Assembly (NCBI GenBank): GCA_009692365.1
Contig: SHZJ01000006.1
Span: 1-64,000, forward strand
Length of the DNA stretch: 64,000 bases
Direction of reading: 5' to 3'
DNA from: Gammaproteobacteria bacterium
Lineage (GTDB): Bacteria > Pseudomonadota > Gammaproteobacteria > Ga0077536
Shown: piece after piece, positions 1 to 64,000 of the stretch
Position numbering within the stretch: the first letter of the stretch is position 1
How the letters are laid out: each line of letters starts with the position of its first letter
Notes under the pieces: model-generated
Told to the model about the DNA's origin: nothing
The model's input: only the letters and a program-made list of their open reading frames with translations
The model's database searches: none
Translations under genes and position numbers: made by a program

Positions 1-1079
1 TCACGGCCACCCTGCCCATAGCAGGCCGGCCCGGGGCTCGCCCCGGCGCTGCGCGGTCCCGCCCGCAGCGAGCCGCCCTCGTCGATCCAGCCCACCGAGC
101 CCCCGCCCGCGCCCACACTGTGGATGTCGAGCATGGGGACGATGCAGGGGATCTCCCACTCGATTTCGTGGTCGCGGGTGATCAGCCCTTTGCCGTTTTC
201 CACGATGGAGACATCGAAGCTCGTGCCGCCCACATCTGTGTGGATGATATTGGGAAAACCGCACAGCCGGCTCAAATAACCGGCATAGGCGACGCCCCCC
301 GCAGGGCCGGACTCAATCAGTTCTTCCGGGTGCTGCTTGGCGTATTCGAGCCCGGTGATCCCGCCGCTGCTTTTGAGAATCAACAGTGAGCCGGTGCAGC
401 CCTCGCTCCGCAAGGCCGCTTCGAGCCGTCGAAAATAGACCTCCATCACCGGGATGGTCGCCGCCCGGATAGCGGTGGTGGTAAACCGGCCGTGTTCACG
501 GAATACGGGCCGGGTCTCGGCAGACAGCACCACATAGGTAGCCGGGTTGAGCTCGCGGATGATGTCGCGCATCTCCCGCTCGTGCTGGTCATTCTTGTAA
601 GAATTGATGAACGCCACCGCCACCGATTGGATCTTGTGAGCGCGAATTTTCTCCGCCACTGCATAGGCTTCAGCGCGCGGGAAAGCGCGCACAACCTGCC
701 CCTGCACATCAATTCTTTCATTCACCGTATAGCGGTAGCGACGCTTGATGATGGGCTTGGGCTTGACCTGATAGGGGTCGTAGAGCTGTTCGCGATGCTG
801 GCGCCCAATTTCGATGGTGTCGCGAAAACCCTCGGTGGTCACCATCGCCGGAGCGGGATAGTCGCGTTCAATGAGCGCGTTGGTCGCGGTGGTCGTGCCG
901 TGCATGACATGCGAGATTTCAGCAAACGGGATCCCCGCTTCGCGAATCGCACTGATGACGCCCACGGCGCGATCGTGGCGGCTGGTCAGCACCTTGGAGG
1001 TGACCTGCGCGCGCGTCTGGTCGTCCCAAGCGAAAAGATCGGTAAAGGTACCGCCAACATCGATTCCAACCCGCCACAT
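1..1079 (-). CDS. Hydantoinase/oxoprolinase family protein, HyuA type (3' end outside window)
   Basis: The first 359 codons of a HyuA-type protein run off the left edge. The ATG at 1079 follows AAGGAG at good spacing. The N-terminus carries the ASKHA-type phosphate-binding motif GIDVGGTFTDLF. Later come HGTTTATNAL, the SGPAGGV stretch, a second nucleotide motif (HTDVGGTSFDVS) and the GAGGGSVGW segment, in the family order. Members hydrolyse cyclic imides or lactams such as N-methylhydantoin or 5-oxoproline with ATP, or carboxylate ketones, usually with a HyuB partner. The partner would lie left of position 1. It starts 45 bp after the sarcosine dehydrogenase-like gene and is probably co-transcribed, which hints at N-methylated nitrogen compounds. 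The substrate cannot be read from sequence. Confidence 0.9.
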   Translation of the reverse strand, partial: MWRVGIDVGGTFTDLFAWDDQTRAQVTSKVLTSRHDRAVGVISAIREAGIPFAEISHVMHGTTTATNALIERDYPAPAMVTTEGFRDTIEIGRQHREQLYDPYQVKPKPIIKRRYRYTVNERIDVQGQVVRAFPRAEAYAVAEKIRAHKIQSVAVAFINSYKNDQHEREMRDIIRELNPATYVVLSAETRPVFREHGRFTTTAIRAATIPVMEVYFRRLEAALRSEGCTGSLLILKSSGGITGLEYAKQHPEELIESGPAGGVAYAGYLSRLCGFPNIIHTDVGGTSFDVSIVENGKGLITRDHEIEWEIPCIVPMLDIHSVGAGGGSVGWIDEGGSLRAGPRSAGASPGPACYGQGGR

Positions 1080-1124
1080 GGGCCCTCTCCTTGTCCTGTG
1101 TTCTTACAAAATGACCGCGCGAGT

Positions 1125-3575
1125 TCACCCGCGTAGGCGCTGGAACTCGGGGTCGTAAAGCGGCGCGATCGACATCCGCGCGGGATAGCGCTCGTTGCCT
1201 ACTTCAATTTCATAGCGCCCCGCGTTCAGCCATTCGTCGCTGACGCCCTCGGCGTTGACCACATAGCCCAGCGCAACACAAGCGCCCAGCGTATGGCCAA
1301 ACATGCCCGAAGTCGTGTAGCTATTACGCACGCCGTCGCGGTAAATAGGCTCGTTGTGATACAGCATGGGGGTCGCGTCTGCCAGTAAGAATTGCACCAA
1401 GCGCCGGGTGGGGAGTCCGGCGTCGCGCTGTCGTAGCAACGCCTCGCGGCCCACAAATCCGCCGGGCTTATCCCAGGCGCAAGCAAAGGCCAGCCCCGCT
1501 TCCAAGGGGGTGTCGTGGGAACCAATGTCGTGCGCCCACTCGCGATAGGCTTTCTCGATGCGGAGCGAATTCAGCGTGTGATAGCCGCAGTGGCGCAGAC
1601 CAAAAGCCGCGCCGGCTGCAACCAAAGCCGTATACACCGGCACCGTAAAAGCGGTGGGGATATACAACTCCCAGCCCAGTTCACCGGCGTAGCTCAAACG
1701 CTGGGCGAGCAGGGTCTGGTAGCCCAGTGGGATTTCTTGCGCCGCGCCGTAGGGAAAGCTCTGATTGGAAAAATCGTGCGGCGAGAGCGCTTGCAGCAGG
1801 GCGCGGGAATTAGGCCCTTGCACATTGAGCATCGACCAGCTGCCCGAAACATCGGTGATCACACAGCGCGCATCTTCTGGGATCTGGTTGCGGATCAGCG
1901 CCTCAACGTGGGTGTGGGTAAACGCCGCCGCCACCACGAAATACTGATCCTCCGCCAGCCGCGAGACGGTCAGATCGGCTTCGATGCCGCCGTTGGCATT
2001 CAGGAACTGGGTATAGACCACCCGCCCCGGCGGCACCGACATCGAGGCGGTGGTCATGGCGTTGAGGACGCGCTCTGCGTCGCGCCCCTGCACCAAAAAT
2101 TTCGAGAACGAGCTTTGCTCGAACACGCCCACGGCGGTGCGCACCGCATGGTGCTCCTGCGCGTTGTTGTCGAACCAGTTCTGCCGACCCCAAGCGTATT
2201 CATAGACCGGCGGCTGCCCGGGGCGGGCGTACCAGTTGGGCCGTTCCCAGCCTGCGGATTCGCCAAAACACGCCCCGGCTGCCGCCAAACGGTCGTGGAG
2301 GACACCTTGCTTGACGCCCCGCGCGCTGGTCCACTGCCGATACGGCCAGTGGTCCTGATAGCCAATGCCCAAGGACTCGGTCATGCGGTCGTGGAGGTAG
2401 CGCCGGTTGCTTTGCCAAGGCTGGACGCGGCGGATATCGACCGACCACATGTCCATCGGTGGCCGACCGGTGGTAATCCATTCAGCCATCACCATGCCCA
2501 CCCCACCGCCCGAGAGTATGCCCAGCGAATTCATCCCCGCTGCGACAAAAAAATTGCGCACAGTGGGCGCCGGGCCCATGAGGTAATTGTGGTCGGGGGT
2601 GAAAGATTCTGGCCCGCAGAAAAACAGCTTAATGCCGTGGTCCATTAGCGTGGGAACCCGTAACATCGCTTTCTCGACCACCGGCAGCAGGCGGTCCCAG
2701 TCAGCTTGGATGTCGTTGAAACAGAAATCTTCGGGGATACCGTCCATACCCCACGGTCGCGCCACGGGTTCGAAATAGCCCACCATGATTTTGCCGGCTT
2801 CCTCGCGAATATAGGCACTGTTGCCGGGGTCGCGCAGGATGGGCAGGCGGTTGTGCACGCCCGCCACCGGCTCGGAGACGAGGTAGTAATGCTCGCAGGC
2901 CTGCAGGGGCACGTGCACGCCCGCCAGCTGGCCCACCTCGCGCGCCCACAGGCCGGCGCAATTCACCACAAACTCGGCCCGGATGTCGCCGCGCTCGGTG
3001 CGCACGCCGGTGACCACGCCTTGGTGGCGCTCGATGCCAATCACCTTGGTGTTCTCGATGAGTTGCGCGCCGCCCATGCGTGCGCCCTTCGCCAAGGCTT
3101 GGGTCACATCGGTGGGATTCACGCGGCCGTCTTGCGGAAAATAGAACGCCGCCTGTACGTTAGTGACGTCGGCCAGCGGCCACATATCGCTCACTTCGCG
3201 GGCGGTAATCTCGTGGCTTTCCACGCCAAAGCTGCGCGCCATCGCGCAGCCCCGCCGCATCTCGTGGGCTTTCTCAGGGGTCATCGCTAATTGGATGGAT
3301 CCGCAGTTGATCAAGCCCGTGGCCTGCCCGGTCTCGGCTTCGAGATCACGGTAGAGCGCCTGCGTGTACTTCGCGAGTTGGGTCTGCGCCTCGGTGTCGC
3401 GCAGGGTGGTCAGCAGGCCCGCCGCATGCCACGTCGTGCCGCAGGTGAGCTGTTTACGCTCTAGCAGCACCACATCGTTCCAGCCCAGTTTGGTTAAGTG
3501 ATAGGCAATGGAGCAACCGATGACGCCCCCCCCAATAATGACGACGCGGGCACTGGACGGTAGGGCTTTATTCAT
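1125..3575 (-). CDS. FAD-dependent sarcosine/dimethylglycine dehydrogenase-like oxidoreductase with GcvT domain
   Basis: An 816-residue flavoenzyme of the dimethylglycine/sarcosine dehydrogenase family, close to full family length. A Rossmann FAD motif (VVIIGGGVIGCS) starts near residue 10. TTWHAAGLL near residue 47 contains the histidine that binds FAD covalently in mitochondrial DMGDH. The FAD domain is followed by an FAO_M linker and by GcvT-like folate-binding domains (second half), which accept the methylene group as methylene-THF in characterised members. I chose the ATG at 3575, just before the FAD motif; an upstream ATG at 3632 adds 19 atypical residues. Neither start has a strong ribosome binding site. 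It precedes a hydantoinase A gene by 45 bp. Oxidative N-demethylation of a methylated glycine derivative is likely; the exact substrate is unknown. Confidence 0.9.
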   Translation of the reverse strand: MNKALPSSARVVIIGGGVIGCSIAYHLTKLGWNDVVLLERKQLTCGTTWHAAGLLTTLRDTEAQTQLAKYTQALYRDLEAETGQATGLINCGSIQLAMTPEKAHEMRRGCAMARSFGVESHEITAREVSDMWPLADVTNVQAAFYFPQDGRVNPTDVTQALAKGARMGGAQLIENTKVIGIERHQGVVTGVRTERGDIRAEFVVNCAGLWAREVGQLAGVHVPLQACEHYYLVSEPVAGVHNRLPILRDPGNSAYIREEAGKIMVGYFEPVARPWGMDGIPEDFCFNDIQADWDRLLPVVEKAMLRVPTLMDHGIKLFFCGPESFTPDHNYLMGPAPTVRNFFVAAGMNSLGILSGGGVGMVMAEWITTGRPPMDMWSVDIRRVQPWQSNRRYLHDRMTESLGIGYQDHWPYRQWTSARGVKQGVLHDRLAAAGACFGESAGWERPNWYARPGQPPVYEYAWGRQNWFDNNAQEHHAVRTAVGVFEQSSFSKFLVQGRDAERVLNAMTTASMSVPPGRVVYTQFLNANGGIEADLTVSRLAEDQYFVVAAAFTHTHVEALIRNQIPEDARCVITDVSGSWSMLNVQGPNSRALLQALSPHDFSNQSFPYGAAQEIPLGYQTLLAQRLSYAGELGWELYIPTAFTVPVYTALVAAGAAFGLRHCGYHTLNSLRIEKAYREWAHDIGSHDTPLEAGLAFACAWDKPGGFVGREALLRQRDAGLPTRRLVQFLLADATPMLYHNEPIYRDGVRNSYTTSGMFGHTLGACVALGYVVNAEGVSDEWLNAGRYEIEVGNERYPARMSIAPLYDPEFQRLRG

Positions 3576-3752
3576 CAGGGATGGGTGCTCATGAGGCGCT
3601 TGGTCGCGGCACCTTAGCGAAGGCCTAGGCATTTCTCAATGCGGCGCCGGCCGGCCGCGCACTGCGCCCGCGCCTGCCCCGGCGGCTGTAGGCGGCACTC
3701 GCGCCACCACCCTGCCCCCGCTTACTATGCGCCCAAAGGGGAGCAAACAACC

Positions 3753-5024
3753 ATGGATAATATTTTTGTCGCCGGGGTCAGCATGACGGCTTTCGGCAAA
3801 CAGATCGATCTTTCCATCAAGCAACTGGCCGCCGCCGCCCTGGCCGACGTGCTGGCCGATGCGGGCGCCGAGATTAGCGACATTCAGGCGGTTTTTTACG
3901 GCAATTGCGTGCAAGGCCATATGGAAGGCCAAGACATGGTGCGGGGCGAAATTGCGTTGCGCGAAGCCGGCATTTCGCGAGTGCCGGTGATTAACGTCGA
4001 AAATGCCTGCGCCACCGGCAGCACCGCCTTTCACCTCGCCGCCAACTATGTGCAGGCGGGTGCGGCCGACATCGTGCTGGCGATCGGCGCTGAGAAAATG
4101 TATTCGTCGGACCGCACGCTGATGTTCAGTGCCTTCGACGGCGCTTGGGATGTGCACAACGTGGCACTTAGTCGCGACGCACTCATTCGTATGGGGGACG
4201 GCGTGCCCGTACCGCCCGGCACTACCTCAGAGCGGCCGTACAGCGTTTTTATGGACGTTTATGCCGGGTTTTGCCGGCTGCACATGAAAACTTTCGGCAC
4301 CACGCAACGCCAGCTCGCGGCCATCGCGGCCAAAAATCACGGGCATTCGGTGCACAACCCGCTGGCCCAGTACCGCAAACCCTTTTCGATCGACGAGGTC
4401 ATGAACGCGGCCCCCATCACCTATCCCTTGACGCTGCCCATGTGTTCACCCGTGAGCGATGGCGCGGCGGCGGCGATCGTCTGCAATGCGGCGGGATTAG
4501 CGCGACTAAAAGGCAGTCAACGCCGCGCCATGCGGGTGCTGGCCAGCGTCCTGCAAACCGGCAGCGACCGCGCCCCGGAGGACTACGCAAACCACGTCAC
4601 CGCCCACGCGGCGCGACGGGCGTGGGCACAGGCGGGCATTGGCCCCGCCGAAGTCTCGCTCGCCGAAGTGCATGACGCCACCGCGATGGGCGAAATCATC
4701 GAAGTAGAAGCGCTGGGTTTGACGCCGTTAGGCGAGGCCGGGCCGCGCGCGGAGCGGGGCGAGTTATCACTCGGCGGACGACTGCCGGTAAATCCTTCGG
4801 GCGGGCTGGAGTGCAAAGGACACCCCATCGGCGCCACGGGTCTGGCACAGGTGTTCGAACTCGTCACCCAGCTGCGCGGCGAAGCCGGTGCCCGTCAGGT
4901 GGGTGGCGCGCGCATCGCCCTGGCGCAGAACGGCGGCGGCATTGTGGGGATAGAGGAAGCGGTGGTCGCAGTGACGGTACTGGGGCACTCGCGCTCAGCG
5001 CGTAGTGCGCCCGCCCACCGGTAA
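3753..5024 (+). CDS. Thiolase family protein, SCP-x/lipid-transfer type
   Basis: A 423-residue thiolase. The acylated cysteine lies in NACATGSTAF (about residue 85) and the catalytic histidine in KGHPIGATG (about residue 360). The C-terminal cysteine of classical biosynthetic thiolases (CxGGG) is replaced by QNGGGIVG, as in the SCP-x/lipid-transfer subfamily. These enzymes cleave or form 3-ketoacyl-CoA thioesters, often of branched, steroid or aromatic side chains. The start at 3753 follows GGGGAG; the open frame begins further upstream, but that extension is Arg/His/Cys-rich and has no ribosome binding site. It is divergent from the dehydrogenase (177 bp gap). Together with the CoA ligase at 7643 and the carboxylase at 21-28 kb it could serve a ketone carboxylation pathway, but that is speculation. 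Confidence 0.92.
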   Translation: MDNIFVAGVSMTAFGKQIDLSIKQLAAAALADVLADAGAEISDIQAVFYGNCVQGHMEGQDMVRGEIALREAGISRVPVINVENACATGSTAFHLAANYVQAGAADIVLAIGAEKMYSSDRTLMFSAFDGAWDVHNVALSRDALIRMGDGVPVPPGTTSERPYSVFMDVYAGFCRLHMKTFGTTQRQLAAIAAKNHGHSVHNPLAQYRKPFSIDEVMNAAPITYPLTLPMCSPVSDGAAAAIVCNAAGLARLKGSQRRAMRVLASVLQTGSDRAPEDYANHVTAHAARRAWAQAGIGPAEVSLAEVHDATAMGEIIEVEALGLTPLGEAGPRAERGELSLGGRLPVNPSGGLECKGHPIGATGLAQVFELVTQLRGEAGARQVGGARIALAQNGGGIVGIEEAVVAVTVLGHSRSARSAPAHR

Positions 5025-5137
5025 CCCAAGGCCGCCCCGCCCAGATAGCCCTGCCCCACGCTGCGGGCAGTATGTTAGCCCCCCTCTCGCCGGCAGTGGC
5101 GCGCTTGCCCGCGCGTCGCCCGCGCCGGCCTTAAGTG

Positions 5138-5160
5138 CGCGCGCCGGGCCGGGGCGCGCG
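5138..5160. terminator. GC-rich hairpin between convergent genes
   Basis: Perfect 8-bp arms (CGCGCGCC / GGCGCGCG) around a 7-nt loop lie in the 163-bp gap between the convergent thiolase and DUF1329 genes. There is no T-tract on either side, so this may just reflect base composition or act as a weak transcription barrier. Confidence 0.25.
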
Positions 5161-5187
5161 GCCTAACGCCGGTGCGAGGGCGAGGGC

Positions 5188-6564
5188 TTAGGTGCCCAAG
5201 CGCGTGATCGCGGATTCGGTGAGGTATTTCTCGTACAGGCTCTGGTCGTTGACCTTCATCTCATATCCCCCCCGAATGGTGCGGGTTTGTTCGAGGCGGG
5301 TCATGCGGTTGCTCTGCACGTCGTGGGCATGCACGTTGACCCACGACCAGTAGGGATATTTACCGTCCATCACTTTCTGGTCGCCATTCTCATACAGCGA
5401 ATAACTGCCATCGAAGGACTTGAAGGGTTCGCCGCGGCGGTCGTAGGAGACCATATTCACCGGCAACAGGGTGCGGGCATCGAACCACACGCGTTTTTTG
5501 CCCACCGGGGCCTGCGGATAGGAAGTAGGCTCGGCGTCGACGATGATGACTTCCGGGATGAGCTCGACCTTGGTATCCCAAAACGTAATATTTTTCGGAC
5601 CACCGTGGACTTTGCCCTCCCAGTTGGGATCGGCGCTGTTCCAGTTCTGCGTCAGTCCGGCCAGGAACGGGCCGCGGCCCACAATTTTAAAATTGCCCCA
5701 GGTGAGATAGGGATCGCCGGCCGCCCAGGCGTCGGAAAGATACAGTGTGGTGCCGGGAATGAGCGGCTCAAAACGCTGACTGGCGGGAAAGCGTCGCACG
5801 CGTTTGAAGGCCGGCAAATAGCCCATCAACTCGGGGAATACAGCCTGATCGTAATCCCAGATGTTGAGAAATGAAGTGCCTTTGGCGTCGTTGGGGTAGG
5901 TAAAAAAAACCGACTGGTAGCGCAGTTTTTTTTCGGAACCCGGCAAATAAGGTTTGGGATCCAGCGTGACCCGGCCCACCGAAGCCATTTCGCACCAGCC
6001 CACTTCGTAGTAGTAGCCTTGGTCGCCGTCGGCGTTAATTTCATAGTCTTTCACCATGTAGAACGACACATCGTGGCGACCCCACGACAGCGTAATGGGC
6101 ACAAAGACTTCCAACGCGGAGTGTGGTTCTGGAAACGGATTGCCGCCAATCCACGGCTTGCCTTCCAGGGTATAAATATTGCCTTTTGCGTCGAGCTTCG
6201 CTTGGCCTTTGTTGCGCAAAGTGGCCTCGATATAGTCGACGGGCGACAGATGGGTCATGTCTTTCGTGCTCTCGACAATGCCGATTTTCCGGCCCATTTG
6301 CTTGACCTGCATATAACGGATGGGATCCAGCAAGTCTTGCAACAGGTCGACGTTGTCGGCGGTGATGACGTCCCCCGGCTTGAAGCCGCCCTTGGTGTAC
6401 ACCTCGATGGACAGCAGTTCGTCGGGATAAACCTTCTCGAAGGTGCCGTTTTGGGCCACCGCGTCCCACACCGTCCCAAACACCCCTGCGGCAAATACAT
6501 TCTTAGCCGTCTGCTTGATGAAGTGTCGTCTGCTGAAGTCAGCGTCATATTTGCGAATTCTCAT
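5188..6564 (-). CDS. DUF1329 family protein with Tat signal
   Basis: A 458-residue DUF1329 protein. The N-terminus has a twin-arginine motif (SRRHFIK) followed by a hydrophobic stretch, so export in folded form is predicted. The rest is rich in aromatic residues and shows the beta-strand-rich, LolA/LolB-like pattern of the family (WGRHDVSFYMV, KKRVWFDARTLLPV, LPAFKRVRRFP). The ATG at 6564 follows GGGGAG at good spacing. DUF1329 proteins are known to me as companions of DUF1302 proteins, YCF48 proteins and RND/MMPL exporters in proteobacteria; all three lie within 14 kb here. It is the last gene of the minus-strand run and starts 61 bp after the COG0523 GTPase. A role in handling a hydrophobic molecule in the envelope is inferred; the biochemistry is unknown. 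Confidence 0.92.
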   Translation of the reverse strand: MRIRKYDADFSRRHFIKQTAKNVFAAGVFGTVWDAVAQNGTFEKVYPDELLSIEVYTKGGFKPGDVITADNVDLLQDLLDPIRYMQVKQMGRKIGIVESTKDMTHLSPVDYIEATLRNKGQAKLDAKGNIYTLEGKPWIGGNPFPEPHSALEVFVPITLSWGRHDVSFYMVKDYEINADGDQGYYYEVGWCEMASVGRVTLDPKPYLPGSEKKLRYQSVFFTYPNDAKGTSFLNIWDYDQAVFPELMGYLPAFKRVRRFPASQRFEPLIPGTTLYLSDAWAAGDPYLTWGNFKIVGRGPFLAGLTQNWNSADPNWEGKVHGGPKNITFWDTKVELIPEVIIVDAEPTSYPQAPVGKKRVWFDARTLLPVNMVSYDRRGEPFKSFDGSYSLYENGDQKVMDGKYPYWSWVNVHAHDVQSNRMTRLEQTRTIRGGYEMKVNDQSLYEKYLTESAITRLGT

Positions 6565-6625
6565 GCGTTACTCCCCGACATTTACTTGGCTTAAGACCGG
6601 CGCGCGCCGGTCCCCCGTTGCGTGT

Positions 6626-7621
6626 TTAGAGACACAGCGCAATGAATCGTTCCTCGATGCGCTGAGTGTCCAGTGCTCGTCCAATAAACACAATTCGACT
6701 GCTGTGGTCGGGATCGGGCCACGCCTCCAGCCATTGCAGCGGATAAAACTTATTTTGCACCGCGTGGATCAGCGCCGGCTGGCCCGGCTTGCTGACGAAT
6801 TCGGCGATACCCTTAATACGCAAAATCTGGCTACCTAGTTCATTGACCACCCGATTTAAAAATACCGAGGTCCCCGCCAAACTCAGCGGCCCGGCGTGGC
6901 GACACACGTGACTCTGGTACTGCAAAGCGTGGTCGTGCCCCTGCGGGTGAGCGTGATCCGCGTGCCGCGACAGCCAATCGCCCAACTGTGCGGCGCGCTG
7001 GTCGGGGTTAAAGCGGGGCTGGCCCACCAAACGGCTGGCGGGCGCAGCCCCCTGGATGGCCTCTAGGCATTCGGCCGCCGGATTGATCGCCGCAATGAGC
7101 GCGCGGGTGGCGGCAAGTTCCGCCGTCGTAGCGAGGTCGGTTTTGGAGATAACCAAGACATCGGCGAGCGCCACTTGGTCAGCCGCGGTCGCGTGATCAC
7201 GCAGCGTGGCCGGCGCATTGACCGCGTCGACCACGCTGACTATTTCTTCCAGCCGCACCGTACTTACCAGCGCGGGGGTGACCATCAGGGTGTGCGCCAG
7301 CGGCACCGGATCGGCCAGCCCGCTGGTTTCGATGACGATGCGGCGAAATGCCGGCACCTCGCCCAACGCACGCTTGTAGAGTAAATCATGGATGGTCAGC
7401 GCCAGATCGCCGCGTATCGTGCAGCACAGGCAGCCATTACGCAGTTCCACGATGCTTTCGGCGAGCTGCGCCACGACGAGGTGGTCGATGCTCACCTCAC
7501 CAAACTCGTTAATGATAACCACCGTGTCGGCGAGCTCTGGTGCGGCTAATAACTGCGCCAGCAGCGTGGTTTTGCCGCTGCCGAGAAAGCCCGTGAGTAA
7601 AGTGACAGGGAGACGTTTCAT
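6626..7621 (-). CDS. CobW/COG0523 family GTPase, putative metallochaperone
   Basis: A 331-residue G3E GTPase. Walker A is GFLGSGKTTLL near the N-terminus. GCLCCTIRGD supplies the family CxCC metal-binding motif. A guanine-specificity motif appears as SKTDL near residue 160. A histidine-rich segment (HADHAHPQGHDH, about residues 214-230) precedes the C-terminal CobW_C domain. COG0523 proteins deliver zinc, cobalt or other metals to client enzymes in the cytoplasm. The gene starts 21 bp after the acyl-CoA synthetase stop, without a clear ribosome binding site, so it probably depends on upstream translation. No zinc-uptake genes or obvious Zur box are nearby. The client could be one of the hydantoinase/carboxylase-family metalloenzymes, but that is a guess. 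Confidence 0.93.
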   Translation of the reverse strand: MKRLPVTLLTGFLGSGKTTLLAQLLAAPELADTVVIINEFGEVSIDHLVVAQLAESIVELRNGCLCCTIRGDLALTIHDLLYKRALGEVPAFRRIVIETSGLADPVPLAHTLMVTPALVSTVRLEEIVSVVDAVNAPATLRDHATAADQVALADVLVISKTDLATTAELAATRALIAAINPAAECLEAIQGAAPASRLVGQPRFNPDQRAAQLGDWLSRHADHAHPQGHDHALQYQSHVCRHAGPLSLAGTSVFLNRVVNELGSQILRIKGIAEFVSKPGQPALIHAVQNKFYPLQWLEAWPDPDHSSRIVFIGRALDTQRIEERFIALCL

Positions 7622-7642
7622 GGGGTGGTACCGAGGCCGTGC

Positions 7643-9208
7643 TTAATTGACGGCACGATCGGTGTTGACCCAAAACTTCTTGCGAATTTCGGTCTTAAGC
7701 ACTTTACCCACTGGCGAGCGCGGCAGCTCGGGCCAAATTTCCACGTTTTTTGGTGCCTTCACGCTGCCGAGTCGCGCTTTGGCGAAGGCGACGATTTCCG
7801 CCACGCTGAGCGTGCGCCCGGGGCGCAAGACCACGATGGCTGTGACCGCTTCACCCCATTTGGGATCGGGCACACCAATGACGGCGCAGTTTTCAATCGC
7901 AGGATGGGCGTTGATGGCGCTCTCTACTTCGGCCGAGAAAACGTTAAAGCCCCCGGTGATGATCATGTCTTTCTTGCGGTCGATGATGTAGACGTAGCCT
8001 TCTTCGTCTTGATAGGCGACATCCCCCGTGTGATGCCAGCCAAACTGCCGCGCCTCCGCCGTGCCTTCCGGATTGAGGTAATAACAGGGCGCGACCAAAT
8101 CGCCGCGCACCACGATTTCTCCCTGCTCGCCGCGCGCCAGCAGCCGACCCTCGTCGTCCATCACCGCCATGAGCGTGAGCGCGCAGGGTTTACCGCAGCT
8201 TTTTAGCAGATGCGCCCGCGCTGGGTTGCGCACCGCGCTCGCGAGTTCCGCGGGTGGCAGATAGGTCACCAGCATGGGCGCTTCGACCTGCCCGTAGCAT
8301 TGACACAGGCTAGGCCCGAAAACATCCACCGCTTCGGCCAGTTTGTCGGGCGACACCGGTGAGGCGGCGATCAGGAAATGGGTCAGCGAGGAGTAATCAA
8401 ACTCGCGCACCCGTGGATGCGCTAACAGCGCATAGAGCGCCGTGGGCGGCAAAAACACGTGCGTGACGCGGTGCTGCTCGATGGTTTCCATGATTTCCAG
8501 CGGGTCAATTTTTTCTACCACCACATGGGTCGGCGCCTGCGGGGTGAGCATGAAAGCGAGAATGCCGGCGGCGTGGGTCATGGGCGCGGCGCACAGATGC
8601 ACGGGCGGCACCGGACTGGCGAGCGTGATGCAGGTTTCTGCGATCAGCGTGGACCACGTGAGGTTGGTCCATAAAATACCCTTCGCCCGTCCGGTGGTGC
8701 CGCCGCTGCCCAGAATGGTGGTCATGCGGTCGGCAGCGTAGGGCAGGTCGGGAATGGTATGGCCGTCGCCCTCGGACAGAAACTCTGCCAAGGCCACGCC
8801 GGCGCCGTCGCCGTCGGGGGCGTCGATGCACACCGTGTGGCGCAGGGTCGGCACCTGGGCCCGAATCGCCGCCGCGTTGGCGCTAAACACACTGTGATAG
8901 AACAGCCATTCGCACTGCGTGAGGTTCATGAAATCGATGTTGGTGTCCAAGGCGTTGCGGGCGTTGATGGGCACCCAAGTGGCGTTGGCGCGGAACGCAC
9001 CCAGCACGCAGGCAAACGCGCTCACATCGTTCGGCGCATACACCGCGATGCGCCCCGCGTCGGACAGACCCCGCGCCACAATCGCGCGGCCGATTCGGTG
9101 CGACAGGGCCTGCATCTGGGTGTAGCTGTAGCGCTTGGGGCCGGCCACAAAAGCCGTGCGCTCGGGATGCGCATCGGCGGCTTTGTCAAAAAAATCGATG
9201 ACGCGCAT
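7643..9208 (-). CDS. AMP-forming acyl-CoA synthetase/ligase
   Basis: A 521-residue ANL-superfamily adenylating enzyme. It has the P-loop-like motif GSGGTTGRAKG (about residue 170), YGQVEAP, the hinge and ATP-ribose motif HTGDVAYQDEEGYVYI with DRKKDMIITGG, and the catalytic lysine segment SPVGKVLKTEIRKKF near the C-terminus. It should activate a carboxylic acid to its CoA thioester in the cytoplasm. The ATG at 9208 follows GAGGAGGAAG, which settles the start; an in-frame upstream extension to 9253 lacks a site. It sits 52 bp after the helical-repeat gene and 21 bp before the GTPase, so it is likely part of the same long transcript as the Exb genes. The substrate is unknown; fatty, cinnamic and aryl acids are all possible. 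Confidence 0.93.
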   Translation of the reverse strand: MRVIDFFDKAADAHPERTAFVAGPKRYSYTQMQALSHRIGRAIVARGLSDAGRIAVYAPNDVSAFACVLGAFRANATWVPINARNALDTNIDFMNLTQCEWLFYHSVFSANAAAIRAQVPTLRHTVCIDAPDGDGAGVALAEFLSEGDGHTIPDLPYAADRMTTILGSGGTTGRAKGILWTNLTWSTLIAETCITLASPVPPVHLCAAPMTHAAGILAFMLTPQAPTHVVVEKIDPLEIMETIEQHRVTHVFLPPTALYALLAHPRVREFDYSSLTHFLIAASPVSPDKLAEAVDVFGPSLCQCYGQVEAPMLVTYLPPAELASAVRNPARAHLLKSCGKPCALTLMAVMDDEGRLLARGEQGEIVVRGDLVAPCYYLNPEGTAEARQFGWHHTGDVAYQDEEGYVYIIDRKKDMIITGGFNVFSAEVESAINAHPAIENCAVIGVPDPKWGEAVTAIVVLRPGRTLSVAEIVAFAKARLGSVKAPKNVEIWPELPRSPVGKVLKTEIRKKFWVNTDRAVN

Positions 9209-9260
9209 CGCACACTTCCTCCTCAGATTGCTTGGCGCACAACAGCCGCCCAACCCTCAT

Positions 9261-11459
9261 TCAAGCCGCTGGACAACTGACCTGCTGGCGCAACGTCGCC
9301 CAGCGCTTGCCCCACGCGGGCGTCGGTGGGTGCTGCGGCACCACCTTGCTGACCAATTCGCAGGCGGCGGCCGGGCGGGTGGACTGCGCCCGAATTTCAA
9401 TCCGGCTGAGCATACCCTCCCACCAGACTTCAAAGCTTGGCGGCACTTTGCTGGTGATAACGCCCCAAGCATTATCGGCCTCGATCAGGCGCTTGGTTTG
9501 CTGCGCCGCCTTGGCCAGCATGCGGTAGCCGTCGCCGGCCTTGGGATAGTCGGCCAGCAGCGCGCGCGCAGCGGTGTAAGCCTCCTCACCGCGCCCGCTC
9601 TCCAGCAGCAGTTCAATATTGAGCAAGCGGAAACGGCGTTCCATTTCGGGCAGGCCTTTGAGCTTCGGTGCGAGGCTGGCCGCAAATTCTGCCTGCAGGG
9701 CGTGGTCGGGCAAATGCTTCACCCACGGGTACAGCTGCTCCGCCATCCAGCCCGGCACGGGCGTCTGCCGCCCGGCAATTTCAGCGAGTGCGCGCCGCGG
9801 CTGACCCAAGCGGTCGTAGAGTCGCAGACGCGCCCAGAAGAAGCCGCGCTGCGCGGTCACGCTCACCCCGGGTTGTTGCTCGGCCAGGGCAATCGCTGTT
9901 AAAACGGCGGCCGGATCGGGATCTGCCACCGCGCGCAGCTGTAAATAGAACGCCTGATTGTCGCGGTTCTCTTGCTGTTCATCCGACAGCGTTGCCCACA
10001 CCCCTAGCCCTTCACGCGCGAGTGCTTCGGCACCGCCGCCGGGCTTATTGGCCACCTTGGCAAACTGGCGCGCGATAACGAAAAACCGCGCGGTCTCGAT
10101 GCTGCCACGGGCGTTGGCGGGCGACTTAATACCGTTGAGAAGCCTGAGTGCCGCGGTGGTATCGCCCAAAGACTGGGCCAGATTGATGCGCGCGCCGTTG
10201 GCATCTGGGTCGTTGGGGCTGACCTCCAGAAAATGCCGGGCGGCGCGTGCCAGTTCCTCTCGCGAGGCCAGGGTGGACTTGGACGCCATGCGCCGCGCTC
10301 GCGCCACATACGCCAATTTGGTCGCCGCTTTCATCACGTCGGGCTCAAGCTTGGGCGTTTGCAGCAGTTGGTCGGCCAACCGCGCCGCTTCTTCATTGAG
10401 ATCGCTTTTGAGGCTCGCCACCGCGTAGCGGTATTTAAAGCGCTCGAAGTGCAGGTCGCTGCCGCGCGGCTCGGCGGCGAAAAATTCCTTATATTTGCGC
10501 GCCGCCGGGAACCACTGCTGGTTGCTGAAAGCAAACTCTGCGGCCACCAGCGCGCCGAAGGCACCCAGATTCTCGCTGACAATTTCGCTTTGGTACTTCA
10601 GCACATCCACCAGTAAGGCCATGTTCATGCCGCCGGCGGCGATCACCGCACGCAGTTTCGCGCCGGCTTCACGCGCGCCGACTTTGGTTTGGCGATGTTG
10701 CTCCAGCAGCACAAAAATGGGCTCTAGCGCCGGGTCGCGGGGCCCGGCCGCAGCACCGCTAGCCCCGCCACTGCTGCCCGGCAAGCCCTTCCCCGCCAGC
10801 ATCGCCAACTCGGCCTCTGCGGCTTTGCGCACCGGGTGCTTGTCGTCAAACGACAGGGCTTTGATCAGGCTCTCAAAGATTTTCCGGGCCTGCACCAGGT
10901 TGTGTTCAGCCACCGCCAGAAAACCTAGCCCCAACCAGCCGCCGTACACCAAACTCGGCTGATAGATTTGCATGGACGCCGCGCGGAAACCCCGTTTCGC
11001 GCGCCACAGCAATTGCACGCGGTCCCCGGCCTGCGTGGGCCGCCCGGCTAGGCTGAGGTCTAACCAAGCGCCCCAAAACGGGAACGCCGTGAGCGAGAAG
11101 CTCAGGTCTTCCCACTCGGACGAGCGATACAGCCCCTCCAGCGCGGCCTCGTCACCGCCCCCGGCCCGCTCTGCCGCCTCTAAACGCGCGAGTGTTCGCT
11201 GGCGCATTTCTGCGGCGAGCTTGCGCAGTCTGAGCAGGTCGCCATCCGGCGCATCCTGCTGGCGTACCTGGTCCACCAGCGCGCCAAAGTTGCGCGCGGT
11301 CGCCGCATAGGTCGGCGTAGGTGCCTCGGCGCTCAACGCGCCCAGCAGGCCCTGAGCCCGCGCTAGCGGTGCCTCCGCGCCCGCCGCCGGGTTCGCGCAC
11401 AGCCAGCCCAACACCCCTAACAGGGGGTAGAACCAAGCGAGGCGCGCGGTGGTTTTCAC
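9261..11459 (-). CDS. Secreted alpha-helical (TPR-like) repeat protein of the Exb/VWA operon
   Basis: A 732-residue, Ala/Leu-rich protein with a signal peptide (hydrophobic residues about 9-28, ending near GAEA). The rest has TPR-like helical-hairpin periodicity, for example EPIFVLLEQHRQTKV, AEFAFSNQQWFPAARKYKEF and NDPDANGARINLAQSL. It begins with GTG at 11459, and the TGA of the preceding VWA gene overlaps it (GTGA), so the two are translationally coupled. A periplasmic scaffold acting with the TonB-like VWA protein is the simplest reading. I recognise no enzymatic motif. The assignment to a helical-repeat class rests on composition and repeated aromatic/Ala patterns, not on a profile search. 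Confidence 0.85.
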   Translation of the reverse strand: MKTTARLAWFYPLLGVLGWLCANPAAGAEAPLARAQGLLGALSAEAPTPTYAATARNFGALVDQVRQQDAPDGDLLRLRKLAAEMRQRTLARLEAAERAGGGDEAALEGLYRSSEWEDLSFSLTAFPFWGAWLDLSLAGRPTQAGDRVQLLWRAKRGFRAASMQIYQPSLVYGGWLGLGFLAVAEHNLVQARKIFESLIKALSFDDKHPVRKAAEAELAMLAGKGLPGSSGGASGAAAGPRDPALEPIFVLLEQHRQTKVGAREAGAKLRAVIAAGGMNMALLVDVLKYQSEIVSENLGAFGALVAAEFAFSNQQWFPAARKYKEFFAAEPRGSDLHFERFKYRYAVASLKSDLNEEAARLADQLLQTPKLEPDVMKAATKLAYVARARRMASKSTLASREELARAARHFLEVSPNDPDANGARINLAQSLGDTTAALRLLNGIKSPANARGSIETARFFVIARQFAKVANKPGGGAEALAREGLGVWATLSDEQQENRDNQAFYLQLRAVADPDPAAVLTAIALAEQQPGVSVTAQRGFFWARLRLYDRLGQPRRALAEIAGRQTPVPGWMAEQLYPWVKHLPDHALQAEFAASLAPKLKGLPEMERRFRLLNIELLLESGRGEEAYTAARALLADYPKAGDGYRMLAKAAQQTKRLIEADNAWGVITSKVPPSFEVWWEGMLSRIEIRAQSTRPAAACELVSKVVPQHPPTPAWGKRWATLRQQVSCPAA

Positions 11460-12679
11460 AGTAAATCCAGCAGGGCTTTCATTTCACGGGCGAACTGATC
11501 GCCCATGATGAGGATGGTCAAGCGGCGGGTCAGCGAGACTTCGCCTTCTAAGGTTGCGGCGTCACCGTTGCCCGCATCGGCGATATTGCGGAACTGATAC
11601 ATGGAATCATTGCGATACATCGCGTGGTTCACCTTGCGCCCCACGCGGGCCTCCACCGCGGAGGGATTGGACTGGTCGCTTACGTCCAGCGTCGACACCA
11701 CCCCGCCCGTATTGACGAAGCGCTCCACCACGCTAATCGCCTTGCCAATATTGCTCTCCGAGGGCGGTGCGTCCCCGATCAGGATGATGATACGGCGCGC
11801 GCCACTGCGCCATTCGGCGTTATCCACCCCCTCGCGCAGCCCTTCCTGCACCGCCTCGAACATGTCGCCCCCACCGGCCGCCTGCAGCGCCCCTAAGAAG
11901 CCTTGCAACTTGAGGGTGCTGTAGGTCAAATTTTGCGTTCGCGTGACAAATTCCGCGTCCCCTTCGTCGCGATAAGCGACCACGCCAAAACGCGAAATGG
12001 GCACCAGCGAGCGCACCACCGAGGTGATGTCGAGGATGCGGCTTTTTACCTCATCGATGACCCAGCCCATCGAGCCGGTGGCGTCGACCACAAACAGCAC
12101 ATCCAGCCCGCCCTCGCGCATGCCCTCTACATACGCCGCAAACTGGTTGCTCGAGCCGCCCAACGCATTACCAATACCCACGCCAAACCCGGACGTTCCC
12201 CCACCGCTGCCCCCGCTGGTGCCCCCTTTGCTTACCGGCGACAAAATTCCCACGGTGGGCACCGTGGCGTGGCGCGCCAAATTGGCCCCCGCGCTGTCTT
12301 GATTCGCCAGTGCAATCTCCACGGGGGCGGTGTCTTCGCCCGCCCCGCCCGCCTGCGCACTCAGCGCCAACGGCACGTTGGGCGGAGGTGGCGCCACGGC
12401 CTGTGGCGCGAGCAGCACCTCGGGTGGCTCGACCTCAAATTCCTCTTCGAAATCTAGTGGCTCATCGGTGGGCGGCTCGGCCGTCTGCGGCTCTGGCACC
12501 TCCCCTTTGGCGATTTCCAGGACCACCCGACGTTTTTTTTCTTTGGCCAAGTTGGCCAGCGCGGCTTTGGCGTCCTCTTGCTCCCGGATTCCCCCCCCAA
12601 TCCTGGAGGTTACCAAGCCATGGATCACCACCGAAAACAGCAGGAGTACCAACCAAGTGAGCGGGCGACGCACGCGCAA
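11456..12679 (-). CDS. TonB-like transmembrane/proline-rich N-terminus fused to a von Willebrand factor A domain
   Basis: A 407-residue protein. Residues 7-24 form one transmembrane helix containing FSVVIHG, with Ser16 and His20, the SxxxH pattern that TonB uses to contact ExbB/ExbD. Residues 60-105 are Pro/Glu-rich (EPPTDEP, APPPPNVP), like the TonB periplasmic linker. A Gly/Ser-rich hinge (about 151-175) leads to a VWA domain (about 190-385) with the MIDAS signature DATGSMG (D199, T201, S203). No TonB C-terminal domain is present. The protein should be anchored in the inner membrane with VWA in the periplasm, and could pull on a partner through a metal-dependent contact. It lies 20 bp after the second exbD and overlaps the helical-repeat gene by 4 bp. 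The TonB analogy is inferred from motif and context. Confidence 0.9.
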   Translation of the reverse strand: MRVRRPLTWLVLLLFSVVIHGLVTSRIGGGIREQEDAKAALANLAKEKKRRVVLEIAKGEVPEPQTAEPPTDEPLDFEEEFEVEPPEVLLAPQAVAPPPPNVPLALSAQAGGAGEDTAPVEIALANQDSAGANLARHATVPTVGILSPVSKGGTSGGSGGGTSGFGVGIGNALGGSSNQFAAYVEGMREGGLDVLFVVDATGSMGWVIDEVKSRILDITSVVRSLVPISRFGVVAYRDEGDAEFVTRTQNLTYSTLKLQGFLGALQAAGGGDMFEAVQEGLREGVDNAEWRSGARRIIILIGDAPPSESNIGKAISVVERFVNTGGVVSTLDVSDQSNPSAVEARVGRKVNHAMYRNDSMYQFRNIADAGNGDAATLEGEVSLTRRLTILIMGDQFAREMKALLDLL

Positions 12680-12699
12680 ACCTCAGCGGATGCGGCACG

Positions 12700-13131
12700 T
12701 CATGGGCGGGCAACGGTTTCCAGCGACACGCGGGTGATGCCCGCCTCAGCCACCTGCTCGATCACCCGCGCCACCACGACGGCGTCCGTCGCGGCGTCGG
12801 CCGCGACTTTTAAATCCTGCACCGCGCCCGCCTTGCGCAGCGCCAGCGGCAGCGCGTTAGCTGCCACCACGGCGGCATTCAGCAGCAGCGTTCCATCGGC
12901 TTTTATCACGAGCTGCGGCGCCTCCTCCGGCAACGCATTCGTCGCGGCACTCTTGGGTGGCGTCACCTGCAGATGGACGTCGAATTTAGCCGCCACGATG
13001 AAAAACAGGATCAGCAGAAAAATCACGTTGAGCAGGAAGAACGTGCTTTCCCAACGCCGCTCGCGCGCCTCGTCGATGCTTTGCTTGAGGCTGACATCGG
13101 TAGTCGAGCGGCGGCTGAGGTCTACCATCAT
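12700..13131 (-). CDS. exbD: ExbD/TolR-family protein with Asn replacing the channel Asp
   Basis: A 143-residue ExbD/TolR-like protein: short cytoplasmic N-terminus, one transmembrane helix (about residues 31-47), and a periplasmic alpha/beta domain (KADGTLLLNAAVV, AATDAVVVARVIEQVAEAGI). Aligned by eye with ExbD, FLLNVIFLLILFFIVAA matches PFIDVMLVLLIIFMVAA, which places Asn35 (codon 13027-13029) at the protonatable Asp25 of E. coli ExbD. That substitution inactivates characterised ExbD, so this subunit probably cannot carry protons alone and may pair with the Asp-bearing ExbD upstream. The tandem ATG ATG at 13131/13128 follows AGGCAAAG; I took the first. The gap to the first exbD is 10 bp. 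Annotation as a TolR variant is equally valid. Confidence 0.88.
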   Translation of the reverse strand: MMVDLSRRSTTDVSLKQSIDEARERRWESTFFLLNVIFLLILFFIVAAKFDVHLQVTPPKSAATNALPEEAPQLVIKADGTLLLNAAVVAANALPLALRKAGAVQDLKVAADAATDAVVVARVIEQVAEAGITRVSLETVARP

Positions 13132-13141
13132 CAGACTTTGC

Positions 13142-13570
13142 CTATTTGAACTGCCGCGCGACGCGCAGCGAAATCTTGCGGAAGCCACCTGCGTTCAGCA
13201 CATCCATCACGTCCACCGCGCGCTGCAAGGGCACGCCCACGTCGCTCGCCAAAATCACCGGCTTCGTCACGCTGCGTGGCAGCGCGCCGGCCAAGCCCGC
13301 AAAGTCACGGCGCTCACCGTCTAACCACAGGCTGCCGTCTTGGTGCAGTTCGATGTAGATGACGGAAGATTCTGCACTGCTCGCGCCGGCCTCCAGTTGC
13401 TCTTTTTTTTCGTTCCGCAGGTCCACCCCGTGCGGAATCGAAAAGCTGCTTTGCAGCATGAAAAAAATGAGCAAAATAATGAAGCAGTCCACCAGCGGCA
13501 CAAAGGTAATGCGGATAGACCGCCGCCGTAGCCGGCCCAGCGCCAGCGAGACCCGCTGGACTTCAGCCAC
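13142..13570 (-). CDS. exbD: ExbD/TolR-family proton channel subunit (canonical Asp)
   Basis: A 142-residue ExbD/TolR protein. A basic N-terminus precedes the transmembrane helix FVPLVDCFIILLIFFML, with the conserved Asp at residue 28 (codon 13487-13489). The periplasmic domain shows the family pattern (SSVIYIELHQDGSLWLDG, ILASDVGVPLQRAVDVMDVLNAGGF). In ExbB-ExbD complexes this Asp relays protons through the ExbB pentamer. The gene overlaps exbB by 8 bp and precedes the Asn-bearing paralogue by 10 bp, implying co-translation and a mixed ExbD pair. Confidence 0.93.
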   Translation of the reverse strand: MAEVQRVSLALGRLRRRSIRITFVPLVDCFIILLIFFMLQSSFSIPHGVDLRNEKKEQLEAGASSAESSVIYIELHQDGSLWLDGERRDFAGLAGALPRSVTKPVILASDVGVPLQRAVDVMDVLNAGGFRKISLRVARQFK

Positions 13571-14225
13571 GGCCGACGCCTAGCGTAAGGACTTTGGTGA
13601 GCAAGTTCGAGGTTTCCTCAGCTACGCGCTCCAGACGGGTCTGCAGCAGCGCGTGCAAGGCGGTAAAAATGATGGCAATGACCAAGCCCACGGCGGTGCA
13701 GACCAAGGCCTCCCAAATGCCGTTCGCCAGGGCGCTAGAACCGGCTTCGGTGCCAGCCACCACCGCCAGATGCCGAAAGGCGTCGATCATCCCCAGCACC
13801 GTGCCCAATAGACCCAACACTGGGGAGAGGTAGTACACAATTTCCAGCGCCCGCAGCAGACTGCCGTAGGGGCGTAAGAAAAACATGCCGCGCCGGGAAA
13901 GCTCGTCGCGGAGTTGCTCGCGATCGGCGGTGGCGAGATTCTGCAGGCCAAACTGGAGGTCTCGCGCCAGCCCCAGCCGAGCCCGGCCCAGCAGCTTTAG
14001 GGCTAGTTCGGTCTCGCCCTCGCCCCATAAGTCGATGGCGCGCTCGGCGGCTCTGAAACGGCTGGTGGAGATGGCGATGAACTGCAGCAGCTTGTAGAGC
14101 ACCATGGCAAAGCCGATGGTCGAGATAACGAGCTGCACCGCCACCACTGGGCCGCCTAATTCGACCAGCGTTAACGCGGAGTCCCAGGTGTAGGTCAGTA
14201 GATCCGTCAAATTCTGAATTTCCAT
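13563..14225 (-). CDS. exbB: MotA/TolQ/ExbB-family proton channel protein
   Basis: A 220-residue ExbB/TolQ homologue with three membrane segments: about 22-45 (VAVQLVISTIGFAMVLYKLL), 125-150 (YYLSPVLGLLGTVLGMI) and 165-190 (ALVCTAVGLVIAIIFTAL). The GLLGTVLGM and TAxGLxxAI motifs contain the two pore-lining Thr residues of ExbB. It forms the stator pentamer that uses the proton motive force in the inner membrane. It is the first gene of the exb/VWA operon and overlaps exbD by 8 bp. Its ATG at 14225 has only a weak ribosome binding site. The promoter must lie in the about 100 bp before the DUF1302 terminator, or transcription reads through. Confidence 0.93.
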   Translation of the reverse strand: MEIQNLTDLLTYTWDSALTLVELGGPVVAVQLVISTIGFAMVLYKLLQFIAISTSRFRAAERAIDLWGEGETELALKLLGRARLGLARDLQFGLQNLATADREQLRDELSRRGMFFLRPYGSLLRALEIVYYLSPVLGLLGTVLGMIDAFRHLAVVAGTEAGSSALANGIWEALVCTAVGLVIAIIFTALHALLQTRLERVAEETSNLLTKVLTLGVGRG

Positions 14226-14322
14226 CGGCTCATGTGCTCTAGCAGAAAGGGGGGGTGGCAGGCTTGCGCCCGGCGCAACGCCAGAGGCGAGTGGCCAGAG
14301 TCAGAGGTTCTGGGAGAGGCCC

Positions 14323-14354
14323 AAAAAAAGAGGGCCGGCGGGGTGCCGGCCCTC
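14323..14354 (-). terminator. Intrinsic terminator after the DUF1302 gene
   Basis: Read on the minus strand, a perfect 10-bp GC-rich stem (GAGGGCCGGC / GCCGGCCCTC) with a 5-nt loop is followed by seven T residues. It begins 27 bp after the DUF1302 stop. It is the clearest rho-independent terminator in the window and separates DUF1302 from the exb operon. Confidence 0.88.
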
Positions 14355-14380
14355 GATCTGAAGCAGGCGCTTTTGAGGTT

Positions 14381-16696
14381 TTAGAAGTAGTAGGTTACCC
14401 GGGCAAAGACTTCGTCGGCCCAGTCCAGGGTCTCGACGACGTCGTCGTTCTGCTTGGGCGTCAAGTCAACCAACACATTGGCGTAGAGGTCTACCTGCCA
14501 ATGCGTGCTGGGCTTGTACTTCACACCAGGCTGCAGCAGCACGCCGCCCTGAATATCAATCAGCATCGCGTAGTCGGCGCGCCAAATGAGGTTCGGGAAG
14601 GGCTGCTGGAACGCCAAGGAGATGTAGTCAGCGCTGGTCTGTCCAACCGGGCGGCCGCAGCCCTTCTCGCGCGCACCGGTGGAATTGAGGCCGGTGACGG
14701 GGTCGGTTGCGGAAGTCGCCGTGGGCAGGCAGCCCGTCGTGGCCTTCAGCTTGTCCTGATTGCCGCTCAAATGCCGACCGAACAAGTCGCTCTGCGTTTT
14801 GTGCATCCACTGGCCCACTAAGTAGGTGGCCGGCAGACCGGGCACCACGTTGTGGTACTTCTCCAAGATTAACGCCGAAGAGACTTCCGTCGCTTCAATA
14901 AACGAGCCGGCCCGCAGGTCTAGCGCCGTGAACACCTTGTTGGGCGTGATGGCCAACTCGCCGCGGATAATCAATTGGTCTAACCAAGAGCCCGGGGTGG
15001 AATTCACAATATAGTTGCCCGATGCACCGGTAATCGTCTCGCGCTCGAACTGCCGGGTGATGTAACCCCGGGGGAACGCGAAGCCGTTAAAGAAGGCGTC
15101 CAGAATGTTGCGGGTGGCGTCGTAGGTGAAAGGCGTCTTCTTGTTTTTCTGGCCGCCGATGTTGTTAAACAGCATCCTCGCGCCGACGGGGTCCCTAAGG
15201 CCCCCGTTCGGGCTCGTTGCAATCCCGAACATCGCAGTCGTCAGCGTGGACGCGTTGGTGCCGCTTTTTTCGGCACCCCCGTTTAAGAAGCCCAGCACGC
15301 CTTCGATGGGATTAAGACGCGCTTTCCCTGCGTAGGTCATCCATTCCTTCCAGGCAGCCGTGCCCATGCGGTCCGGCGAAGCATTAGCACCGCACTTGCC
15401 CTTAGACATGGGAGTAAGCAGCTCGGTGACGTCATTTTGGCCGTTCTGATTGTTGTCTAAGGCAGTGCCGAGAGCCTGCAACCCAAATCCAGTTAGGATG
15501 TTCCCCGCGTAGTTATTCGGCCCAAAGCAGAACGGGTTGGCGGAGCCGTCACCCAGCTTCAGGGGCGCATCCGCCCACTGCACCACGCCGTCGGGGTTTA
15601 GGCGGCTGACCGCCATCAAGCCCAACGTGAGGCTGTCGGTGACGGGCATGGTGATGCGCGTGCCGTAGTTCACGTTGTTGCGGAGGATTTCGCTTTGCCC
15701 GGTATCCCGCCAAGAAAAACCAGACGCCACCACGTTATAGGGTGTGTTGGTACCCACCAAGGTGGTAGGGGCGGCCATTTGCACGAAGGTGTCGGCGGTC
15801 CAGCCGTTCTTGAAGGTGTAGTTCACGCGCAGGGCAGGCGCTGCCACCCGCTTGTCGGAGAACTCCTCGGCGCCCACGTCCAAGGTGAAGTGACGGCGAG
15901 TATCGAGCCCGTTAGGCACGTCGAAGACCCGGAAGAAATAAGCCTCACCCCAGGCGATTTGCTGCTGGCCCAGGCGCACCCATAATGGGCCGCTGTTATA
16001 GTCGAGATAGGCCGAAGGGATATCGAGCATAAAGTTCGGCGTGTTGTATTCCAGCAGGTTGCCGCGACCGCCTATCCAGCCAAAGTCGGCGTTGAAATGG
16101 CTGTCGGTTTGCCCGTTGCCCAGCAGCTCTTGGTAGTCAGAGTAAGCGCGAATTTTGACGAAAGAATTGAGTTCGTCGGTCCATTTGGCCTGGATGTCCA
16201 GCTCGACGCGCGTGGCGAACAGGTTGAACTGGTTCATCCCCTTAACGGACCTAGCAGCGTCGCCGCAGTTATTGGACGTCACGCAGCCCGGGCCGCCGAA
16301 GGCGTTGGTGACCTGACCCGCGCCCGCCATGCGGCCTGCCCATTTTTGTACGTACGCCGCATCCCCTGCAGCGCTGCCGCTCGCCCTAGCCATCGGCTGG
16401 CTGAAGCCGCCGTTATCGAGCGGGAAGCCTTTGCCGCTGAACTGTTGGCCGGTTACTGAGCCGTTCGTGCCGGGTCCTGCAAGCCCACCGCCGTTCGTGG
16501 TGATGTTGGGAATGTTGCGGCCTAAGAAGGGGTTGGTTGAAGTGTTGTACGGGTTATCTTGCCCGGTCACGGAGATCGCGATTTCCTGCCGAACAAAGCC
16601 CGTGATATTGAAGTCCACGGCGTAGGCCGCGCTGCCCGCGAACATGCTGGCGGCGCCGCCGGCCAGCATCAGTCGCTTGATGGTGTTTTTAGTCAC
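14381..16696 (-). CDS. DUF1302 family outer-membrane-like protein
   Basis: A 771-residue DUF1302 protein. A signal peptide (basic start, MLAGGAASMFAGSAAYA, cleavage before VDF) is followed by a beta-strand-rich chain with porin-like alternation (WVRLGQQQIAWGEAYFF, LIWRADYAMLIDIQGG) and a C-terminal aromatic residue (RVTYYF), as in outer-membrane barrels. The start is the GTG at 16696: AGGAGG lies about 8 nt upstream, inside the apparent extension from an ATG at 16711, so the longer version would include its own ribosome binding site. An intrinsic terminator follows. It sits between the RND/YCF48 genes and the exb operon. The family often accompanies DUF1329 and RND/MMPL exporters; transport of hydrophobic compounds across the outer membrane is inferred, not shown. 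Confidence 0.92.
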   Translation of the reverse strand: MTKNTIKRLMLAGGAASMFAGSAAYAVDFNITGFVRQEIAISVTGQDNPYNTSTNPFLGRNIPNITTNGGGLAGPGTNGSVTGQQFSGKGFPLDNGGFSQPMARASGSAAGDAAYVQKWAGRMAGAGQVTNAFGGPGCVTSNNCGDAARSVKGMNQFNLFATRVELDIQAKWTDELNSFVKIRAYSDYQELLGNGQTDSHFNADFGWIGGRGNLLEYNTPNFMLDIPSAYLDYNSGPLWVRLGQQQIAWGEAYFFRVFDVPNGLDTRRHFTLDVGAEEFSDKRVAAPALRVNYTFKNGWTADTFVQMAAPTTLVGTNTPYNVVASGFSWRDTGQSEILRNNVNYGTRITMPVTDSLTLGLMAVSRLNPDGVVQWADAPLKLGDGSANPFCFGPNNYAGNILTGFGLQALGTALDNNQNGQNDVTELLTPMSKGKCGANASPDRMGTAAWKEWMTYAGKARLNPIEGVLGFLNGGAEKSGTNASTLTTAMFGIATSPNGGLRDPVGARMLFNNIGGQKNKKTPFTYDATRNILDAFFNGFAFPRGYITRQFERETITGASGNYIVNSTPGSWLDQLIIRGELAITPNKVFTALDLRAGSFIEATEVSSALILEKYHNVVPGLPATYLVGQWMHKTQSDLFGRHLSGNQDKLKATTGCLPTATSATDPVTGLNSTGAREKGCGRPVGQTSADYISLAFQQPFPNLIWRADYAMLIDIQGGVLLQPGVKYKPSTHWQVDLYANVLVDLTPKQNDDVVETLDWADEVFARVTYYF

Positions 16697-16876
16697 TCCC
16701 GCCCTCCTCATAAATCAACGTGAGATTAATGCTGGTCCCCATGTGCGGCCGTCGGCGCGTTCGGTTGCTAGGGACCTTAGCGTTCGAGGCGGCTCGCGCT
16801 GTTGCTTAGATGCAACGTTCTTTCTGTTTTAAAGACCTTATGGCGCTTTTTCGCCACGATCTGTTGCCTAGGACAG

Positions 16877-16905
16877 AATTTAGACTAAGCGCTGGAGATG
16901 ATCAA
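16877..16905 (-). promoter_or_regulatory. Candidate sigma-70 promoter for the DUF1302 gene
   Basis: On the minus strand TTGATC (16905-16900), a 17-bp spacer and TAAATT (16882-16877) resemble -35 and -10 boxes, about 180 bp before the GTG start. The match is moderate. Its presence in the 278-bp gap after the YCF48 gene would allow DUF1302 to be expressed separately from the RND operon. Confidence 0.35.
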
Positions 16906-16974
16906 CGATTTTCTTCCCCCACTTTGGTGGAATATCACTGAGATGTCCAGAACCCGGTTCCCGCGAGGGTCGCT

Positions 16975-17994
16975 TTAACGCAACACCCGCGCGATCACAC
17001 CGTCGTGACCCGCGATGTAGACCACCTGTGTCACCATCGCCCCGCCCTCACCCTTCTCTTCTAGCTCACCCACCGCCACCGGCAGGTACCAGTTACGGAT
17101 GATGTCGATGTCAAAGGAGCGAGTGAACGTGGCGCCGGCGTCGCTACTACGCAGGAGCACCCGCATCCCGGTGGCCACAATTTCACCCTGCGGTGAGGCC
17201 CAAATGCCAAATAGGTTGGCATTGACATCGGTTTTCAGGGCTAGCCAAGTACCGCCGTTGTCGGTGGTTTTTAACACCATACCCTCCTGGCCGGCCGCAT
17301 ACCCCGTGCCGTTCGGCAGCATGTGCAGGGCAAACAGTGAGCGCTCCCCTTTATTGGTCAGCTTGAAGGTCTCACCGCCGTCGTCGGAAATCAACACGTA
17401 GGAGAATTCCGCCGCCAGCACGATGCGACCCGTTTCCTGTACGTCCACCCCGTAGATGTGCGGCTCGTAGCCATCGTCACGGAACCTCGCCCAGTCGACT
17501 ACCCGCCGCTCCCAGGTCTTGCCGCCGTCCTTAGAGCGCAGGATGGTGCCAAATTCCCCCACCGCAATCGCCAAACCCGCCGCGTTGAGGTCGACGTTTA
17601 ACAGCCGCGCCTCAGAGTCACTCTTAGCAACGACCCATTTTTCGCCCTCGTTCATCAGGATGGTGCCACGCTGCCCTACGATGAGCCGCTGGTCGCCGTT
17701 GATGCCGATGCCCAGCAGGCTGAGTTGGGTGGGCGATGCCATGGACGCCCAGGTTGCACCACCGTCGGTGGTTTGGAGGATGGCGCCCGCGCCGCCCACC
17801 GCCAAACCGTTTTTCCCGACGATGTTGAGGGCGTAGAGGGCGTCGTGAGGAATGCCCTTGTGCACGATTTTTAGTTGCGAGACCGGACCCTCCGCCGCGC
17901 CGACGGTAAAGGATACGGCCGAGCTGGCCAGTATGAGCGTCAGTCCGCAGAGGAGGCGTCGTCCGCCGCGGGCTAGCAAGTTGGTTTTTTCCAC
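16975..17994 (-). CDS. YCF48/HCF136-type beta-propeller protein (BNR-like repeats)
   Basis: A 339-residue protein with a signal peptide (hydrophobic residues about 13-33, ending VGAAEG) and recurring BNR/Asp-box-like blades: TTDGGATWASM, SKDGGKTWERR, SDDGGETFKLT, TTDNGGTWLAL and SSDAGATFTRS, spaced about 40-50 residues apart. This is the YCF48/photosystem II assembly factor-like propeller fold, which in heterotrophs has nothing to do with photosynthesis. It starts 44 bp after the RND/MMPL exporter stop and is probably co-transcribed with it. It is likely a periplasmic or outer-membrane-associated partner of the exporter. Its ligand is unknown. Confidence 0.93.
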   Translation of the reverse strand: MEKTNLLARGGRRLLCGLTLILASSAVSFTVGAAEGPVSQLKIVHKGIPHDALYALNIVGKNGLAVGGAGAILQTTDGGATWASMASPTQLSLLGIGINGDQRLIVGQRGTILMNEGEKWVVAKSDSEARLLNVDLNAAGLAIAVGEFGTILRSKDGGKTWERRVVDWARFRDDGYEPHIYGVDVQETGRIVLAAEFSYVLISDDGGETFKLTNKGERSLFALHMLPNGTGYAAGQEGMVLKTTDNGGTWLALKTDVNANLFGIWASPQGEIVATGMRVLLRSSDAGATFTRSFDIDIIRNWYLPVAVGELEEKGEGGAMVTQVVYIAGHDGVIARVLR

Positions 17995-18038
17995 GTGTGT
18001 CTGGTTCCTAAATAAAGCTTGAAATGTTCGGTGCGGCC

Positions 18039-20477
18039 TCAGGCGGCAGTTTTAACGTGCACTGACAGGTCGATTTTTTCCGAAATGAGTTGGTCTTCGG
18101 AAGCAATGAATTTGGGCTGGATCCACCACACTAACAGCGGCAGAACAATCAGCGAGATCACCATGTTGATGGTCATGACCATCACCAGCAGCAGGCCCAT
18201 GTCGGACAGGAATTTCAGTTTCGACATGAAGTACCAAGGTAAAATGCTGATGAGCACGATAGTGGCCGTAAAGAAAATGGCCTTGCCGGAGGTCTGGATG
18301 GCGTGTTGGATGGCCTGCCCGTAGTCCTTGGAGACCTGATAGTCCTCGCACATCCGGCTGACCAAGTAAATGCCATAGTCGATGCCGACGCCGATGCCGA
18401 TGCTGGCGATGGGCAGGCTGTTGACGTCCAGCCCAATTCCCAACAGCACCATGGCGGTTTCGAGCATGGCGTTGGAGAGATTAACCGGGACAAGGAGAAT
18501 GAAGCCTGCCACAAAAGAGCGATACGCAAAGGACGTCACAAAGAAAATAATGACGTTCAGGCAGCCCAGAATGAGCCACTTGTTCTGGCGAACCACGTCG
18601 TTCACCGACTGCTGCAGCGCAATTGCGCCGGTCGCGAGGCGGATGCGGAAGTTGGGGTGTTCAGCACCGACCGCCGCGACCGCACGACGGGCCTGGGCGA
18701 GTGCGAGGTCGACCGTCTCCTGCTTGTTATTTTTGTACCACAGCGACAGGGTGCCGTTCTGCAGGGTGAAGTCCGTGACGTGCCCGTAGTTTTTCGCGTT
18801 AGACCCCATTAGCAACGCGATAACCGTCCCGTCGACGGCGACATCGGTCGGGTCGACCGGCCCCATCTTGGGGTTGCCTCCGCTCAGCAGCCGGCTGGCT
18901 TCCGGGAGATAGTCCGCAAACGACAGGGTAGCCTCGGGCGGATTCGGCTCGGACTCCAACAAGCGCTGCATTTGCGACATCACCGACAGAGTTTCGCTTT
19001 GGCGCATGATGCGCGGCGCCTTCTCCCCTTGGTAGCTCGCACCCGCCGCCTCGCCATTGCCTTTGGCCTCGAACACAATTTCGAGGGTCATGAGGCCCGG
19101 GAAGTGCGAGTTGATGGCGCGTACCGCAGCGTTGAACTGCGAATCCGGGAACAGCAGGTTGCTGCCTTCCACCGGGTTGCCGATGCGCAGCTTGGTCATA
19201 CCAAACACCGACAGCGCCGCGATGATCAGCACGACGATCGTGGTGGTGCGGGCCTTCTCCCCGTGGGAGAGTCGCCCCACTGCGCCCAGCATGTTGATGA
19301 GTTTGTTATGCCAGGTGATTTTGTCGGATTTCCCGATCAAGATGGCGACGTTCTTCGGCGTAGGCAGGTAGGAAGCCAATAAAGCGGAAAGAAAAACGTC
19401 GGTCGGAATCAGTGCGACGGCCCAAGTGCCCGTAAACACCGCGAAGCGCTGCATGACGGGGATGGGCGCGATGGCGATGAGGTACAGACACACGAAATCG
19501 GTGATGATGCCCAGCACGCCGGGCGCCATCATGACGCCTAGGGACAGTTCCGCCGCTTTACGTTTGTCTTTAACTTCGTAAAGGATTTCGTAGTAGCGCT
19601 CGAGATACTGCACGCAGTGGGAGAACGCGCGCGCCACCAACAGCATGGGGACTACCATGATCAGGGGCTCAATGGGCTGATGGAGCCAGCCGGTCAAGCC
19701 AAAGCCCCAAGTACCACCGATGATACTGACCGTAACGGGCGCGACCACCCCTGGCACGTTGCCCATGTACAGCACCAGCGACAGGACGAGCAAGCTGGCC
19801 GTAATGGCGAAAATAGTGAGCATTTGCACTTGGTAGTGATAGACCCAGCCGGTCAGCATGGGTTGGCCGGCGGCGTAGATCTCGTGATGCTCGTCGCGCA
19901 TTTTCTCGACCATCGCCTGCACGTACTTGAAGGTTTCGCCGTAATCGAGCGTGCGCTCGATAAACGTGGCGGACACCAGGGTAGCGGTCTCGTCACCGGA
20001 AATAAGGAAAGTCCGCACGTTGGCGGCTTTGTCTACCCGCGAACGAAAGTCGCCGATTTCCTCTTCGTTCGAGGGCGCTTTGGCGTCCATCAGCGGGTTG
20101 ACTTCCACGCCATCGGGGGTCGCTTCTGAGTAGCGGGCCTTTTCGGTGGCAATCGACAGAATTTGGTCGTGGTCGACGGACGGCGCCAGATCGATTTCCC
20201 GCGTCATGTCCCACACTTTGCTCAGCGTGTCTTGGTTGTAGATGTCCCCGTCGGTGCGCTTGATCATAAAAGTAACGGTCAACGGGTTACCGAAGTTGCC
20301 GTGGTCTTTATAGGCCTGCACGAAGGGGTGATCACTGGGGAAAAGGTCGGAGAAAATGGTCTTGATCTCAACCTTGGTCAGCCCGACCGCGAAAAACGCG
20401 GTGATGGCCATCAAGACTGCCAGAGACAAATTTCGGTTACCGATAACCCACGCTGCAAGTCTGTGTCGAAGTCCCAT
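18039..20477 (-). CDS. RND-superfamily exporter (MMPL/patched-like)
   Basis: An 812-residue RND-type transporter. TM1 (about residues 13-32) is followed by a large periplasmic loop (NFGNPLTVTFMIKRTDG), a cluster of five to six helices (about 210-400, including GTWGFGLTGWLHQPIEPLIMVVPMLLVARAF), a second TM and loop, and a terminal helix cluster (about 615-790, with GIGLDVNSLPIASIGIGVGIDYGIYL). This duplicated topology and the GIGVGIDYGIYL segment are typical of MMPL/hopanoid/sterol-type exporters. I chose the ATG at 20477, where AAGG lies 11 nt upstream; a 24-residue Pro/Arg-rich extension is possible but unlikely. A good promoter lies about 270 bp upstream. It probably exports lipids or other hydrophobic molecules, using proton motive force, with the YCF48 and DUF1302/DUF1329 proteins. 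Confidence 0.93.
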   Translation of the reverse strand: MGLRHRLAAWVIGNRNLSLAVLMAITAFFAVGLTKVEIKTIFSDLFPSDHPFVQAYKDHGNFGNPLTVTFMIKRTDGDIYNQDTLSKVWDMTREIDLAPSVDHDQILSIATEKARYSEATPDGVEVNPLMDAKAPSNEEEIGDFRSRVDKAANVRTFLISGDETATLVSATFIERTLDYGETFKYVQAMVEKMRDEHHEIYAAGQPMLTGWVYHYQVQMLTIFAITASLLVLSLVLYMGNVPGVVAPVTVSIIGGTWGFGLTGWLHQPIEPLIMVVPMLLVARAFSHCVQYLERYYEILYEVKDKRKAAELSLGVMMAPGVLGIITDFVCLYLIAIAPIPVMQRFAVFTGTWAVALIPTDVFLSALLASYLPTPKNVAILIGKSDKITWHNKLINMLGAVGRLSHGEKARTTTIVVLIIAALSVFGMTKLRIGNPVEGSNLLFPDSQFNAAVRAINSHFPGLMTLEIVFEAKGNGEAAGASYQGEKAPRIMRQSETLSVMSQMQRLLESEPNPPEATLSFADYLPEASRLLSGGNPKMGPVDPTDVAVDGTVIALLMGSNAKNYGHVTDFTLQNGTLSLWYKNNKQETVDLALAQARRAVAAVGAEHPNFRIRLATGAIALQQSVNDVVRQNKWLILGCLNVIIFFVTSFAYRSFVAGFILLVPVNLSNAMLETAMVLLGIGLDVNSLPIASIGIGVGIDYGIYLVSRMCEDYQVSKDYGQAIQHAIQTSGKAIFFTATIVLISILPWYFMSKLKFLSDMGLLLVMVMTINMVISLIVLPLLVWWIQPKFIASEDQLISEKIDLSVHVKTAA

Positions 20478-20704
20478 TACGCTGATAACCTTAGGTTTTG
20501 GGGCGGGGCGCGGGCGTCTGCCGAGAGCCCCCGGAGGTGCTACTGGCAAGGCGCAACGCTGAACCGCGCGGCCCTTTTTGGGTGGATCGTTGGGTTGTGT
20601 GCGCTACTGTGGCGCTGGTGGTTAGAGCGGCCGGTTCGTGCTGTTCAATCAGCGCAACAGGGCTGCTGTCTCTTTTCCTTTATCTGATGAAATTGTCGTT
20701 CCCT

Positions 20705-20716
20705 CCGACCGGTCGG
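20705..20716. promoter_or_regulatory. Perfect palindrome CCGACCGGTCGG, candidate repressor operator
   Basis: A perfect 12-bp palindrome centred about 30 bp downstream of the predicted -10 box, where a bound repressor would block early elongation. GACCGGTC-type half-sites recall TetR-family operators. No TetR gene is encoded in this window, so the regulator would be distant. Confidence 0.4.
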
Positions 20717-20745
20717 TGGCGTTCGATTCTTTCTCTCTGTGCCCG

Positions 20746-20774
20746 ACTATAGGTAGGGTCGGGAGGGCTGTCAA
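20746..20774 (-). promoter_or_regulatory. Strong sigma-70-type promoter for the RND/YCF48 operon
   Basis: On the minus strand a perfect -35 box TTGACA (20774-20769) is separated by 17 bp from TATAGT (20751-20746), five of six matches to the -10 consensus. It points towards the exporter start at 20477. It is the best promoter-like sequence I saw in the window. Confidence 0.7.
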
Positions 20775-20797
20775 TTAGCTGATTTGATAGATATTTT

Positions 20798-20816
20798 ACT
20801 GCTGCAACGCAGCAGT
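20798..20816. promoter_or_regulatory. Inverted repeat upstream of the RND promoter
   Basis: ACTGCTGCAACGCAGCAGT has 8-bp perfect arms and a 3-nt centre, and ends 24 bp upstream of the -35 box. No T-tract follows on either strand, so it is more like an activator or repressor site than a terminator. Confidence 0.4.
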
Positions 20817-20954
20817 CGAACGCATCCTCCAGATGGGGTGTCCGCTGGCCGCGCGCGCCGCGTGGGCGCACTCCGGGCACCGGTTGCTCGCGTTGGGTAA
20901 TGCGCCACAAATCCGCCCCCCGCGGGCGTTGCATGTGGTAAGAATGGGGCGTCT

Positions 20955-21800
20955 TTACGTGCCCGTGGGCAGCTGGGCGCAGCGCGTCAGGACGAGTTCG
21001 GGGTGGGCGGTGGCGGGAATGCTGCCGTAGAGCAGTTGGTCGGTGGGCAGCGCGTCGAGTTGCGCTCGCTGCCAAAAATCTACCCCCAGCGCCCCGCCCA
21101 TGTAGCGGCGGCTCTGGTTGAATGGGGCGAGTTCGCCGGGCGCCAGTTCGGCTCCCAAGAGCAGGTCGGTGGCGGCCGCAAGCGGGCCGGCGCCCGTCGG
21201 TAACAGGGCCGCGTCCAGCGCTAGCGCGCTCACCCAACCGTAGTGTTTCGCGGCCCGCAACAACGGCGCGCAGGCCTCCGCCTCATCGGCCAGAACGGGC
21301 GAAGTTGCGCGGCGCGCGAGCAGCAGTCCAGCCAGTGGTTTATCGGCAAAACCGCGAATGAACGCCGCACACGCGGCGCTGAGGTCGTCGAGATCGTCAA
21401 AACTTGGCGTGTCGCGCGCGCCCAAGGCGAATAGCACATCGATGGGCGAGCGCAGTTTCAGGACCAAATCCACCTCCCCCGCGAACTTGTGCGCCCAGGC
21501 GTCGAGGACCTCGCCCACGAACGCCGTACCACGCGGATCAGCGACCACCGCCAAGGCCCGCGCTAAAGGGGTGGCACCCACCGGGGCCCGGGCCAGCGCC
21601 GGCTCGAGGACATCTAGCGTGAGCACCTGCGTGCGCACCAGCTTGCGGGCCTGCGCCATGGTGTTGGCGTAGCGGGTGGCCTGCTCCAGCCAGTCGCCGG
21701 GGTCGCCGGCAAACACCCGGCCGGCGTACTCGCTGTATTCGATCCAGAGTACGCCGGCGCGCTGACCTGCCAGCCACGCTTTCAAAAAGTGCGCGCCCAT
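20955..21800 (-). CDS. Fifth gene of the carboxylase operon, candidate epsilon subunit (ApcE-like)
   Basis: A 281-residue, Ala/Leu-rich soluble protein (about 30 kDa) with no signal peptide or membrane segment. I recognise no motif with certainty. The start at 21800 lies 25 bp after the HyuB stop, with a weak ribosome binding site; an upstream ATG at 21884 would overlap HyuB. Acetophenone carboxylase of Aromatoleum aromaticum needs a fifth subunit of about 34 kDa encoded after the alpha, gamma, alpha' and beta genes, and size, position and co-transcription fit that role. Identity rests on synteny only. Alternating short hydrophobic strands and helices would suit a barrel-like fold, but this is not established. 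Confidence 0.7.
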   Translation of the reverse strand: MGAHFLKAWLAGQRAGVLWIEYSEYAGRVFAGDPGDWLEQATRYANTMAQARKLVRTQVLTLDVLEPALARAPVGATPLARALAVVADPRGTAFVGEVLDAWAHKFAGEVDLVLKLRSPIDVLFALGARDTPSFDDLDDLSAACAAFIRGFADKPLAGLLLARRATSPVLADEAEACAPLLRAAKHYGWVSALALDAALLPTGAGPLAAATDLLLGAELAPGELAPFNQSRRYMGGALGVDFWQRAQLDALPTDQLLYGSIPATAHPELVLTRCAQLPTGT

Positions 21801-21825
21801 CTTGCTGCGGCTGCTCGCGTGCGGG

Positions 21826-24066
21826 CTAGGCTTGTGCGCTGCCAGCCACGCGCAGGGCTTCCAGTTCGGCTTCCAACTGTGCAATGCGCAGGTCTTTCGG
21901 GTTCGGCATCATGATGGGCACGATGGCGTCGGCTGGGCAGGTGTCGTCGGGCGAGCCCCGGTAGATGAGGCTGCGGTCCTTCCACGAACCAAAGAACGGC
22001 ACGGCCGCGGGCGGGGCCGCGGTTTCCCACTCTTGCACAAACTCGTGATAGGGCTTGCCCCGGGCTTTGCGCAGTTCGCGTTCGGCCAAGCGGGCTGCGG
22101 TGGTCGCGGTGTAATCCACGGCACCAGTTTTCTCATCCAGGAGCACGCGGTAAATATTGTTGACACTCAAGATCGAGATTAGCCCGTCGAGGTAGTCTTT
22201 CGACACCAGTCCAGGGTCGCGCTCCAGGACATCGCCGTAACCACCGCCACCACCTTGGGTGATCATGTATAGCTCGCCGGGTTTGGCGAACTCTAACTGC
22301 AGACCCATGTGATGGGTGGAGTATTTAGCACCCGGGAACGGGCGCTCGTTCATGATCTGCGGGATGGTGAAGCGCATGAGTTCGCGCTTGTCTTTCATGA
22401 TCTCAAAAACGTTCACGCCCCTGACCTTGCACAACGGCAGCGTGCCCGGCGCATAACCACCAAAAATGCCGTAGGTGGTCGGGAATTTGGAACCCAGACT
22501 GCAGCACATGAAGCCCCACATGGAGGTGTCTTTCATGGTGGCAATTTGCTGATAGCCATGGCCGCCGCGGAACTTGCCGAAGCCCTCGGCGTCCTGCATC
22601 AGCCGGTGCGGCACGATTTTCATCAGCGGCACTTCTTCTTCAATCAGTTCCTGCTCGCCGATATCCGCCATCGGGGCAAAAATAGGCGCCATCGAGTGTT
22701 CGCCGTCGCGATTCCAGCGCGCCGCCCCACCCATGCCGTTTAAATCGGCACAGACGTTGCCCACCAGTTCGCCGTACTGGTTCACGCCACCGTAAATGAA
22801 GGTGACGATCATGTTGTACCAACCGGCAATGATGTCGGTGGCGCGATGGCTAGAGCTGTACAGGTATTTGGGCACGGCAATTTGGACCGCCGTAAAGCTA
22901 GGGAAAAAGGTCATCATGCTCTGCGCGTTCGGCGCCTCCGCCGAGGAGTGCAGCGCCGAGCGGCCGTCGGTCAGCACCGTCATCGGCGCAAACACCGCCT
23001 GATTACGCGGCAGATCGGGCCACACGAAGCTCAGAAACTCTTGCGCCAGCATACCCTTGAGCGACGCCAAAACGGTGTTGTTCGGCCGGTTGAGGAACTC
23101 CGGCGAAGAGCCACGGAAATCGATGATGAGTTCGTCGCCCTTTTTGTGCAGTTCGCAGCGAATGCGAATGAGGCAGTTCTCGCGCAGCGTGCCATCGGCA
23201 AAGCAATTGGTGCGGACTTTGCCGTCTGGCCAGCAGGTGAGGCGCCGGCGCACCTCAGCTTCGGTATCGGTCAGCGTCTTGCGCAAGGTGGCGATGACCG
23301 CCGCCACGCCGTACTCGGCGATCGCTTCCTCGACCCGCGCTTTCATGCGCATGGCGGCAAAAAATTTGGACTTCATCCCTTCGAGCTGCAGTTTGGGCTC
23401 GCGCACCGAGTTCTGCAGGAAAGTCATGATGTCGCGCTTGAACGCGTAGTTTTCGCCGACTTTAATCGGCGACATTTTGAGGCCTTCGTCGAACGGCGAT
23501 TCGGCCGCGGAGGGCATACCACCCGGCTCGATCGCACCATTCTCGCCCTCGTGCACGATGGCCCCGGTGAAGCAAATGAGCTCGCCGTTATGGAACACCG
23601 GCAAGACCAAGCTTTGGTCGGTGTTATGGATGTTGCCGTAGCGCGCATCGTTGTGCATGAAGATGTCGCCATCTTTCAAGCCTACCGTGGGGTCGTCCTT
23701 CCAGTACTTGAGGATGAATTTCACCGGATGCTGCGTGAGCACGGAGAAAATGAGCACCCCACCCATGCTGGCAAGCGCCAAATCGCCACTGGCGGTCCAC
23801 ACCCCGGAGATGAGGTCGCCCCATTTGGCCCCAGGTGCCGCCCCCATCTGCTCCACCATGTCGAAGGATTCGTTACACGCTGTTTGCAGTTTGTGGCGCA
23901 CCAAATTGATTTGGTCCGGATCTGCAAACTGTGCTAGCGCAGCGGCTTCCGTCGGCGTGGTTGCCACCACGCGATGGTCTTCCATGATGTCCGGATCGGG
24001 CCCCAGAAACAGCACGTTTTCTTCGAGGAACTTTTCAATGATCGACTTTTCTTGATCACCACCCAT
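21826..24066 (-). CDS. Hydantoinase B family subunit (acetophenone carboxylase beta-like)
   Basis: A 746-residue HyuB-type protein. Family features include DGDIFMHNDARYGNIHNTDQ with the metal-site HND, NTVLASLKGMLAQ, YGGVNQYGELVGN, GFGKFRGGHGYQ and the near-C-terminal TQGGGGGYGDVLERDP. Residues after about 720 form a short coiled coil (LRIAQLEAELEALR). It is longer than ordinary hydantoinase B (about 550-600) and nearer to the large subunits of ATP-dependent ketone carboxylases. In acetophenone carboxylase this subunit binds the ketone and carries out carboxylation with carboxyphosphate made by the HyuA subunits. The ATG at 24066 follows GAGAGGTAG. It starts 25 bp after the alpha' gene. Substrate unknown; an aromatic ketone is plausible. 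Confidence 0.9.
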   Translation of the reverse strand: MGGDQEKSIIEKFLEENVLFLGPDPDIMEDHRVVATTPTEAAALAQFADPDQINLVRHKLQTACNESFDMVEQMGAAPGAKWGDLISGVWTASGDLALASMGGVLIFSVLTQHPVKFILKYWKDDPTVGLKDGDIFMHNDARYGNIHNTDQSLVLPVFHNGELICFTGAIVHEGENGAIEPGGMPSAAESPFDEGLKMSPIKVGENYAFKRDIMTFLQNSVREPKLQLEGMKSKFFAAMRMKARVEEAIAEYGVAAVIATLRKTLTDTEAEVRRRLTCWPDGKVRTNCFADGTLRENCLIRIRCELHKKGDELIIDFRGSSPEFLNRPNNTVLASLKGMLAQEFLSFVWPDLPRNQAVFAPMTVLTDGRSALHSSAEAPNAQSMMTFFPSFTAVQIAVPKYLYSSSHRATDIIAGWYNMIVTFIYGGVNQYGELVGNVCADLNGMGGAARWNRDGEHSMAPIFAPMADIGEQELIEEEVPLMKIVPHRLMQDAEGFGKFRGGHGYQQIATMKDTSMWGFMCCSLGSKFPTTYGIFGGYAPGTLPLCKVRGVNVFEIMKDKRELMRFTIPQIMNERPFPGAKYSTHHMGLQLEFAKPGELYMITQGGGGGYGDVLERDPGLVSKDYLDGLISILSVNNIYRVLLDEKTGAVDYTATTAARLAERELRKARGKPYHEFVQEWETAAPPAAVPFFGSWKDRSLIYRGSPDDTCPADAIVPIMMPNPKDLRIAQLEAELEALRVAGSAQA

Positions 24067-24091
24067 GGCCGCTACCTCTCGCTGTCTGGAA

Positions 24092-26215
24092 CTATTCTTT
24101 AACCAACCACGCCGAACTGTTGAGGCCCATCGTGAGCTTCCAACCGGGTTCAACGAGGTAAGTCGTGCGGGGTGTTTCGATGAGCGCAGGACCCACTATC
24201 GTCATCCCTTCGCTGACCGCGCGGTGGTCGTATATCGCGGTCATGCGGCCGTCTTGCACTTCCGGGAACCAGCATTCGCGATGGCTGGCCGGCACCGCTT
24301 GCGCAGGCGTGCTGGCGGTGGATTGCACAAGCTTCAAGCGTTCGTGTTCCACGTAGGAGACGACCCGAATGACGTTGATGCGAACCCCGGCTTCTGGCGC
24401 CTGGCTGCCCTCGCCGAAGCGCTGGGCGTAGTTGACGCTGAAGCGGTCGAGCAAAGTGATGACGTCCTGCATGGATTCCAGGCGCGCCAGCGGGCTGGTG
24501 ACGCTAATCTGCGCGAGCTGGTTGCCGTAGCGCATATCCATTTCCACCCGCGTGTTGATGGTGCTTAGCGCCACACCCTGCCGGACCAGGTCTTCGCGGC
24601 CGCGCACTTCCAACTCTGCCACAGTGGCATTAAAGACCGAGAAGTCCTCTAGCATCGTGCGCTTGGTCGCGTCGTAGAGCATGAGGTACAGCGACTTTTC
24701 GTGGATATGCAAGGCATCCATATTGCCGGCGCCCAGCGCGGAGAACACCGAACTAAAGGGCGGAATGAGCACTTTGTGGACGCCGAGTCGGGCCGCGTAG
24801 CCGCAGGCGTGGATGGGGCCGCCGCCGCCGTAGCTGAGAATGGCGAAGTGCTTGGGGTTGTAGCCCTTGACCGCCACTTCTTTAAAAATGGCCAAGGCCA
24901 TATTGGCGTCCACTTTGCGCTTGATGGCTTTCGCCGCCTCGATGAGCGTCATGCCCGAGGGCTTGCAGATGTATTCCTCGATCGCCCGTTCAGCGCGGCG
25001 CTTGCTCACCGTGATGGTGCCGCCGGCGTAGTTGTTCTCGTCGAGATAGCCCAGCACCAGATTCGCGTCGGTGGTGGTGGGCAACTTGCCGCCGCGGCCG
25101 TAGCAGGCCGGGCCGGGGTCGGAGCCGGCGCTATCGGGCCCCACTTCCACCGCGTCCCAGAGACGATCGTAGCGGGCGATCGAACCACCGCCAGCGCCCA
25201 AGGTGTGGAGGTAGGTCATGGGTGAGCTGACCAGCCAACGGTCGATTACCGGGTTGAAATCGTAGAACTTCACGCCATCGGCCGTGACCAAACCAATATC
25301 GAAGCTCGTACCGCCCATGTCGGTTGCGATGATATTGGGCAGCTTGAACTGGCCGGAGATGTAGTTAGAGGCTTCCAACCCCGCCACCGGCCCCGAATGA
25401 ATGGTTTGCAGCGCGTGCGTGGAATTGAGCTGCGCCATGCCCGAGGTGTTGTGCACCAACAGCATGGGCCGCTGGTAGCCGTTCTGCCGGAGCACGATTT
25501 CGAGCGAGGACATGCCGTGGTACATCTGATCGTGCAGATAGGCATCCAACACGGCCGACATCGTTCTGGAATATTCGGCCTTGCGGCCTGCTACGCGATG
25601 CGACAGCACGATGGGGATAGCGCCCAACACGTGGGTAGGATATTCCGCCAGAATAATTCGCTCGACTTCACGTTCATGTGCGGGATTGACTACCGCGTTG
25701 ACCAAGGCCACCACGAACGCCTGCGCCCCGCCGTCGACCAGTTTGCGCACCTGCCTGCGCACGTCGTCCTCGTCCACGCTGAGCACCGCCGTGCCTTTGT
25801 AATCGACCCGCTCCTCAATGCCGACGATCATCGACATTTTAACCAACGGCGCGGGCCGGTCGGCACCGGGCAAATCGGTTTGCTCGGCATCTGACAGGCC
25901 ATCGCCGTAGCCGCGCGCGCGCATCAGCGGCACGGAGGATTCGAAGCCCGCGGTGGTCAGCAAGCCGACTAAGGGACCGTTGCGCTGGATCAGCGCGTTC
26001 GTACCCAGCGTGGTGCCGTAACGCACGGCGTCGACGCTGCCCAGCACGTCCTGCACCGAACGACCCAGCTCCAAGCAGGCGCTTTGCAGCGCTTCCATGA
26101 AGCCCGACGCCAAGTTGTGGTGGGTCGTCAGGGCTTTGCTTTCGACGTACTGGCCGTCGAAGGCTAAAAAGCAGTCGGTAAAAGTACCGCCAATATCAAC
26201 ACTAACCCGCCGCAT
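24092..26215 (-). CDS. Hydantoinase A family subunit (carboxylase alpha'-like)
   Basis: A 707-residue HyuA-type ATP-binding protein. VDIGGTFTDCF opens the chain, followed by GTTLGTNALIQRNG, HSGPVAGLEASNY, ATDMGGTSFDIGL, the GAGGGSIARYDR loop, GSDPGPACYGRGG and SYGGGGPIHACGYAARLG, the full ordered set of ASKHA-type motifs. It overlaps the gamma gene by 14 bp and is followed at 25 bp by the HyuB subunit. Two different HyuA proteins in one operon, one about 640 and one about 707 residues, is the composition of acetophenone carboxylase (alpha and alpha'). Its likely role is ATP-dependent activation of bicarbonate or of the substrate enol in the cytoplasm. Confidence 0.92.
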   Translation of the reverse strand: MRRVSVDIGGTFTDCFLAFDGQYVESKALTTHHNLASGFMEALQSACLELGRSVQDVLGSVDAVRYGTTLGTNALIQRNGPLVGLLTTAGFESSVPLMRARGYGDGLSDAEQTDLPGADRPAPLVKMSMIVGIEERVDYKGTAVLSVDEDDVRRQVRKLVDGGAQAFVVALVNAVVNPAHEREVERIILAEYPTHVLGAIPIVLSHRVAGRKAEYSRTMSAVLDAYLHDQMYHGMSSLEIVLRQNGYQRPMLLVHNTSGMAQLNSTHALQTIHSGPVAGLEASNYISGQFKLPNIIATDMGGTSFDIGLVTADGVKFYDFNPVIDRWLVSSPMTYLHTLGAGGGSIARYDRLWDAVEVGPDSAGSDPGPACYGRGGKLPTTTDANLVLGYLDENNYAGGTITVSKRRAERAIEEYICKPSGMTLIEAAKAIKRKVDANMALAIFKEVAVKGYNPKHFAILSYGGGGPIHACGYAARLGVHKVLIPPFSSVFSALGAGNMDALHIHEKSLYLMLYDATKRTMLEDFSVFNATVAELEVRGREDLVRQGVALSTINTRVEMDMRYGNQLAQISVTSPLARLESMQDVITLLDRFSVNYAQRFGEGSQAPEAGVRINVIRVVSYVEHERLKLVQSTASTPAQAVPASHRECWFPEVQDGRMTAIYDHRAVSEGMTIVGPALIETPRTTYLVEPGWKLTMGLNSSAWLVKE

Positions 26216-26570
26216 TGGTCTTCCCCTTACCGCTCGCGTGGCGCTCTTTGAGACTGTCGATGTCCAAGTCGATGTCGTGGGTCAGCGGGTGACCCGGCGG
26301 CAAATACTCGTTTTCCATCAGGGTGCCGCAGCTGGGGCAATAGAACTCGATGATGCGGCACCACAGCGGATCGGGCGCGTAGGTAAAGGGATAGCTGTCG
26401 TCCAAAATAGGGCGGTGGACTTCGCGCGGGTTGCGGTTGTGGACCAGCAGGCCTTCTTTGTAGTTCGAGCGAGCAGGACCGATGTCATGGCTGCACCGGC
26501 GGCAGTGCCAGCGTTCTGCGTCGAGATCGATTTCCAGATATTCGGTGATCGCCACCCGTTGATTACTCAT
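26202..26570 (-). CDS. Small zinc-ribbon subunit of the carboxylase (acetone/acetophenone carboxylase gamma-like)
   Basis: A 122-residue protein with two Cys pairs, C23xxC26 and C78xxC81, and a further Cys71, forming a probable zinc ribbon. The segment SNYKEGLLVHNRNPREVHRP and the C-terminal CPSCGTLMENEYLPPGHPL match the pattern I know for acetone carboxylase gamma/ApcB proteins, and its length fits the 15-kDa Apc subunit better than the about 20-kDa AcxC. The ATG at 26570 overlaps the TGA of the alpha gene (ATGA), so translation is coupled; its end overlaps alpha' by 14 bp. It is structural or metal-binding within the core complex. Confidence 0.88.
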   Translation of the reverse strand: MSNQRVAITEYLEIDLDAERWHCRRCSHDIGPARSNYKEGLLVHNRNPREVHRPILDDSYPFTYAPDPLWCRIIEFYCPSCGTLMENEYLPPGHPLTHDIDLDIDSLKERHASGKGKTNAAG

Positions 26571-28486
26571 GACTTCACTACCTCCAGCACCAGGTCCTGA
26601 TTGCTTGTTACTCGCAGCTTCCAGCCCTGCCCGATGAGGCAGGTGAGATAATCGCCCTTGAGCAGACACGGGCCGACGGCGGTCGTACCGGGCTTGAGTG
26701 TTGCGTCGAGATGGACCTTGACCGACTGCGTACCCGCGCCCCAATTGAGCTCGAGAGTGCCGGCACTGGGTGCTGGCGTGCCCGCGCTAGCCTCATCACG
26801 CACCAGCGGTGTAGCGGGCAGTTCGTAGACCGCTTTTAACGTGAGACGAGCGTCCGGCCCACCGTTCGCGATGTTTGCGAGCGGCTGCTCGGTGACGTTG
26901 TCGTGCTCGGCGCTCCACACGGCATATTCGTAACGGCAGTCATCCACGGCAACACCTTCCCCTGCCATGTCCCGGCGCGCGCGCACGGCGAGTTCAGCCT
27001 GCGCGGCTTCGAGGCGTCCTGTGGTGGCGGCCAGGGGCACTTGGTATTCATGGGCGAGATGGCTGAAGCCGATGCCGAAGGCACTGAACACCGAGGCTAA
27101 ACGCGGCACGACGACCTGCTGAATCCCGATGGCCTGCGCGATACCGGAGATAATCATGGGACCGCCCCCGCCGTAGGCGAGGAGCGTGCACTGCGCGGGC
27201 GCCACGCCCGCGCTCGCCATGACTAGCCGTAGCTGCGCGCCCACCTGGGCCTGGAAGGCCGCGACCACGGCCGCCGCGGCGGCGGCCACGCCGTGTGTTA
27301 GCGGGTCTGCAATATTGGCCTTCAGCGCTTGCTCAGCGCGGGCCCGATCCAGTTTTAATTCGCCGCCGAGGTAGTTCTCACCGTCGAGCACGCCGAGCAC
27401 CAACAGCGCATCAGTGAGGGTGGCCTGGGTGCCGCCGCGGGCGAAGCAGGCCGGACCCGGCACCGCCCCGACGCTCTCAGGCCCGATGCAGATAGCGCCA
27501 TCGACCACCGATAAAATGGAGCTGCCGCCCAAACCAAAGCTCTGGAGTTTGGGCAGTGCGAAAGAAGTACCCAGGCTGTCGACTTCGCCATAAGGCCGGA
27601 GCGCCACTTTTTGCGCTTTGATGACCGACACATCGGTGGTGGTGCCACCGATGTCCATGGCCACGACGTTCGCCAGCCCGTAGAGCTTGGCGTAGGCGAG
27701 CGCACCTTCCAGCCCGCCGCGCGGACCAGAGCCCCAGGTTTTGATGGCGGTCGTTTTGGCCACCCGGGCGGACGCGCCATCGTTGCGAAAAATCAGCAGG
27801 GGCCGCTTGAGAAACAGGCTTTTGCAGACTTTCTCAGCACCGTAGAGGAAATGCTCCATCCCGGCATGCAAATAAGAGTTGATGACCGCAGTGGACAGGC
27901 GCCGCGCAAAGTCTTGGTCGTCCACGAGTTCGGTGGAGATGAGAAACGGAATGGCCCCCAGCAGGTGACGGGGGTAGCGTTCCAGCAGCGCTTCTTTGAC
28001 GTTGCGCTCGGCCGCCGCGCTTTTCAGGCACACCACTAAGCGTTGCGCGCCCGCCGACAGCAGCTGGTTGATGATTTGAGTGAGCGCGTGCTCGTCGATA
28101 GCACCCTCCGGGCCCACCGCAATACCGCTGGGGCGGCCGGGCACCATGGCGCGCCAGAGGGAACTCGCGCCCAAGCTAGCGTGGGCGCCGTACAGGTCGT
28201 CCTCGGCACCGGCTTCTACCAGCAGTGCCACGGGCGTGCCCTTGTGTTCCACCACGGCGTTCGTGCCCGAAGTGGTGGAGTAGCGCAGACAGTCCGTTTC
28301 GCGCATCAACCGACCGAGGTCTTCTTCGCCAAAAAGCTCACGCGAGCCGCGCTTCATTGCTTCAATGAAGCACTGCGTTAGATCGTGCGGCGTGGTGATA
28401 GATTTTGCGTGCACGAGGCGGTTGCCATCGCTGATGCAGACATCGGTGAACGTACCACCGTTGTCAATGTTCACTAGGAATCCCAT
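26567..28486 (-). CDS. Hydantoinase A family subunit (carboxylase alpha-like), first gene of the operon
   Basis: A 639-residue HyuA-type protein. It opens with FLVNIDNGGTFTDVCI, an Asn-for-Gly variant of the phosphate motif (DNGGT rather than DxGGT), which resembles what I recall of ApcA. It continues with TSGTNAVVEHKG, KTWGSGPRGGLEG, AMDIGGTTTDVSV, FGLGGSSI, GAVPGPACFARGG and AYGGGGPMI. The first of five closely packed genes on the minus strand; it overlaps the gamma gene by 4 bp. Its promoter must lie in the 410-bp gap shared with the divergent halogenase. Expected role is one of the two ATP-hydrolysing subunits of the core complex. Confidence 0.92.
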   Translation of the reverse strand: MGFLVNIDNGGTFTDVCISDGNRLVHAKSITTPHDLTQCFIEAMKRGSRELFGEEDLGRLMRETDCLRYSTTSGTNAVVEHKGTPVALLVEAGAEDDLYGAHASLGASSLWRAMVPGRPSGIAVGPEGAIDEHALTQIINQLLSAGAQRLVVCLKSAAAERNVKEALLERYPRHLLGAIPFLISTELVDDQDFARRLSTAVINSYLHAGMEHFLYGAEKVCKSLFLKRPLLIFRNDGASARVAKTTAIKTWGSGPRGGLEGALAYAKLYGLANVVAMDIGGTTTDVSVIKAQKVALRPYGEVDSLGTSFALPKLQSFGLGGSSILSVVDGAICIGPESVGAVPGPACFARGGTQATLTDALLVLGVLDGENYLGGELKLDRARAEQALKANIADPLTHGVAAAAAAVVAAFQAQVGAQLRLVMASAGVAPAQCTLLAYGGGGPMIISGIAQAIGIQQVVVPRLASVFSAFGIGFSHLAHEYQVPLAATTGRLEAAQAELAVRARRDMAGEGVAVDDCRYEYAVWSAEHDNVTEQPLANIANGGPDARLTLKAVYELPATPLVRDEASAGTPAPSAGTLELNWGAGTQSVKVHLDATLKPGTTAVGPCLLKGDYLTCLIGQGWKLRVTSNQDLVLEVVKS

Positions 28487-28896
28487 GCAAGAGCTCTCTC
28501 AAAGGTCCGGGCCCAAACGGGCCGATTGTTTTTTGACTGTCGAATCCAAGCGGGGCCCGACCCTGCAGCAGGCCGGCGAGTACTCGAATGCAGACGGTTT
28601 TTCTGGTGGTCGCAGCGACCTCTGCAACCTCGCCTGTTCCGAAGGGCGATGGGCCGGCGCGACACCGTACATAAAAATCCCAGCAGGTGCTACCGGCAAT
28701 TAAGCCTTTAACATTGTGCAATTGCAGCAATTTAGGGATCGTCCCCCCACGAGACCCGCGCCAACCGCCCCGTGCTGGCGCGCCATCGCGCCCGGGCTAC
28801 GCTTCGGGCTAGGATGGACCACAGTTATCGCAGACGGTGCGCGCCGCCGCCGCCGCGGGACGGCCGTGTGTCGCCATTTTTGCCGGGGAAAATTTT
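28487..28896. other. 410-bp divergent control region between the carboxylase operon and the halogenase
   Basis: No supported gene; several short overlapping frames exist on both strands without ribosome binding sites or family resemblance. An AT-richer patch at about 28695-28735 contains the perfect 10-bp palindrome TGCAATTGCA (28717-28726), the best candidate for a regulator site here. I could not assign clear -35/-10 boxes. Confidence 0.5.
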
Positions 28897-30429
28897 ATGT
28901 TGGAAAACTCGCCTCCCGCGCCCGCGCGCGTGCTCATCGTCGGTGGTGGTACCGCGGGGTGGATGACCGCCGCGTGGCTGGCGCACGTGTGGGCGGCACA
29001 CGGCACGCGGGTCACGCTCATCGAGTCGGACACCATCGGGATCGTAGGGGTGGGTGAAGGTTCTACGCCGAAAATGCGGCGTTTTTTTCAGGCCCTGGGG
29101 ATCGCCGACCACGCCTGGATGCCCCAGTGCAACGCCACCTACAAGTGTGGCATTCGGTTTCCACATTGGTCTACCCGCGCGGGCTACGAGAGTTACTACC
29201 ACCCGTTCTTCACCCAGAGCGATAACGACTCGGTGCGCGCCTTTCACCACAATGTCTCGTTGCGCCAGCAAAATGTCGACGTCACGGCCAATCCTGACTG
29301 GTTCTTCCTCTCCAACTGGGTGGCAAAAAAGCGCTGCGCGCCGCTGCCGGATCCGCGCAGCGGCTACGCCGTAGACTACGCTTATCATTTCGACGCCCGC
29401 TTGATTGGCGAATTTCTGCGCACTTGGGCAACCGCCCGTGGGGTGACGCATATCGTCGACACCGTGACCTCGGTACAGCAGCACGAGAACGGCGATATTG
29501 CCGGCGTCAGCACACCTAAAAACGGCGTCCTCAGCGCCGATTACTTCATCGACTGCACCGGGTTTGCCAATGTGCTGGCGGGCAAGACGCTGGGCGTGCC
29601 CTTTTTAAGCTATCGGCCTTGGTTGTTTAACGACCGCGCGGTCGCGCTGCCCACGCCGCTGGAGGACCCCAACTCGCTGCCTTCTGAAACTGTCTCCGGG
29701 GCGCTGAAATATGGTTGGGCCTGGAAAATTCCGCTCACCAATCGCTACGGCAACGGGTATGTGTATGCCTCCGATTTCTTAGACGAAGCCGCCGCCGAGC
29801 GCGAGTTACGCGCACACCTAAAGCTGCCCGACGAGAACGTGGCAGCGCGTCATCTCAAAATGCGGGTCGGGCGCCTAGCGCGCACTTGGGAGCGCAACTG
29901 TGTGGCGATTGGTCTGGCCCAAGGGTTTATCGAGCCACTGGAAGCCACGGCGCTCATGCTCGTGCAAGACACCATCGAGCAGTTCATCGCCGCTTGGGCT
30001 GCGCCGGGGGAGATCCAGGACCAACGGGCTGGCTTCAATCAAAAGGTCAATCTGATTTACGACAGCATTCGCGATTATATTTTCATGCACTACAAACTGA
30101 ATTCCCGTGACGATACGCCCTACTGGGTGGCCGCCCGCGAGAATGCGCACGCGTCGGATTCCGTCCGCCAAGTGCTAGCAATTTGGGACGAAGGTGGCGA
30201 CCTCCTCGCGGAGATCCGGCGCCAGCAGGGGCAAATGGCGTATAGCCCCACGTCGTGGTTTTGCATCTTGGCCGGCATGGGGCGCTTTCCGCGTAAACCA
30301 CGGCGCGCCACCGGCAAACATCAGGCCGTGGATCCGAACGCGGCACGCAAGCAATGCCTCGAACTCCTGCGCTATTTCCCCGACCATCGCCTCTCGGTCA
30401 ACGCGCTTGCGCACGGCGCGAGCGCCTGA
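28897..30429 (+). CDS. Flavin-dependent tryptophan-halogenase family protein
   Basis: A 510-residue flavin-dependent halogenase. It has the FAD motif GGGTAGWMTAAWLA near residue 15, GVGEGSTPKMRRFF, the TYKCGIRF segment containing the catalytic-type lysine, and WAWKIPLTNRYGNGYVY, which includes the WxWxIP signature that blocks monooxygenase activity. The C-terminal part contains YKLNSRDDTPYW, typical of the PrnA/RebH group. Such enzymes use FADH2 from a separate reductase plus chloride or bromide to halogenate indoles or other electron-rich rings; no reductase gene is nearby. The ATG at 28897 follows GGGGAAAA. It is divergent from the carboxylase operon. Many relatives in non-producing proteobacteria sit beside transport genes and have unknown substrates. 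Confidence 0.93.
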   Translation: MLENSPPAPARVLIVGGGTAGWMTAAWLAHVWAAHGTRVTLIESDTIGIVGVGEGSTPKMRRFFQALGIADHAWMPQCNATYKCGIRFPHWSTRAGYESYYHPFFTQSDNDSVRAFHHNVSLRQQNVDVTANPDWFFLSNWVAKKRCAPLPDPRSGYAVDYAYHFDARLIGEFLRTWATARGVTHIVDTVTSVQQHENGDIAGVSTPKNGVLSADYFIDCTGFANVLAGKTLGVPFLSYRPWLFNDRAVALPTPLEDPNSLPSETVSGALKYGWAWKIPLTNRYGNGYVYASDFLDEAAAERELRAHLKLPDENVAARHLKMRVGRLARTWERNCVAIGLAQGFIEPLEATALMLVQDTIEQFIAAWAAPGEIQDQRAGFNQKVNLIYDSIRDYIFMHYKLNSRDDTPYWVAARENAHASDSVRQVLAIWDEGGDLLAEIRRQQGQMAYSPTSWFCILAGMGRFPRKPRRATGKHQAVDPNAARKQCLELLRYFPDHRLSVNALAHGASA

Positions 30430-30435
30430 GCAACG

Positions 30436-30452
30436 GCCGGGTTTAGCCCGGC
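30436..30452. terminator. Small hairpin between convergent halogenase and SQR genes
   Basis: GCCGGG and CCCGGC arms enclose a 5-nt loop in the 45-bp gap between two convergent stops. Only two T residues follow on the plus strand, so it is a weak or bidirectional terminator at best. Confidence 0.35.
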
Positions 30453-30474
30453 TTCGCATCGCGAGTCGGCGGAT

Positions 30475-31701
30475 TCAGATTTCGGTCGGCGCGCTTTCCG
30501 GGACGGGCCATGGCCATTTACGACCGCGCACCAGCGCCCGCCAGTACAGCGTGGGCATGAAGTATTTTTTCAACAGGTACAGGCTTTTGCGCTCCCGCCC
30601 CTGATCGAACGGGAAGGTTTCACAGGGCTGCAGGTCGTAATCGAACTCCGCCAAGATCAGCCGCCCGTACCCGGTAATGAGCGGGCAGGAGGTATACCCG
30701 TTGTACACCGCGCGCGGCGTCTGGCCCGCCATCACCGCCCGCAAATTAGCCACCAGCACGGGACTTTGCGCACGGATCGCCGCCGCCGTTTTGGAGGTCG
30801 GCAGGCTGCTGGCGTCGCCCAGACTAAACACATTGGCATAGCGCGTGTGCTGTAGGGTGTCGCGCTTGACGTCCACCCAGCCCGCGGCATCCGCCAGCGC
30901 GCTTTGTCGGACAAAATCTGGCGGGCCCATCGGCGGGGCCACATGGAGCATGTCGAACTTTTCGACTCGCTCGTTGCCGGACTCGGCATCGCGAAAAACG
31001 GCTTCGTGGGTCTCGCCTTTAATCGCGACTAAATCCTGCTTGTAGTTGACCTCCACTGCACGCTTTGCGCAGATTTTAACGAGTTCTGCGGCGTATTTTG
31101 GGGCGCGAAAAATAGCACCCACGCCGCACATATACACCACTTGGCACTGCGAACGGCGCCCGCTGCGCCGTAAGTAGTCTTCGGTGAGCAACATTATTTT
31201 GAGCGGCGCACCGGCGCATTTGATGGGCGTGGTGGGAAAAGTAAACACTGCCCGACCCGCACTGAAGCGCTGCAAAGTCTCCCACGTTGAATTGACGCTC
31301 TCGTAGCTGTAGTTGCTGCACACGCCATTGCGCCCCAGGTTTTCTTTCAAACCCGGGATGGCATGCCAGTTAATCTGGATGCCGGGTGCGACCACCAAGG
31401 CATCGTAGCCTAGGGTCTGGCCATCCTGAGTGAGTACTTGGTTGGCCTCGGGGCGGAATTCGGTGACGGCGCTTTGCACCCAACGTGCCCCAGCGGGAAT
31501 CGCTTCGCTCATTGGCCGGCGACTGCGTTCACGCGGGAAAACACCCCCCCCCACGAAGGTCCACAGGGGCTGATAGAAATGCGCGTCCGCGGGGTCCACG
31601 AGCGTCACTTCCCAGCCCCCGGCGGCCTTCAATCGCGCCGCCACGCTGGTGCCTGCGGCGCCCGCGCCTACCACCACCACGCGCTGCTTTAATCCATTCA
31701 T
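30475..31701 (-). CDS. sqr: Type II sulfide:quinone oxidoreductase (mitochondrial SQOR-like)
   Basis: A 408-residue FAD protein. VVVVGAGAAGTSVA opens it, and the two redox cysteines fall in PIKCAGAPLKIM and GYTSCPLITGYG, in the contexts of the two essential cysteines of human SQOR. Other long matches from memory to that enzyme are FTFPTTPIKCAGAP, MLHVAPPMGPPD, AAGWVDV, SLGDASSLPTSKTAAA and AEFDYDLQPCETFPFDQ. It oxidises sulfide to sulfane sulfur at the membrane and passes electrons to quinone. It stands alone, convergent with the halogenase. No persulfide dioxygenase or rhodanese gene is adjacent, so it is likely used in detoxification rather than lithotrophy. Confidence 0.95.
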   Translation of the reverse strand: MNGLKQRVVVVGAGAAGTSVAARLKAAGGWEVTLVDPADAHFYQPLWTFVGGGVFPRERSRRPMSEAIPAGARWVQSAVTEFRPEANQVLTQDGQTLGYDALVVAPGIQINWHAIPGLKENLGRNGVCSNYSYESVNSTWETLQRFSAGRAVFTFPTTPIKCAGAPLKIMLLTEDYLRRSGRRSQCQVVYMCGVGAIFRAPKYAAELVKICAKRAVEVNYKQDLVAIKGETHEAVFRDAESGNERVEKFDMLHVAPPMGPPDFVRQSALADAAGWVDVKRDTLQHTRYANVFSLGDASSLPTSKTAAAIRAQSPVLVANLRAVMAGQTPRAVYNGYTSCPLITGYGRLILAEFDYDLQPCETFPFDQGRERKSLYLLKKYFMPTLYWRALVRGRKWPWPVPESAPTEI

Positions 31702-31755
31702 GCTCGTCGCTAACGCGCCCCTGCGGAGAATCCACGCTGATTTTAGCGCACTCTT

Positions 31756-31784
31756 ACTATAGTGCCATGTGGGCTTTGCACCAA
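31756..31784 (-). promoter_or_regulatory. Candidate sigma-70 promoter for sqr
   Basis: On the minus strand TTGGTG (31784-31779), a 17-bp spacer and TATAGT (31761-31756) precede the sqr ATG by about 55 bp. The -10 is good and the -35 is partial. Confidence 0.45.
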
Positions 31785-31948
31785 CCCGTTAAGCCCCAGG
31801 CGGGCCGCCGTACGCCGCACGCTGGCTACTCCCCTGCGTGCACTCGTGCCACACTCGTGGCAGAGACCCACCAAGGCTACCATCCCCCGCGATGCCTGCT
31901 CGCCAAGCCACCCCGCCCAACCTGACGCCACGCGCTGAATTTTCCCAG

Positions 31949-32004
31949 CGCCCACGCGCACGCCGACGGCTAGGCCGGTCTAGCCGTCGGCGTGCGCGTG
32001 GGCG
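31949..32004. repeat. Perfect inverted repeat, 25-bp arms with 6-nt loop
   Basis: Arms at 31949-31973 and 31980-32004 are exact reverse complements; the loop is GCCGGT. No T-tract follows on either strand. It ends 50 bp before the REC-Hpt gene and could form a very stable RNA hairpin or DNA cruciform. It might be a solitary REP-like element, but no second copy is visible in this window. Confidence 0.85.
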
Positions 32005-32054
32005 GTCAGCCGGCAGCGGGTGGGGTTGCGTGAGCGTCCGCTCGGGGCCTTGAG

Positions 32055-32810
32055 ATGGCCATGGGTCCAAGCCCCAACGGCCAAGGAACCCGGGTGTTGG
32101 TGGTGGACGATGGCAAAACCGAACGCCGCCTCATCGCCCTCGCCCTGCGCGGCGTCGCCTGCCAGATAGACAGCGTCGCAAGCGCGCAGGCGGCCCTTCT
32201 GGCGCTGGCTCGCAGCCCCTACGACCTGCTGCTCGTCGACCAGCATTTGCCTGACTCGTTGGGCAGCGCACTCATCGGGCTGATTGTGCGGGAATGGCAA
32301 GCCCCACCCCCCGCCGTGCTACTGAGCGCCGATCGCTCCGCGCCGACCCGCGCTGCGGCCCTGCACGCCGGGGCGCAGGCGGTATGGCCCAAGCCCGCCC
32401 CCAGTGGGCGGCTACGCGCGCTGCTGCGAGCCCATGCCCCATCCTGCAGCGCCACGCCCGCCACGCCACTGCTGGCAGAAGTTCAGGCCCAAGCTTTTTT
32501 ATTGGGGTTCGAAAAAGGCCTAGAGCGGGCCGAGTGGATAGGCCGATGGGAACGTGAAGTCGCCGCGCACCTCGCCCAACTGCGCGCACTGGCCGCGCTG
32601 CGCGGGGCACCAGCGCAGCGGGCAAGCCAACACGAACTGCATCGCCTGCGGGGCAGTGCTGCGCTGGTGGGCGCGGCGCGCTTAGACCTGCTGGCGGCAG
32701 CGCTAGAAGCCCGCAGCGACCCGGCGAGCCTCGCCGCCCTGCGAGAGGCGGCCGCCGACACCAGCGCGGCGCTCCGCGCGCGTGCGGGATTTCTACCCCA
32801 GAAAAACTAA
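32055..32810 (+). CDS. Response regulator receiver plus Hpt-like domain protein
   Basis: A 251-residue cytoplasmic signalling protein. The receiver domain (about residues 12-125) has the acidic pair D18-D19, the phospho-acceptor D62 (LLLVDQHLPD), S91 and K113 (WPKP). After an Ala/Pro-rich linker, a helical C-terminal domain (about 140-245) contains HELHRLRGSAALVG, where H196 fits the HxLKG core of histidine phosphotransfer domains. It would relay phosphate from a receiver to another receiver without a DNA-binding output. No kinase is adjacent. Its TAA overlaps the TAG of the convergent hydantoinase B gene (32807-32810). A second ATG at 32061 is an alternative start. Confidence 0.82.
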   Translation: MAMGPSPNGQGTRVLVVDDGKTERRLIALALRGVACQIDSVASAQAALLALARSPYDLLLVDQHLPDSLGSALIGLIVREWQAPPPAVLLSADRSAPTRAAALHAGAQAVWPKPAPSGRLRALLRAHAPSCSATPATPLLAEVQAQAFLLGFEKGLERAEWIGRWEREVAAHLAQLRALAALRGAPAQRASQHELHRLRGSAALVGAARLDLLAAALEARSDPASLAALREAAADTSAALRARAGFLPQKN

Positions 32811-34603
32811 GCGAGCAGGCGCTGGCGACAGGCCAGCGTGGCGGCCTCATCGACCTTCAGGCTGTGGTCTGCCGCCGCACCGGTGAGCACCACGCCGTAC
32901 ACTTCGCGCGCCCGAGGCAGCGTTTCCCAACGCTCCAGCACATCGCGCAAAACGCGCGCGGGGTCGCGCTCCAGCGGATTGCCATACCCACCACCGCCCG
33001 CATCCACCCCCCGAATCCATTCGCCGGGCGCCAACTCGCATTCCACGACGCCGGGGAGTTTTTCTTCATGCCCATCCTGAAAAATCTTGAACGTGGCGGC
33101 CGCTGGGCCAGCTTGCCCCCCACGCACCCCTTGGGGCGGAAACACCTGTCCGTCACAGGACACCACCACCATCATGGGATCATGCCGCGGCCCGTAGACG
33201 ATTTCCGAGCCCGGTGCACCGCGCATCCGGCCCGCCCCACCGCCACCCGCAATCACCCGCAGGTGTTTCACTAAAATGGGATATTTGGACTCATCCACTT
33301 CCACGCTGCCGCGATACATCAATCCGGCTGCCACCGGCAGGCCATAATTGAGCCAACCGTCGGTCTCCGGCGTGGCCGGCCCGCCGTTCGTCAACAACCA
33401 TTCTTGATTGATAAACGGACCGTTGCGCCGCCAGTCCAGTCCCGAGATAACCCCCGCCCCGGCCCCCATGCCGATAGCGCCTTCGGCCATGCCGTGCCCT
33501 TCCCCGATCGCAGCAAACGCCGACTGGGTGACGTTCACTAGACGGTCGCCGATATTGGTCGTGGCCATCGAGCAGCTGTGCGGAAACTTGGGGATGCCGG
33601 TAATGCAGCCCTCGCGTAGATGCACCCGCACCCGCGCAAAACTGCCGGCGTTATGCGGCACGTCGGGATCCATGCAGTTGAACACGCCGCACATCGCGTT
33701 GGAGGTGGCGCAGGCCACCGATTCGTTCAGACCAAAGGCCATGTTGTCGGCGTTATGGGTTAAATCGACGTCGATATAGCCCGCTACCGGATCGACCGTG
33801 ATATCGACTCTGATCGGTAAACCATTGGGCAACACCGGCGGCAGCGGATCGTAGGTCGTGATGTTGGACAACTTGCCGCCCGGCATCTTGCCGATGGCGT
33901 CGACCATCCGGCGTTCGGAATAGGCGAACCACTCTTCGATGAACGCCTGGATAGTCGCCATGCCGTAGCGCCGCGTGAGTTCGATGAGCCGTCGTTCGCC
34001 GATGCGAGCGGCGCCGATTTCGGCCAGATAATCGCCGTACCACTGCTCGGGCACACGGATGCGCCGCTTGCACATGCGGATGATGTCCTCGACGTCCCGA
34101 TAATTTTTTTGCACCCGCACGCAGGGGAAGATCAGCGCACCTTCCTCGTAGATATCGCGCGCGTAGGCGTGATAGGTCGAGGGGATGGCATTACCGCAAT
34201 CCGCCTGATGCGCTTTCGCACAGGCCGTAAACAGATGCACACCGTCCACGTACACGGGGGCCATCACCATGTGATCGGCGGCGTGGGTGTTGCCTAGATA
34301 CGGATCGTTGTGCAGAAAAGCATCGCCCGGGGCCAAGTCAGGGTGGAGGTCACACATCGATTGCGACTGCAGGCTGGAGCCAAAAATATGCACCGGCAGG
34401 CCTTCGCCAGGACACAACAGACGGTTGTCGCCGGTCACGATGGAGCAGGAAAAATCACGCACAACGGCCAGCACCGCGGAGCGCGCGGTGCGTAGCAGGG
34501 TGTTCGACATCTCGCGCACGATCGCGTTGAGGCGGTTGGCCAGCACGGCCATGAGGATGGGGTCGATGTCGCGCAGAGGCGGTGAGGAAATGGGTTCGTT
34601 CAT
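32807..34603 (-). CDS. Hydantoinase B/oxoprolinase family protein
   Basis: A 598-residue HyuB-type protein of normal family length. Motifs include GDAFLHNDPYLGNTHAADHM with the conserved HNDP, AKAHQADCG, NESVACATSNAMCG, the VDLTHNADN block, GGAGRMRGAPGSE and DAGGGGYGNPLERDP. It starts 3 bp after the hydantoinase A partner (34607-36688), so the two form a translationally linked ATP-dependent pair for cyclic imide or lactam hydrolysis, or ketone carboxylation. Unlike the operon at 21-28 kb there is no zinc-ribbon subunit, second HyuA or fifth subunit, so an N-methylhydantoinase or 5-oxoprolinase-like activity is more likely. Its stop overlaps that of the convergent REC-Hpt gene. Confidence 0.94.
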   Translation of the reverse strand: MNEPISSPPLRDIDPILMAVLANRLNAIVREMSNTLLRTARSAVLAVVRDFSCSIVTGDNRLLCPGEGLPVHIFGSSLQSQSMCDLHPDLAPGDAFLHNDPYLGNTHAADHMVMAPVYVDGVHLFTACAKAHQADCGNAIPSTYHAYARDIYEEGALIFPCVRVQKNYRDVEDIIRMCKRRIRVPEQWYGDYLAEIGAARIGERRLIELTRRYGMATIQAFIEEWFAYSERRMVDAIGKMPGGKLSNITTYDPLPPVLPNGLPIRVDITVDPVAGYIDVDLTHNADNMAFGLNESVACATSNAMCGVFNCMDPDVPHNAGSFARVRVHLREGCITGIPKFPHSCSMATTNIGDRLVNVTQSAFAAIGEGHGMAEGAIGMGAGAGVISGLDWRRNGPFINQEWLLTNGGPATPETDGWLNYGLPVAAGLMYRGSVEVDESKYPILVKHLRVIAGGGGAGRMRGAPGSEIVYGPRHDPMMVVVSCDGQVFPPQGVRGGQAGPAAATFKIFQDGHEEKLPGVVECELAPGEWIRGVDAGGGGYGNPLERDPARVLRDVLERWETLPRAREVYGVVLTGAAADHSLKVDEAATLACRQRLLA

Positions 34604-34606
34604 GCT

Positions 34607-36688
34607 TTAAGCCTCCTGAGGGGGCGTGACGATGTAGCGTCCACCCGGACTGACGCGGGCCACGGCGCCGGGGTAGACCACCAGCGTTGAGGTCACTTCT
34701 TCGATTACCGCCGGACCGACAATTTCTGCGCCGGCGGGCAGGCGCTCACCGACATAAATGGCGGTGTTCACCCAACCTTGATCGAAATAGGCGGGCCGCA
34801 CCCGGTCGGGTTGGAGGTCCTTTTGCGCGGCGACTTTGCGCAGTTCCAAGGTGGGCGCCTGCACGTGGGCGATGAGTCGGCCGCGCCAATTGAGGAACTC
34901 GACGGCGTTGGCTAAATCTTGGACGGCGAACACCCGCTCGTGCACCCGATGAAATTCGCCCACCAGCGTATCCACCTCGGCCTGACTACCAAAGCGATTG
35001 GCCGGCACCGGGACGTCTAGCTCCCACACCTGAAAGCGGTAGCGGGCCTCCACGAAATAGCGCTTCTGCAGTGCCGTAATGCCGCGCGCCTGCAGCCGCT
35101 GCGCGAACTCATCCAGCCGTGCGTCAATGCTGGCCAACGCGCTGTTGACGCCGTTGAAGTCGAAGCCATCCGACGCCGTGAGCTTGCTGGCCCCGGCTTC
35201 GGTGATGATGTCGGAATACTGCATGCCCGAGGCCGACAGCGCGCCCGCCGTGCGCGGGCACAGCACGGTACGGCACCCAAGCTCTTGGGCGATAGGCACA
35301 ATGTTGAGCCCACCCGCGCCCCCGCCACCAATCAACACCGACTCGGCCGGGTCGATGCCCTCATTTATCGTCAGTTCTTTGATCGCCTCGATCATGTTTT
35401 CGTTGGCGACCGCGATGATGGCCCACGCTGCCCGCTCCACCGTCTGACCCAGCGCCGCCGCGATTTGTTGCACCGCCAAGCGCGCAGCGGGTTCGTCCAG
35501 CGTCATGCGGCCACCGAGAAAATGCTTGGGGTCGAAATGTCCCAGCACGACGGCGGCATCGGTCACCGTAGGCTGCTGCCCACCCCGACCGTAACAGGCC
35601 GGCCCGGGATCAGAGCCGGCTGATTGCGGCCCCACCCGCAGCAGACCGCCAGCATCCACCCACGCGATAGAACCGCCGCCCGCGCCGATGGAATGGACGG
35701 CAACCGACGCCATCCCCAGGTTATCGCCGGTCCAGCGCGGGCCCAGCCAGGTGTCGCGCGAAAACTCCACCGTGCCGTTGCGCACCAGACTGACGTCGAA
35801 CGTCGTGCCGCCCGCATCGCAGACGATGACGTCGGTGGGCAGGCCTTCGGCCTGGACGTAGGCCAAGCCGGCGATCGGCGCCATGGCCGGCCCGGATTTC
35901 ACCAAATAAATCGGCCGCTGCACGACGTCGGCCAAATGCATCACGCCCCCAAAGGAGGTGCTGACCAGAATATCGTTGTGATAGCCGGCCGCGCGCAGGT
36001 CGGCGGCGAGGTCGGAGAGGTAGCGCTGCGTGAGCGGCTTTAGGGAGGCGTCGATCGCCGTCGAGGAGGCGCGTCGATACTCGCGCAGGATGGGATTGAG
36101 CTGGTGCGACAGCGTATAGGGCAGGCCCGGCAAGACTTCCTCGATTAACGCCCCCACCCGACATTCGTGCGCGGGATTCGCTATCGACCACAACAGGCAC
36201 ACGGCGATCGCCTCGATACCGTAGCCCGGCAAACTCGCCAACATCTGGCGCAGGGCGTCCTCCGCCAAGGCCGTTTCAACCCCGCCCTCGGCGTTCATGC
36301 GCTCGCGCACCTCGAAGGTGTAGCGCCGCGGCACATAGGGGTCGGGGTACTCCATGCGCAGGTTATGCGGCTCGGCTTTGCCCCCCTCCTTGAGCAAAAG
36401 GATGTCGGGAAAGCCCTCGGTGGTCAGAAAAGCGGTGCGGGCGATTTTGCGCTCGACGATCCCGTTGGTCGCGCGAGTCGTGCCGTAGAGAAACATCGAG
36501 GTGTCGGCCAGCAACAGGCTAGCGGTGGTGCCCAGTTGTTCAGCGGCAACCGCCAGCCCCGCCGCGATGCCCGCGAACGCGTGGGTGCTGTCGGTCAAGG
36601 CCTTTCCGATGGTGAAGCCGCCAGCGCTGTCCGTCACCACGACGTCGGTGAACGTGCCGCCGGTGTCGACTGAAATTCGATAGGTCAT
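34607..36688 (-). CDS. Hydantoinase A/oxoprolinase family protein
   Basis: A 693-residue HyuA-type ATPase subunit. It has RISVDTGGTFTDVVV at the N-terminus, YGTTRATNGIVERK, KSGPAMAPIAGL, VCDAGGTTFDVSLV, SIGAGGGSIAWVD, GSDPGPACYGRGG and LIGGGGAGGLNIVPIAQELG, all in family order. The C-terminal third is the HyuA accessory domain (RYRFQVWELDVPVP). It phosphorylates or activates the amide of the substrate together with HyuB, 3 bp downstream. The ATG at 36688 is preceded by GAGG about 12 nt away. It is divergent from the ComFB gene with a 204-bp gap. Substrate not determinable. Confidence 0.94.
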   Translation of the reverse strand: MTYRISVDTGGTFTDVVVTDSAGGFTIGKALTDSTHAFAGIAAGLAVAAEQLGTTASLLLADTSMFLYGTTRATNGIVERKIARTAFLTTEGFPDILLLKEGGKAEPHNLRMEYPDPYVPRRYTFEVRERMNAEGGVETALAEDALRQMLASLPGYGIEAIAVCLLWSIANPAHECRVGALIEEVLPGLPYTLSHQLNPILREYRRASSTAIDASLKPLTQRYLSDLAADLRAAGYHNDILVSTSFGGVMHLADVVQRPIYLVKSGPAMAPIAGLAYVQAEGLPTDVIVCDAGGTTFDVSLVRNGTVEFSRDTWLGPRWTGDNLGMASVAVHSIGAGGGSIAWVDAGGLLRVGPQSAGSDPGPACYGRGGQQPTVTDAAVVLGHFDPKHFLGGRMTLDEPAARLAVQQIAAALGQTVERAAWAIIAVANENMIEAIKELTINEGIDPAESVLIGGGGAGGLNIVPIAQELGCRTVLCPRTAGALSASGMQYSDIITEAGASKLTASDGFDFNGVNSALASIDARLDEFAQRLQARGITALQKRYFVEARYRFQVWELDVPVPANRFGSQAEVDTLVGEFHRVHERVFAVQDLANAVEFLNWRGRLIAHVQAPTLELRKVAAQKDLQPDRVRPAYFDQGWVNTAIYVGERLPAGAEIVGPAVIEEVTSTLVVYPGAVARVSPGGRYIVTPPQEA

Positions 36689-36892
36689 GTAGTGCGAGCC
36701 TCAAAAACGCAGAGGGGAATGGGTCGTGCTCGCGCGCCCGGAGTCGCCAAGTCATGCTATTTTTGCCGCAACCGGCCGCGGCAGGCAACCACGCACGCCA
36801 GCCCACCGTCAAGCGCTGGCCAGCTCAGGCCGCTACAGCAGCTTAGCGCAGCTTTGGGTTGCGCGCCCCCTAGCCCCCGGAGTGCCACCGCC

Positions 36893-37201
36893 ATGACGCG
36901 AATCTTCAAATTGCCACCGTTGAACTCACCCACGCTGGAGCAGTTACACAACTACTTCGAAAGTCTGGTGCTCACCGCACTGCACGCACGCGGCTTGAAT
37001 CTCGACGACGACAGCTTTGTGGATGTGGCTTGCGTGGCGCTCAACGAACTGCCTGCAAAATACATCCGTCACGATGTGGACATGGCGTACTTCACGGACC
37101 CCGCCGACCTCGCCGTGATCCACGGCAAGGTCGAGCGCGCGCTAGATTTAGCCTTGGGGCGGGTGCTCAGCAAACGCTGGAACTCGCCCGAACAAGCCTA
37201 A
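36893..37201 (+). CDS. ComFB family protein, putative cyclic-dinucleotide receptor
   Basis: A 102-residue ComFB-type protein. After a short N-terminus, NYFESLVLTALHARG and VACVALNELPAKYIRHDVDMAYF carry the family pattern, in which the LPxKYxRHxxD segment is most conserved. ComFB proteins were named in Bacillus competence operons; related small proteins in cyanobacteria bind cyclic di-nucleotides. The ATG at 36893 follows GGAG about 10 nt upstream and is the only start that matches family length; the open frame continues upstream to 36692 without family resemblance. It stands alone, followed after 96 bp by a small cupin-like gene. Its role here is unknown. Confidence 0.88.
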   Translation: MTRIFKLPPLNSPTLEQLHNYFESLVLTALHARGLNLDDDSFVDVACVALNELPAKYIRHDVDMAYFTDPADLAVIHGKVERALDLALGRVLSKRWNSPEQA

Positions 37202-37297
37202 CCGGATTGCCGCGCGGGTCCTGTGCGACCGATGCTGGCCAACCGCGGTGCCACCCACCGCCGACGCCGCGCAGGTTCGCTTAACGAGGAGACCCAG

Positions 37298-37567
37298 ATG
37301 ACCGAAACGGAATTTCGCGCAGAAATCGCCGCCAGGGGAGGAGAACCCTACCCCGTGGAACTAGCAGCCGATTATTTTAAAGACTCGCACACCCATGACT
37401 TCACCGCTCGGGGCTTGGTCTTGGACGGTGAATTTACCCTGAGTTTTGCCGGTGCCGCGCACCACCTTGTGGCGGGTGCAGACTTTGAACTGACCGCCGG
37501 CATCGCCCATACCGAACGTACCGGGGCGGCGGGCGCGCGCTTGCTGGCGGCCCGCTTTACGCCGTAA
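37298..37567 (+). CDS. Small cupin-like protein
   Basis: An 89-residue protein. The ATG at 37298 follows GAGGAG with good spacing. DSHTHDFTARGLVLDGEFTLSF, with its paired histidines and Gly-turn, then HHLVAGADFELTAGIAHTERTG resemble the two conserved motifs of a minimal cupin barrel. It is probably a metal-binding or ligand-binding cytoplasmic protein. It lies 96 bp after the ComFB gene and convergent with the luciferase-like monooxygenase. The family assignment is from motif shape only. Confidence 0.72.
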   Translation: MTETEFRAEIAARGGEPYPVELAADYFKDSHTHDFTARGLVLDGEFTLSFAGAAHHLVAGADFELTAGIAHTERTGAAGARLLAARFTP

Positions 37568-37606
37568 ATTTCAGCGCCCCGGCGCGCCGTCCAGCCCGTC
37601 CCCGGC

Positions 37607-38695
37607 TCACGCCGCCGCTTGGCGATTGAACTGCGGCAAGACCTCTTCCATCAGCGCCTGCTGGGAGTCAGACCAGGCGCTCCATTCGTCTTTAAAATCA
37701 AAATTGATCACCAGCAAGGTGCCAAAGCCGCCCGACTCCTCGTGCATCGTCGCGAGCTTCTGGGTCACGGTGCGCGGCGAACCCACCAGCCAGTTGTGCT
37801 CGCAGAGGTATTCGGGGGTGACGTCGCTGTCGGCCACGGATTGGTCGTGCTTGAACACCGAGAGCAGCCCAAATTGACCGAACAGCGGCAGCAGATATTC
37901 CCGATAGGCGCGCCCTATCATGCCGTTCAAGGCCAGCTTGCGGGCTTGCGCATCGGTCTCGGCGATGTAGACCTCGCGCACCACGCGCCAGTCTTCGCGC
38001 CGCGCAACTCGCCCGCCACGCACCGCGCCGCGTTCCACGCTCGCCCAGTGGTCGCGCAGATATTCCCGCGAAAGATTGAGGCTCAACGGCATAAAGCCGT
38101 ATTCGCCGGCCAGTTCCAAGGTGTCTGAGCGCGGTGACAGACCCGCGATACCAATCGGCGGATAAGGTTTCTGGAAGGGTTTGAAATGGAACTGCAGGGC
38201 GCCGCCGAACATGGGTTCGATGCGATTAACCTGCCAGAACTCGCCGCGATGCTCAAAGGGTTCATCCGAGGTCCAGAGTTTGAGGATGAGGTCGAGCGCC
38301 TCGCGGGTCATGCGCCGGTTCTCCCCCGCCATCCCGTCCACGTTAAACAGGCGCCAGTCGCTGGGCAGACCGCCGGCCCCGATGCCGAACATCAGCCGCC
38401 CCTGTGAGATGTGGTCCATAAACGCCACCCGACAGGCGAGTTCGGCGGGATGGTGGTAGGGCAAGAGGTGCGCGCCCGCGGCGAGGCGTATGCGTTTGGT
38501 CTTGAGCAGCGCTTGGGCGATGAGGATGTCTGGGGCCGGATTGGGCTCCCAGGGCGCGGTGAAATGCTCGCCGATCCAGCATTCTGAAAAACCCAATCGG
38601 TCGCACAGTTCGATGTGCTGCAGGTCCCACTCAAAGCCATCGCGGAGCGTGCGCTCGGGCGGGTGCGACGGCATCATGAAGATTCCTACTTCCAT
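37607..38695 (-). CDS. LLM class flavin-dependent monooxygenase (luciferase-like)
   Basis: A 362-residue bacterial-luciferase-type TIM-barrel protein. ERTLRDGFEWDLQHIELCDRLGF and ECWIGEHFTAPWEPNPAPDI open it. Then come RLAAGAHLLPYHHPAELA, GRLMFGIGAGGLPSDW and, later, YPPIGIAGLSPRSDTLELAGEYG, the typical flavin-binding elements. Such enzymes use FMNH2 from a reductase to oxidise ketones, amines or other substrates. The ATG at 38695 follows GAGGGG. No reductase is adjacent. The group resembles limonene/alkanal-type monooxygenases; substrate unknown. Confidence 0.92.
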   Translation of the reverse strand: MEVGIFMMPSHPPERTLRDGFEWDLQHIELCDRLGFSECWIGEHFTAPWEPNPAPDILIAQALLKTKRIRLAAGAHLLPYHHPAELACRVAFMDHISQGRLMFGIGAGGLPSDWRLFNVDGMAGENRRMTREALDLILKLWTSDEPFEHRGEFWQVNRIEPMFGGALQFHFKPFQKPYPPIGIAGLSPRSDTLELAGEYGFMPLSLNLSREYLRDHWASVERGAVRGGRVARREDWRVVREVYIAETDAQARKLALNGMIGRAYREYLLPLFGQFGLLSVFKHDQSVADSDVTPEYLCEHNWLVGSPRTVTQKLATMHEESGGFGTLLVINFDFKDEWSAWSDSQQALMEEVLPQFNRQAAA

Positions 38696-38814
38696 TGGCT
38701 TCCCCTCGTCGGTGTTTTTTTAAGGTCCGGGGACGCTAGCAGACTCCCCGCAGCGCGCGCAACGGCGTGGCCGCGGCGGCCCGCAGAAAACCGCCGCCAG
38801 CGCGGCGCCTAGGA

Positions 38815-39423
38815 CTAGCGCACGCCGAGATATTTATGCCATTGGGCGGAGAACTCCCACTGCATGCCCAAGCGGTTGAGCTCATAGACTTTGTCGAGGG
38901 TCTCTTGGGTATTGCAGCCGCCGTCGCGCCAGCACGGTTGGAGGTAGTAGTTACTGGCGGAAAATTGCTGGTAATAGTCGGTGAGGACGGCCAGTGACTG
39001 ACCGGTGAACACCACCTTGAGTTCTTGGGCGAACAGCAATTGTAGCTGGGCCACCGGGGCCTTGGGCGACACTGTGCACCAGTCCCAGGGCGCATTGACG
39101 CGCTTAAGCCCCGAGGTCTGCACGTTGATGAACAAATCGGCCTGGCGGCAAGCGATCACCAGTTCATCGAAATCTGACTGCTCTAGCGGTTCGCCGCCGG
39201 TAATGGAAACCCAGCCGCGCGGCCCTACCGCCGCCAGCGCGAGCGCCGCGAGTTCGGCCGGGGTGTAGCGCGTGCCACCCTTAAAGCCCAGCGACTCTGG
39301 CTGGTCGCAGACTTCGCGGATCGGGCATTTAACGCTGCAACCCTGCGTGCGGATGAAAAACATGGGCTTGCCCGTGAGGTGGCCCTCGCCCTGGATGCTG
39401 TGAAAAAGTTCGCTAATGTTCAT
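38815..39423 (-). CDS. queE: QueE-like radical SAM protein (7-carboxy-7-deazaguanine synthase) with atypical Cys motif
   Basis: A 202-residue protein with QueE hallmarks: SELFHSIQGEG at the N-terminus, FIRTQGC, the SITGGEPL stretch, NVQTSG, and VSPKAP and LKVVF in the expected order. Canonical QueE converts carboxy-tetrahydropterin to CDG for queuosine or archaeosine-like deazaguanines. The [4Fe-4S] cysteines here are C29, C33 and C39, spaced CX3CX5C rather than CX3CX2C, with the Asp after the last Cys kept. It stands alone; queC, queD and queF are not in the window. It may be a divergent QueE for tRNA or DNA modification. The stop is 119 bp from the monooxygenase start. Confidence 0.88.
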   Translation of the reverse strand: MNISELFHSIQGEGHLTGKPMFFIRTQGCSVKCPIREVCDQPESLGFKGGTRYTPAELAALALAAVGPRGWVSITGGEPLEQSDFDELVIACRQADLFINVQTSGLKRVNAPWDWCTVSPKAPVAQLQLLFAQELKVVFTGQSLAVLTDYYQQFSASNYYLQPCWRDGGCNTQETLDKVYELNRLGMQWEFSAQWHKYLGVR

Positions 39424-39565
39424 GGGTTCGAGAATTCGTTAAGGCTAGTCAGTCTTTCGGCGGCGGCGTGGTTGGCGCGCAGTACTGGGCGGCGGCAAGA
39501 TGCGGGCTTAACACCAGCACCAGCTCAGGCTCGGGGCCGCGCCGGCCCCAAGGGGCTGGCCGCCC

Positions 39566-40519
39566 TCAGGCTTCGATGCCCTCAAACAAGATGCTGGACA
39601 GATAGCGTTCACCGGCGTCGGGCAGAATGACGACGATCGTTTTACCCGCGTACGCCGGTTCGCTGGCGATGCGGGCGGCGACGAAGGCGGCGGCCCCGCA
39701 GGAAATGCCGCACAAGATGCCCTCCTCGCAGGCCAAGCGGCGGGCAAAGGCGACGGCGTCCTCGTTGGTGACGCGCTCCACGCGGTCGACGACGGAGAGG
39801 TCCAGCGTGCCGGGAATAAACCCGGCGCCGATGCCCTGAATTTTGTGGGGCCCCGGTTGCAAGGGGCTGCCGGCCAGGGTTTGGGTAATCACGGGACTGG
39901 CGTCAGGTTCTACCGCGACCGAGAGCACGGCGCGGCCGCGGGTGTGCTTGAGGTAGCGCGAAACCCCGGTAATGGTGCCGCCGGTGCCAACCCCCGCCAC
40001 GAAGACGTCGACCTGACCATCGGTGGCGTCCCAAATTTCTGGCCCGGTGGTGAGTTGATGGATCTCCGGATTGGCGGGGTTCTCGAACTGCTGCGGCATG
40101 AAACAACGGCTGGGATCTGCTGCCACTAATTCTTGCGCCTTCTCGATGGCGCCCCGCATGCCCCGCGCACCTTCGGTGAGCACCAGTTTGGCGCCAAAAG
40201 CCTTGAGGACGCGACGCCGCTCGATGCTCATGGAATCGGGCATGGTGAGCGTGATGGCATAGCCTTTCGCCGCACACACAAAGGCTAGGGCGATCCCGGT
40301 ATTACCGCTGGTGGGCTCGATGACTTCCATGCCCGGCCGCAGCAAACCCCGTTTTTCGGCATCCGCGATCATCGCCGTACCGATGCGGCATTTCACCGAG
40401 TAGGCCGGGTTTCTGCCCTCGATTTTGGCGAGCACTAGCGCGTTGCCCCCCACCACTTTGTTCAGGCGCACGAGCGGGGTCTCTCCGATAGACAAGGAGT
40501 TGTCGGCAAAAAATTTCAT
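39566..40519 (-). CDS. cysK: Cysteine synthase (O-acetylserine sulfhydrylase)
   Basis: A 317-residue fold-type II PLP enzyme. The cofactor lysine lies in [12 protein letters not shown], a variant of the usual NPxxSVKx[12 protein letters not shown] binds the substrate carboxylate, GTGGTITG binds the PLP phosphate, and [10 protein letters not shown] and GISCGAA complete the family set. It makes cysteine from O-acetylserine and sulfide in the cytosol. The start chosen matches family length; the frame opens upstream with a GTG at 40579, but that 20-residue basic extension is not typical. It is a single gene 142 bp from queE. Confidence 0.95.
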
Positions 40520-40752
40520 GTTGGGTCTGTCCCTGCGGGCGATGCTTGTCGGCATCCTAACGGGTTTCGGCGCAGGCACGAAAGAGCGCCGCCCCGACCC
40601 GGGACGCTAGGATCGCGCAGTGGCGGCGCCACCACCCGCGCGGCTGGCCCGGCGGCGCGCGTGGGCCGAGTTTCGGCGTATAGTGCGGGCGCCCCCGGCG
40701 TCCCGAGCGGCTGGCGGCCGCACGAATGTTTGACAGCCGAGGCCTGCTCAAT

Positions 40753-41289
40753 ATGACCTCCAAGCCAACACCCTCACAGCGCGTGCTGGCGGCGCTGCTA
40801 GGGGCTGTGCTGCTCGGCCCAACGGCGACTCTGGCGCGCGAAAAAATCACCCTAGGCTGGCTGGAACGCATCCGCGTGGACGGCGCTGACCTCCTGCTGC
40901 GCGCCAAACTGGATACCGGCGCCAAGACTGCGTCCATCCACGCGACCGACATCGAGCGCTTTGAACGGGGCGGCGAGCGCATGGTGCGCTTCAAGTTGTG
41001 GCTAGACCATCGCGACCCCAACAGCCAAACCATCACGGTGGAAAAACCGCTGGCGCGCGACGTGACCATCAAACTGCGCGGCACCGCTAAAAACGCCGAA
41101 CGGGCCTCCGTCAAACTCCAATTCTGCTTGGGCGGGCGCCGCTACGAGTCCTTATTCACGCTGGTGAATCGAGCCAAGTTTAACTACCCGGTGCTGCTGG
41201 GCCGGCGTTTCTTAGCCAAGCTCGCCACCATCGATCCGGCGGCGAAATTCCGCACTGAACCCACCTGTCCCACGGCGAGCCCACCCTAG
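40753..41289 (+). CDS. RimK-associated retropepsin-like protease, exported
   Basis: A 178-residue protein with a signal peptide (residues about 9-28, ending ATLA) and a single-domain aspartic-protease fold of the family annotated as ATP-dependent zinc protease/RimK-LysX. The active-site motif is LDTGAKTASIHA (about residue 54) and the flap-end motif is YPVLLGRRFL near the C-terminus. It probably acts as a dimer, like retropepsins, on peptides or isopeptides in the periplasm. It is followed 10 bp later by the 7TM inactive-transglutaminase gene and then by an ATP-grasp gene, a trio I know as conserved in gammaproteobacteria. The longer frame from 40726 is possible. Confidence 0.9.
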   Translation: MTSKPTPSQRVLAALLGAVLLGPTATLAREKITLGWLERIRVDGADLLLRAKLDTGAKTASIHATDIERFERGGERMVRFKLWLDHRDPNSQTITVEKPLARDVTIKLRGTAKNAERASVKLQFCLGGRRYESLFTLVNRAKFNYPVLLGRRFLAKLATIDPAAKFRTEPTCPTASPP

Positions 41290-41299
41290 CGCTATTACC

Positions 41300-42826
41300 A
41301 TGCGTTCCTCCGCTATTTTTCTCCTGGCCGCCTTCTGCGCAACGCTGGGCCTATCGATAGCGGGGCTAAAAGTGAGCCGTCTAGCGGTGCCCCTTGATCC
41401 TGCCGCCGAAACCATCGTCTGGGACGTGGAGGCCCGGATTGCGTTTGAAGGCCGCGAAAAACCCGCCAAAATCGAATTGACCCTGCCGCGTAAGCCCGCG
41501 GGTTTTGCGGTGTTGGACGAAGATTTTGTCTCGCGGGGGTTTGGCCTCGCGGTCCATCCGGGCGACAACGGTAGCGCGCGGCAAGCCGTGTGGACAAGGC
41601 GCCGGGCTAAGGGCACACAGGCGCTTTACTACCACGTCAAGCTCTACCCCAAACGAGTCGAGTCGCCGGGCAAAGGCGGCCCGCCACCGGTCTTCCCGGA
41701 ACCCCCCGAATATGCCGAGCCCCTAAGTTCCGCTGTCCGCACGGTGCTGGAGCAGGTGCGCGCAGAATCTGCCGACGTGGCGACTTATGCCGCGCTCCTG
41801 CTGACGACCCTCAACGGCGCGGACAACGAGAACGCGAAAGTTATCCGCAAGGCGGCACCGGGTGAAGCCTGGCCGCGCATGCTGAGCAAAATGTTGGCCG
41901 GCGCCCGGATCCCTAGCCGGGTGGTGTATGGCTTGACCCTCGAGAACGAATTTGTCGATGTCCCGCTGTCGCCGTGGCTACAGGTCCACGACGGGGAACG
42001 TTGGCGGGGTTTCAATCCAGCCACGGGGGACGAGGGCTACCCCGTTAATTTCCTACTCTGGAGCTATGACGACCCCAAGGTGGCCTTCACCACGGGGGTC
42101 CAGGGGGTTGAAGTGGGGTTCTCGGGGGCCAAGAGCCCGTTGCTACAATCCAACGTGACGCCACATGGCGAGTCCCTGCTGGACCGGGTGCTGCTCCGCG
42201 TGTCGCTACACGAACTGCCCGTGCGCACGCAGAATGTTTACCGCGTGCTCCTCATGGTGCCGCTGGGTGCGTTTGTCATTCTGCTGATGCGCATGGTGAT
42301 CGGAGTCCCCACTTTTGGCACCTTCATGCCCGTACTCGTGGCGCTGGCTTTTCGGGAAACCAAGCTCGTCGCCGGCGTCGTGCTATTTCTCATCGTGGTT
42401 TCGATAGGCTTGGCAATTCGGGTGGCGCTGGCCCAGTTGCGCCTGCTGCTGATTCCGCGGCTGGCCAGCGTGCTGGTAATCGTGATTGGTCTGATGCTCG
42501 CCATCAGCTTGTTCTCGGCCAGCCTTGGCATCGAGCAGGGGCTGTCGGTGGCCCTGTTCCCGATGGTCATCCTCACCATGACCATTGAACGCATGTCGAT
42601 TGTCTGGGAGGAACGCGGGCCCGCCACGGCGGTCAAGGAGTTTGCCGGCAGCCTGTTCGTGGCCATCGCCGGTTATTTCGCGATGACCGATGAGCATCTG
42701 GTTTATCTGATGTCCGTCTTTCCGGAATTGCTGCTGGTGGTGCTGGCCGGTTGCCTCGCATTTGGTGCCTATACCGGCTACCGCCTGAGTGAAATCATCC
42801 GCTTCAAAGACCTGACGGGGCGCTGA
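41300..42826 (+). CDS. Inactive transglutaminase fused to 7TM domain (UUP1 family)
   Basis: A 508-residue inner-membrane protein. An N-terminal transmembrane anchor (about residues 4-24) leads to a periplasmic domain with a transglutaminase-like core around residues 170-260 (GARIPSRVVYGLTLENEF, SPWLQVHDGERWRGFNPATG). The core lacks the catalytic Cys, so it is probably a peptide-binding, non-catalytic module. Residues about 310-490 form seven transmembrane helices, with GVPTFGTFMPVLVALAF and MTIERMSIVWEERG as landmarks of this family. It lies between the retropepsin and ATP-grasp genes with gaps of 10 and 7 bp, so one operon. The trio was predicted by comparative genomics to make or trim a peptide-like modification; the substrate remains unknown. 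Confidence 0.93.
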   Translation: MRSSAIFLLAAFCATLGLSIAGLKVSRLAVPLDPAAETIVWDVEARIAFEGREKPAKIELTLPRKPAGFAVLDEDFVSRGFGLAVHPGDNGSARQAVWTRRRAKGTQALYYHVKLYPKRVESPGKGGPPPVFPEPPEYAEPLSSAVRTVLEQVRAESADVATYAALLLTTLNGADNENAKVIRKAAPGEAWPRMLSKMLAGARIPSRVVYGLTLENEFVDVPLSPWLQVHDGERWRGFNPATGDEGYPVNFLLWSYDDPKVAFTTGVQGVEVGFSGAKSPLLQSNVTPHGESLLDRVLLRVSLHELPVRTQNVYRVLLMVPLGAFVILLMRMVIGVPTFGTFMPVLVALAFRETKLVAGVVLFLIVVSIGLAIRVALAQLRLLLIPRLASVLVIVIGLMLAISLFSASLGIEQGLSVALFPMVILTMTIERMSIVWEERGPATAVKEFAGSLFVAIAGYFAMTDEHLVYLMSVFPELLLVVLAGCLAFGAYTGYRLSEIIRFKDLTGR

Positions 42827-42833
42827 GCCGGTC

Positions 42834-43778
42834 ATGTTGAACACCCTGCTGGCCCTGCGTGATCACGGCATCCTTGGGCTGAATGCGCGCAATCGCGATT
42901 ACATCATGCGACACAATCCACGCCGCCGTTACCCCTTGGTCGACGACAAACTGGCCACTAAGCAACTGGCGCTCGCGGCGGGCATCGCCGTCCCCGAGCT
43001 GTACTGCGTGTTCGGCACCCAACACGAGGTAAAAACCGTTACCGAGCGGCTCCGCGACCACCCAGACTTCGTGATCAAACCGGCCCACGGCAGCGGTGGC
43101 AATGGCGTGCTGGTGATCGATGGTCGCCGCAAAGACTTGGTGGTGAAACCCGATGGGCGGGGCCTAAAACCCGACGAGCTGGCGTTTCACGTCTCCAATA
43201 TCCTGAGCGGCGTGTACAGTCTGGGCGGTGTACCCGATACCGCCATGGTGGAATACCGCGTGCGGGTCAATCCGATCTTTGATTCGGTGAGCTATCAGGG
43301 GGTGCCGGATATCCGCCTGCTGGTCTACCGCGGGGTCCCCACGATGGCCATGGTGCGCCTGCCCACCCGGTTGTCAGACGGCAAAGCAAATCTCCACCAA
43401 GGGGCCGTGGGCGTTGGCATCCAGATTGCGACCGGTAGTACCTGCCATGGCGTTTGGCAAAATCGTGCCCTCGAGGAGCATCCCGACTTTGGCGTATCCC
43501 TGTCCCACATCGCGATTCCCAACTGGCCCGGGCTGTTGGAATTGGGCGCGCGTTGCTACGAGTTGACGGGGCTGGGTTACTTGGGGGTCGATATCGTCCT
43601 TGACCGCGTGCAAGGGCCGCTACTGTTGGAGCTCAACGCGCGACCGGGGCTGGGGATCCAAATCGCCAACCGCCGTGGTCTGCGACCTCGTCTAGAGGCC
43701 ATCGACCGCCTTGCGTGCATCCCCACGACTGCCGCTGCGCGCGTGGCGCTCGCCGTTGAACTCTTCCGCACGCACTAA
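42834..43778 (+). CDS. RimK-like ATP-grasp (alpha-L-glutamate ligase-like) protein
   Basis: A 314-residue ATP-grasp ligase. NRDYIMRHNPRRRYPLVDDK is the family N-terminus. Then come DFVIKPAHGSGGNGVLVI (ATP-binding loop), MVEYRVRVNP, GVPDIRLLVYRGVPTMAM, VGVGIQIATG, and the C-terminal metal-binding LGVDIVLDRVQGPLLLELNARPGLGIQIAN. It should ligate an amino acid to a peptide or protein carboxylate, using ATP, in the cytoplasm. It follows the 7TM gene by 7 bp and closes the operon. The three-gene arrangement is strongly conserved, which supports function in one pathway. Confidence 0.94.
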   Translation: MLNTLLALRDHGILGLNARNRDYIMRHNPRRRYPLVDDKLATKQLALAAGIAVPELYCVFGTQHEVKTVTERLRDHPDFVIKPAHGSGGNGVLVIDGRRKDLVVKPDGRGLKPDELAFHVSNILSGVYSLGGVPDTAMVEYRVRVNPIFDSVSYQGVPDIRLLVYRGVPTMAMVRLPTRLSDGKANLHQGAVGVGIQIATGSTCHGVWQNRALEEHPDFGVSLSHIAIPNWPGLLELGARCYELTGLGYLGVDIVLDRVQGPLLLELNARPGLGIQIANRRGLRPRLEAIDRLACIPTTAAARVALAVELFRTH

Positions 43779-43857
43779 CTGCACACCGGGTTTAGGAAAG
43801 GGCCCCTGCAGCCGTTGCACAGTGGGCACTGGCCTTGCACCCCTATCCTTCCAAAAT

Positions 43858-43866
43858 TGTTATAAT
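43858..43866 (+). promoter_or_regulatory. Extended -10 promoter before the porin gene
   Basis: TGT followed directly by TATAAT is a perfect extended -10 element. A TTGCAC lies 20 bp upstream, too far for an ideal -35, which suits extended -10 dependence. An AT-rich leader of about 105 nt separates it from the porin ATG at 43981. AT-rich DNA like this is rare in the window. Confidence 0.65.
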
Positions 43867-43980
43867 GTAACTTTCCGGGATCGAGCACACCGCATTGATT
43901 CACGCTCGGTTCCTAATTATTTAAGTTCTATTTATTAAATGATTACGGCTTATAGTTAAATTATTTTTCAGAGATAGAAG

Positions 43981-45195
43981 ATGCAACGCACCACTAAACT
44001 CCTCGCCAATACCATGACCGCGGCACTTTGCCTGGGCGCCAACATCGCTCACGCCGAGGACGAAAATCCCTGGTTGTTGGGTAGCTGGGGTGGCCAGCGC
44101 GCCACACTGGCCGAGAAAGGGCTGAGCTTTGAGGTCGTCGCCACCGTCGATGTGCTGTCCGACGTCGCGGGCGGTCTGCACCGGCGTACGGCAACACCCG
44201 CCGCCCTCGACGCCGTGATGACGCTCGATACGGGTGCGGCTGGTTTGTGGCAGAACGGGACTTTAAATGTCTATCTTTTGGGGACCGCTGGCGCCGACAC
44301 CAACGACAACGTGGGCGCCCTGCAGGTTGCCAGTAATATCGAGGCGCCGAACACCTTCAAAGTCTATGAGGCATGGTACGAACAGCGTTTTTTTGAAGAC
44401 AAATTCAGCGTGCTCGTGGGCCTGCACGATTTGAACAGCGAGTTTTACGTCACTGACTTAAGCGGCATGTTTATCAACAGTTCCTTCGGTAACGGTCAGG
44501 AAATTGCGCAAGTGGGCCCCTCTATCTTCCCCACCACCGCCGTGGCGGGACGCCTGCGCTTCGCCCCCACGGAAAACACCTACCTCATGGGCGCGGTCTA
44601 CGACGGCGTGCCTGGCGACCCCAACGACCCCTACGGCACGCACATCCAGTTCAACCGAGGCGACGGCGTGCTGACCATCGGCGAAATCGGCGTCACCGGC
44701 GGGGCGGTTGGAACGGCGGGGCCCGAGCGCTACTTCAAAGTCGCCTTTGGGGGTTGGAATCAGACCCAATTCGACAACATGATCACCGGCGCCCGCGGGG
44801 ACAACACCGGCTTCTACACCGTTGGGGAAATGGATTTATGGCGTGGCGAAGACGGCCGTGGTTTAGGCATCTTTGGCCAGTTGGGCTTTGCGCAAAGCGA
44901 CCGCACGCAGACCGACTTCTACGGCGGCGGCGGTTTGAACTGGACCGGCCCCTTCGCCAGCCGCCCCGCGGACGTCTTCGGCGTGGGTTATGCGCAAGCT
45001 CGCAACGGCGCTGACTTCCTGGACGCCAATCCGGGTTTTGAAAACGCCGAGACCGTGGTCGAGGTGACCTACCAAATACCGGTCATGGCTGGGGTCATGG
45101 TGCAGCCTGACCTGCAGTATTTCATCAATCCGGGCACCGACCCGACCATCGACGATGCGGTGGTGCTAGGTATTCGCATCCAGATCGCGCTGTAG
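43981..45195 (+). CDS. OprB-family carbohydrate porin
   Basis: A 404-residue outer-membrane protein. The signal peptide ends LGANIAHA before EDENPW. LLGSWGGQRATLAEKGLSFE is the typical OprB entry motif, and the chain shows amphipathic strand alternation to the end (GIRIQIAL). Members form 16-stranded barrels for diffusion of sugars or other small solutes. Length is near the family norm. It has its own extended -10 promoter and a weak ribosome binding site (AGAAG). The ATP-grasp operon ends 202 bp upstream; co-function is uncertain. Confidence 0.92.
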   Translation: MQRTTKLLANTMTAALCLGANIAHAEDENPWLLGSWGGQRATLAEKGLSFEVVATVDVLSDVAGGLHRRTATPAALDAVMTLDTGAAGLWQNGTLNVYLLGTAGADTNDNVGALQVASNIEAPNTFKVYEAWYEQRFFEDKFSVLVGLHDLNSEFYVTDLSGMFINSSFGNGQEIAQVGPSIFPTTAVAGRLRFAPTENTYLMGAVYDGVPGDPNDPYGTHIQFNRGDGVLTIGEIGVTGGAVGTAGPERYFKVAFGGWNQTQFDNMITGARGDNTGFYTVGEMDLWRGEDGRGLGIFGQLGFAQSDRTQTDFYGGGGLNWTGPFASRPADVFGVGYAQARNGADFLDANPGFENAETVVEVTYQIPVMAGVMVQPDLQYFINPGTDPTIDDAVVLGIRIQIAL

Positions 45196-45438
45196 GCGCC
45201 CGCCTGGCGGCCGTCCGGGTGGCAGCACGCCGCAAGCGTCGGCCCCTAGGCACCTGCGGCGCGTCCCTGCCGCCCCTCGTGCGGCACCCGCCAGCCGCTT
45301 AAGGACACTCACACCGCGCAACTGGCAGGCTGTGCGTGGCGAGCCCCCGCCCCGCGCCGGCGCGCCGGCTCAAGCTTGGCGCTCGGGTGCCGACACGCAC
45401 TGGGCAGGCCCCGGCCCGGGGCCGCTCGGGGAGCCTCA

Positions 45439-46527
45439 ATGGCAGCCATCCACGCGACGACCTTTCCCCATTTCGCGGGCCGAGCGTTCCCCTTCGCTCA
45501 CCTCGGCGACGAACCTATCCGGCGCGGCCCGGAGCCGGGTAACCCCCACGCCGCCGACCACGGCGAACGCGCCGACCCGACACCCGGCGACCAGCGCCCC
45601 GCGCGGCGCGCGACCGCGGGCGTCCCCCCACCACCGACGCGGCCGCCGCAGCCGCCCAACCGGCAGGCCAGCGACTCCAGCCAGACCGCGAGCAGCTTCA
45701 GCTATCAGCGCTCGGCGCGCACCACGCTTGTCCTCACCACCCAGGAAGGCGATACGGTGCAAATCAAACTGCGCGCCCACAGCGGCGCGGAACTCGCCGC
45801 CGCCGAGTTCGCAAGCGGCGATACGTTGTTATCCGCGTTCGACCTCCAGACCCGTAATACCAGCAGAATGTCGCTGCTCGTCAACGGTAATTTGAACGCC
45901 GCGGAGCTGAGCGCCATCCGCAGCGTGGTGGCACAGGTCGGTGCGATCGCGCAAGATTTTTTCGCTGGCGATGTCGCAGCAGCGTTCGCCAGCGCCCAGC
46001 ACTTCGAGATGGATGGCACGCACCTCGCCCGGGTGGGCATCGCGATGCACGCCGAGGAAGCCTGGACTTACTCGGCGCGACAGGCCTCCTCTGGGCTTGC
46101 GCCGCGCGCCGCCCCCCCCCTCGCCGTAGCCGCGCCAGACGCCCCACGCGCGGAGGTTCTGCCGGGCGACCGCGCCACCTCCGTCACGCCGCTCGCCGCG
46201 GCGAGCGGCCGCCGCGAGCCGCTGGGTCGGGGCCAGCCGATAGCCGATGCGCTGGCGCAAATCGACCGTTTCTTGAAGGGCCTGCTGGACCAACTGGCGC
46301 AACCCACGCCCAGCGAAAAAGCGGCCGGCACGCCGACCCTGAACCTCGCGGTCAAAATCAAGCTGCTAGCCTCCATGCTCACCGAGGCGACCACCCCTGC
46401 GACCACCCCTGCGACCACCGACACCGCGCCACCCGACCCCACGGGCACGCCGCTACCCGCGCTCGTCACCCAGACCCTCGAGGCGCTCGCCGCGCAGCAC
46501 CAGCCGCCCCTGCACACCGAGGTCTAG
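45439..46527 (+). CDS. Hypothetical protein with DUF5610-like core
   Basis: A 362-residue soluble-looking protein without a signal peptide. The N-terminal third is Pro/Arg/Thr-rich and low in complexity. The middle (about residues 90-215) has a recognisable pattern: FSYQRSARTTLVLTTQEGDTVQI, LNAAELSAIRSVVAQVGAIAQDFFAGD and AAFASAQHFEMDGTHLARVGI, which I associate with DUF5610 and related Pro/Gly-rich bacterial proteins of unknown function. The C-terminus contains repeated ATTPATTPATT. I chose the ATG at 45439. It ends 190 bp before the minisatellite. Function unknown. Confidence 0.75.
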   Translation: MAAIHATTFPHFAGRAFPFAHLGDEPIRRGPEPGNPHAADHGERADPTPGDQRPARRATAGVPPPPTRPPQPPNRQASDSSQTASSFSYQRSARTTLVLTTQEGDTVQIKLRAHSGAELAAAEFASGDTLLSAFDLQTRNTSRMSLLVNGNLNAAELSAIRSVVAQVGAIAQDFFAGDVAAAFASAQHFEMDGTHLARVGIAMHAEEAWTYSARQASSGLAPRAAPPLAVAAPDAPRAEVLPGDRATSVTPLAAASGRREPLGRGQPIADALAQIDRFLKGLLDQLAQPTPSEKAAGTPTLNLAVKIKLLASMLTEATTPATTPATTDTAPPDPTGTPLPALVTQTLEALAAQHQPPLHTEV

Positions 46528-46670
46528 CCCCCACCAAGGCGCTGCCCGCTGGTTCGCCGTGCACGCGCGGCCGTTGCCGCTGGTCGTGCCACGAGCCCGT
46601 TGGGGTCACGAGGAGAGAACAGGTGCCGTCAACGCCCGACGAGCGGCGCTGTTTTTAGCGCATGCGAATG

Positions 46671-46735
46671 GCCGCAAGCCCGGATCCAATGGGTCGTGGA
46701 CTGTCGCCAATGGAGCGATGGGTGTCCGGGTTTCC
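46671..46735. repeat. 65-bp segment duplicated at 47216-47280, copy 1
   Basis: This segment, containing CGGATCCAATGGGTCG and the first ATGGGTGTCC word, recurs at 47216-47280 inside the minisatellite with one mismatch in 65 bp. Copy 1 forms the left flank of the array, so the internal copy looks like captured flanking DNA. Confidence 0.9.
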
Positions 46736-47599
46736 CCCCACTTCGATGGGTGTCCCGGGTTTCCCCGAATGGATTGATGGGTGTCCCGGATTGCCCCTTC
46801 GATGGGTGTCCCGGGTTTCCCGAATGGATTGATGGGTGTCCCGGATTGCCGGATTGATGGGTGTCCCGGGTTTCCCGAATGGATTGATGGGTGTCCGCCC
46901 CGGTTCGATGGGTGTCCGGGATTGCCGCCGTTCGATGGGTGTCCCGGATTGCCATGGGTGTCCCGGGTTTCCCGAATGGATTGATGGGTGTCCCGGGTTT
47001 CCCGCGCGGGTTTCCCGCGAATGGATTGATGGGTGTCCCGGATTGCCGCCCCGGTTCGATGGGTGTCCGCCCCGGTTCGATGGGTGTCCGGGATTGCCGC
47101 CGTTCGATGGGTGTCCCGGATTGCCCCGCGGATTGCCCCGCGGATTGCCATGGGTGTCCCGGGTTTCCCGAATGGATTGATGGGTGTCCCGGATTGCCCA
47201 TGGGTGTCCGGGATTGCCGCAGGCCCGGATCCAATGGGTCGTGGACTGTCGCCAATGGAGCGATGGGTGTCCGGGTTTCCATGGGTGTCCCGGATTGCCG
47301 CCATGGGTGTCCCGGATTGCCGCCGCGGATTGCCGCCGATGGGTGTCCCGGGTTTCCGGTTTATGGGTGTCCCGGATTGCCGCCATGGGTGTCCCGGATT
47401 GCCGCCGCGGATTGCCGCCGATGGGTGTCCCGGGTTTCCGGTTTCCCCCCGAATGGATTGATGGGTGTCCCGGGTTTCCCCCCGGGTTTCCCCCCGTTCG
47501 ATGGGTGTCCCGGGTTTCCCCCCGCGGGTTTCCCCCCGGGTTTCCCCCCGTTCGATGGGTGTCCCGGGTTTCCCCCGGGTTTCCCCCGGGGTTTCCCCG
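46718..47599. repeat. Mosaic minisatellite of about 880 bp with 28 ATGGGTGTCC words
   Basis: By eye I count 28 copies of ATGGGTGTCC. Each is followed by one of a few modules: CGGGTTTCC, CGGATTGCC, GGGATTGCC or GCCCCGGTTCG, joined by linkers such as GAATGGATTG, GCCGTTCG or direct abutment. Units are about 20-45 bp. Higher-order blocks are duplicated (for example 47281-47363 and 47365-47450). No stop codon occurs within most units, so all six frames stay open for hundreds of bases; I do not regard these as genes. The array lies in the 1169-bp gap between the DUF5610-like gene and the MazG-like gene. GGGTTTCCC and CCCGGG give strong local pairing potential. Confidence 0.95.
47216..47280. repeat. 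65-bp segment duplicated from 46671-46735, copy 2
   Basis: The internal copy of the left-flank segment lies between units 18 and 19 of the array and divides it into two halves with different unit composition. The left half is rich in GAATGGATTG linkers, the right half in GCCGCC and C-tract variants. Confidence 0.9.
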
Positions 47600-47696
47600 C
47601 CCTCCACGGGCGCGGACTGTTGAGCCGAGCATCGCTCCCCGCCGAGCGGCCATCGCCAGACTCTCTCCAATGGCCTACTGAGAACCGGTTTCGGGC

Positions 47697-48065
47697 GTGA
47701 ACGACGTGGCAGTCCCCCCTAGACAACTGCGGCTCGACCTCCGTGAGGCTCTGCGCGATTTCGCCAGCGCGCGCGACTGGGACCCGTTTCATAGGCCCCG
47801 CAACCTCGCCACCGCGTTGTCGGTAGAGGCCCACTCCTTAAAGCATTTTCCGTGGCTACACGATCGAGACGCCGACCACTTTGATGAACTCAAGCGCGCC
47901 CGGGTGGGAGAGGAACTGGCCGACGTGCGGCTTTACTTGATAAGGCTCGCGGACAAACTGGATCTCAACCTAATTGCCGAGGCGCGACGCAAGCTCGAAT
48001 TAAATGCCGCGAAATACCCGATAGAGCTGGCCACGGGCTCCCCCCAAAAATACCCGGATCTCTAG
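47697..48065 (+). CDS. MazG-like nucleotide pyrophosphohydrolase with an altered metal motif
   Basis: A 122-residue all-alpha NTP-PPase. FASARDWDPFHRPRNLATAL, HFPW, EELADVRLYLIRLADKLDLNL and RRKLELNAAKYP match the small dCTP-pyrophosphatase/MazG-like family in order. These hydrolyse non-canonical or excess (d)NTPs to monophosphates with Mg. The metal-binding pattern ExxE...ExxD reads E44-A-H-S47...E73-L-A-D76, so the second Glu is Ser here (codon 47835-47837). Activity may be reduced or altered. It starts with GTG at 47697, about 100 bp right of the minisatellite, and lacks a clear ribosome binding site. Confidence 0.85.
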   Translation: MNDVAVPPRQLRLDLREALRDFASARDWDPFHRPRNLATALSVEAHSLKHFPWLHDRDADHFDELKRARVGEELADVRLYLIRLADKLDLNLIAEARRKLELNAAKYPIELATGSPQKYPDL

Positions 48066-48201
48066 CCCCATTGCCCTGCGATGGGCGGCTTTCGCGACGT
48101 CGAAAAGTCACCCCCCCGGGCGCGCCGGCCTGCTGGGGGCTGCCGGCAACCGGTGCCCACCATGACCAGCGAGGCGAGCGCGCTGGCCTTGCGCGCGCCG
48201 C

Positions 48202-48864
48202 TTAGCGTTGCACCAGCGCCTGAGCCTGCAGCGCCACGGCGTCGTCGAGCACGATGGGGCGTGGGATCACGACCCCTCGTTGGCAGGCGGGACGGGCTTC
48301 CAGGCGCGCCAACCACGCCTGTAAATCGTCTAGTCCGGCGACGCTAACCCCGCTCCAATGATGGATGCGGGCCCAGCACCAGTTGGCGATGTCGGCGATG
48401 GAATACTCGTCGCATAAATAATCGCGCCCTTGCAGTTGGGTATTCAAGACTTCGAACAGGCGCCGGCTCTCATTTTGATAGCGCTGGATCACGGCCGGGA
48501 TTTTCTCCGCCGAATAGCGATAGAACACGTTGGCCTGACCCATCATGGGACCCAGGCCGCCCATCTGAAACATCAACCACTGCGTCACCCGGGATTCCCC
48601 GCGCAGGTCTGCCGGCAATAGTTTTCCGGCCTTACGCGCCAGATACAACAGGATCGCGCCGGACTCAAAAACCGCAAAATCGTGATTTTCACGATCGACG
48701 ATCGCGGGGATCCGGCCGTTGGGATTGATGCGTAAGAACCCCGCGCTTTTTTGCTCGTGCCGGGTCAGTTCGACCGGGATGACTCGATAGGGCAGGCCCA
48801 ACTCTTCCAGCAGCACGGTGACCTTCCAGCCGTTGGGTGTTGAGGCGGTATAGCAGTCGATCAT
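48202..48864 (-). CDS. Glutathione S-transferase, nu-class/Ure2-like
   Basis: A 220-residue GST. The N-terminal thioredoxin-like domain has [22 protein letters not shown], with the TPNG pattern of YfcG/YghU-type enzymes, [11 protein letters not shown] with the cis-Pro, and [13 protein letters not shown], where Glu-Ser binds the glutathione gamma-Glu. The helical C-terminal domain contains [13 protein letters not shown], the N-capping box. YfcG-type enzymes reduce disulfides or peroxides with glutathione. The ATG at 48864 follows GAGGAA. It is convergent with the MazG-like gene and divergent from the broken DMT transporter. Confidence 0.94.
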
Positions 48865-48947
48865 GCGGGCGTTCCTCGGCGCTCTCTTAGAGTGTCTCTC
48901 CGGCCACCCGCACGTTACCATGACCCTCCCGAAGGAGCGCCTTGTGC

Positions 48948-49826
48948 ATGCCGATTGCAGCGGCTTACCTCGCCATGGTGCTCATTTGGTGTACCACGCC
49001 GCTGGCGATCAAATGGAGCGGTGAAGGTCCGGGCTATCTCTTTGCCGCCACCGCGCGCATGACCATCGGCGCGCTCTGCGGGTGGCTGTTGATGCTGGCC
49101 ACGCGCACTCGTTTACCGCTGGACTATCGCGCCCAGCGGCATTATCTGGCCGGCGCGCTCGGCATTTTTGGCGCCATGCTCCTGTGATACCGGGGTGCGC
49201 AGTATGTGCCGTCGGGCTGGGTCTCGGTGTTATTTGGCCTCAGTCCGGTCATGACCGCCGTGCTGTCCACACTATTACTCAAGGAAAGTGCGCTGGGTTT
49301 CCAAGCACTCGTGGCGCAGGCCTGCGCGCTGGCCGGCTTAGTCATTATTTACGGCTCGGCCGCCCGCCTCGACGTCCACGCCGCACTGGGCGTCAGCCTT
49401 TTGGTCATGGCGACCTTTATTCATTCGTTGTCCAGCGTGCTCATTAAACGCATCGACGCGCCCATGCCCGCACTGGCGTCGGTGGGCGGCAGCATGCTCT
49501 ACGCCCTGCCTGCGTATGGGCTTTGCTGGGGGCTTGGGGATGGCGTGTGGCCGGCCCACATCGGGCGCGCAGCGGGGTGGTCCATTGTCTATCTGGGGGT
49601 GGTGGCGACTACTGCCGGCTTCACGCTTTACTACTATGTGCTGCGCCATCTGCGCGTCACGCAGGTGTCGCTGATTAATTTCATCACCCCGGTGTTCGCG
49701 CTCGCAGCGGGTGCGATTTTTAACCACGAAGCGCTCACGCCCCGCATCATCACGGGCGCGGGCCTCATCGCACTGGGTCTATTGCTGCTAGAGGCGCCGT
49801 CAGCGGCGGCAAAGCAAGCGGCTTGA
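48948..49826 (+). pseudogene. DMT/EamA transporter interrupted by one in-frame TGA
   Basis: Two stretches in the same frame join into one 10-TM EamA-type permease of about 292 codons. The first half runs from [19 protein letters not shown] to GALGIFGAMLL. A TGA (49185-49187) follows, then YRGAQYVPSGWVSVLFGLSP and the second EamA repeat up to ALGLLLLEAP. The family usually has Trp at the TGA position, so a single TGG to TGA change explains it. AAGGAG lies 10 nt before the ATG at 48948; TTG at 48942 is an alternative. It may be a real nonsense mutation, a sequencing error or, less likely, read-through. The intact parent would export amino acids or other metabolites. Confidence 0.88.
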
Positions 49827-49879
49827 CGCCGGTACTCGGCTCGTATTTCATGGCGGCTCTAACCCGTCGGAGAGTCCCC

Positions 49880-50251
49880 ATGCATGTGAACAACAACGCC
49901 AGCGCGACCCTGCATGAACTGCCGGGGCTGGCCCACCAAACGCTGGCTGGTCATCAGGACGGCCTCAAAAGCTTTGAAATATGGCGTCAGACGTTGGCAC
50001 CCCACGCTGCCACACCGCTGCATTGCCACGCCTGCGAAGAAGTCATCGTGGTCCTGAGCGGGTCGGGGGTGTGTCGGTTTGAGGACCGCGAGCTCAGCTT
50101 CAAGGCCGATCAAACCTTGGTCATCCCCGGTGATGTGGTGCACCAAATCTGCAATACCGGCGCCACCGACTTACACATCATGGCGACCCTCGCCGCCTCA
50201 CCGGTCGCGGTTAAAACGGCGACCGGCGAACCCATGGCGCTGCCTTGGTAG
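49880..50251 (+). CDS. Cupin domain protein
   Basis: A 123-residue single-domain cupin. PLHCHACEEVIVVLSGSGVCRF carries the first motif (two His and Glu ligands), and VIPGDVVHQICNTGATDLHIMA the second with the third His. It likely binds a divalent metal and may be an isomerase, dioxygenase or sensor. The ATG at 49880 was chosen because upstream residues in the frame overlap the DMT gene end and lack conservation. Its stop overlaps the start of the alpha/beta hydrolase, so the two are probably co-translated. Confidence 0.9.
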   Translation: MHVNNNASATLHELPGLAHQTLAGHQDGLKSFEIWRQTLAPHAATPLHCHACEEVIVVLSGSGVCRFEDRELSFKADQTLVIPGDVVHQICNTGATDLHIMATLAASPVAVKTATGEPMALPW

Positions 50252-51111
50252 ACCTGGGCACCGCGCCCGAGCAGCACGCTGGCGCGGCGAGCTTCGTGCC
50301 CGACGCGCCGCGCATCGCCTATACGCTGAGTGGGGCCGGCCCCACGGTGGTGTTTCTGCACGGGATCGGTGGCAACGCCAGTAACTGGACAGAACAATGC
50401 GCGGCCATTAGCGTGCGCTACCGCGCGGTGGCGTGGGATGCACGGGGCTACGGCGACAGCGACGACTACCCCGAGGCGCTCACTTTCCCCCTATTTGCCG
50501 CGGATCTACGCCGGCTGCTGGATCATCTGGACGTGGCGCAAGCGCATCTGGTGGGCTTGTCCGTGGGTGGACGCATTGCGCTGGATTTCTACGAAGCGCA
50601 CCCCACACGGGTCGCCAGCTTGGTGTTGTGTGACACCTTCCCGGGCTACGATGATTCGATCACCGTGGAACAACGCGAGCAGTTCATTCAGTCCCGCCAA
50701 GCGCCCCTGCTGGCGGGCAAAGAGCCGCGCGACATTGCACCGCTGGTGGCACCCACGCTGCTCAGCAAGGGCGCCAGCGCCGCCTCGCTGCAGCGTTTGA
50801 TCCACAGCATCAGTCGCTTGCATAAAGCGTCCTATCTCAAAGCCATCGCCGCCATGGCCCAGTACGCGCAGGTCGCCCGGCTAACGGACATCCAAGTGCC
50901 CAGTCTGGTTATTTGCGGTGACGAAGACCACCTCACCCCACCGGCCTTGGCCCGCCACATGGCTAGCCTTATTCCCGCCGCCGAGTTGGTGATATTGGCG
51001 CAGGCCGGTCATTTGTCGAACATCGAGCAGCCCGCGGCTTTCAACGCCGCGCTGTTGGCGTTTCTGGACCGCCACTCGGCGCCAGCTGTACTCGCCAAGG
51101 CGCAGAATTAA
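50245..51111 (+). CDS. Alpha/beta hydrolase
   Basis: A 288-residue alpha/beta hydrolase. The oxyanion-hole motif is FLHGIGGNASNW. The nucleophile Ser lies in LVGLSVGGRIAL (GxSxG), the acid in VICGDEDHLTPP, and the catalytic His in LAQAGHLSNIEQP. It resembles 3-oxoadipate enol-lactonase/MhpC-type esterases. The TTG at 50245 overlaps the end of the cupin gene; the start is uncertain, but the fold begins by about residue 20. Substrate unknown. Confidence 0.9.
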   Translation: MVDLGTAPEQHAGAASFVPDAPRIAYTLSGAGPTVVFLHGIGGNASNWTEQCAAISVRYRAVAWDARGYGDSDDYPEALTFPLFAADLRRLLDHLDVAQAHLVGLSVGGRIALDFYEAHPTRVASLVLCDTFPGYDDSITVEQREQFIQSRQAPLLAGKEPRDIAPLVAPTLLSKGASAASLQRLIHSISRLHKASYLKAIAAMAQYAQVARLTDIQVPSLVICGDEDHLTPPALARHMASLIPAAELVILAQAGHLSNIEQPAAFNAALLAFLDRHSAPAVLAKAQN

Positions 51112-51524
51112 AGCCTGTTGGGCGCGCTGACGCGGCCCTTTATAGCTGTTCTCGTGCGCCCCACTCGGGTGCCAAAGAGGCTAGCTAGCGGGGCGCTTGC
51201 GCGCCCGTGCGCCGGCACGTTGCGTGGCGGCGCGGGCCATCGGCGGGGGTATCGCGCGGGGGTTAGCGCTCGCTCGAAACGCGGGTGGCCTAGCTGAGGT
51301 GGCCGCGGTGCGGCCGCGCCGGGGCGCAAACCTAAGCCGCCCGCCGGCACCAAGCGCACTGTCCCGCGCGGCCGTATGAGGTTCGCGCACGCCGCCGCGA
51401 CCCTGCGCTGGGGCGCCCATGCTGGGCAACTGGGCGGGCCTCCTGGGTAATCGATCTGCGCGACCGCGCGTTCTAGACTGCGCCTAACCTTGTGCCACGC
51501 GGCGAGCCCGCGCCGGAGTTCATC
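51112..51524. other. 413-bp GC-rich intergenic region, no gene supported
   Basis: Open frames exist on both strands but are Arg/Ala/Pro-rich, mutually overlapping and without ribosome binding sites or family resemblance. I see no clear promoter, terminator or repeat family. Confidence 0.5.
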
Positions 51525-52814
51525 ATGGATCAAACACCGTTCAACGACGGCCTGCTGCGCTATCTGGAAGCCTCGCCCACGCCTTTTCACGCGGTGGCGG
51601 AAGCCTGCACCCTGCTCGACACGGCCGGCTTTATGGCGTTAGACGAGCGCAACCCCTGGACGCTGACGCCCGGCGGACGCTACTACGCCACCCGCAATGG
51701 GTCGGCCCTGATTGCCTTCACCCTGGGGCACACACCCGCCGCGAACAGCGGGCTGTGCTTGGTGGGCGCCCACACGGACAGCCCCGGGCTACGCATCAAA
51801 CCCAACGCCGAGATCCTCAGCCACGGCTACTGGCAGCTAGGGGTCGAGGTCTATGGCGGGGCGCTGCTCAAGCCCTGGTTCGATCGCGATTTAGGTCTGG
51901 CCGGCCGGCTGAGCCTGCGCTTACCGGACGGTCAGCTCGCCAGTCACCTCATTGATATTCGCGAGCCGGTGGCCTGTATTCCCAGTCTGGCCATTCATCT
52001 CGACCGTGAGGCCAACGACAAGCGCAGCATCAACCGGCAAACACAGCTGCCGGCGATCGTGGCGCGGGCCACGGGGGCGGCGTTTAACCTGCGCACCGAA
52101 CTGCTCACCTATCTCGCAGGTTTTGAGCCCGCGCTCGCCGCGGCCAGCGTGCTGGATTACGAGTTGGCGCTGGTGGATTTACAGCCCCCCGGATTGGTCG
52201 GCTGGCGGGGTGAATTCATTGCCTCGGCCCGGCTCGACAACCTGCTCAGTTGCTACACCGCCCTCAACGCGCTGTGCGCCGGCGGCGCGTTGAACAATCG
52301 CCTGATCGTGCTCAACGACCATGAGGAGGTGGGCAGCGGTTCGGCCGCCGGCGCCCGCGGCACGTTTTTACGCACGGTGCTGGAGAGAATTTGCGGCTCG
52401 GGTGAAGCCTTCGCCCGCGCGATGGCGCACTCCGTGCTGATCTCCACCGATAACGCCCACGGCGTGCATCCCAACCACCCAGAAAAACACGACGCCCAGC
52501 ACGGCCCACTGTTGAACGCCGGCCCGGTGCTGAAAATCAATCACAACCAAGCCTACGCCTCCAATAGTGAAACCTCAGCGTGGTTGCGTAACGCCTGCGA
52601 ACTCGCCGAGGTGCCCTTGCAAACCTTTGTCACCCGCGGCGATATGGCTTGCGGCAGCACTATCGGGCCCATCACGGCAGCCCTGCTGGGCGTGCGCACG
52701 GTGGATGTGGGCGTACCGACCTTTGCCATGCACTCCGTGCGTGAACTCGCCGGACGCGACGACGCGTGGTCGCTCAAACGCGCGTTGGAGGCGTGTTTCA
52801 GCGCGGCGCGCTAG
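51525..52814 (+). CDS. apeB: M18 family aminopeptidase (aspartyl aminopeptidase)
   Basis: A 429-residue M18 metallopeptidase of full length. YLEASPTPFHAVAEA opens the family. VGAHTDSPGLRIKPN supplies His and Asp ligands, NDHEEVGSGSAAGA the catalytic and metal Glu residues, STDNAHGVHPNHPEKHD the next ligand, and MHSVRELAG the C-terminal His. It removes N-terminal acidic or other residues from peptides in the cytoplasm as a dodecamer in known cases. The ATG at 51525 follows GGAG; the frame extends upstream to 51492 without similarity. Confidence 0.96.
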   Translation: MDQTPFNDGLLRYLEASPTPFHAVAEACTLLDTAGFMALDERNPWTLTPGGRYYATRNGSALIAFTLGHTPAANSGLCLVGAHTDSPGLRIKPNAEILSHGYWQLGVEVYGGALLKPWFDRDLGLAGRLSLRLPDGQLASHLIDIREPVACIPSLAIHLDREANDKRSINRQTQLPAIVARATGAAFNLRTELLTYLAGFEPALAAASVLDYELALVDLQPPGLVGWRGEFIASARLDNLLSCYTALNALCAGGALNNRLIVLNDHEEVGSGSAAGARGTFLRTVLERICGSGEAFARAMAHSVLISTDNAHGVHPNHPEKHDAQHGPLLNAGPVLKINHNQAYASNSETSAWLRNACELAEVPLQTFVTRGDMACGSTIGPITAALLGVRTVDVGVPTFAMHSVRELAGRDDAWSLKRALEACFSAAR

Positions 52815-52882
52815 CACTCGGCGCCGCGCGTACCAGAGGCTTGCGGCCGTGCAGCGGCCCAGCTTTGAGGGCTCGCGGGCGG

Positions 52883-54439
52883 CTAGCCGAACACCGCCTC
52901 CACCAAATGCGGGCCGGGTTCGCGGCACATCACGCCAAGCAGGGCATCGAGCTCGCTCACGGTGGTCGCCCGCCCAGCGTTCACGCCCATCCCGCGCGCC
53001 AGCGACACCCAGTCCAGTACCGGATCGCCGAGGTCCAGCATCGAGCGTGCCTTGGGACCCTGCGCGCCCCCACCGACCCGGTCGAACTCGAAGTTCAGAA
53101 TGGCGTAGCTGCGATTCGCATAAACAATCGTGATGATATCCAAGTGCTCGCGGGCCATCGTCCACAGTGCCTGCACGGTATACATGGCGCTGCCATCGCC
53201 CTCCAAACAAATGACTTTGCGCCCCGGCGCCGCCAACGCCGCACCCACTGCCAGCGGCAAACCGTTACCAATCGCACCACCGCACAGTTGCAGATAGTCG
53301 TGGGGGGCGCTGCCGCTGCTCATTTGCTGCGCAGGCAAAGAGCCGGTGACGGATTCATCCACCACCACCGCATGCTCGGGGATATGGCGCGCCACCACCA
53401 CCGCGATGGCGAGCGTGCTGAGCGGGCCGGGCACTAAATCAGGCCGCTGCGCCGCTTGCAACAAGGGTTGCTGCGCACGCGCAGACAGCGCGTCTGCCAA
53501 GGCCGCCAAGGCTGCTGGCACATCGTCTTGAGGGCCTGCCAGCGGCAGCACGGTGCAGCCCGGAGGCACGAGCACGCTGGGCTTTTCAGGGTAGGCAAAG
53601 AACGCGACCGGCCGCTGCGCACCCACCAACACCATGAGGTCGACACCGGCGGTCAGCTCGAGGGCGGCCTCCCCACGGTAGGGCAACGGCACCAGTGCGA
53701 CGCGCCCGGCACCGCGTTCGATCCGTCGATTGAACGTCTCGGCGTGTACACGCATACCCGCGCCGGCGGCAATCCGGCCAGCGTTCAGCAGCGCCTCGCC
53801 GACTAAGGCCTCGCCCCCTAACAGCAACATGGGTTTGCGGGCAGCGCGAATCGCGGCCGCCACGGTTGCGATGTGCTCGGCGCTCACCGCTGGGGGTGCC
53901 ACCGGCGGGAGCGCGGGCGGCAGCGCGTAGTCCGCGGGCAGTTCGCTCCAGGCGGCGTCGGCCGGCACAATCAGCGTGGTAACCCCGCCCGGCAGGCGCC
54001 CCGCCGCGGCCACGGCCTGCACGCCATCGGCGGCGAGGCTGGCGGCATCGCTGCTGGTTCGCACCCAGCGCGATACCGGGCGGGCAATACCCTCGATGTC
54101 CGAGGTCAGCGGCGCATCAAAACCCAGATGGTAGGTGGCATGGTCGCCCACCACGTTGATGACCGGCGAGTTTGCCTTGCGGGCGTTATGCAGATTGGCC
54201 ACCCCGTTGGCGAGACCCGGTCCCAAATGCAGCAAGGTGCAGGCGGGCCTACCCGCTAGTCGGGCGTAGCCGTCAGCGGCTCCGGTAACCACCCCCTCAT
54301 ACAGCGCCAGCACCGGCCGCAGACCGGGGATTTTGTCGACCGCCGCCACCAACTGCATTTCGGAGGTGCCGGGATTGGCCAAGCACAGTTCAACGCCGCT
54401 GCGCACCATCACCGTGACCAAGGCTTCAGCGCCGTTCAT
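52883..54439 (-). CDS. Thiamine-diphosphate enzyme, acetolactate synthase large-subunit-like
   Basis: A 518-residue ThDP enzyme. The N-terminal pyrimidine-binding domain has CLANPGTSEMQLV and LALYEGVVTGAADGYARLAG with the catalytic Glu. GDHATYHLGFDAPL follows, and the C-terminal domain has EGDGSAMYTVQALWTMAREHLDIITIVYANRSY, the GDGS...N cofactor motif. It resembles benzoylformate decarboxylase/MdlC-like or acetolactate synthase-like proteins rather than IlvB, being short and without a regulatory subunit gene. It probably decarboxylates or condenses 2-oxo acids. The ATG follows AAGGAG. It is divergent from the MFS transporter (179 bp), a common arrangement for an enzyme and its substrate carrier. 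Confidence 0.93.
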   Translation of the reverse strand: MNGAEALVTVMVRSGVELCLANPGTSEMQLVAAVDKIPGLRPVLALYEGVVTGAADGYARLAGRPACTLLHLGPGLANGVANLHNARKANSPVINVVGDHATYHLGFDAPLTSDIEGIARPVSRWVRTSSDAASLAADGVQAVAAAGRLPGGVTTLIVPADAAWSELPADYALPPALPPVAPPAVSAEHIATVAAAIRAARKPMLLLGGEALVGEALLNAGRIAAGAGMRVHAETFNRRIERGAGRVALVPLPYRGEAALELTAGVDLMVLVGAQRPVAFFAYPEKPSVLVPPGCTVLPLAGPQDDVPAALAALADALSARAQQPLLQAAQRPDLVPGPLSTLAIAVVVARHIPEHAVVVDESVTGSLPAQQMSSGSAPHDYLQLCGGAIGNGLPLAVGAALAAPGRKVICLEGDGSAMYTVQALWTMAREHLDIITIVYANRSYAILNFEFDRVGGGAQGPKARSMLDLGDPVLDWVSLARGMGVNAGRATTVSELDALLGVMCREPGPHLVEAVFG

Positions 54440-54618
54440 AAAGACTCTCCTTACTGCGTTAACCGATGGGCCACGTTAAGCGCGGCGGCCTATTGTCGCG
54501 AATCGAAACGCATTTGTAGATTGTTATTTCACCCCCCGCGCGCGCTGCGGCGATGGCAGGCGGTGGTGGGCTCGGCTACTGTGCCAATCTTCGTGCCACC
54601 CGCTGCTGAGGTCTGTCA

Positions 54619-55866
54619 TTGAGTACATCAACGCTGCCCCCCGCGCGGGTTTTCTACGGTTGGGTAGTGATTGCGGCGGCTTTCTCCGTCTTGTTCCTCT
54701 CCTATGGCCTGCAATTCAGTTACGGGGTGTTTGTCACCGGCATGGCGAGCGAACTCGGCTGGAGCCGGGCCGACACCGCGCTGCCCTACTGTTTGTACGT
54801 CTTCGGTTACAGCGTGATGAGCGCCGTGACCGGCCGCGCCACCGACCGCTACGGCCCGCGCGCGGTGATTACCACCGGCGCGGTGCTGCTCGGGGCGGGC
54901 TGGGGCTTGAGCGCGCTGGTCACCGCCCGTTGGCAGATCAACCTCACGTTGGGCGTGCTGGCGGCGCTGGGGATGAGCGTGGCGTGGGTTCCGTGTAATG
55001 CCACCGTGGCCCGCTGGTTTACGCGCCGACGCGGCTTCGCGGTAGCGCTGGCCTCCAGCGGCACCAGCTTCGGCAATTTTTTGGTGCCGGCGCTCGCCGC
55101 CATGGCCGTCGCCGCGGCGGGTTGGCGGGTCACGCTGGGCAGCCTTGCGCTCCTGAGTGCCGTGCTGATGCTGGTGGCCGCGCGCTATATGGTTCGCGAT
55201 CCCGAAACCCTGCGGCTGTGGCCAGACGGCGATGCCACACCGCCATCCGCAGCCGCCCTCGCGTACGGCTCGACCGTGCGGGAGGTCATATGGACCGAGC
55301 CTTTTCTGATGCTGATAGCAATTTATCTCCTGACCTGGCTGGCCGTATTCGTCCCCTTCGTGCACGCGGCCGCCTACGCGGAGGATTTGGGGCTGAACAA
55401 AGTGGCCGCCGCCTCGGTGATCAGCGCCATCGGCATCGGCGGGGTGTGCGGGCGGCTGATGTGCGGCTTGGCGTCGGACCGCCTCGGGCACTTGCCCACC
55501 TTGGTCGCGATCTTCGCCCTGCAGGGCGCTGCGTTCCTCGCCTTCGCCGCGGCCGACGGCCTATACCTGCTGTGGGCGGCCGCCGTGCTTTTCGGCTGTG
55601 GTTACGGGGGCGGGGTGACCGTGTTGGCACCGCTGTGCGCAGACCTCTTTGGGCGCGCCCACGTGGCCAGCGTGGTAGGCGCAATTTTCGCCATTGCCGC
55701 GTCCCCGGCGGCGGTCGGCCCGTGGGTTGCGGGTTGGATTTACGACTCGACCGGGAGCTACGCCGCCGCCTTTGAGTGGTCAGCCGCGCTCAACGTCGTG
55801 GCCATGCTGCTCGCCGTCGTCTTGATCCAACGCCAGCGTCGCCCCGGTCAACCGCGCCTAGCTTGA
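54619..55866 (+). CDS. MFS transporter, monocarboxylate/oxalate-formate antiporter-like
   Basis: A 415-residue, 12-helix major facilitator. FYGWVVIAAAFSVLFLSYGLQFSYGVF is typical of the monocarboxylate/OFA group. The loop 2-3 signature is TGRATDRYGPRAV, RWFTRRRGFAVALASSGTSFG follows TM4, and CGLASDRLGH is the matching motif in the second half. It starts with TTG at 54619 preceded by TGAGG. Divergent from the ThDP enzyme; uptake of a carboxylate substrate for it is a reasonable guess. Confidence 0.93.
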   Translation: MSTSTLPPARVFYGWVVIAAAFSVLFLSYGLQFSYGVFVTGMASELGWSRADTALPYCLYVFGYSVMSAVTGRATDRYGPRAVITTGAVLLGAGWGLSALVTARWQINLTLGVLAALGMSVAWVPCNATVARWFTRRRGFAVALASSGTSFGNFLVPALAAMAVAAAGWRVTLGSLALLSAVLMLVAARYMVRDPETLRLWPDGDATPPSAAALAYGSTVREVIWTEPFLMLIAIYLLTWLAVFVPFVHAAAYAEDLGLNKVAAASVISAIGIGGVCGRLMCGLASDRLGHLPTLVAIFALQGAAFLAFAAADGLYLLWAAAVLFGCGYGGGVTVLAPLCADLFGRAHVASVVGAIFAIAASPAAVGPWVAGWIYDSTGSYAAAFEWSAALNVVAMLLAVVLIQRQRRPGQPRLA

Positions 55867-55893
55867 TAACGAATTCGGCGGGGGCAGCGGGGC

Positions 55894-56442
55894 CTAGCTG
55901 GCGGCGGCCGGTTGGGCTTTTGCGCGCCTGACGCGCGGGCTTGCGCTCGCGGCGGGGGCGGTCTTGCTGGCCCCGACTTCGGCTGCCCGGCGCTTGACGC
56001 TCACGACGGCCGGCGCCGGTTCCTCCAGCATCTTAAGCGCGGTGAATTCGCGGCTCGCGAATTTCCATACGCCTTTGAGCTTCACGTAATGGTCCAGATA
56101 ATACCCGGCCCCCAGCCATTCCATATCACGCCTGGCGCTCCGCAGTTCCAAAGAACAGCGCCCCACCGCATGCCCTTTTTTACCGAGTTCCACCACCTGA
56201 TTATGGATGTAGGGGCGTGGGGTGATGGCCAGACCACGCACATAAAAGGCCTGCAGATCGGCGTGGCCCTGCGCGGCAAGGGTCTGCGTGGCGGTCGCCA
56301 GACTGAAGCGACCGTCGGGTGCAAACAGTTGCACGAGCCCCGCAATATCGTTGCGCCAGACGCAGTCGCAATAGCGTGCCGGGAGTTCCCGAATGGCCTC
56401 GCGGTCGAGTAGGTCTTTTAACAGCTTGTCGGCATTTTTCAT
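55894..56442 (-). CDS. SnoaL/NTF2-like protein with basic Ala-rich tail
   Basis: A 182-residue protein. The first 140 residues show the NTF2-like cone fold of the SnoaL_4 type: DREAIRELPARYCDCVWRNDIAGLVQLFAPDGRF, then GLAITPRPYIHNQVVEL, RCSLELRS and GYYLDHYVKLKGVWKFASREF. Relatives include aromatic-ring dioxygenase small subunits and isomerase-like proteins. The C-terminal about 40 residues are Lys/Arg/Ala/Pro-rich (KRRAAEVGASK, RVRRAKAQPAAAS), an added low-complexity tail. Function unknown; the His/Asp in the pocket suggest a catalytic or ligand-binding role. Confidence 0.88.
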   Translation of the reverse strand: MKNADKLLKDLLDREAIRELPARYCDCVWRNDIAGLVQLFAPDGRFSLATATQTLAAQGHADLQAFYVRGLAITPRPYIHNQVVELGKKGHAVGRCSLELRSARRDMEWLGAGYYLDHYVKLKGVWKFASREFTALKMLEEPAPAVVSVKRRAAEVGASKTAPAASASPRVRRAKAQPAAAS

Positions 56443-56610
56443 TGAGCAAGAACCTTTTTGTCTGTGCGTTTACAGCGGCACCGGGTGCGTGCGCCACCGT
56501 GAAATAATGTCCCAGCGCCCCCAACCGGCGTGCGCAATGGGTCGCAGTGAGTCCGGGGGCAGAATTACCCATCCCTAAGCTCAAACGCAAGCCAAGGGCC
56601 ATGGCCAGAC

Positions 56611-57024
56611 TTATTCTTCCGCCCGCCCCCGCAGCGCTTTGGTACGCGCGTGCAGTGCTTTGGTGTCTAGCCGTCGCTGCTGTGAACCCCGGGTTGGGCG
56701 CGTGGGCTTACGGGGTTTAGCGATAAAATTAGCCGCGAGGATGAGCTCACGCAGGCGCGCCAGCGCATCCTCCTGGTTACGCTCCTGCGTGCGGTGGCGC
56801 TGCGCCTTGATCACCACCACGCCCTCGGTCGTGATGCGCCGATCGCGGTGGGCGAGCAGACGGGCCTTGAGTGCGCTGGGCAACGACGAGGCTTGAATAG
56901 CGAAACGCAGATGCACGGCCGAGGCCACTTTATTGACGTTCTGGCCGCCAGCGCCCTGCGCACGGATCGCCTCGATCACGATTTCGTGGTCCGGCAGACT
57001 CAGGCGCGGGTTGATCACAAACAT
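56611..57024 (-). CDS. arfB: ArfB (YaeJ)-type ribosome rescue peptidyl-tRNA hydrolase
   Basis: A 137-residue class-I release-factor-like protein. The GGQ motif is in QGAGGQNVNKVASAVHLRF near residue 27. QRHRTQERNQEDALARLREL continues the domain. The basic tail (KPRKPTRPTRGSQQRRLDTKALH) binds the mRNA channel of stalled ribosomes. It frees ribosomes stuck at non-stop mRNAs. The ATG at 57024 follows GAGGA. It is divergent from the SDR gene (93 bp). Confidence 0.96.
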   Translation of the reverse strand: MFVINPRLSLPDHEIVIEAIRAQGAGGQNVNKVASAVHLRFAIQASSLPSALKARLLAHRDRRITTEGVVVIKAQRHRTQERNQEDALARLRELILAANFIAKPRKPTRPTRGSQQRRLDTKALHARTKALRGRAEE

Positions 57025-57117
57025 GCAAAATCCTCGCGGCACCGACTGCGCTAGCGTTTGCACTACACAGCCCCGATAATTTTCTGCCCCTACTAGGCGT
57101 GGAGCAGCGTCATTCCC

Positions 57118-57897
57118 ATGGTCAGCAACTTATTCGATCTTACCGGCAAGGTGGCTTTAATTACCGGCTCCACCAAAGGCATCGGGCGCAGCATCGCCAC
57201 CGCCATGGCGCACCACGGCGCCAGCGTCGTGATTTGCAGCCGTAAGGCCGACGCCTGCGACCAAGTGGCGGCGTCGATCAACGCCGAACTGGGCGGCGCC
57301 GCAGGCAGCGCGCTCGCCATCCCGGCGAATATTGGCGATAAAGCCGCGTTGGAAAGACTGGTCGCGACCACCCTCGAACGACTAGGGCGCATCGATATTC
57401 TAGTGTGCAACGCCGCCGTCAATCCCTATTACGGCTCGATGCGCGATTTACCCGACGACGCCTTCGAGAAAATTCTCGGGGTGAACATCATCGCCAATCA
57501 TTGGCTCACGCAGATGGTCTTGCCGCAGATGATCGCCCGGCGTGACGGCGCGGTGATACTGGTGTCCTCGGTGGGCGGCCTGAAAGGCCACGATAAGCTC
57601 GGTGCCTACTGCATCTCCAAAGCGGCCGACCTCCAGTTGGTGCGCAATCTGGCGGTGGAAAATGGCCCGCACAATGTGCGCGTCAACGCGATTTCCCCCG
57701 GCCTCATCCGCACCGACTTCGCCCGCACGCTGTGGGAGAATCCAAGCCTGCTGGCCAAGCGCACCGCCAACGACCCGTTGCGCAGGATCGGCGAGCCAGA
57801 CGAACTGGCCGGCATCGCCGTGTATCTCGCCAGCCGCGCCGGCAGCTTCACCACCGGCCAAAATTTTGTCATCGACGGCGGCAGCACCATTACCTGA
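57118..57897 (+). CDS. Short-chain dehydrogenase/reductase
   Basis: A 259-residue classical SDR. TGSTKGIGRSIATAM is the cofactor loop, NAAVNPYYG follows strand 4, and catalytic residues are Ser in VSSVGGLKGH and Tyr/Lys in YCISKAA. The Arg in VICSRKAD after strand 2 suggests NADP(H). The C-terminus ends GQNFVIDGGSTIT, the usual FabG-like ending. It is close to DHRS4/2-family or 3-oxoacyl reductase types. Convergent with the epoxide hydrolase 21 bp away. Confidence 0.95.
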   Translation: MVSNLFDLTGKVALITGSTKGIGRSIATAMAHHGASVVICSRKADACDQVAASINAELGGAAGSALAIPANIGDKAALERLVATTLERLGRIDILVCNAAVNPYYGSMRDLPDDAFEKILGVNIIANHWLTQMVLPQMIARRDGAVILVSSVGGLKGHDKLGAYCISKAADLQLVRNLAVENGPHNVRVNAISPGLIRTDFARTLWENPSLLAKRTANDPLRRIGEPDELAGIAVYLASRAGSFTTGQNFVIDGGSTIT

Positions 57898-57917
57898 GGC
57901 ACCAGGGTGGGCGGGCC

Positions 57918-59060
57918 TCAGCGCAGCGCGCGGAAGGCGGTGCGCAGCTCCTCCACAAATATCTCGGGCTGCTCGAAGGCGGCAAAATGGCCGCCTTTCT
58001 CCAACACGTTGTAGTGCATGAGGTTGCTGTAGCGTGCCTGCGCCCAACGACGCGAGGGGCGAAAAATCTCGCGGGGGTAGATGCTCACCGCGACCGGCAA
58101 ATCGATGGGCAGCCGGGGGCTGGCCTTCGCCCCGAAGCTTTCCCAGTACAGCCGCGCCGAGGATGCGGCGGCGGCGGGCAGCCAATACATCATGACGTTG
58201 TCCAGTAATTCATCGCGGCTTAGCGCGTTCTCTGGATGCCCGTTGCAGTCCGTCCAAGCCCAAAATTTCTCGACTATCCACGCCGCCTGGCCGCTGGGAG
58301 AATCCACCAGCCCGTAACCCACCGTCTGCGGGCGGGTGCTCTGTTGTTTGGAATAACCTGAATCCCATTCCCAATACTGCTTGCCCTGCGCGATGGCGCG
58401 CTGTTCGGCGGGCGTGAGGTTGTTGCGCGACTCGGGGGTGGGCGCCACCAACGGCATGTTGACGTGGATGGCAGCGCAGTGTTCGGTTTCGGTGAGGGCC
58501 ATGCTGTGGGTGACCATCGAGCCCCAATCGCCGCCCTGCGCGACGTAGCGCGGATAGTCCAAGCGGGCCATCAGTTCCCCCCAGGCGCTACCGATGCGCT
58601 GGGTGGTCCAGCCAGGCGCCGTGGGTTTGCCGGAAAAGCCAAACCCGGGCAGGCTAGGACACACGATATGAAAGGCATCACGGGGGTCGCCGCCGTGGGC
58701 AGCCGGGTCGCTTAACGGCCCGACCACTTTCAAGAACTCGACGACCGAACCCGGCCAGCCGTGGGTCATGACCACCGGCAAGGCGTTGGCCACCGGCGAG
58801 CGGACGTGCATAAACTGGATCGCAAGCCCCTGAATTTCGGTGCGGAACTGGGGCCAGTAGTTCAGCCGCGTCTCACAGCGCCGCCAGTCGTAAGCCGCGC
58901 CCCAGTAGGCGCAGAGTTCCTGCAGATAGGCCAGCGGGACCCCTTGGCTCCAGTCGTTAGGGGTCTCGCGTTCGGGCCAGCGGGTGTGGGCCAAACGGCT
59001 TTTGAGTTCGGTCAGCGCGCGCTCTGGCACGGCAAATCGAAACGGCTGGATCTCGGTCAT
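57918..59060 (-). CDS. Epoxide hydrolase with EHN N-terminal domain
   Basis: A 380-residue protein of the microsomal/juvenile hormone epoxide hydrolase type. The EHN domain (about residues 1-105, ending NYWPQFRTEIQGLAIQFMH) is followed by an alpha/beta hydrolase core. The oxyanion motif is THGWPGSVVEF, the nucleophile Asp lies in GGDWGS, a tyrosine-containing lid follows, and the catalytic His is in GGHFAAFEQPE. It opens epoxides to diols. The ATG follows GGGGAG. It is 43 bp from the F420-type oxidoreductase upstream, so the two are probably one operon; with the Baeyer-Villiger enzyme nearby this hints at terpenoid or aryl epoxide/ketone metabolism. Confidence 0.95.
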   Translation of the reverse strand: MTEIQPFRFAVPERALTELKSRLAHTRWPERETPNDWSQGVPLAYLQELCAYWGAAYDWRRCETRLNYWPQFRTEIQGLAIQFMHVRSPVANALPVVMTHGWPGSVVEFLKVVGPLSDPAAHGGDPRDAFHIVCPSLPGFGFSGKPTAPGWTTQRIGSAWGELMARLDYPRYVAQGGDWGSMVTHSMALTETEHCAAIHVNMPLVAPTPESRNNLTPAEQRAIAQGKQYWEWDSGYSKQQSTRPQTVGYGLVDSPSGQAAWIVEKFWAWTDCNGHPENALSRDELLDNVMMYWLPAAAASSARLYWESFGAKASPRLPIDLPVAVSIYPREIFRPSRRWAQARYSNLMHYNVLEKGGHFAAFEQPEIFVEELRTAFRALR

Positions 59061-59102
59061 GGACTCCCCTGTCGAAATTGTGGCGCCGACACCCTGAGGT
59101 GG

Positions 59103-60026
59103 TCAGCTAAATTCGTGGCGCACGGCCGCTAAAAAATCGAAGGTGCGCGCGTAGGCGCCCACCTCAACGGGAATTATCGCGGCGTTGAAATCGGTCACGC
59201 CGCTGTCGCGCAAACGCTGCAAGCCCACCCGCAGCGCGGCCTCATCGCCGACCAGCGCAATCTCCGCGGGGTCGGCCAGACCTTCGCGATCGAGCATGCT
59301 GCGATAGCTCGGCAGTTGCCCGTACATGGCTAATAGCCGGGCCAGCTGCGCACGCGCTGCGTCCACGCGCGTGGTCAGCACGACGGGAAACCCGCCGATC
59401 ACCCGTGGCGCGGGACGGCCCGCGGCGAGCGCACCGGCCATGAGTTGCGGCACGATGTGGTTTTTCATCGTCACCGGCCCGACCATCCAGGTGCTGGTGC
59501 CGTCCGCCAGTTCACCGGTGAGCCGCAGCATGTGCCGGCCCAACGCCGCCACCACGACCGGTACATCGGGCACGTTCGGCACGCGAAATTGGGCGTTTTT
59601 CAGCTGGAATTCGGCGCCCACGTGGCGGCTCACCTCGCCCCGCAGCAGCGGCCGCAGCGCTGCTAGATATTCGCGCATATGGCGCGCCGGTTGCGCGAAA
59701 GACAGCCCGAAAAGGTCCTCGATGACGGCCCGGTGCGACACCCCCAGCCCCAGCACGAAGCGATTGCTGCACGCCTGTGCCGTGGTGAGCGCCTGTTGCG
59801 CCATGGCAACCGGATGGCGGGGATAGGTTGGCGTGACCGCCGTGCCGAGCTCAATGCGCTGGGTCTCACGCCCCACTAGCCCTAGGGTTGAGATGGCATC
59901 GAGCGAGAAAATATTGGCCATCCACAGGCTGTCGAAACCCGCCGCCTCGGCCTGCCGCGCGGTGGCGATTATCTCCTCGAGGTGCAGCCCCTCTAAGCTT
60001 GCAGCCGTCATTAAGCCAAACCGCAT
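59103..60026 (-). CDS. LLM class F420-dependent oxidoreductase
   Basis: A 307-residue luciferase-like TIM-barrel protein of the F420-type subfamily. FGLMTAASLEGLHLEEIIATARQAEAAGF, WMANIFSLDAISTLGLVG, ELGTAVTPTYPRHPVAMAQQALT and RFVLGLGVSHRAVIE are family blocks, followed by PDVPVVVAALGRHMLRLTGELADGT. Many such proteins in proteobacteria may use FMN instead of F420. The ATG at 60026 follows AAGGAGAG. First gene of a likely operon with the epoxide hydrolase. Substrate unknown. Confidence 0.93.
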   Translation of the reverse strand: MRFGLMTAASLEGLHLEEIIATARQAEAAGFDSLWMANIFSLDAISTLGLVGRETQRIELGTAVTPTYPRHPVAMAQQALTTAQACSNRFVLGLGVSHRAVIEDLFGLSFAQPARHMREYLAALRPLLRGEVSRHVGAEFQLKNAQFRVPNVPDVPVVVAALGRHMLRLTGELADGTSTWMVGPVTMKNHIVPQLMAGALAAGRPAPRVIGGFPVVLTTRVDAARAQLARLLAMYGQLPSYRSMLDREGLADPAEIALVGDEAALRVGLQRLRDSGVTDFNAAIIPVEVGAYARTFDFLAAVRHEFS

Positions 60027-60138
60027 CGTGCTCTCCTTAAGACGCCCGGCACCCCGCGCGCCGCGCCAGTATAACGACCCGATTTACCCCGAATAGAGCC
60101 TGAGTATACTGTGCGGCCAGCCGCCAAGAGGGATCGTT

Positions 60139-60864
60139 GTGAGACCAATCAAGGGAGTTTTTTTTGACCTCGGCGGGACGCTTTTTAGCTATCGTCAGGT
60201 GCCACGACAGCACGCGGAATTACTGACCAGCGCCGCTGCCCGGCTGGGGCTTGCCGACGCCCGCCCCCTCAAAAAGGCCTATGGCGTGGCGCTGGCCGCC
60301 CTGAGCGCGAGCTACGGGCAGAAAACCTATTACCTGCACCGCGACCTGTTTCGCGAGGCCTTTGAGCACTGCGTGGAGCTGGTGGGTCAGCGTGCGGACG
60401 ACGCCTTGACGCACTGGTATCTGGAGGCGCACCAGACCGGCGTCTTTGGCTCGCTGGAACTGAAATCGGATTGTCTGGCGACCCTCAAGGCGCTCCGCGC
60501 GCGCGGTCTGTATGTGTCCATCGTCTCCAACATCGACGACGACCTGCTCACCGCCCTCGTCGCCCGCGAGGCCTTAGGCCCGTTGCTCGACCATTGGACC
60601 AGCTCCGAGGAGGCGCAGTCCTGCAAGCCCCATCGCGGGTTCTTTGAACACTGCCGGCGCAAGTCTGGGCTGCCAGCCGCCGAGATTTTGTTTGTCGGCG
60701 ACTCCCCCGAACACGATATCGAAGGTGCCGCGGCCATGGGCATGCAAACCGCGCTCGTCCGCAATGTCGGCATGCCGCCGCCGCTGCAGGCGGGACGCGC
60801 AAGCGTGGCGCCCCAGCACACCATCGGCCAGTTGCACGAACTACTCGCCATCGTGGGGCCTTGA
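60139..60864 (+). CDS. HAD-superfamily hydrolase
   Basis: A 241-residue HAD phosphatase with an alpha-helical cap (about residues 15-105). Motif I is FFDLGGTL, in which the second acidic residue of DxD is Gly, a variant common in this subfamily. Motif II is VSIVSNID, motif III KPHRGFF and motif IV VGDSPEHDIEGAAAMG. The GTG start at 60139 follows AGAGGG. It is likely a small-molecule phosphatase; the DxG motif I could weaken general acid catalysis, though relatives with the same motif are annotated as active. Confidence 0.92.
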   Translation: MRPIKGVFFDLGGTLFSYRQVPRQHAELLTSAAARLGLADARPLKKAYGVALAALSASYGQKTYYLHRDLFREAFEHCVELVGQRADDALTHWYLEAHQTGVFGSLELKSDCLATLKALRARGLYVSIVSNIDDDLLTALVAREALGPLLDHWTSSEEAQSCKPHRGFFEHCRRKSGLPAAEILFVGDSPEHDIEGAAAMGMQTALVRNVGMPPPLQAGRASVAPQHTIGQLHELLAIVGP

Positions 60865-61001
60865 AGCGGGTGCCCGCAGGTCTGGCGAGGCCTGACTAGC
60901 GTAATGTTAAGGCAGGCTTGATAATCCGCGTCCAAGCCGGCGCCGCAGTCCGCCGGAAGGCCCGTACTACCCAGCAACCACCGCACGCCCGAGCATCGAC
61001 C

Positions 61002-62609
61002 ATGACGACTTCCAAACCTATCGCACCGCTAGACGCGGTTATCGTTGGCGCCGGTTTTGCCGGACTCTACATGCTGCACCGTCTGCGCCAGCAGGGCTTC
61101 AGCGCGCGCATCCTAGAAGCCGGCAGCGGCGCTGGCGGCACCTGGTTCTGGAATCGCTATCCGGGCGCGCGCTGCGACATCGAAAGCATGGAGTACTCCT
61201 ATAAATTCTCCGCCGCGCTGGCCCAGGAGTGGGATTGGTCGGAGCGTTACGCCACCCAGCCCGAACTCATGCGCTACCTCAATCATGTGATCGCGCGGTT
61301 TAATTTGGGCGAGCACATGGTCTACGACACGCGGGTGGCCAGCGCCCACTTCGATGAGACCACGGGCCTGTGGGCGCTCACGAGCACCGCCGGCGACACC
61401 ACCATCGCGCGTCACTGCATCATGGCCACCGGCTGCCTGTCCGCGGCCAATATGCCCGAGTTTCCCGGCCGCGAATCCTATACCGGCGCCACCTACCACA
61501 CCGGCAAATGGCCGCACGAGGGCGTGGATTTCACCGGCAAGACGGTCGCGATTATCGGCACGGGGTCGTCGTCCGTTCAGTCCATTCCGTTCATTGCGCA
61601 AGAGGCCAAGCACCTGTACGTGCTGCAGCGGACCGCCAGTTACTCCGTGCCGGCGCATAACACCCCACTCGACGCGGCGATGCGCGACGCCACCAAAACC
61701 AATTACGACGCACTACGCGCCCGCGGCCTGGCGCAGCCCTTGGCCTTCGACATCCACTTGAACGACAAGGCGGCGAGCGAACTGACCCCCGAGCAGATTC
61801 AGGCTGAGATGGACCGCCGCTGGGCCCTCGGCGGATTGCCCATATACGGCGCGTTCGCCGATTTACTGACCAACGCGCAGACCAATCAATTAGCCGCTGA
61901 ATACGTGCGCGGTAAAATTCGCACGGTGGTCAAGGACGCGGCGGTCGCCGAACTGCTCGCCCCCAAGGGCATGCTGGGCTGCAAGCGTATCTGCGTGGAT
62001 ACCGGCTATTACGAAACCTTCAACCGCGAAAACGTGACCCTGATCGATGTGAGCCAGCAGGGGATTGAAGAAATCACCCCAACCGGGCTGCGCGCCGCCG
62101 GTCAGACCTTAACGGTAGACGCCATCATCTACGCCACGGGCTTCGATGCGATGACCGGCTCGCTCGAGCGTATCGACATCCGCGGTCGGGGCGGCAAGAC
62201 GCTAAAAGAGAAATGGTCGGCCGGCCCAATTACCTACTTGGGTCTGATGTCTGCGGGCTTTCCTAATTTCTTTACCATCAGCGGTCCGGGCAGCCCCTCG
62301 GTGCTCACCAATATGGTGATGTCCATCGAGCAGCACGTGGATTTCATCGCCGAGTGTTTAGCGCACCTGCGGGCACAGGACCTGCAGCACATCGAACCGC
62401 AGCCTGGCGCCGAGCAGACTTGGGTGGGTCACGTGGACGCCGTCGCCAGCGCCACCCTGCTGTACTCCTGCAACTCTTGGTACCTCGGCGCGAATGTGCC
62501 CGGCAAACCGCGGGTTTTCATGCCCTATATTGGCTTTCCCGCCTACGCGGACCAATGTCGAGAGGTGGTGGCGCAGGGCTACGCCGGTTTCCATCTCAGC
62601 GCCGCTTAA
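61002..62609 (+). CDS. Flavin-containing Baeyer-Villiger monooxygenase (cyclohexanone monooxygenase-like)
   Basis: A 535-residue class B flavoprotein. FAD motif AVIVGAGFAGLYMLHRL starts near residue 12, GTWFWNRYPGARCDIESMEYSY follows, and the BVMO fingerprint is YTGATYHTGKWP. The second Rossmann motif (NADPH) is TVAIIGTGSSSVQSIP. IIYATGFDAMTGSL is the late ATG-type motif. It inserts oxygen next to a ketone to make an ester or lactone. I chose the ATG at 61002, as upstream residues do not fit. It may feed the nearby hydrolases. Substrates of this group range from cyclic ketones to steroids and phenyl ketones. Confidence 0.95.
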   Translation: MTTSKPIAPLDAVIVGAGFAGLYMLHRLRQQGFSARILEAGSGAGGTWFWNRYPGARCDIESMEYSYKFSAALAQEWDWSERYATQPELMRYLNHVIARFNLGEHMVYDTRVASAHFDETTGLWALTSTAGDTTIARHCIMATGCLSAANMPEFPGRESYTGATYHTGKWPHEGVDFTGKTVAIIGTGSSSVQSIPFIAQEAKHLYVLQRTASYSVPAHNTPLDAAMRDATKTNYDALRARGLAQPLAFDIHLNDKAASELTPEQIQAEMDRRWALGGLPIYGAFADLLTNAQTNQLAAEYVRGKIRTVVKDAAVAELLAPKGMLGCKRICVDTGYYETFNRENVTLIDVSQQGIEEITPTGLRAAGQTLTVDAIIYATGFDAMTGSLERIDIRGRGGKTLKEKWSAGPITYLGLMSAGFPNFFTISGPGSPSVLTNMVMSIEQHVDFIAECLAHLRAQDLQHIEPQPGAEQTWVGHVDAVASATLLYSCNSWYLGANVPGKPRVFMPYIGFPAYADQCREVVAQGYAGFHLSAA

Positions 62610-62647
62610 GGCCCGCGCGGCCAGCGCCCGGTGCGCTTAAGGCTGGC

Positions 62648-63442
62648 TTACGGCGCAGCCGTGAGCCCGGCGCGGAACTCTTGCAGTTTGTTTTGCACGC
62701 GGGCGGCGTTGGCAGGCCCCAGGCGCAAGAGCATTTTGGCCCCCACGCCCTGCGCTTCAAGCGCCGCATCGGCGTAGCGATAGTAGACCCCGGGGCGCAC
62801 CAAACGCGGTGGACTGGCGGGGATTTTAACCGCCAACAACTGGTCGATGACGGCGATCAGCCGGTTGTTAAACAGCGCACGAGGATCGGCAATTTCGGCG
62901 TAGGCCTGTTGAAACAGTGGATACCACTGGCGGTAATGCGCCAGCAACGCGGCCGTATCGAGCTGCGCGAAAGCGTCCACCAGCGGCCCATAGCGTGCGT
63001 CATTGCGTGGGCTGCGCCGCGGGGCAGCATCCCCCCCCTCCACCGCAAACTGGCCCGGCACCGCGCGCAGCAGCCGGTCCTTCAGCGCCAGCTTAGGCGC
63101 TGGCAGCGCATCCACACTCACCACGATGCGCCGCACGATGCCGGTGGATTCGAAAAACTCAGCAAACAGGGCTGCGCCCAGCGCGGCTTGGCCCAGGTTG
63201 GTCAGGGCGGCATCGCGCTCGGCGGCGGCAGGAAGCGCGGGGTCGGCGAGTGCCTCGGGCGGCGGCACAAAAATAACGCCGGCCGGCGCGGGTGGACTGA
63301 GCGGGCGCGCGGCCTCGCTCTCCCCGACCGGCGCGGACAGCGGCGCGAGTTTGGGCTGTTCATCCCCAATCCATAAATAAACGCTTAGCCCGGCCAAGCC
63401 GATGAAAACCAGCCACAGCAGCGTTTTAGCGAACCTGTTCAT
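62648..63442 (-). CDS. DUF3014 family membrane-anchored protein
   Basis: A 264-residue protein. One transmembrane helix (residues about 6-24, LLWLVFIGLAGLSVYLWI) is followed by a Pro/Ala-rich linker and a globular periplasmic domain. That domain carries the DUF3014 pattern: RIVVSVDALPAPKLALKDRLLRAVPGQF, RYGPLVDAFAQLD, YRQWYPLFQQAYAEI and PGVYYRYADAALE. Function is unknown. The ATG at 63442 immediately precedes the anchor; the open frame further upstream has no similarity. It is convergent with the BVMO and 37 bp after the partial gene at the right edge. Confidence 0.88.
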   Translation of the reverse strand: MNRFAKTLLWLVFIGLAGLSVYLWIGDEQPKLAPLSAPVGESEAARPLSPPAPAGVIFVPPPEALADPALPAAAERDAALTNLGQAALGAALFAEFFESTGIVRRIVVSVDALPAPKLALKDRLLRAVPGQFAVEGGDAAPRRSPRNDARYGPLVDAFAQLDTAALLAHYRQWYPLFQQAYAEIADPRALFNNRLIAVIDQLLAVKIPASPPRLVRPGVYYRYADAALEAQGVGAKMLLRLGPANAARVQNKLQEFRAGLTAAP

Positions 63443-63479
63443 ATCCCAACTCCAATGCCGTGGCGACTTGGCTGCGACC

Positions 63480-64000
63480 TTAATCGAGCAGCGCCAAAGC
63501 GCTGAGATCAAACTGCGCGTCGGGCACAGGGGGCGGGTTAGACAACCACGTGCCGGTGGGCTCAAGGCTGATCCCAGCGAGGTCGACATAGGGCGGCTCG
63601 AGCATCGCGGCCTCGGCCAGCAGCGTGCCCACGGCGGCCACGCGCAGATGGGCGGTATCAATGAGCGGCGCCGGCACCGCAAGCGGCTCAACCAGCAGCA
63701 CACCAGCGGCGGCAAGGAGCAGGTCGGGTGCGATGGGCGGATGGGTCAATGCGCGCGCAACGGCCGGGGCCGGAGGGGCTAGGGCGGGCGGGGTCGCCAG
63801 TGCGGGGGCGGGCGGGGGTTCCGCGTTGGCCCCACGCATTATCGCCACCTCTGCGAGCGCACCGGCCTTGGCCATCGCCGCTTGATATTGCCGGGCGGTG
63901 TTTTCGTCCAAGCCTTTGCGGACGACGACCGGCTGACCGGTGAACAGCCCGCCAATTTTGGCGGGCTCGGTCTTAAACAAGCGGGCGAGCGCGCCGCGCA
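63480..64000 (-). CDS. Hypothetical protein, 5' end outside window
   Basis: The last 173 codons of a protein whose start lies beyond the right edge. The frame is open through 64000, though a TTG at 63980 is possible. A compact segment at its start (LFKTEPAKIGGLFTGQPVVVRKGLDEN, read in two pieces) ends near residue 55 and looks like the end of a small alpha/beta domain that pairs helices with a VVVRKG strand. An Ala/Pro-rich linker follows, then a region rich in hydrophobic residues without clear membrane segments. I do not recognise the family. The 37-bp gap to the DUF3014 gene suggests an operon. Confidence 0.7.
   Translation of the reverse strand, partial: RGALARLFKTEPAKIGGLFTGQPVVVRKGLDENTARQYQAAMAKAGALAEVAIMRGANAEPPPAPALATPPALAPPAPAVARALTHPPIAPDLLLAAAGVLLVEPLAVPAPLIDTAHLRVAAVGTLLAEAAMLEPPYVDLAGISLEPTGTWLSNPPPVPDAQFDLSALALLD

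Follow-up and report, generated by a model that had tools for sequence, protein, structure and literature searches.

Force transducers that end in a von Willebrand A (vWA) domain were predicted in 2025 as a class of unknown function (PMC12204202, Mol Biol Evol 2025), and the main text of that study describes them with SHLS-type helices and beside tolQ, two tolR genes and a TPR gene. On the transport side, the closest described system is AmeABCD, a monoterpene system of Castellaniella defragrans (PMC6394551), with PP_0765/0766/2018/2019 as a further precedent (PMC10866462). Given the 2025 prediction, the idea of a vWA-tipped transducer is itself not unprecedented, and the statement in an earlier, sequence-only reading of this DNA that no such system had been described is superseded. 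Here, we analyze a vWA gene in a 64,000-nucleotide stretch of a gammaproteobacterial contig (the window), and conclude that its product is probably a force transducer of TonB type with the vWA domain in place of TonB_C, driven by the adjoining motor and likely acting on Ame-type partners. The motor, vWA and TPR genes and their motifs are as follows.

13563–14225, minus strand: exbB/tolQ-type motor subunit, both pore threonines retained (PF01618, alignment, tree)
13142–13570, minus strand: exbD1, canonical transmembrane Asp28, codon 13487–13489 (PF02472)
12700–13188, minus strand: exbD2, Asn54 (codon 13027–13029) in place of the proton-binding Asp (PF02472)
11456–12679, minus strand: putative vWA transducer gene, transmembrane helix, Pro/Glu linker and vWA domain (open reading frame 12679 to 11456, 407 amino acids)
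12653–12655, minus strand: Trp9, 11 residues ahead of the His (W-x10-H; 36/38 in alignment A2)
12620–12634, minus strand: SxxxH, Ser16 and His20 in TTG numbering, within the transmembrane helix, putative motor-binding motif (invariant in homologues)
12509–12532, minus strand: candidate 'motor box' beta strand RRVVLEIA (alternating V/I columns 52–56)
12152–12526, minus strand: disordered Pro/Glu-rich linker with conserved PPEVLIAPQAVAPPPP (alignment, AF2)
11540–12112, minus strand: vWA domain (Pfam, AF2, Foldseek)
12071–12085, minus strand: MIDAS DATGS, putatively metal-binding (homologue alignments)
9261–11459, minus strand: periplasmic protein whose start overlaps the vWA stop (weak Pfam TPR matches only)

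The vWA gene is on the minus strand; at 11456–12679 the plus strand has no open reading frame. The sequence-only reading put exbB and two exbD genes directly upstream, and they are indeed there, in the orientation of the vWA gene (12700–14225). Three Pfam models score above cut-off on the vWA domain (VWA_4 41.7 bits, VWA_2 31.1 and VWA 28.5), and the AF2 model has a helix at residues 5–51, a disordered linker at 52–176 and a Rossmann-type vWA domain from residue 175 (pLDDT about 90 for the vWA part) that Foldseek matches to BatB, inter-alpha-inhibitor and integrin I-like domains. By Pfam, AF2 and Foldseek, TonB_C is absent and the vWA domain stands in its place, which bears out the claim of a VWA domain with DATGS instead of TonB-C; the alignment and the AF2 disorder likewise confirm a Pro/Glu-rich linker like that of TonB. 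Asp303 is also invariant in the homologue alignments. The candidate motor-box strand lines up with the TonB strand in hhalign, and would be expected to pair with an ExbD periplasmic domain. The sole Shine-Dalgarno sequence (GAGG, 12684–12681) is 1 nt from the TTG at 12679 and 7 nt from a GTG at 12673. To judge from the sequence, the GTG is the likely true start and would make the motif pair Ser14/His18, and the claimed identity of residue numbers with E. coli TonB, which hinges on the doubtful TTG, is probably a start-codon coincidence.

SxxxH is present in 39/39 homologues (39 named loci). Of the first 62 columns of the alignment, only those of its Ser and His have zero entropy, and the remainder of the helix varies. 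A single N-terminal helix with the Ser/His pair is common to the whole set. Among other hydrophobic segments in neighboring proteins the motif occurs in 3/394, and among secreted VWA paralogues of the same genome class in 0/17. A search for homologues in the same neighborhood without Ser/His gave no case. Removal of the helix by signal peptidase is unlikely because position 25 is most often Trp, no small-x-small motif is conserved and the AF2 helix is unbroken; a signal peptide was rejected, given that there is no conserved cleavage site and the invariant His lies inside the helix. The pair is not strictly confined to the neighborhood of exbBD, the pattern that the earlier reading would have taken as support: exbBD adjoins the vWA gene in 31/36 informative loci, and the other five (L045, L053, L055, L062 and L074) keep SxxxH. 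The full SHLS motif (Leu27 and Ser31 equivalents) was not found in the homologue alignment, in which Ser and His are joined by V/I/A/L at position 27 and I/L, not Ser, at position 31; the full motif is no strict requirement, because TonBs of the sister operons described below have no conserved Ser at −4 from the His.

A Pfam search of residues 1–109 alone gave no match. In hhalign, the N-terminus matched those of the sister TonBs about as well as TonB matched TonB (prob 90.7 and E 1.3e-6, versus prob 92.5). It also matched the relatives' TonB (prob 77.9, E 1.8e-5), against a prob of at most 1.2 for controls, although the compared region is short and the TonB sets were hand-chosen by their His-bearing helix. 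With Ser/His masked, E was still about 4e-4. We regard this profile kinship, and with it the proposed TonB-like N-terminus (prob 78–91), as suggestive rather than proof. The closest other motors belong to 16 gammaproteobacterial loci (L229–L242, L246 and L249, genes inspected over 1.5 kb flanks) with the order exbB-exbD(Asp)-exbD(Asn), followed by a genuine TonB gene. Because TonB comes next in these operons, the vWA gene stands where a TonB gene would be. By reading, W-x10-H is in 15/16 of the sister TonBs. The vWA operon has no second TonB gene, and three TonB_C proteins are encoded in the same genome. With SxxxH invariant, a TonB-like N-terminal profile and the TonB slot, the earlier reading as a proton-motive-force transducer appears well supported.

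The proton-binding Asp is present in the ExbD1 transmembrane helix in 33/33 loci, and ExbD2 has Asn at that position in 31/31 (Asn54 is invariant in alignment A5). The Asn does not mark out the vWA lineage, given that the TonB-bearing sister operons carry it too; by sequence, it belongs to the motor family at large. We found no literature on an Asp/Asn ExbD pair and no earlier description of an invariant Asn in the second ExbD. In the ExbB tree, the vWA motors form one clade (100/99) that groups with the Asp/Asn TonB motors, and the Tol/Exb motors of the genome itself lie separately. The ExbB of L133 (G019) falls inside this clade on a long branch; we do not claim it as a trans motor for a vWA locus without exbBD, as a different RND gene adjoins it and its two ExbDs each carry Asp. 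On common descent with the Tichowtungia-type family of PMC12204202, the signals from the nearest of the distant vWA transducers (G389, L135) diverge: its vWA domain is related (E 8.6e-53), but it has the order vWA-exbB-exbD-exbD, Asp in both ExbDs and a long-branched ExbB placed outside the vWA clade.

The Asp/Asn pair, the invariant TPR partner gene and a surrounding Ame-type transport cluster were absent from the earlier reading. The cluster consists of the following genes.

5188–6564, minus strand: DUF1329 LolA-like periplasmic carrier, AmeB-like (PF07044)
6626–7621, minus strand: CobW-type GTPase, frequent cluster member (locus comparison)
7643–9253, minus strand: AMP-binding acyl-CoA ligase, frequent cluster member (locus comparison)
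14381–16711, minus strand: DUF1302 outer-membrane barrel, AmeA-like (PF06980, alignment A3, AF2, porin/AlgE fold matches)
16975–17994, minus strand: YCF48/BNR beta-propeller protein, AmeC-like (PF14870)
18039–20549, minus strand: MMPL/HAE3 RND transporter, AmeD-like (PF03176; TIGR00921 E 1e-36, under its cut-off)

The TPR gene is next to the vWA gene in 39/39 loci. The DUF1302, DUF1329, YCF48-like and HAE3/MMPL genes occur together in the window, and Ame genes accompany the vWA module in 24/31 informative loci (22/29 by script, before adding two shorter loci), with DUF1329 found in 26/34. The four-gene set recurs from the source family to Halieaceae, and MMPL/YCF48 accompany the module even in a deltaproteobacterial MAG. 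In the class sample, close vWA homologues and an MMPL at least 65% identical turn up in the same five genomes and in no others; in a strict search of a phylum-wide sample of 398 genomes, there was no close vWA homologue elsewhere among the matches listed. Three genomes without adjacent Ame genes have a specialized Ame-type locus or YCF48/DUF1302 genes elsewhere, and the L061 genome has a split specialized locus. The Ame link is not obligatory, because L060, L065, L066 and L075 have motor, vWA and TPR genes in genomes that yielded nothing beyond ordinary Ame clusters or distant matches to YCF48. Ordinary Ame clusters (L216, L217, L221 and L223) have no motor or transducer genes. The first strand of the DUF1302 barrel comes straight after the signal peptide, and neither an N-terminal plug nor a TonB box was found by alignment A3 or AF2. 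Literature on a DUF1302–ExbB link was not found, nor was an earlier description of a vWA module inside an Ame-type cluster. Acyl-CoA ligase, thiolase and hydantoinase-type genes nearby are a mere hint at the substrate.

The Ame-type setting suggests that the vWA module powers envelope traffic of hydrophobic compounds, of putative identity and direction. The transmembrane helix would dock laterally, through its Ser/His face, onto the neighboring ExbB5-ExbD1-ExbD2 proton motor, the strand just past the helix would be caught by the ExbD periplasmic domains and the Pro/Glu linker would span the periplasm. The vWA end, through a possibly metal-dependent contact, and the TPR partner would then pull on a partner on the outer-membrane side, most likely the DUF1302 barrel or the DUF1329/YCF48 carriers, and this pull would power outer-membrane transfer of a hydrophobic compound. 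Tentatively, and with slightly less than even confidence, we propose that a motor with one protonatable and one Asn ExbD drives a metal-binding-vWA transducer that energizes a plug-less DUF1302 barrel in an RND/LolA-like hydrophobic-compound pathway, a route apart from TonB-dependent receptors and Tol-Pal that would have arisen by exchanging the grip of TonB for the vWA domain. We count against the transducer reading that ExbD2 has no proton-binding Asp, that the DUF1302 barrel lacks both plug and TonB box, that five loci have SxxxH but no adjacent exbBD and that the Ame link is non-obligatory.

Co-inheritance alone may account for the Ame genes. A true motor-driven vWA transducer could then have an envelope output through the TPR protein (adhesion, peptidoglycan or outer-membrane tension, TolA-like), which we consider unlikely but worth keeping in view: the TPR partner is universal and the Ame genes are adjacent in only about three quarters of loci, four of the others having no specialized Ame cluster, and PMC12204202, in its main text, describes a TPR gene next to the vWA transducers found in other phyla and mentions no transport genes. 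However, the wide recurrence of the transport set, the split locus in the L061 genome and the coincidence of vWA and close MMPL in the same five genomes argue against co-inheritance alone.

MIDAS-type vWA domains frequently act as conformational switches, and the ExbD2 Asn hints at a modified motor, both of which would suit a regulatory or assembly-chaperone role, in which the protein attaches to the motor as a metal-controlled clamp and is not a force arm. The TonB-like layout (helix, strand, long Pro/Glu linker and C-terminal globule) in an operon without any other TonB gene makes this very improbable. Least credible is an ordinary membrane-anchored BatA/YfbK-like protein with an incidental SxxxH, beside a motor that serves the genome's own TonBs. 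Although vWA proteins are common and the genome has TonB_C proteins for such a motor to serve, we rejected this on the motif invariance (39/39 versus 3/394, despite the drifting helix) and the secreted paralogues (0/17); the TonB-like N-terminal profile and the TonB slot also speak against it.

With one vWA lineage linked to a defined transport cluster, the function-unknown class of 2025 gains a concrete, testable job. If the motor-driven transducer acts as proposed, proton motors energize a porin-like barrel in addition to TonB-dependent receptors and Tol-Pal. The Asp/Asn pair bears on whether an ExbB5-ExbD2 motor needs two proton sites, a question central to current rotary models.

TolA/TolQR shares the proton-motive-force motor and the SxxxH-helix transducer but differs in its alpha-helical/Pro linker, TolA C-terminal domain and partners TolB/Pal (general knowledge and the main text of PMC12204202). 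AmeABCD has the same DUF1302 barrel, DUF1329, YCF48-like protein and HAE3-type RND transporter, with no motor or transducer genes described (PMC6394551). The transducers of PMC12204202, as set out in its main text, share the Ser/His transmembrane helix, the disordered linker with a motor box, the vWA C-terminus, the tolQ/exbB gene with two different tolR/exbD genes and the TPR gene; that text shows chiefly PVC-group gene maps and no RND/DUF1302 link or Asp/Asn ExbD pair. The sister TonB operons share motor lineage, gene order, the W-x10-H helix and the Pro/Glu-rich linker, whereas their TonBs end in TonB_C and do not conserve the Ser. Operons that differ solely in TonB versus vWA at one position constitute a natural domain-swap experiment.

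An ORF reading of the window places the von Willebrand A (vWA) gene on the minus strand, as a 407-codon ORF running from 12679 to 11456, and the plus-strand frame at 11456-12679 is not open. The gene belongs to a single same-strand run of eleven genes from MMPL/RND to DUF1329 (20549-5188), in which the coding ends of exbB and exbD1, of exbD1 and exbD2, and of vWA and TPR overlap:

20549-18039, minus strand, MMPL/RND gene
17994-16975, minus strand, YCF48-like gene
16711-14381, minus strand, DUF1302 gene
14225-13563, minus strand, exbB
13570-13142, minus strand, exbD1
13188-12700, minus strand, exbD2
12679-11456, minus strand, vWA gene
11459-9261, minus strand, TPR-like gene
9253-7643, minus strand, acyl-CoA ligase gene
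7621-6626, minus strand, CobW gene
6564-5188, minus strand, DUF1329 gene

The sequence-only reading had placed exbB and two exbD genes directly upstream of the vWA gene, and the minus-strand order (14225-12700) agrees. It had also drawn on a Ser/His pair with the same residue numbers as in E. coli TonB. These numbers hang on the TTG at 12679, with GAGG just 1 nt upstream; the GTG at 12673, 7 nt from GAGG, is the better placed start, and the identical numbering of Ser16 and His20 is therefore not evidence.

The motif itself is well conserved. The AF2 model of the vWA transducer (38 homologues) has a helix at 5-51, bearing Ser16-x3-His20 in TTG numbering, disorder at 52-176 and, beginning near residue 175, a vWA fold (pLDDT about 90), for which Foldseek returned BatB, inter-alpha-inhibitor and integrin-type domains. 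SxxxH, noted earlier in the transmembrane helix of this protein, is present in the first helix of all homologues (39/39 loci, all from named records), compared with 3 of 394 hydrophobic segments of neighbouring proteins and 0 of 17 secreted VWA paralogues, and Ser16 and His20 are the sole zero-entropy columns within the first 62 of the alignment. The pair also persists in two otherwise dissimilar helices, that of L074, from a deltaproteobacterial MAG, and that of a distant vWA protein next to exbB-exbD-exbD (genome G389).

We aligned a 64-residue N-terminal profile of the vWA transducer to the TonB N-termini of relatives using hhalign. The expected likeness was recovered (prob 77.9, E 1.8e-5; controls from VWA signal peptides, ExbB, ExbD and MMPL segments, <=1.2) and persisted with Ser and His masked (E 4.7e-4), although the score is partly built in because the TonB set was selected for a His-bearing helix. 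Searching 331 class genomes with an ExbD2 profile revealed 16 operons outside the vWA group in which exbB-exbD(Asp)-exbD(Asn) is directly followed by a TonB-type gene, the Asn being read by pattern except in L249, where the pattern failed. Their TonB-type proteins have an EP-rich linker, a W-x10-H helix (15/16, by reading) and a TonB_C-like end wherever the ORF is complete within the 1.5 kb flank. Compared with their N-termini, the vWA N-terminus reaches prob 90.7 and E 1.3e-6, close to what the two TonB sets give against each other (prob 92.5, E 4.8e-7). The operons (L229-L242, L246, L249; about 1.5 kb flanks) represent a wider gammaproteobacterial motor family.

In the ExbB tree the vWA motors form one clade (support 100/99), grouping with the Asp/Asn TonB motors (87/84, 88/96) and apart from the TolQ/ExbB of the window's own genome. 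Most simply, this would mean that a TonB gene of the motor operon either exchanged TonB_C for vWA or gave way to a vWA transducer. The long-branched ExbB of G389 lies outside this grouping, so the G389 module may have arisen separately or exchanged its motor; at its locus (L135, G389:C65, 9587-12638) the order is vWA-exbB-exbD-exbD, both ExbDs have Asp, and a CusA-type RND gene, identified by eye, lies upstream. Another exbB-exbD-exbD motor with Asp in both ExbDs (L133, G019:C24, 8608-13174) has a long-branched ExbB nested in the vWA motor clade; it adjoins an MMPL/HpnN-like RND gene and a uppP-like gene, with neither TonB nor a vWA gene alongside.

E. coli ExbD is inactive when its transmembrane Asp is lost. 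This Asp is kept in ExbD1 (33/33), whereas ExbD2 has Asn at the site (31/31; Asn54, one of seven invariant columns), which implies a heterodimer with a single proton site. Both pore threonines are present in ExbB. Our literature search found no account of an Asp/Asn ExbD pair or of an invariant Asn partner.

Around the vWA gene, exbB/exbD adjoin in 31 of 36 informative loci and the TPR gene follows next in 39/39. Of the 29 loci having >=3.5 kb upstream, 22 have at least one of MMPL, YCF48 and DUF1302 (24/31 once two shorter loci are added), and DUF1329 occurs in 26/34. Among the class samples, a close vWA protein and an MMPL >=65% identical turn up in exactly the same five genomes. The DUF1302 protein has its first strand directly behind the signal peptide; its AF2 model is barrel-like at a modest pLDDT of 62, and structure matches include porin, OprP and AlgE, with TonB-dependent receptors absent from the top 50. 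A second MMPL in the window's genome (L214, G000:C35:98387-100780) is 55% identical and has no cluster partners within about 8 kb. Beside the transport cluster, at 20955-36688, the window holds several hydantoinase/oxoprolinase-type A and B genes in an acetone/acetophenone-carboxylase-like arrangement and a conserved 309-aa protein without a Pfam match, both found again next to related clusters, as well as a tryptophan-halogenase family gene (28837-30429, 432 bits). Three MAGs titled Klebsiella pneumoniae (L037, L040, L070) have loci close to this uncultured gammaproteobacterial family, and the titles look wrong.

The sequence-only reading would have counted a Ser/His pair confined to homologues beside exbBD as support, but the pair is not so confined: five loci without adjacent exbBD (L045, L053, L055, L062, L074) keep SxxxH. 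In two of them a second DUF1302 takes the motor's place, as a tandem pair (L055, 1126-6495; L062, 4256-9617). The genomes of these five loci may use a motor in trans; the three corresponding family genomes (G017, G018, G019) have 5-7 ExbD genes apiece. Among genomes without adjacent Ame genes, that of L061 encodes a complete specialised Ame-type locus, on a separate contig. In those of L067 and L068 the YCF48-like gene of this locus type lies away from the vWA gene, and in L067 so does DUF1302. The L060, L065, L066 and L075 genomes have only distant YCF48 matches, and three of them ordinary Ame clusters; hence Ame coupling of the vWA module is frequent, not obligatory.

Architecture, motif conservation, operon slot, motor relationship and cluster conservation are established at the level of sequence. 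That the vWA protein is a motor-coupled transducer is very probable; that Ame transport is the work it performs is a somewhat better than even proposition. The Ser/His helix would dock on ExbB, the 52-57 strand would be captured by ExbD, and the vWA/TPR end would pull on a putative partner on the DUF1302 side; metal dependence and substrate we likewise infer.

The sequence-only reading knew of no described system of this kind, but vWA force transducers of the same architecture and motor/TPR neighbourhood, function unknown, had been proposed earlier (PMC12204202), and the protein at 12679-11456 fits this class. In the main text of that paper and the other literature searched we found no description of RND/DUF1302 coupling or of a TonB/vWA exchange at a single operon position, nor in that text of an Asp/Asn ExbD pair. 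The same set of DUF1302, DUF1329, YCF48-like and HAE3-type RND proteins occurs in AmeABCD of Castellaniella, which serves monoterpene tolerance (PMC6394551), and in PP_0765/0766/2018/2019 of P. putida, which serve Tween 20 use (PMC10866462).

Follow-up and report, generated by a model that had tools for sequence, protein, structure and literature searches.

Mosaic minisatellite arrays in Gammaproteobacteria share a short word that is linked to TnpA-Y1 transposases of subclass 2.3

Several systems are described in which a Y1 transposase gene is accompanied by short repeats. In the RAYT/REP systems (REPtrons, BIMEs, REPINs) the gene lies between inverted short repeats, which are also found in intergenic regions elsewhere in the genome, and the type of repeat follows the lineage of the transposase. 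The TIRYT elements (TIRtrons) carry a RAYT-like gene between terminal inverted repeats with the motif GGGGWSAS (Di Nocera et al., 2013, PMC3733652). Of the 26 TIRYT examples 20 belong to subclass 2.1 of the TnpA-Y1 transposases, 6 to subclasses 2.2 or 2.5 and none to subclass 2.3 (PMC6006769). The latter is defined by the HuH motif NHYH, the W motif WE and the Y motif YVDLNP (Quentin et al., 2018, PMC6006769); its proteins have a median length of about 325 aa, core insertions and a two-part C-terminal tail, and the 2018 survey found no REP-like sequences for them by automatic or manual search (PMC6006769). Our analysis assigns to this subclass an outward-facing, non-palindromic word and the arrays built on it. 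We consider it likely that a subclass 2.3 element has the word as its end or recognition site and that the action of the transposase at the word both seeds and expands the arrays.

The array under study is intergenic, located between a 383-aa reading frame and a MazG-like gene followed by a GST gene, in a window of 64 kb, which is the whole stretch of DNA that was analysed (Table 1). The word ATGGGTGTCC occurs in the array 28 times, just as the original prediction had counted, always exact and always on the + strand. The rest of the window holds zero copies, and 100 dinucleotide-preserving shuffles gave a mean of 0.12 copies and a maximum of 1. As had been described, the array contains the linkers as well as the modules CGGGTTTCC, CGGATTGCC and GCCCCGGTTCG. 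Core-to-core spacing ranges from 18 to 63 nt, Tandem Repeats Finder reports overlapping imperfect periods only, and the claim of a variable unit that goes beyond plain slippage of one unit was borne out. The copy of the 5' leader in the middle of the array is flanking DNA that was amplified along with the word, and the perfect 82-nt duplication is a sign of recent array growth. Word-free tail copies gave an impression of directional polarity by eye, which we rejected: in other genomes 66 such copies lie upstream and 63 downstream. A separate 12-nt tandem repeat (2.8 copies, 46387-46419) is located within the upstream 383-aa frame.

Table 1. Coordinates of the array, its internal copies and its neighbours in the window, and of the arrays of the second word type on other contigs of the source assembly.
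Feature	Position	Strand	Remark
Mosaic array: 28 words ATGGGTGTCC (46718-47564), private tails CGGGTTTCC / CGGATTGCC, linkers	46718-47599	+	
Word-free tail copies closing the array	47565-47599	+	
5' leader, first word and tail; source-like copy of the internal duplicate	46668-46735	+	68 nt, 97% identity to 47213-47280
Internal duplicate of 5' leader, word and tail	47213-47280	+	97% identity to 46668-46735
82-nt block containing three words, perfectly duplicated in tandem	47281-47444	+	
103-nt block 46851-46953 and its second copy 47023-47125	46851-47125	+	172 nt further, 91% identity
Upstream 383-aa reading frame without Pfam family	45376-46527	+	context; stop 191 nt before array
Downstream MazG-like gene	47697-48065	+	context; start 98 nt past array end
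TGCCTGTCC arrays, contig 9 (L295)	2481-2866 and 3035-3241		
TGCCTGTCC array, contig 38 (L010)	1-370		

Very long open frames run across the array on both strands (46606-47670 and 46655-47653 on the - strand, 46891-47700 on the + strand), which could lead a gene caller to false protein annotations. These frames, which are most likely a by-product of array composition, would fit a coding repeat, and a structured RNA was among the possibilities raised by the original prediction. We hold a coding repeat or structured RNA to be very improbable, since 11 of the 27 spacings are not divisible by three, the tested frames of the array show no Pfam family, no Rfam match was obtained and the array folds as its shuffles do (z of 0.06 for the whole array as DNA, about 0 for tiles folded as RNA). 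Pairing between adjacent parts of a unit also had to be given up after a swap test, in which native head-tail pairs folded no better than swapped ones overall (lower in 11 of 18 cases in the own genome, 5 of 15 in the same-genus genome G004 and 42 of 91 in the others). A CRISPR array was considered and rejected on account of the irregular spacing, the modules recurring within the array and the result of ORF clustering, in which no cas gene recurred beside the arrays.

A triple-core pattern on GGGTGTCC has 84 matches in the source assembly (3.45 Mb in 79 contigs, 93% complete), and its reversed form has 0. When the fetched stretches were scanned for clusters, about 18 arrays with 4 to 28 words each were resolved, three of the 18 being built on a second word type, TGCCTGTCC. 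The word common to the arrays of this genome is TG(GG/CC)TGTCC. Different arrays agree only at about -2 to +10 relative to the word, with a weak C.GATT additionally conserved between arrays in the source genus, whereas inside a single array identity is mostly 80-97% from -4 to +17. Each array thus combines a universal word with a tail of its own, about 8 nt long. The modules, which had been thought of as a shared alphabet, are private to each array and the word alone is common to them. Two of the arrays, on contig 49 (L012) and contig 38 (L010), lie near tRNA-Met and tRNA-Gln genes.

Other genomes of the same genus differ widely in the number of pattern matches (54 in G004, 27 in G006, 5 in G002, 1 in G001 and 0 in four others). 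In the collection of species genomes at least 115 stretches match the pattern; among the matches listed there Gammaproteobacteria dominate, and Phycisphaerae, Acidobacteria and Myxococcota are represented as well. Some matches in species genomes and viral contigs fit the pattern by chance, being coding repeats or palindromes, and the transposase described below is absent from all 33 of 33 viral-contig matches. Since several viral matches are of this kind, the pattern alone is no proof. In the viral contigs L150-L158 and L048, and L165, L168 and L175, the matches are repeats like GGCAATGCGTGGGTGTCC, which look coding, and palindromes GGACATGGGTGTCC; neither kind is related to the transposase. 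The annotated phage collection yielded no subclass 2.3 protein, and among the papers listed by literature searches for the word none dealt with bacterial repeats.

The original prediction had named arrays at several loci as its support and a unique array, pointing to an assembly artefact, as its refutation. The same word stands at many loci, and words and arrays are also present in records of complete plasmids and of chromosomes in a single contig. An artefact might be suspected from the draft state of the genome and from the several arrays at contig ends, but it is hardly credible when many loci and many genomes, complete records included, have differing arrays.

Clustering of all ORFs near the arrays revealed a sole recurrent protein family, found at 17 loci at a distance of 34-266 bp from the nearest word. 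At these genes the words on the 5' side are almost always opposite to the gene, and those on the 3' side are in line with it. The protein is a Y1/HUH transposase of about 325 aa (309-352 aa in 13 alignment rows) with the motifs NHYH, WE and YVDLNP; the majority residues of the alignment are NHYH, FWEGRF and YVDLNP, and a few rows have NHLH, NHMH, NHFH or NHVH. In the predicted structure, helices follow the HUH strand as an insertion, and the tail is helical. A Foldseek search with it returned 4ER8, the RAYT of E. coli, as the best hit (E 1.2e-4), followed by the transposases of ISDra2 and IS608; Pfam and NCBIfam models scored below threshold only. Judged by its motifs and length, the family matches TnpA-Y1 subclass 2.3 in the published table (PMC6006769). 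The core insertions, the C-terminal tail and the predicted HUH fold agree with this assignment, as do the several copies per genome and the richness in Gammaproteobacteria.

Several controls support the link between the word and the transposase. When k-mers were sought around 110 subclass 2.3 genes without presupposing a word, TGGGTGTC came out as the top 8-mer. In a control set of 79 subclass 2.3 genes fetched by protein alone, an outward word was found at 71 genes and an inward word at 16, with 243 outward against 23 inward copies; 68 genes were biased outward and 2 inward (sign test 4e-18, uncorrected for relatedness). Where both flanks were readable (68 genes), outward words stood on both sides at 41 genes and on one side at 21. 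The first word lies at a median distance of 77 nt upstream of the matched gene start and 200 nt downstream of the stop. Among 369 genomes sampled from the class, triple arrays were present in 14, spread over 14 genera, and all 14 were among the 57 genomes with the transposase (P = 1e-12, phylogeny not corrected for); the other 43 of the 57 had no dense array of this pattern. Moreover, the word types GG, CC, GC and GA cluster on the transposase tree, requiring 12 changes versus 20.9 after shuffling, with 0 of 200 shuffles as low. The linkage and this co-variation strongly suggest that the transposase recognizes the word. The repeat-reading protein that had been envisaged for the array is now strongly implicated, on computational grounds, as a Y1/HUH transposase.

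One could argue that a host protein involved in regulation or chromosome organisation uses the array as a binding platform and that the link to the transposase is secondary. The exactness of the word in 28 copies and the intergenic location of the arrays, two of them beside tRNA genes, would agree with such a role. However, the arrays are wholly absent from close same-genus genomes, no host factor is indicated and their presence tracks the transposase, so that we find this explanation unlikely.

Against the reading of the word as an element end stand the 43 transposase-bearing genomes without a dense array and the window array itself, which has no adjoining transposase gene. The only full-length subclass 2.3 gene of the source assembly is located on contig 38 (115-1101), and its one readable flank carries words TGCC(G/T)GTCC, not TGGGTGTCC. 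It may be that a GG-type transposase gene is missing from the 93% complete draft or was lost. The word type on the readable flank of the contig-38 gene is the TGCCTGTCC type of the three arrays mentioned above.

Mobility of the element is illustrated in Pseudoalteromonas shioyasakiensis, in which it is inserted between the isocitrate dehydrogenase and acetolactate synthase genes, just past a terminator-like sequence. The corresponding site of strains CF6-2 and HL-AS2 lacks both transposase and word, i.e. it is empty; the flanks are 80-88% alike, so that the exact junctions are blurred. On its left side the element has 6 words in SDCH90 and 2 in A316. This difference on one side of the same element makes a local instability hotspot plausible, and to that extent the recombination hotspot of the original prediction stands. 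A three-word array of SDCH90 without transposase is missing in A316 at a 93% identical locus; a neighbouring ORF differs too, and therefore this locus is no clean empty site. A further search for an empty site (G378/G171) gave one distant flank only. For the window array an orthologous empty site was sought in same-genus genomes, where the MazG-like genes are only 41-47% similar and their loci contain no other window neighbour among those tested. In several pairs of related elements the homology stops at the word or a few nucleotides past it, as in L091/L184 at TGGGTGTCCCAGAT and L231/L271 at TGGCTGTCCTAAGTTGATT; the bases past the end of homology in L091/L184 are unrelated and themselves repeated. 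In other related pairs the homology ends away from the word, so ending at the word is a tendency.

These data also bear on the notion that the word is a target rather than an end, the arrays having existed beforehand for another reason and the transposase preferring to insert there. Words far from transposase genes, those of the window included, and the choice of sites by short sequences in transposases of this class are in line with it. Nevertheless, it is improbable in view of the word-free empty sites in CF6-2 and HL-AS2, the inverted outward words at a typical distance around the gene and the word type that tracks the transposase lineage.

If the word is indeed an element end, the system probably works as follows. 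TG(GG/CC/GC/GA)TGTC(C) would be the end or recognition sequence of an IS-like element encoding a TnpA-Y1 subclass 2.3 (RAYT-related) HUH transposase, with an outward-reading word on either side of the gene. The transposase would bind the word in single-stranded DNA, its tyrosine would nick the DNA beside the word, and the nicked end would be copied or rejoined out of register, which would give head-word-tail segments of variable length stacked in tandem. In arrays of the window type the same word lies away from the transposase gene, and local amplification of the adjacent DNA would have produced the private tail and the linkers. The TnpAREP proteins cut REP substrates in single-stranded form at the dinucleotides CT or CA (PMC8266576), which makes the nicking step plausible; the hairpin used in that cleavage was seen here neither in the swap test nor in the folding of the whole array. 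We infer the binding as well as the nick, the strand that it affects and where it falls, and also that growth is driven by nicking and not by ordinary slippage. The repeats are most likely both a substrate and a by-product of the subclass 2.3 transposase.

A serious rival is that the transposase supplies the first word only, as an old solo end or remnant, and that the array then grows by plain replication slippage unrelated to nicking. The variable lengths of heads and tails, the perfect recent duplications and the word-free tail copies are all compatible with slippage, as is the single word that many transposase loci hold. Against it, growth was repeatedly centred on the intact word while the neighbouring DNA varies between arrays, and dense arrays occurred only in transposase-bearing genomes among the 369 sampled. 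We regard slippage as a real possibility, though not a probable one. Possible, though less likely than not, is also the idea that subclass 2.3 transposases are makers of minisatellites that would nick their 9-10 nt word wherever it occurs, even by chance, and so drive local tandem amplification of the word with its neighbouring DNA; a universal word with private modules would then arise without the arrays transposing.

With element ends acted on by the transposase as the preferred reading, the system works like RAYT/REP or TIRYT/TIR. The gene is flanked by inverted copies of the repeat, as in a REPtron, yet the repeats fail two defining REP features: a palindrome or hairpin was not found, and the GT[AG]G hairpin foot is not constant, GTGG being present in many GG-type words and not in the ATGGG, TGCC and TGGC types. 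Therefore, these repeats are not canonical REPs, and they form head-to-tail arrays with private tails in contrast to the dispersed pairs of REPs. The TIRYT motif reads STSWCCCC when reverse-complemented, and compared by eye the word followed by CC, as in GTGTCCCC and CTGTCCCC, fits it; T or A follows many words instead. This compatibility hints at a possible common descent of the element ends. Dense arrays of words with private tails are, however, not described for TIRtrons (PMC3733652). The likeness to IS200/IS605 consists of the HUH/tyrosine fold, predicted here, and of a gene with its ends inserted into an empty site, while no subterminal hairpin was found in our case, the protein is longer with extra regions and arrays grow at the ends.

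Overall, the original interpretation of the array is partly supported. Subclass 2.3 was previously without a DNA partner in the reference Y1 classification; a concrete word of 9-10 nt, whose variants follow the protein lineage, is now assigned to it and makes its activity directly testable in vitro. A protein-based explanation is thereby offered for bacterial minisatellites with a common core word and differing modules. Eukaryotic minisatellites also share a short core (the Jeffreys core), and why they do is an old question; the parallel is an analogy only. A divergent subclass 2.3 gene (L203) has AAGCCATGTCTC on both sides, which is possibly a third word type.
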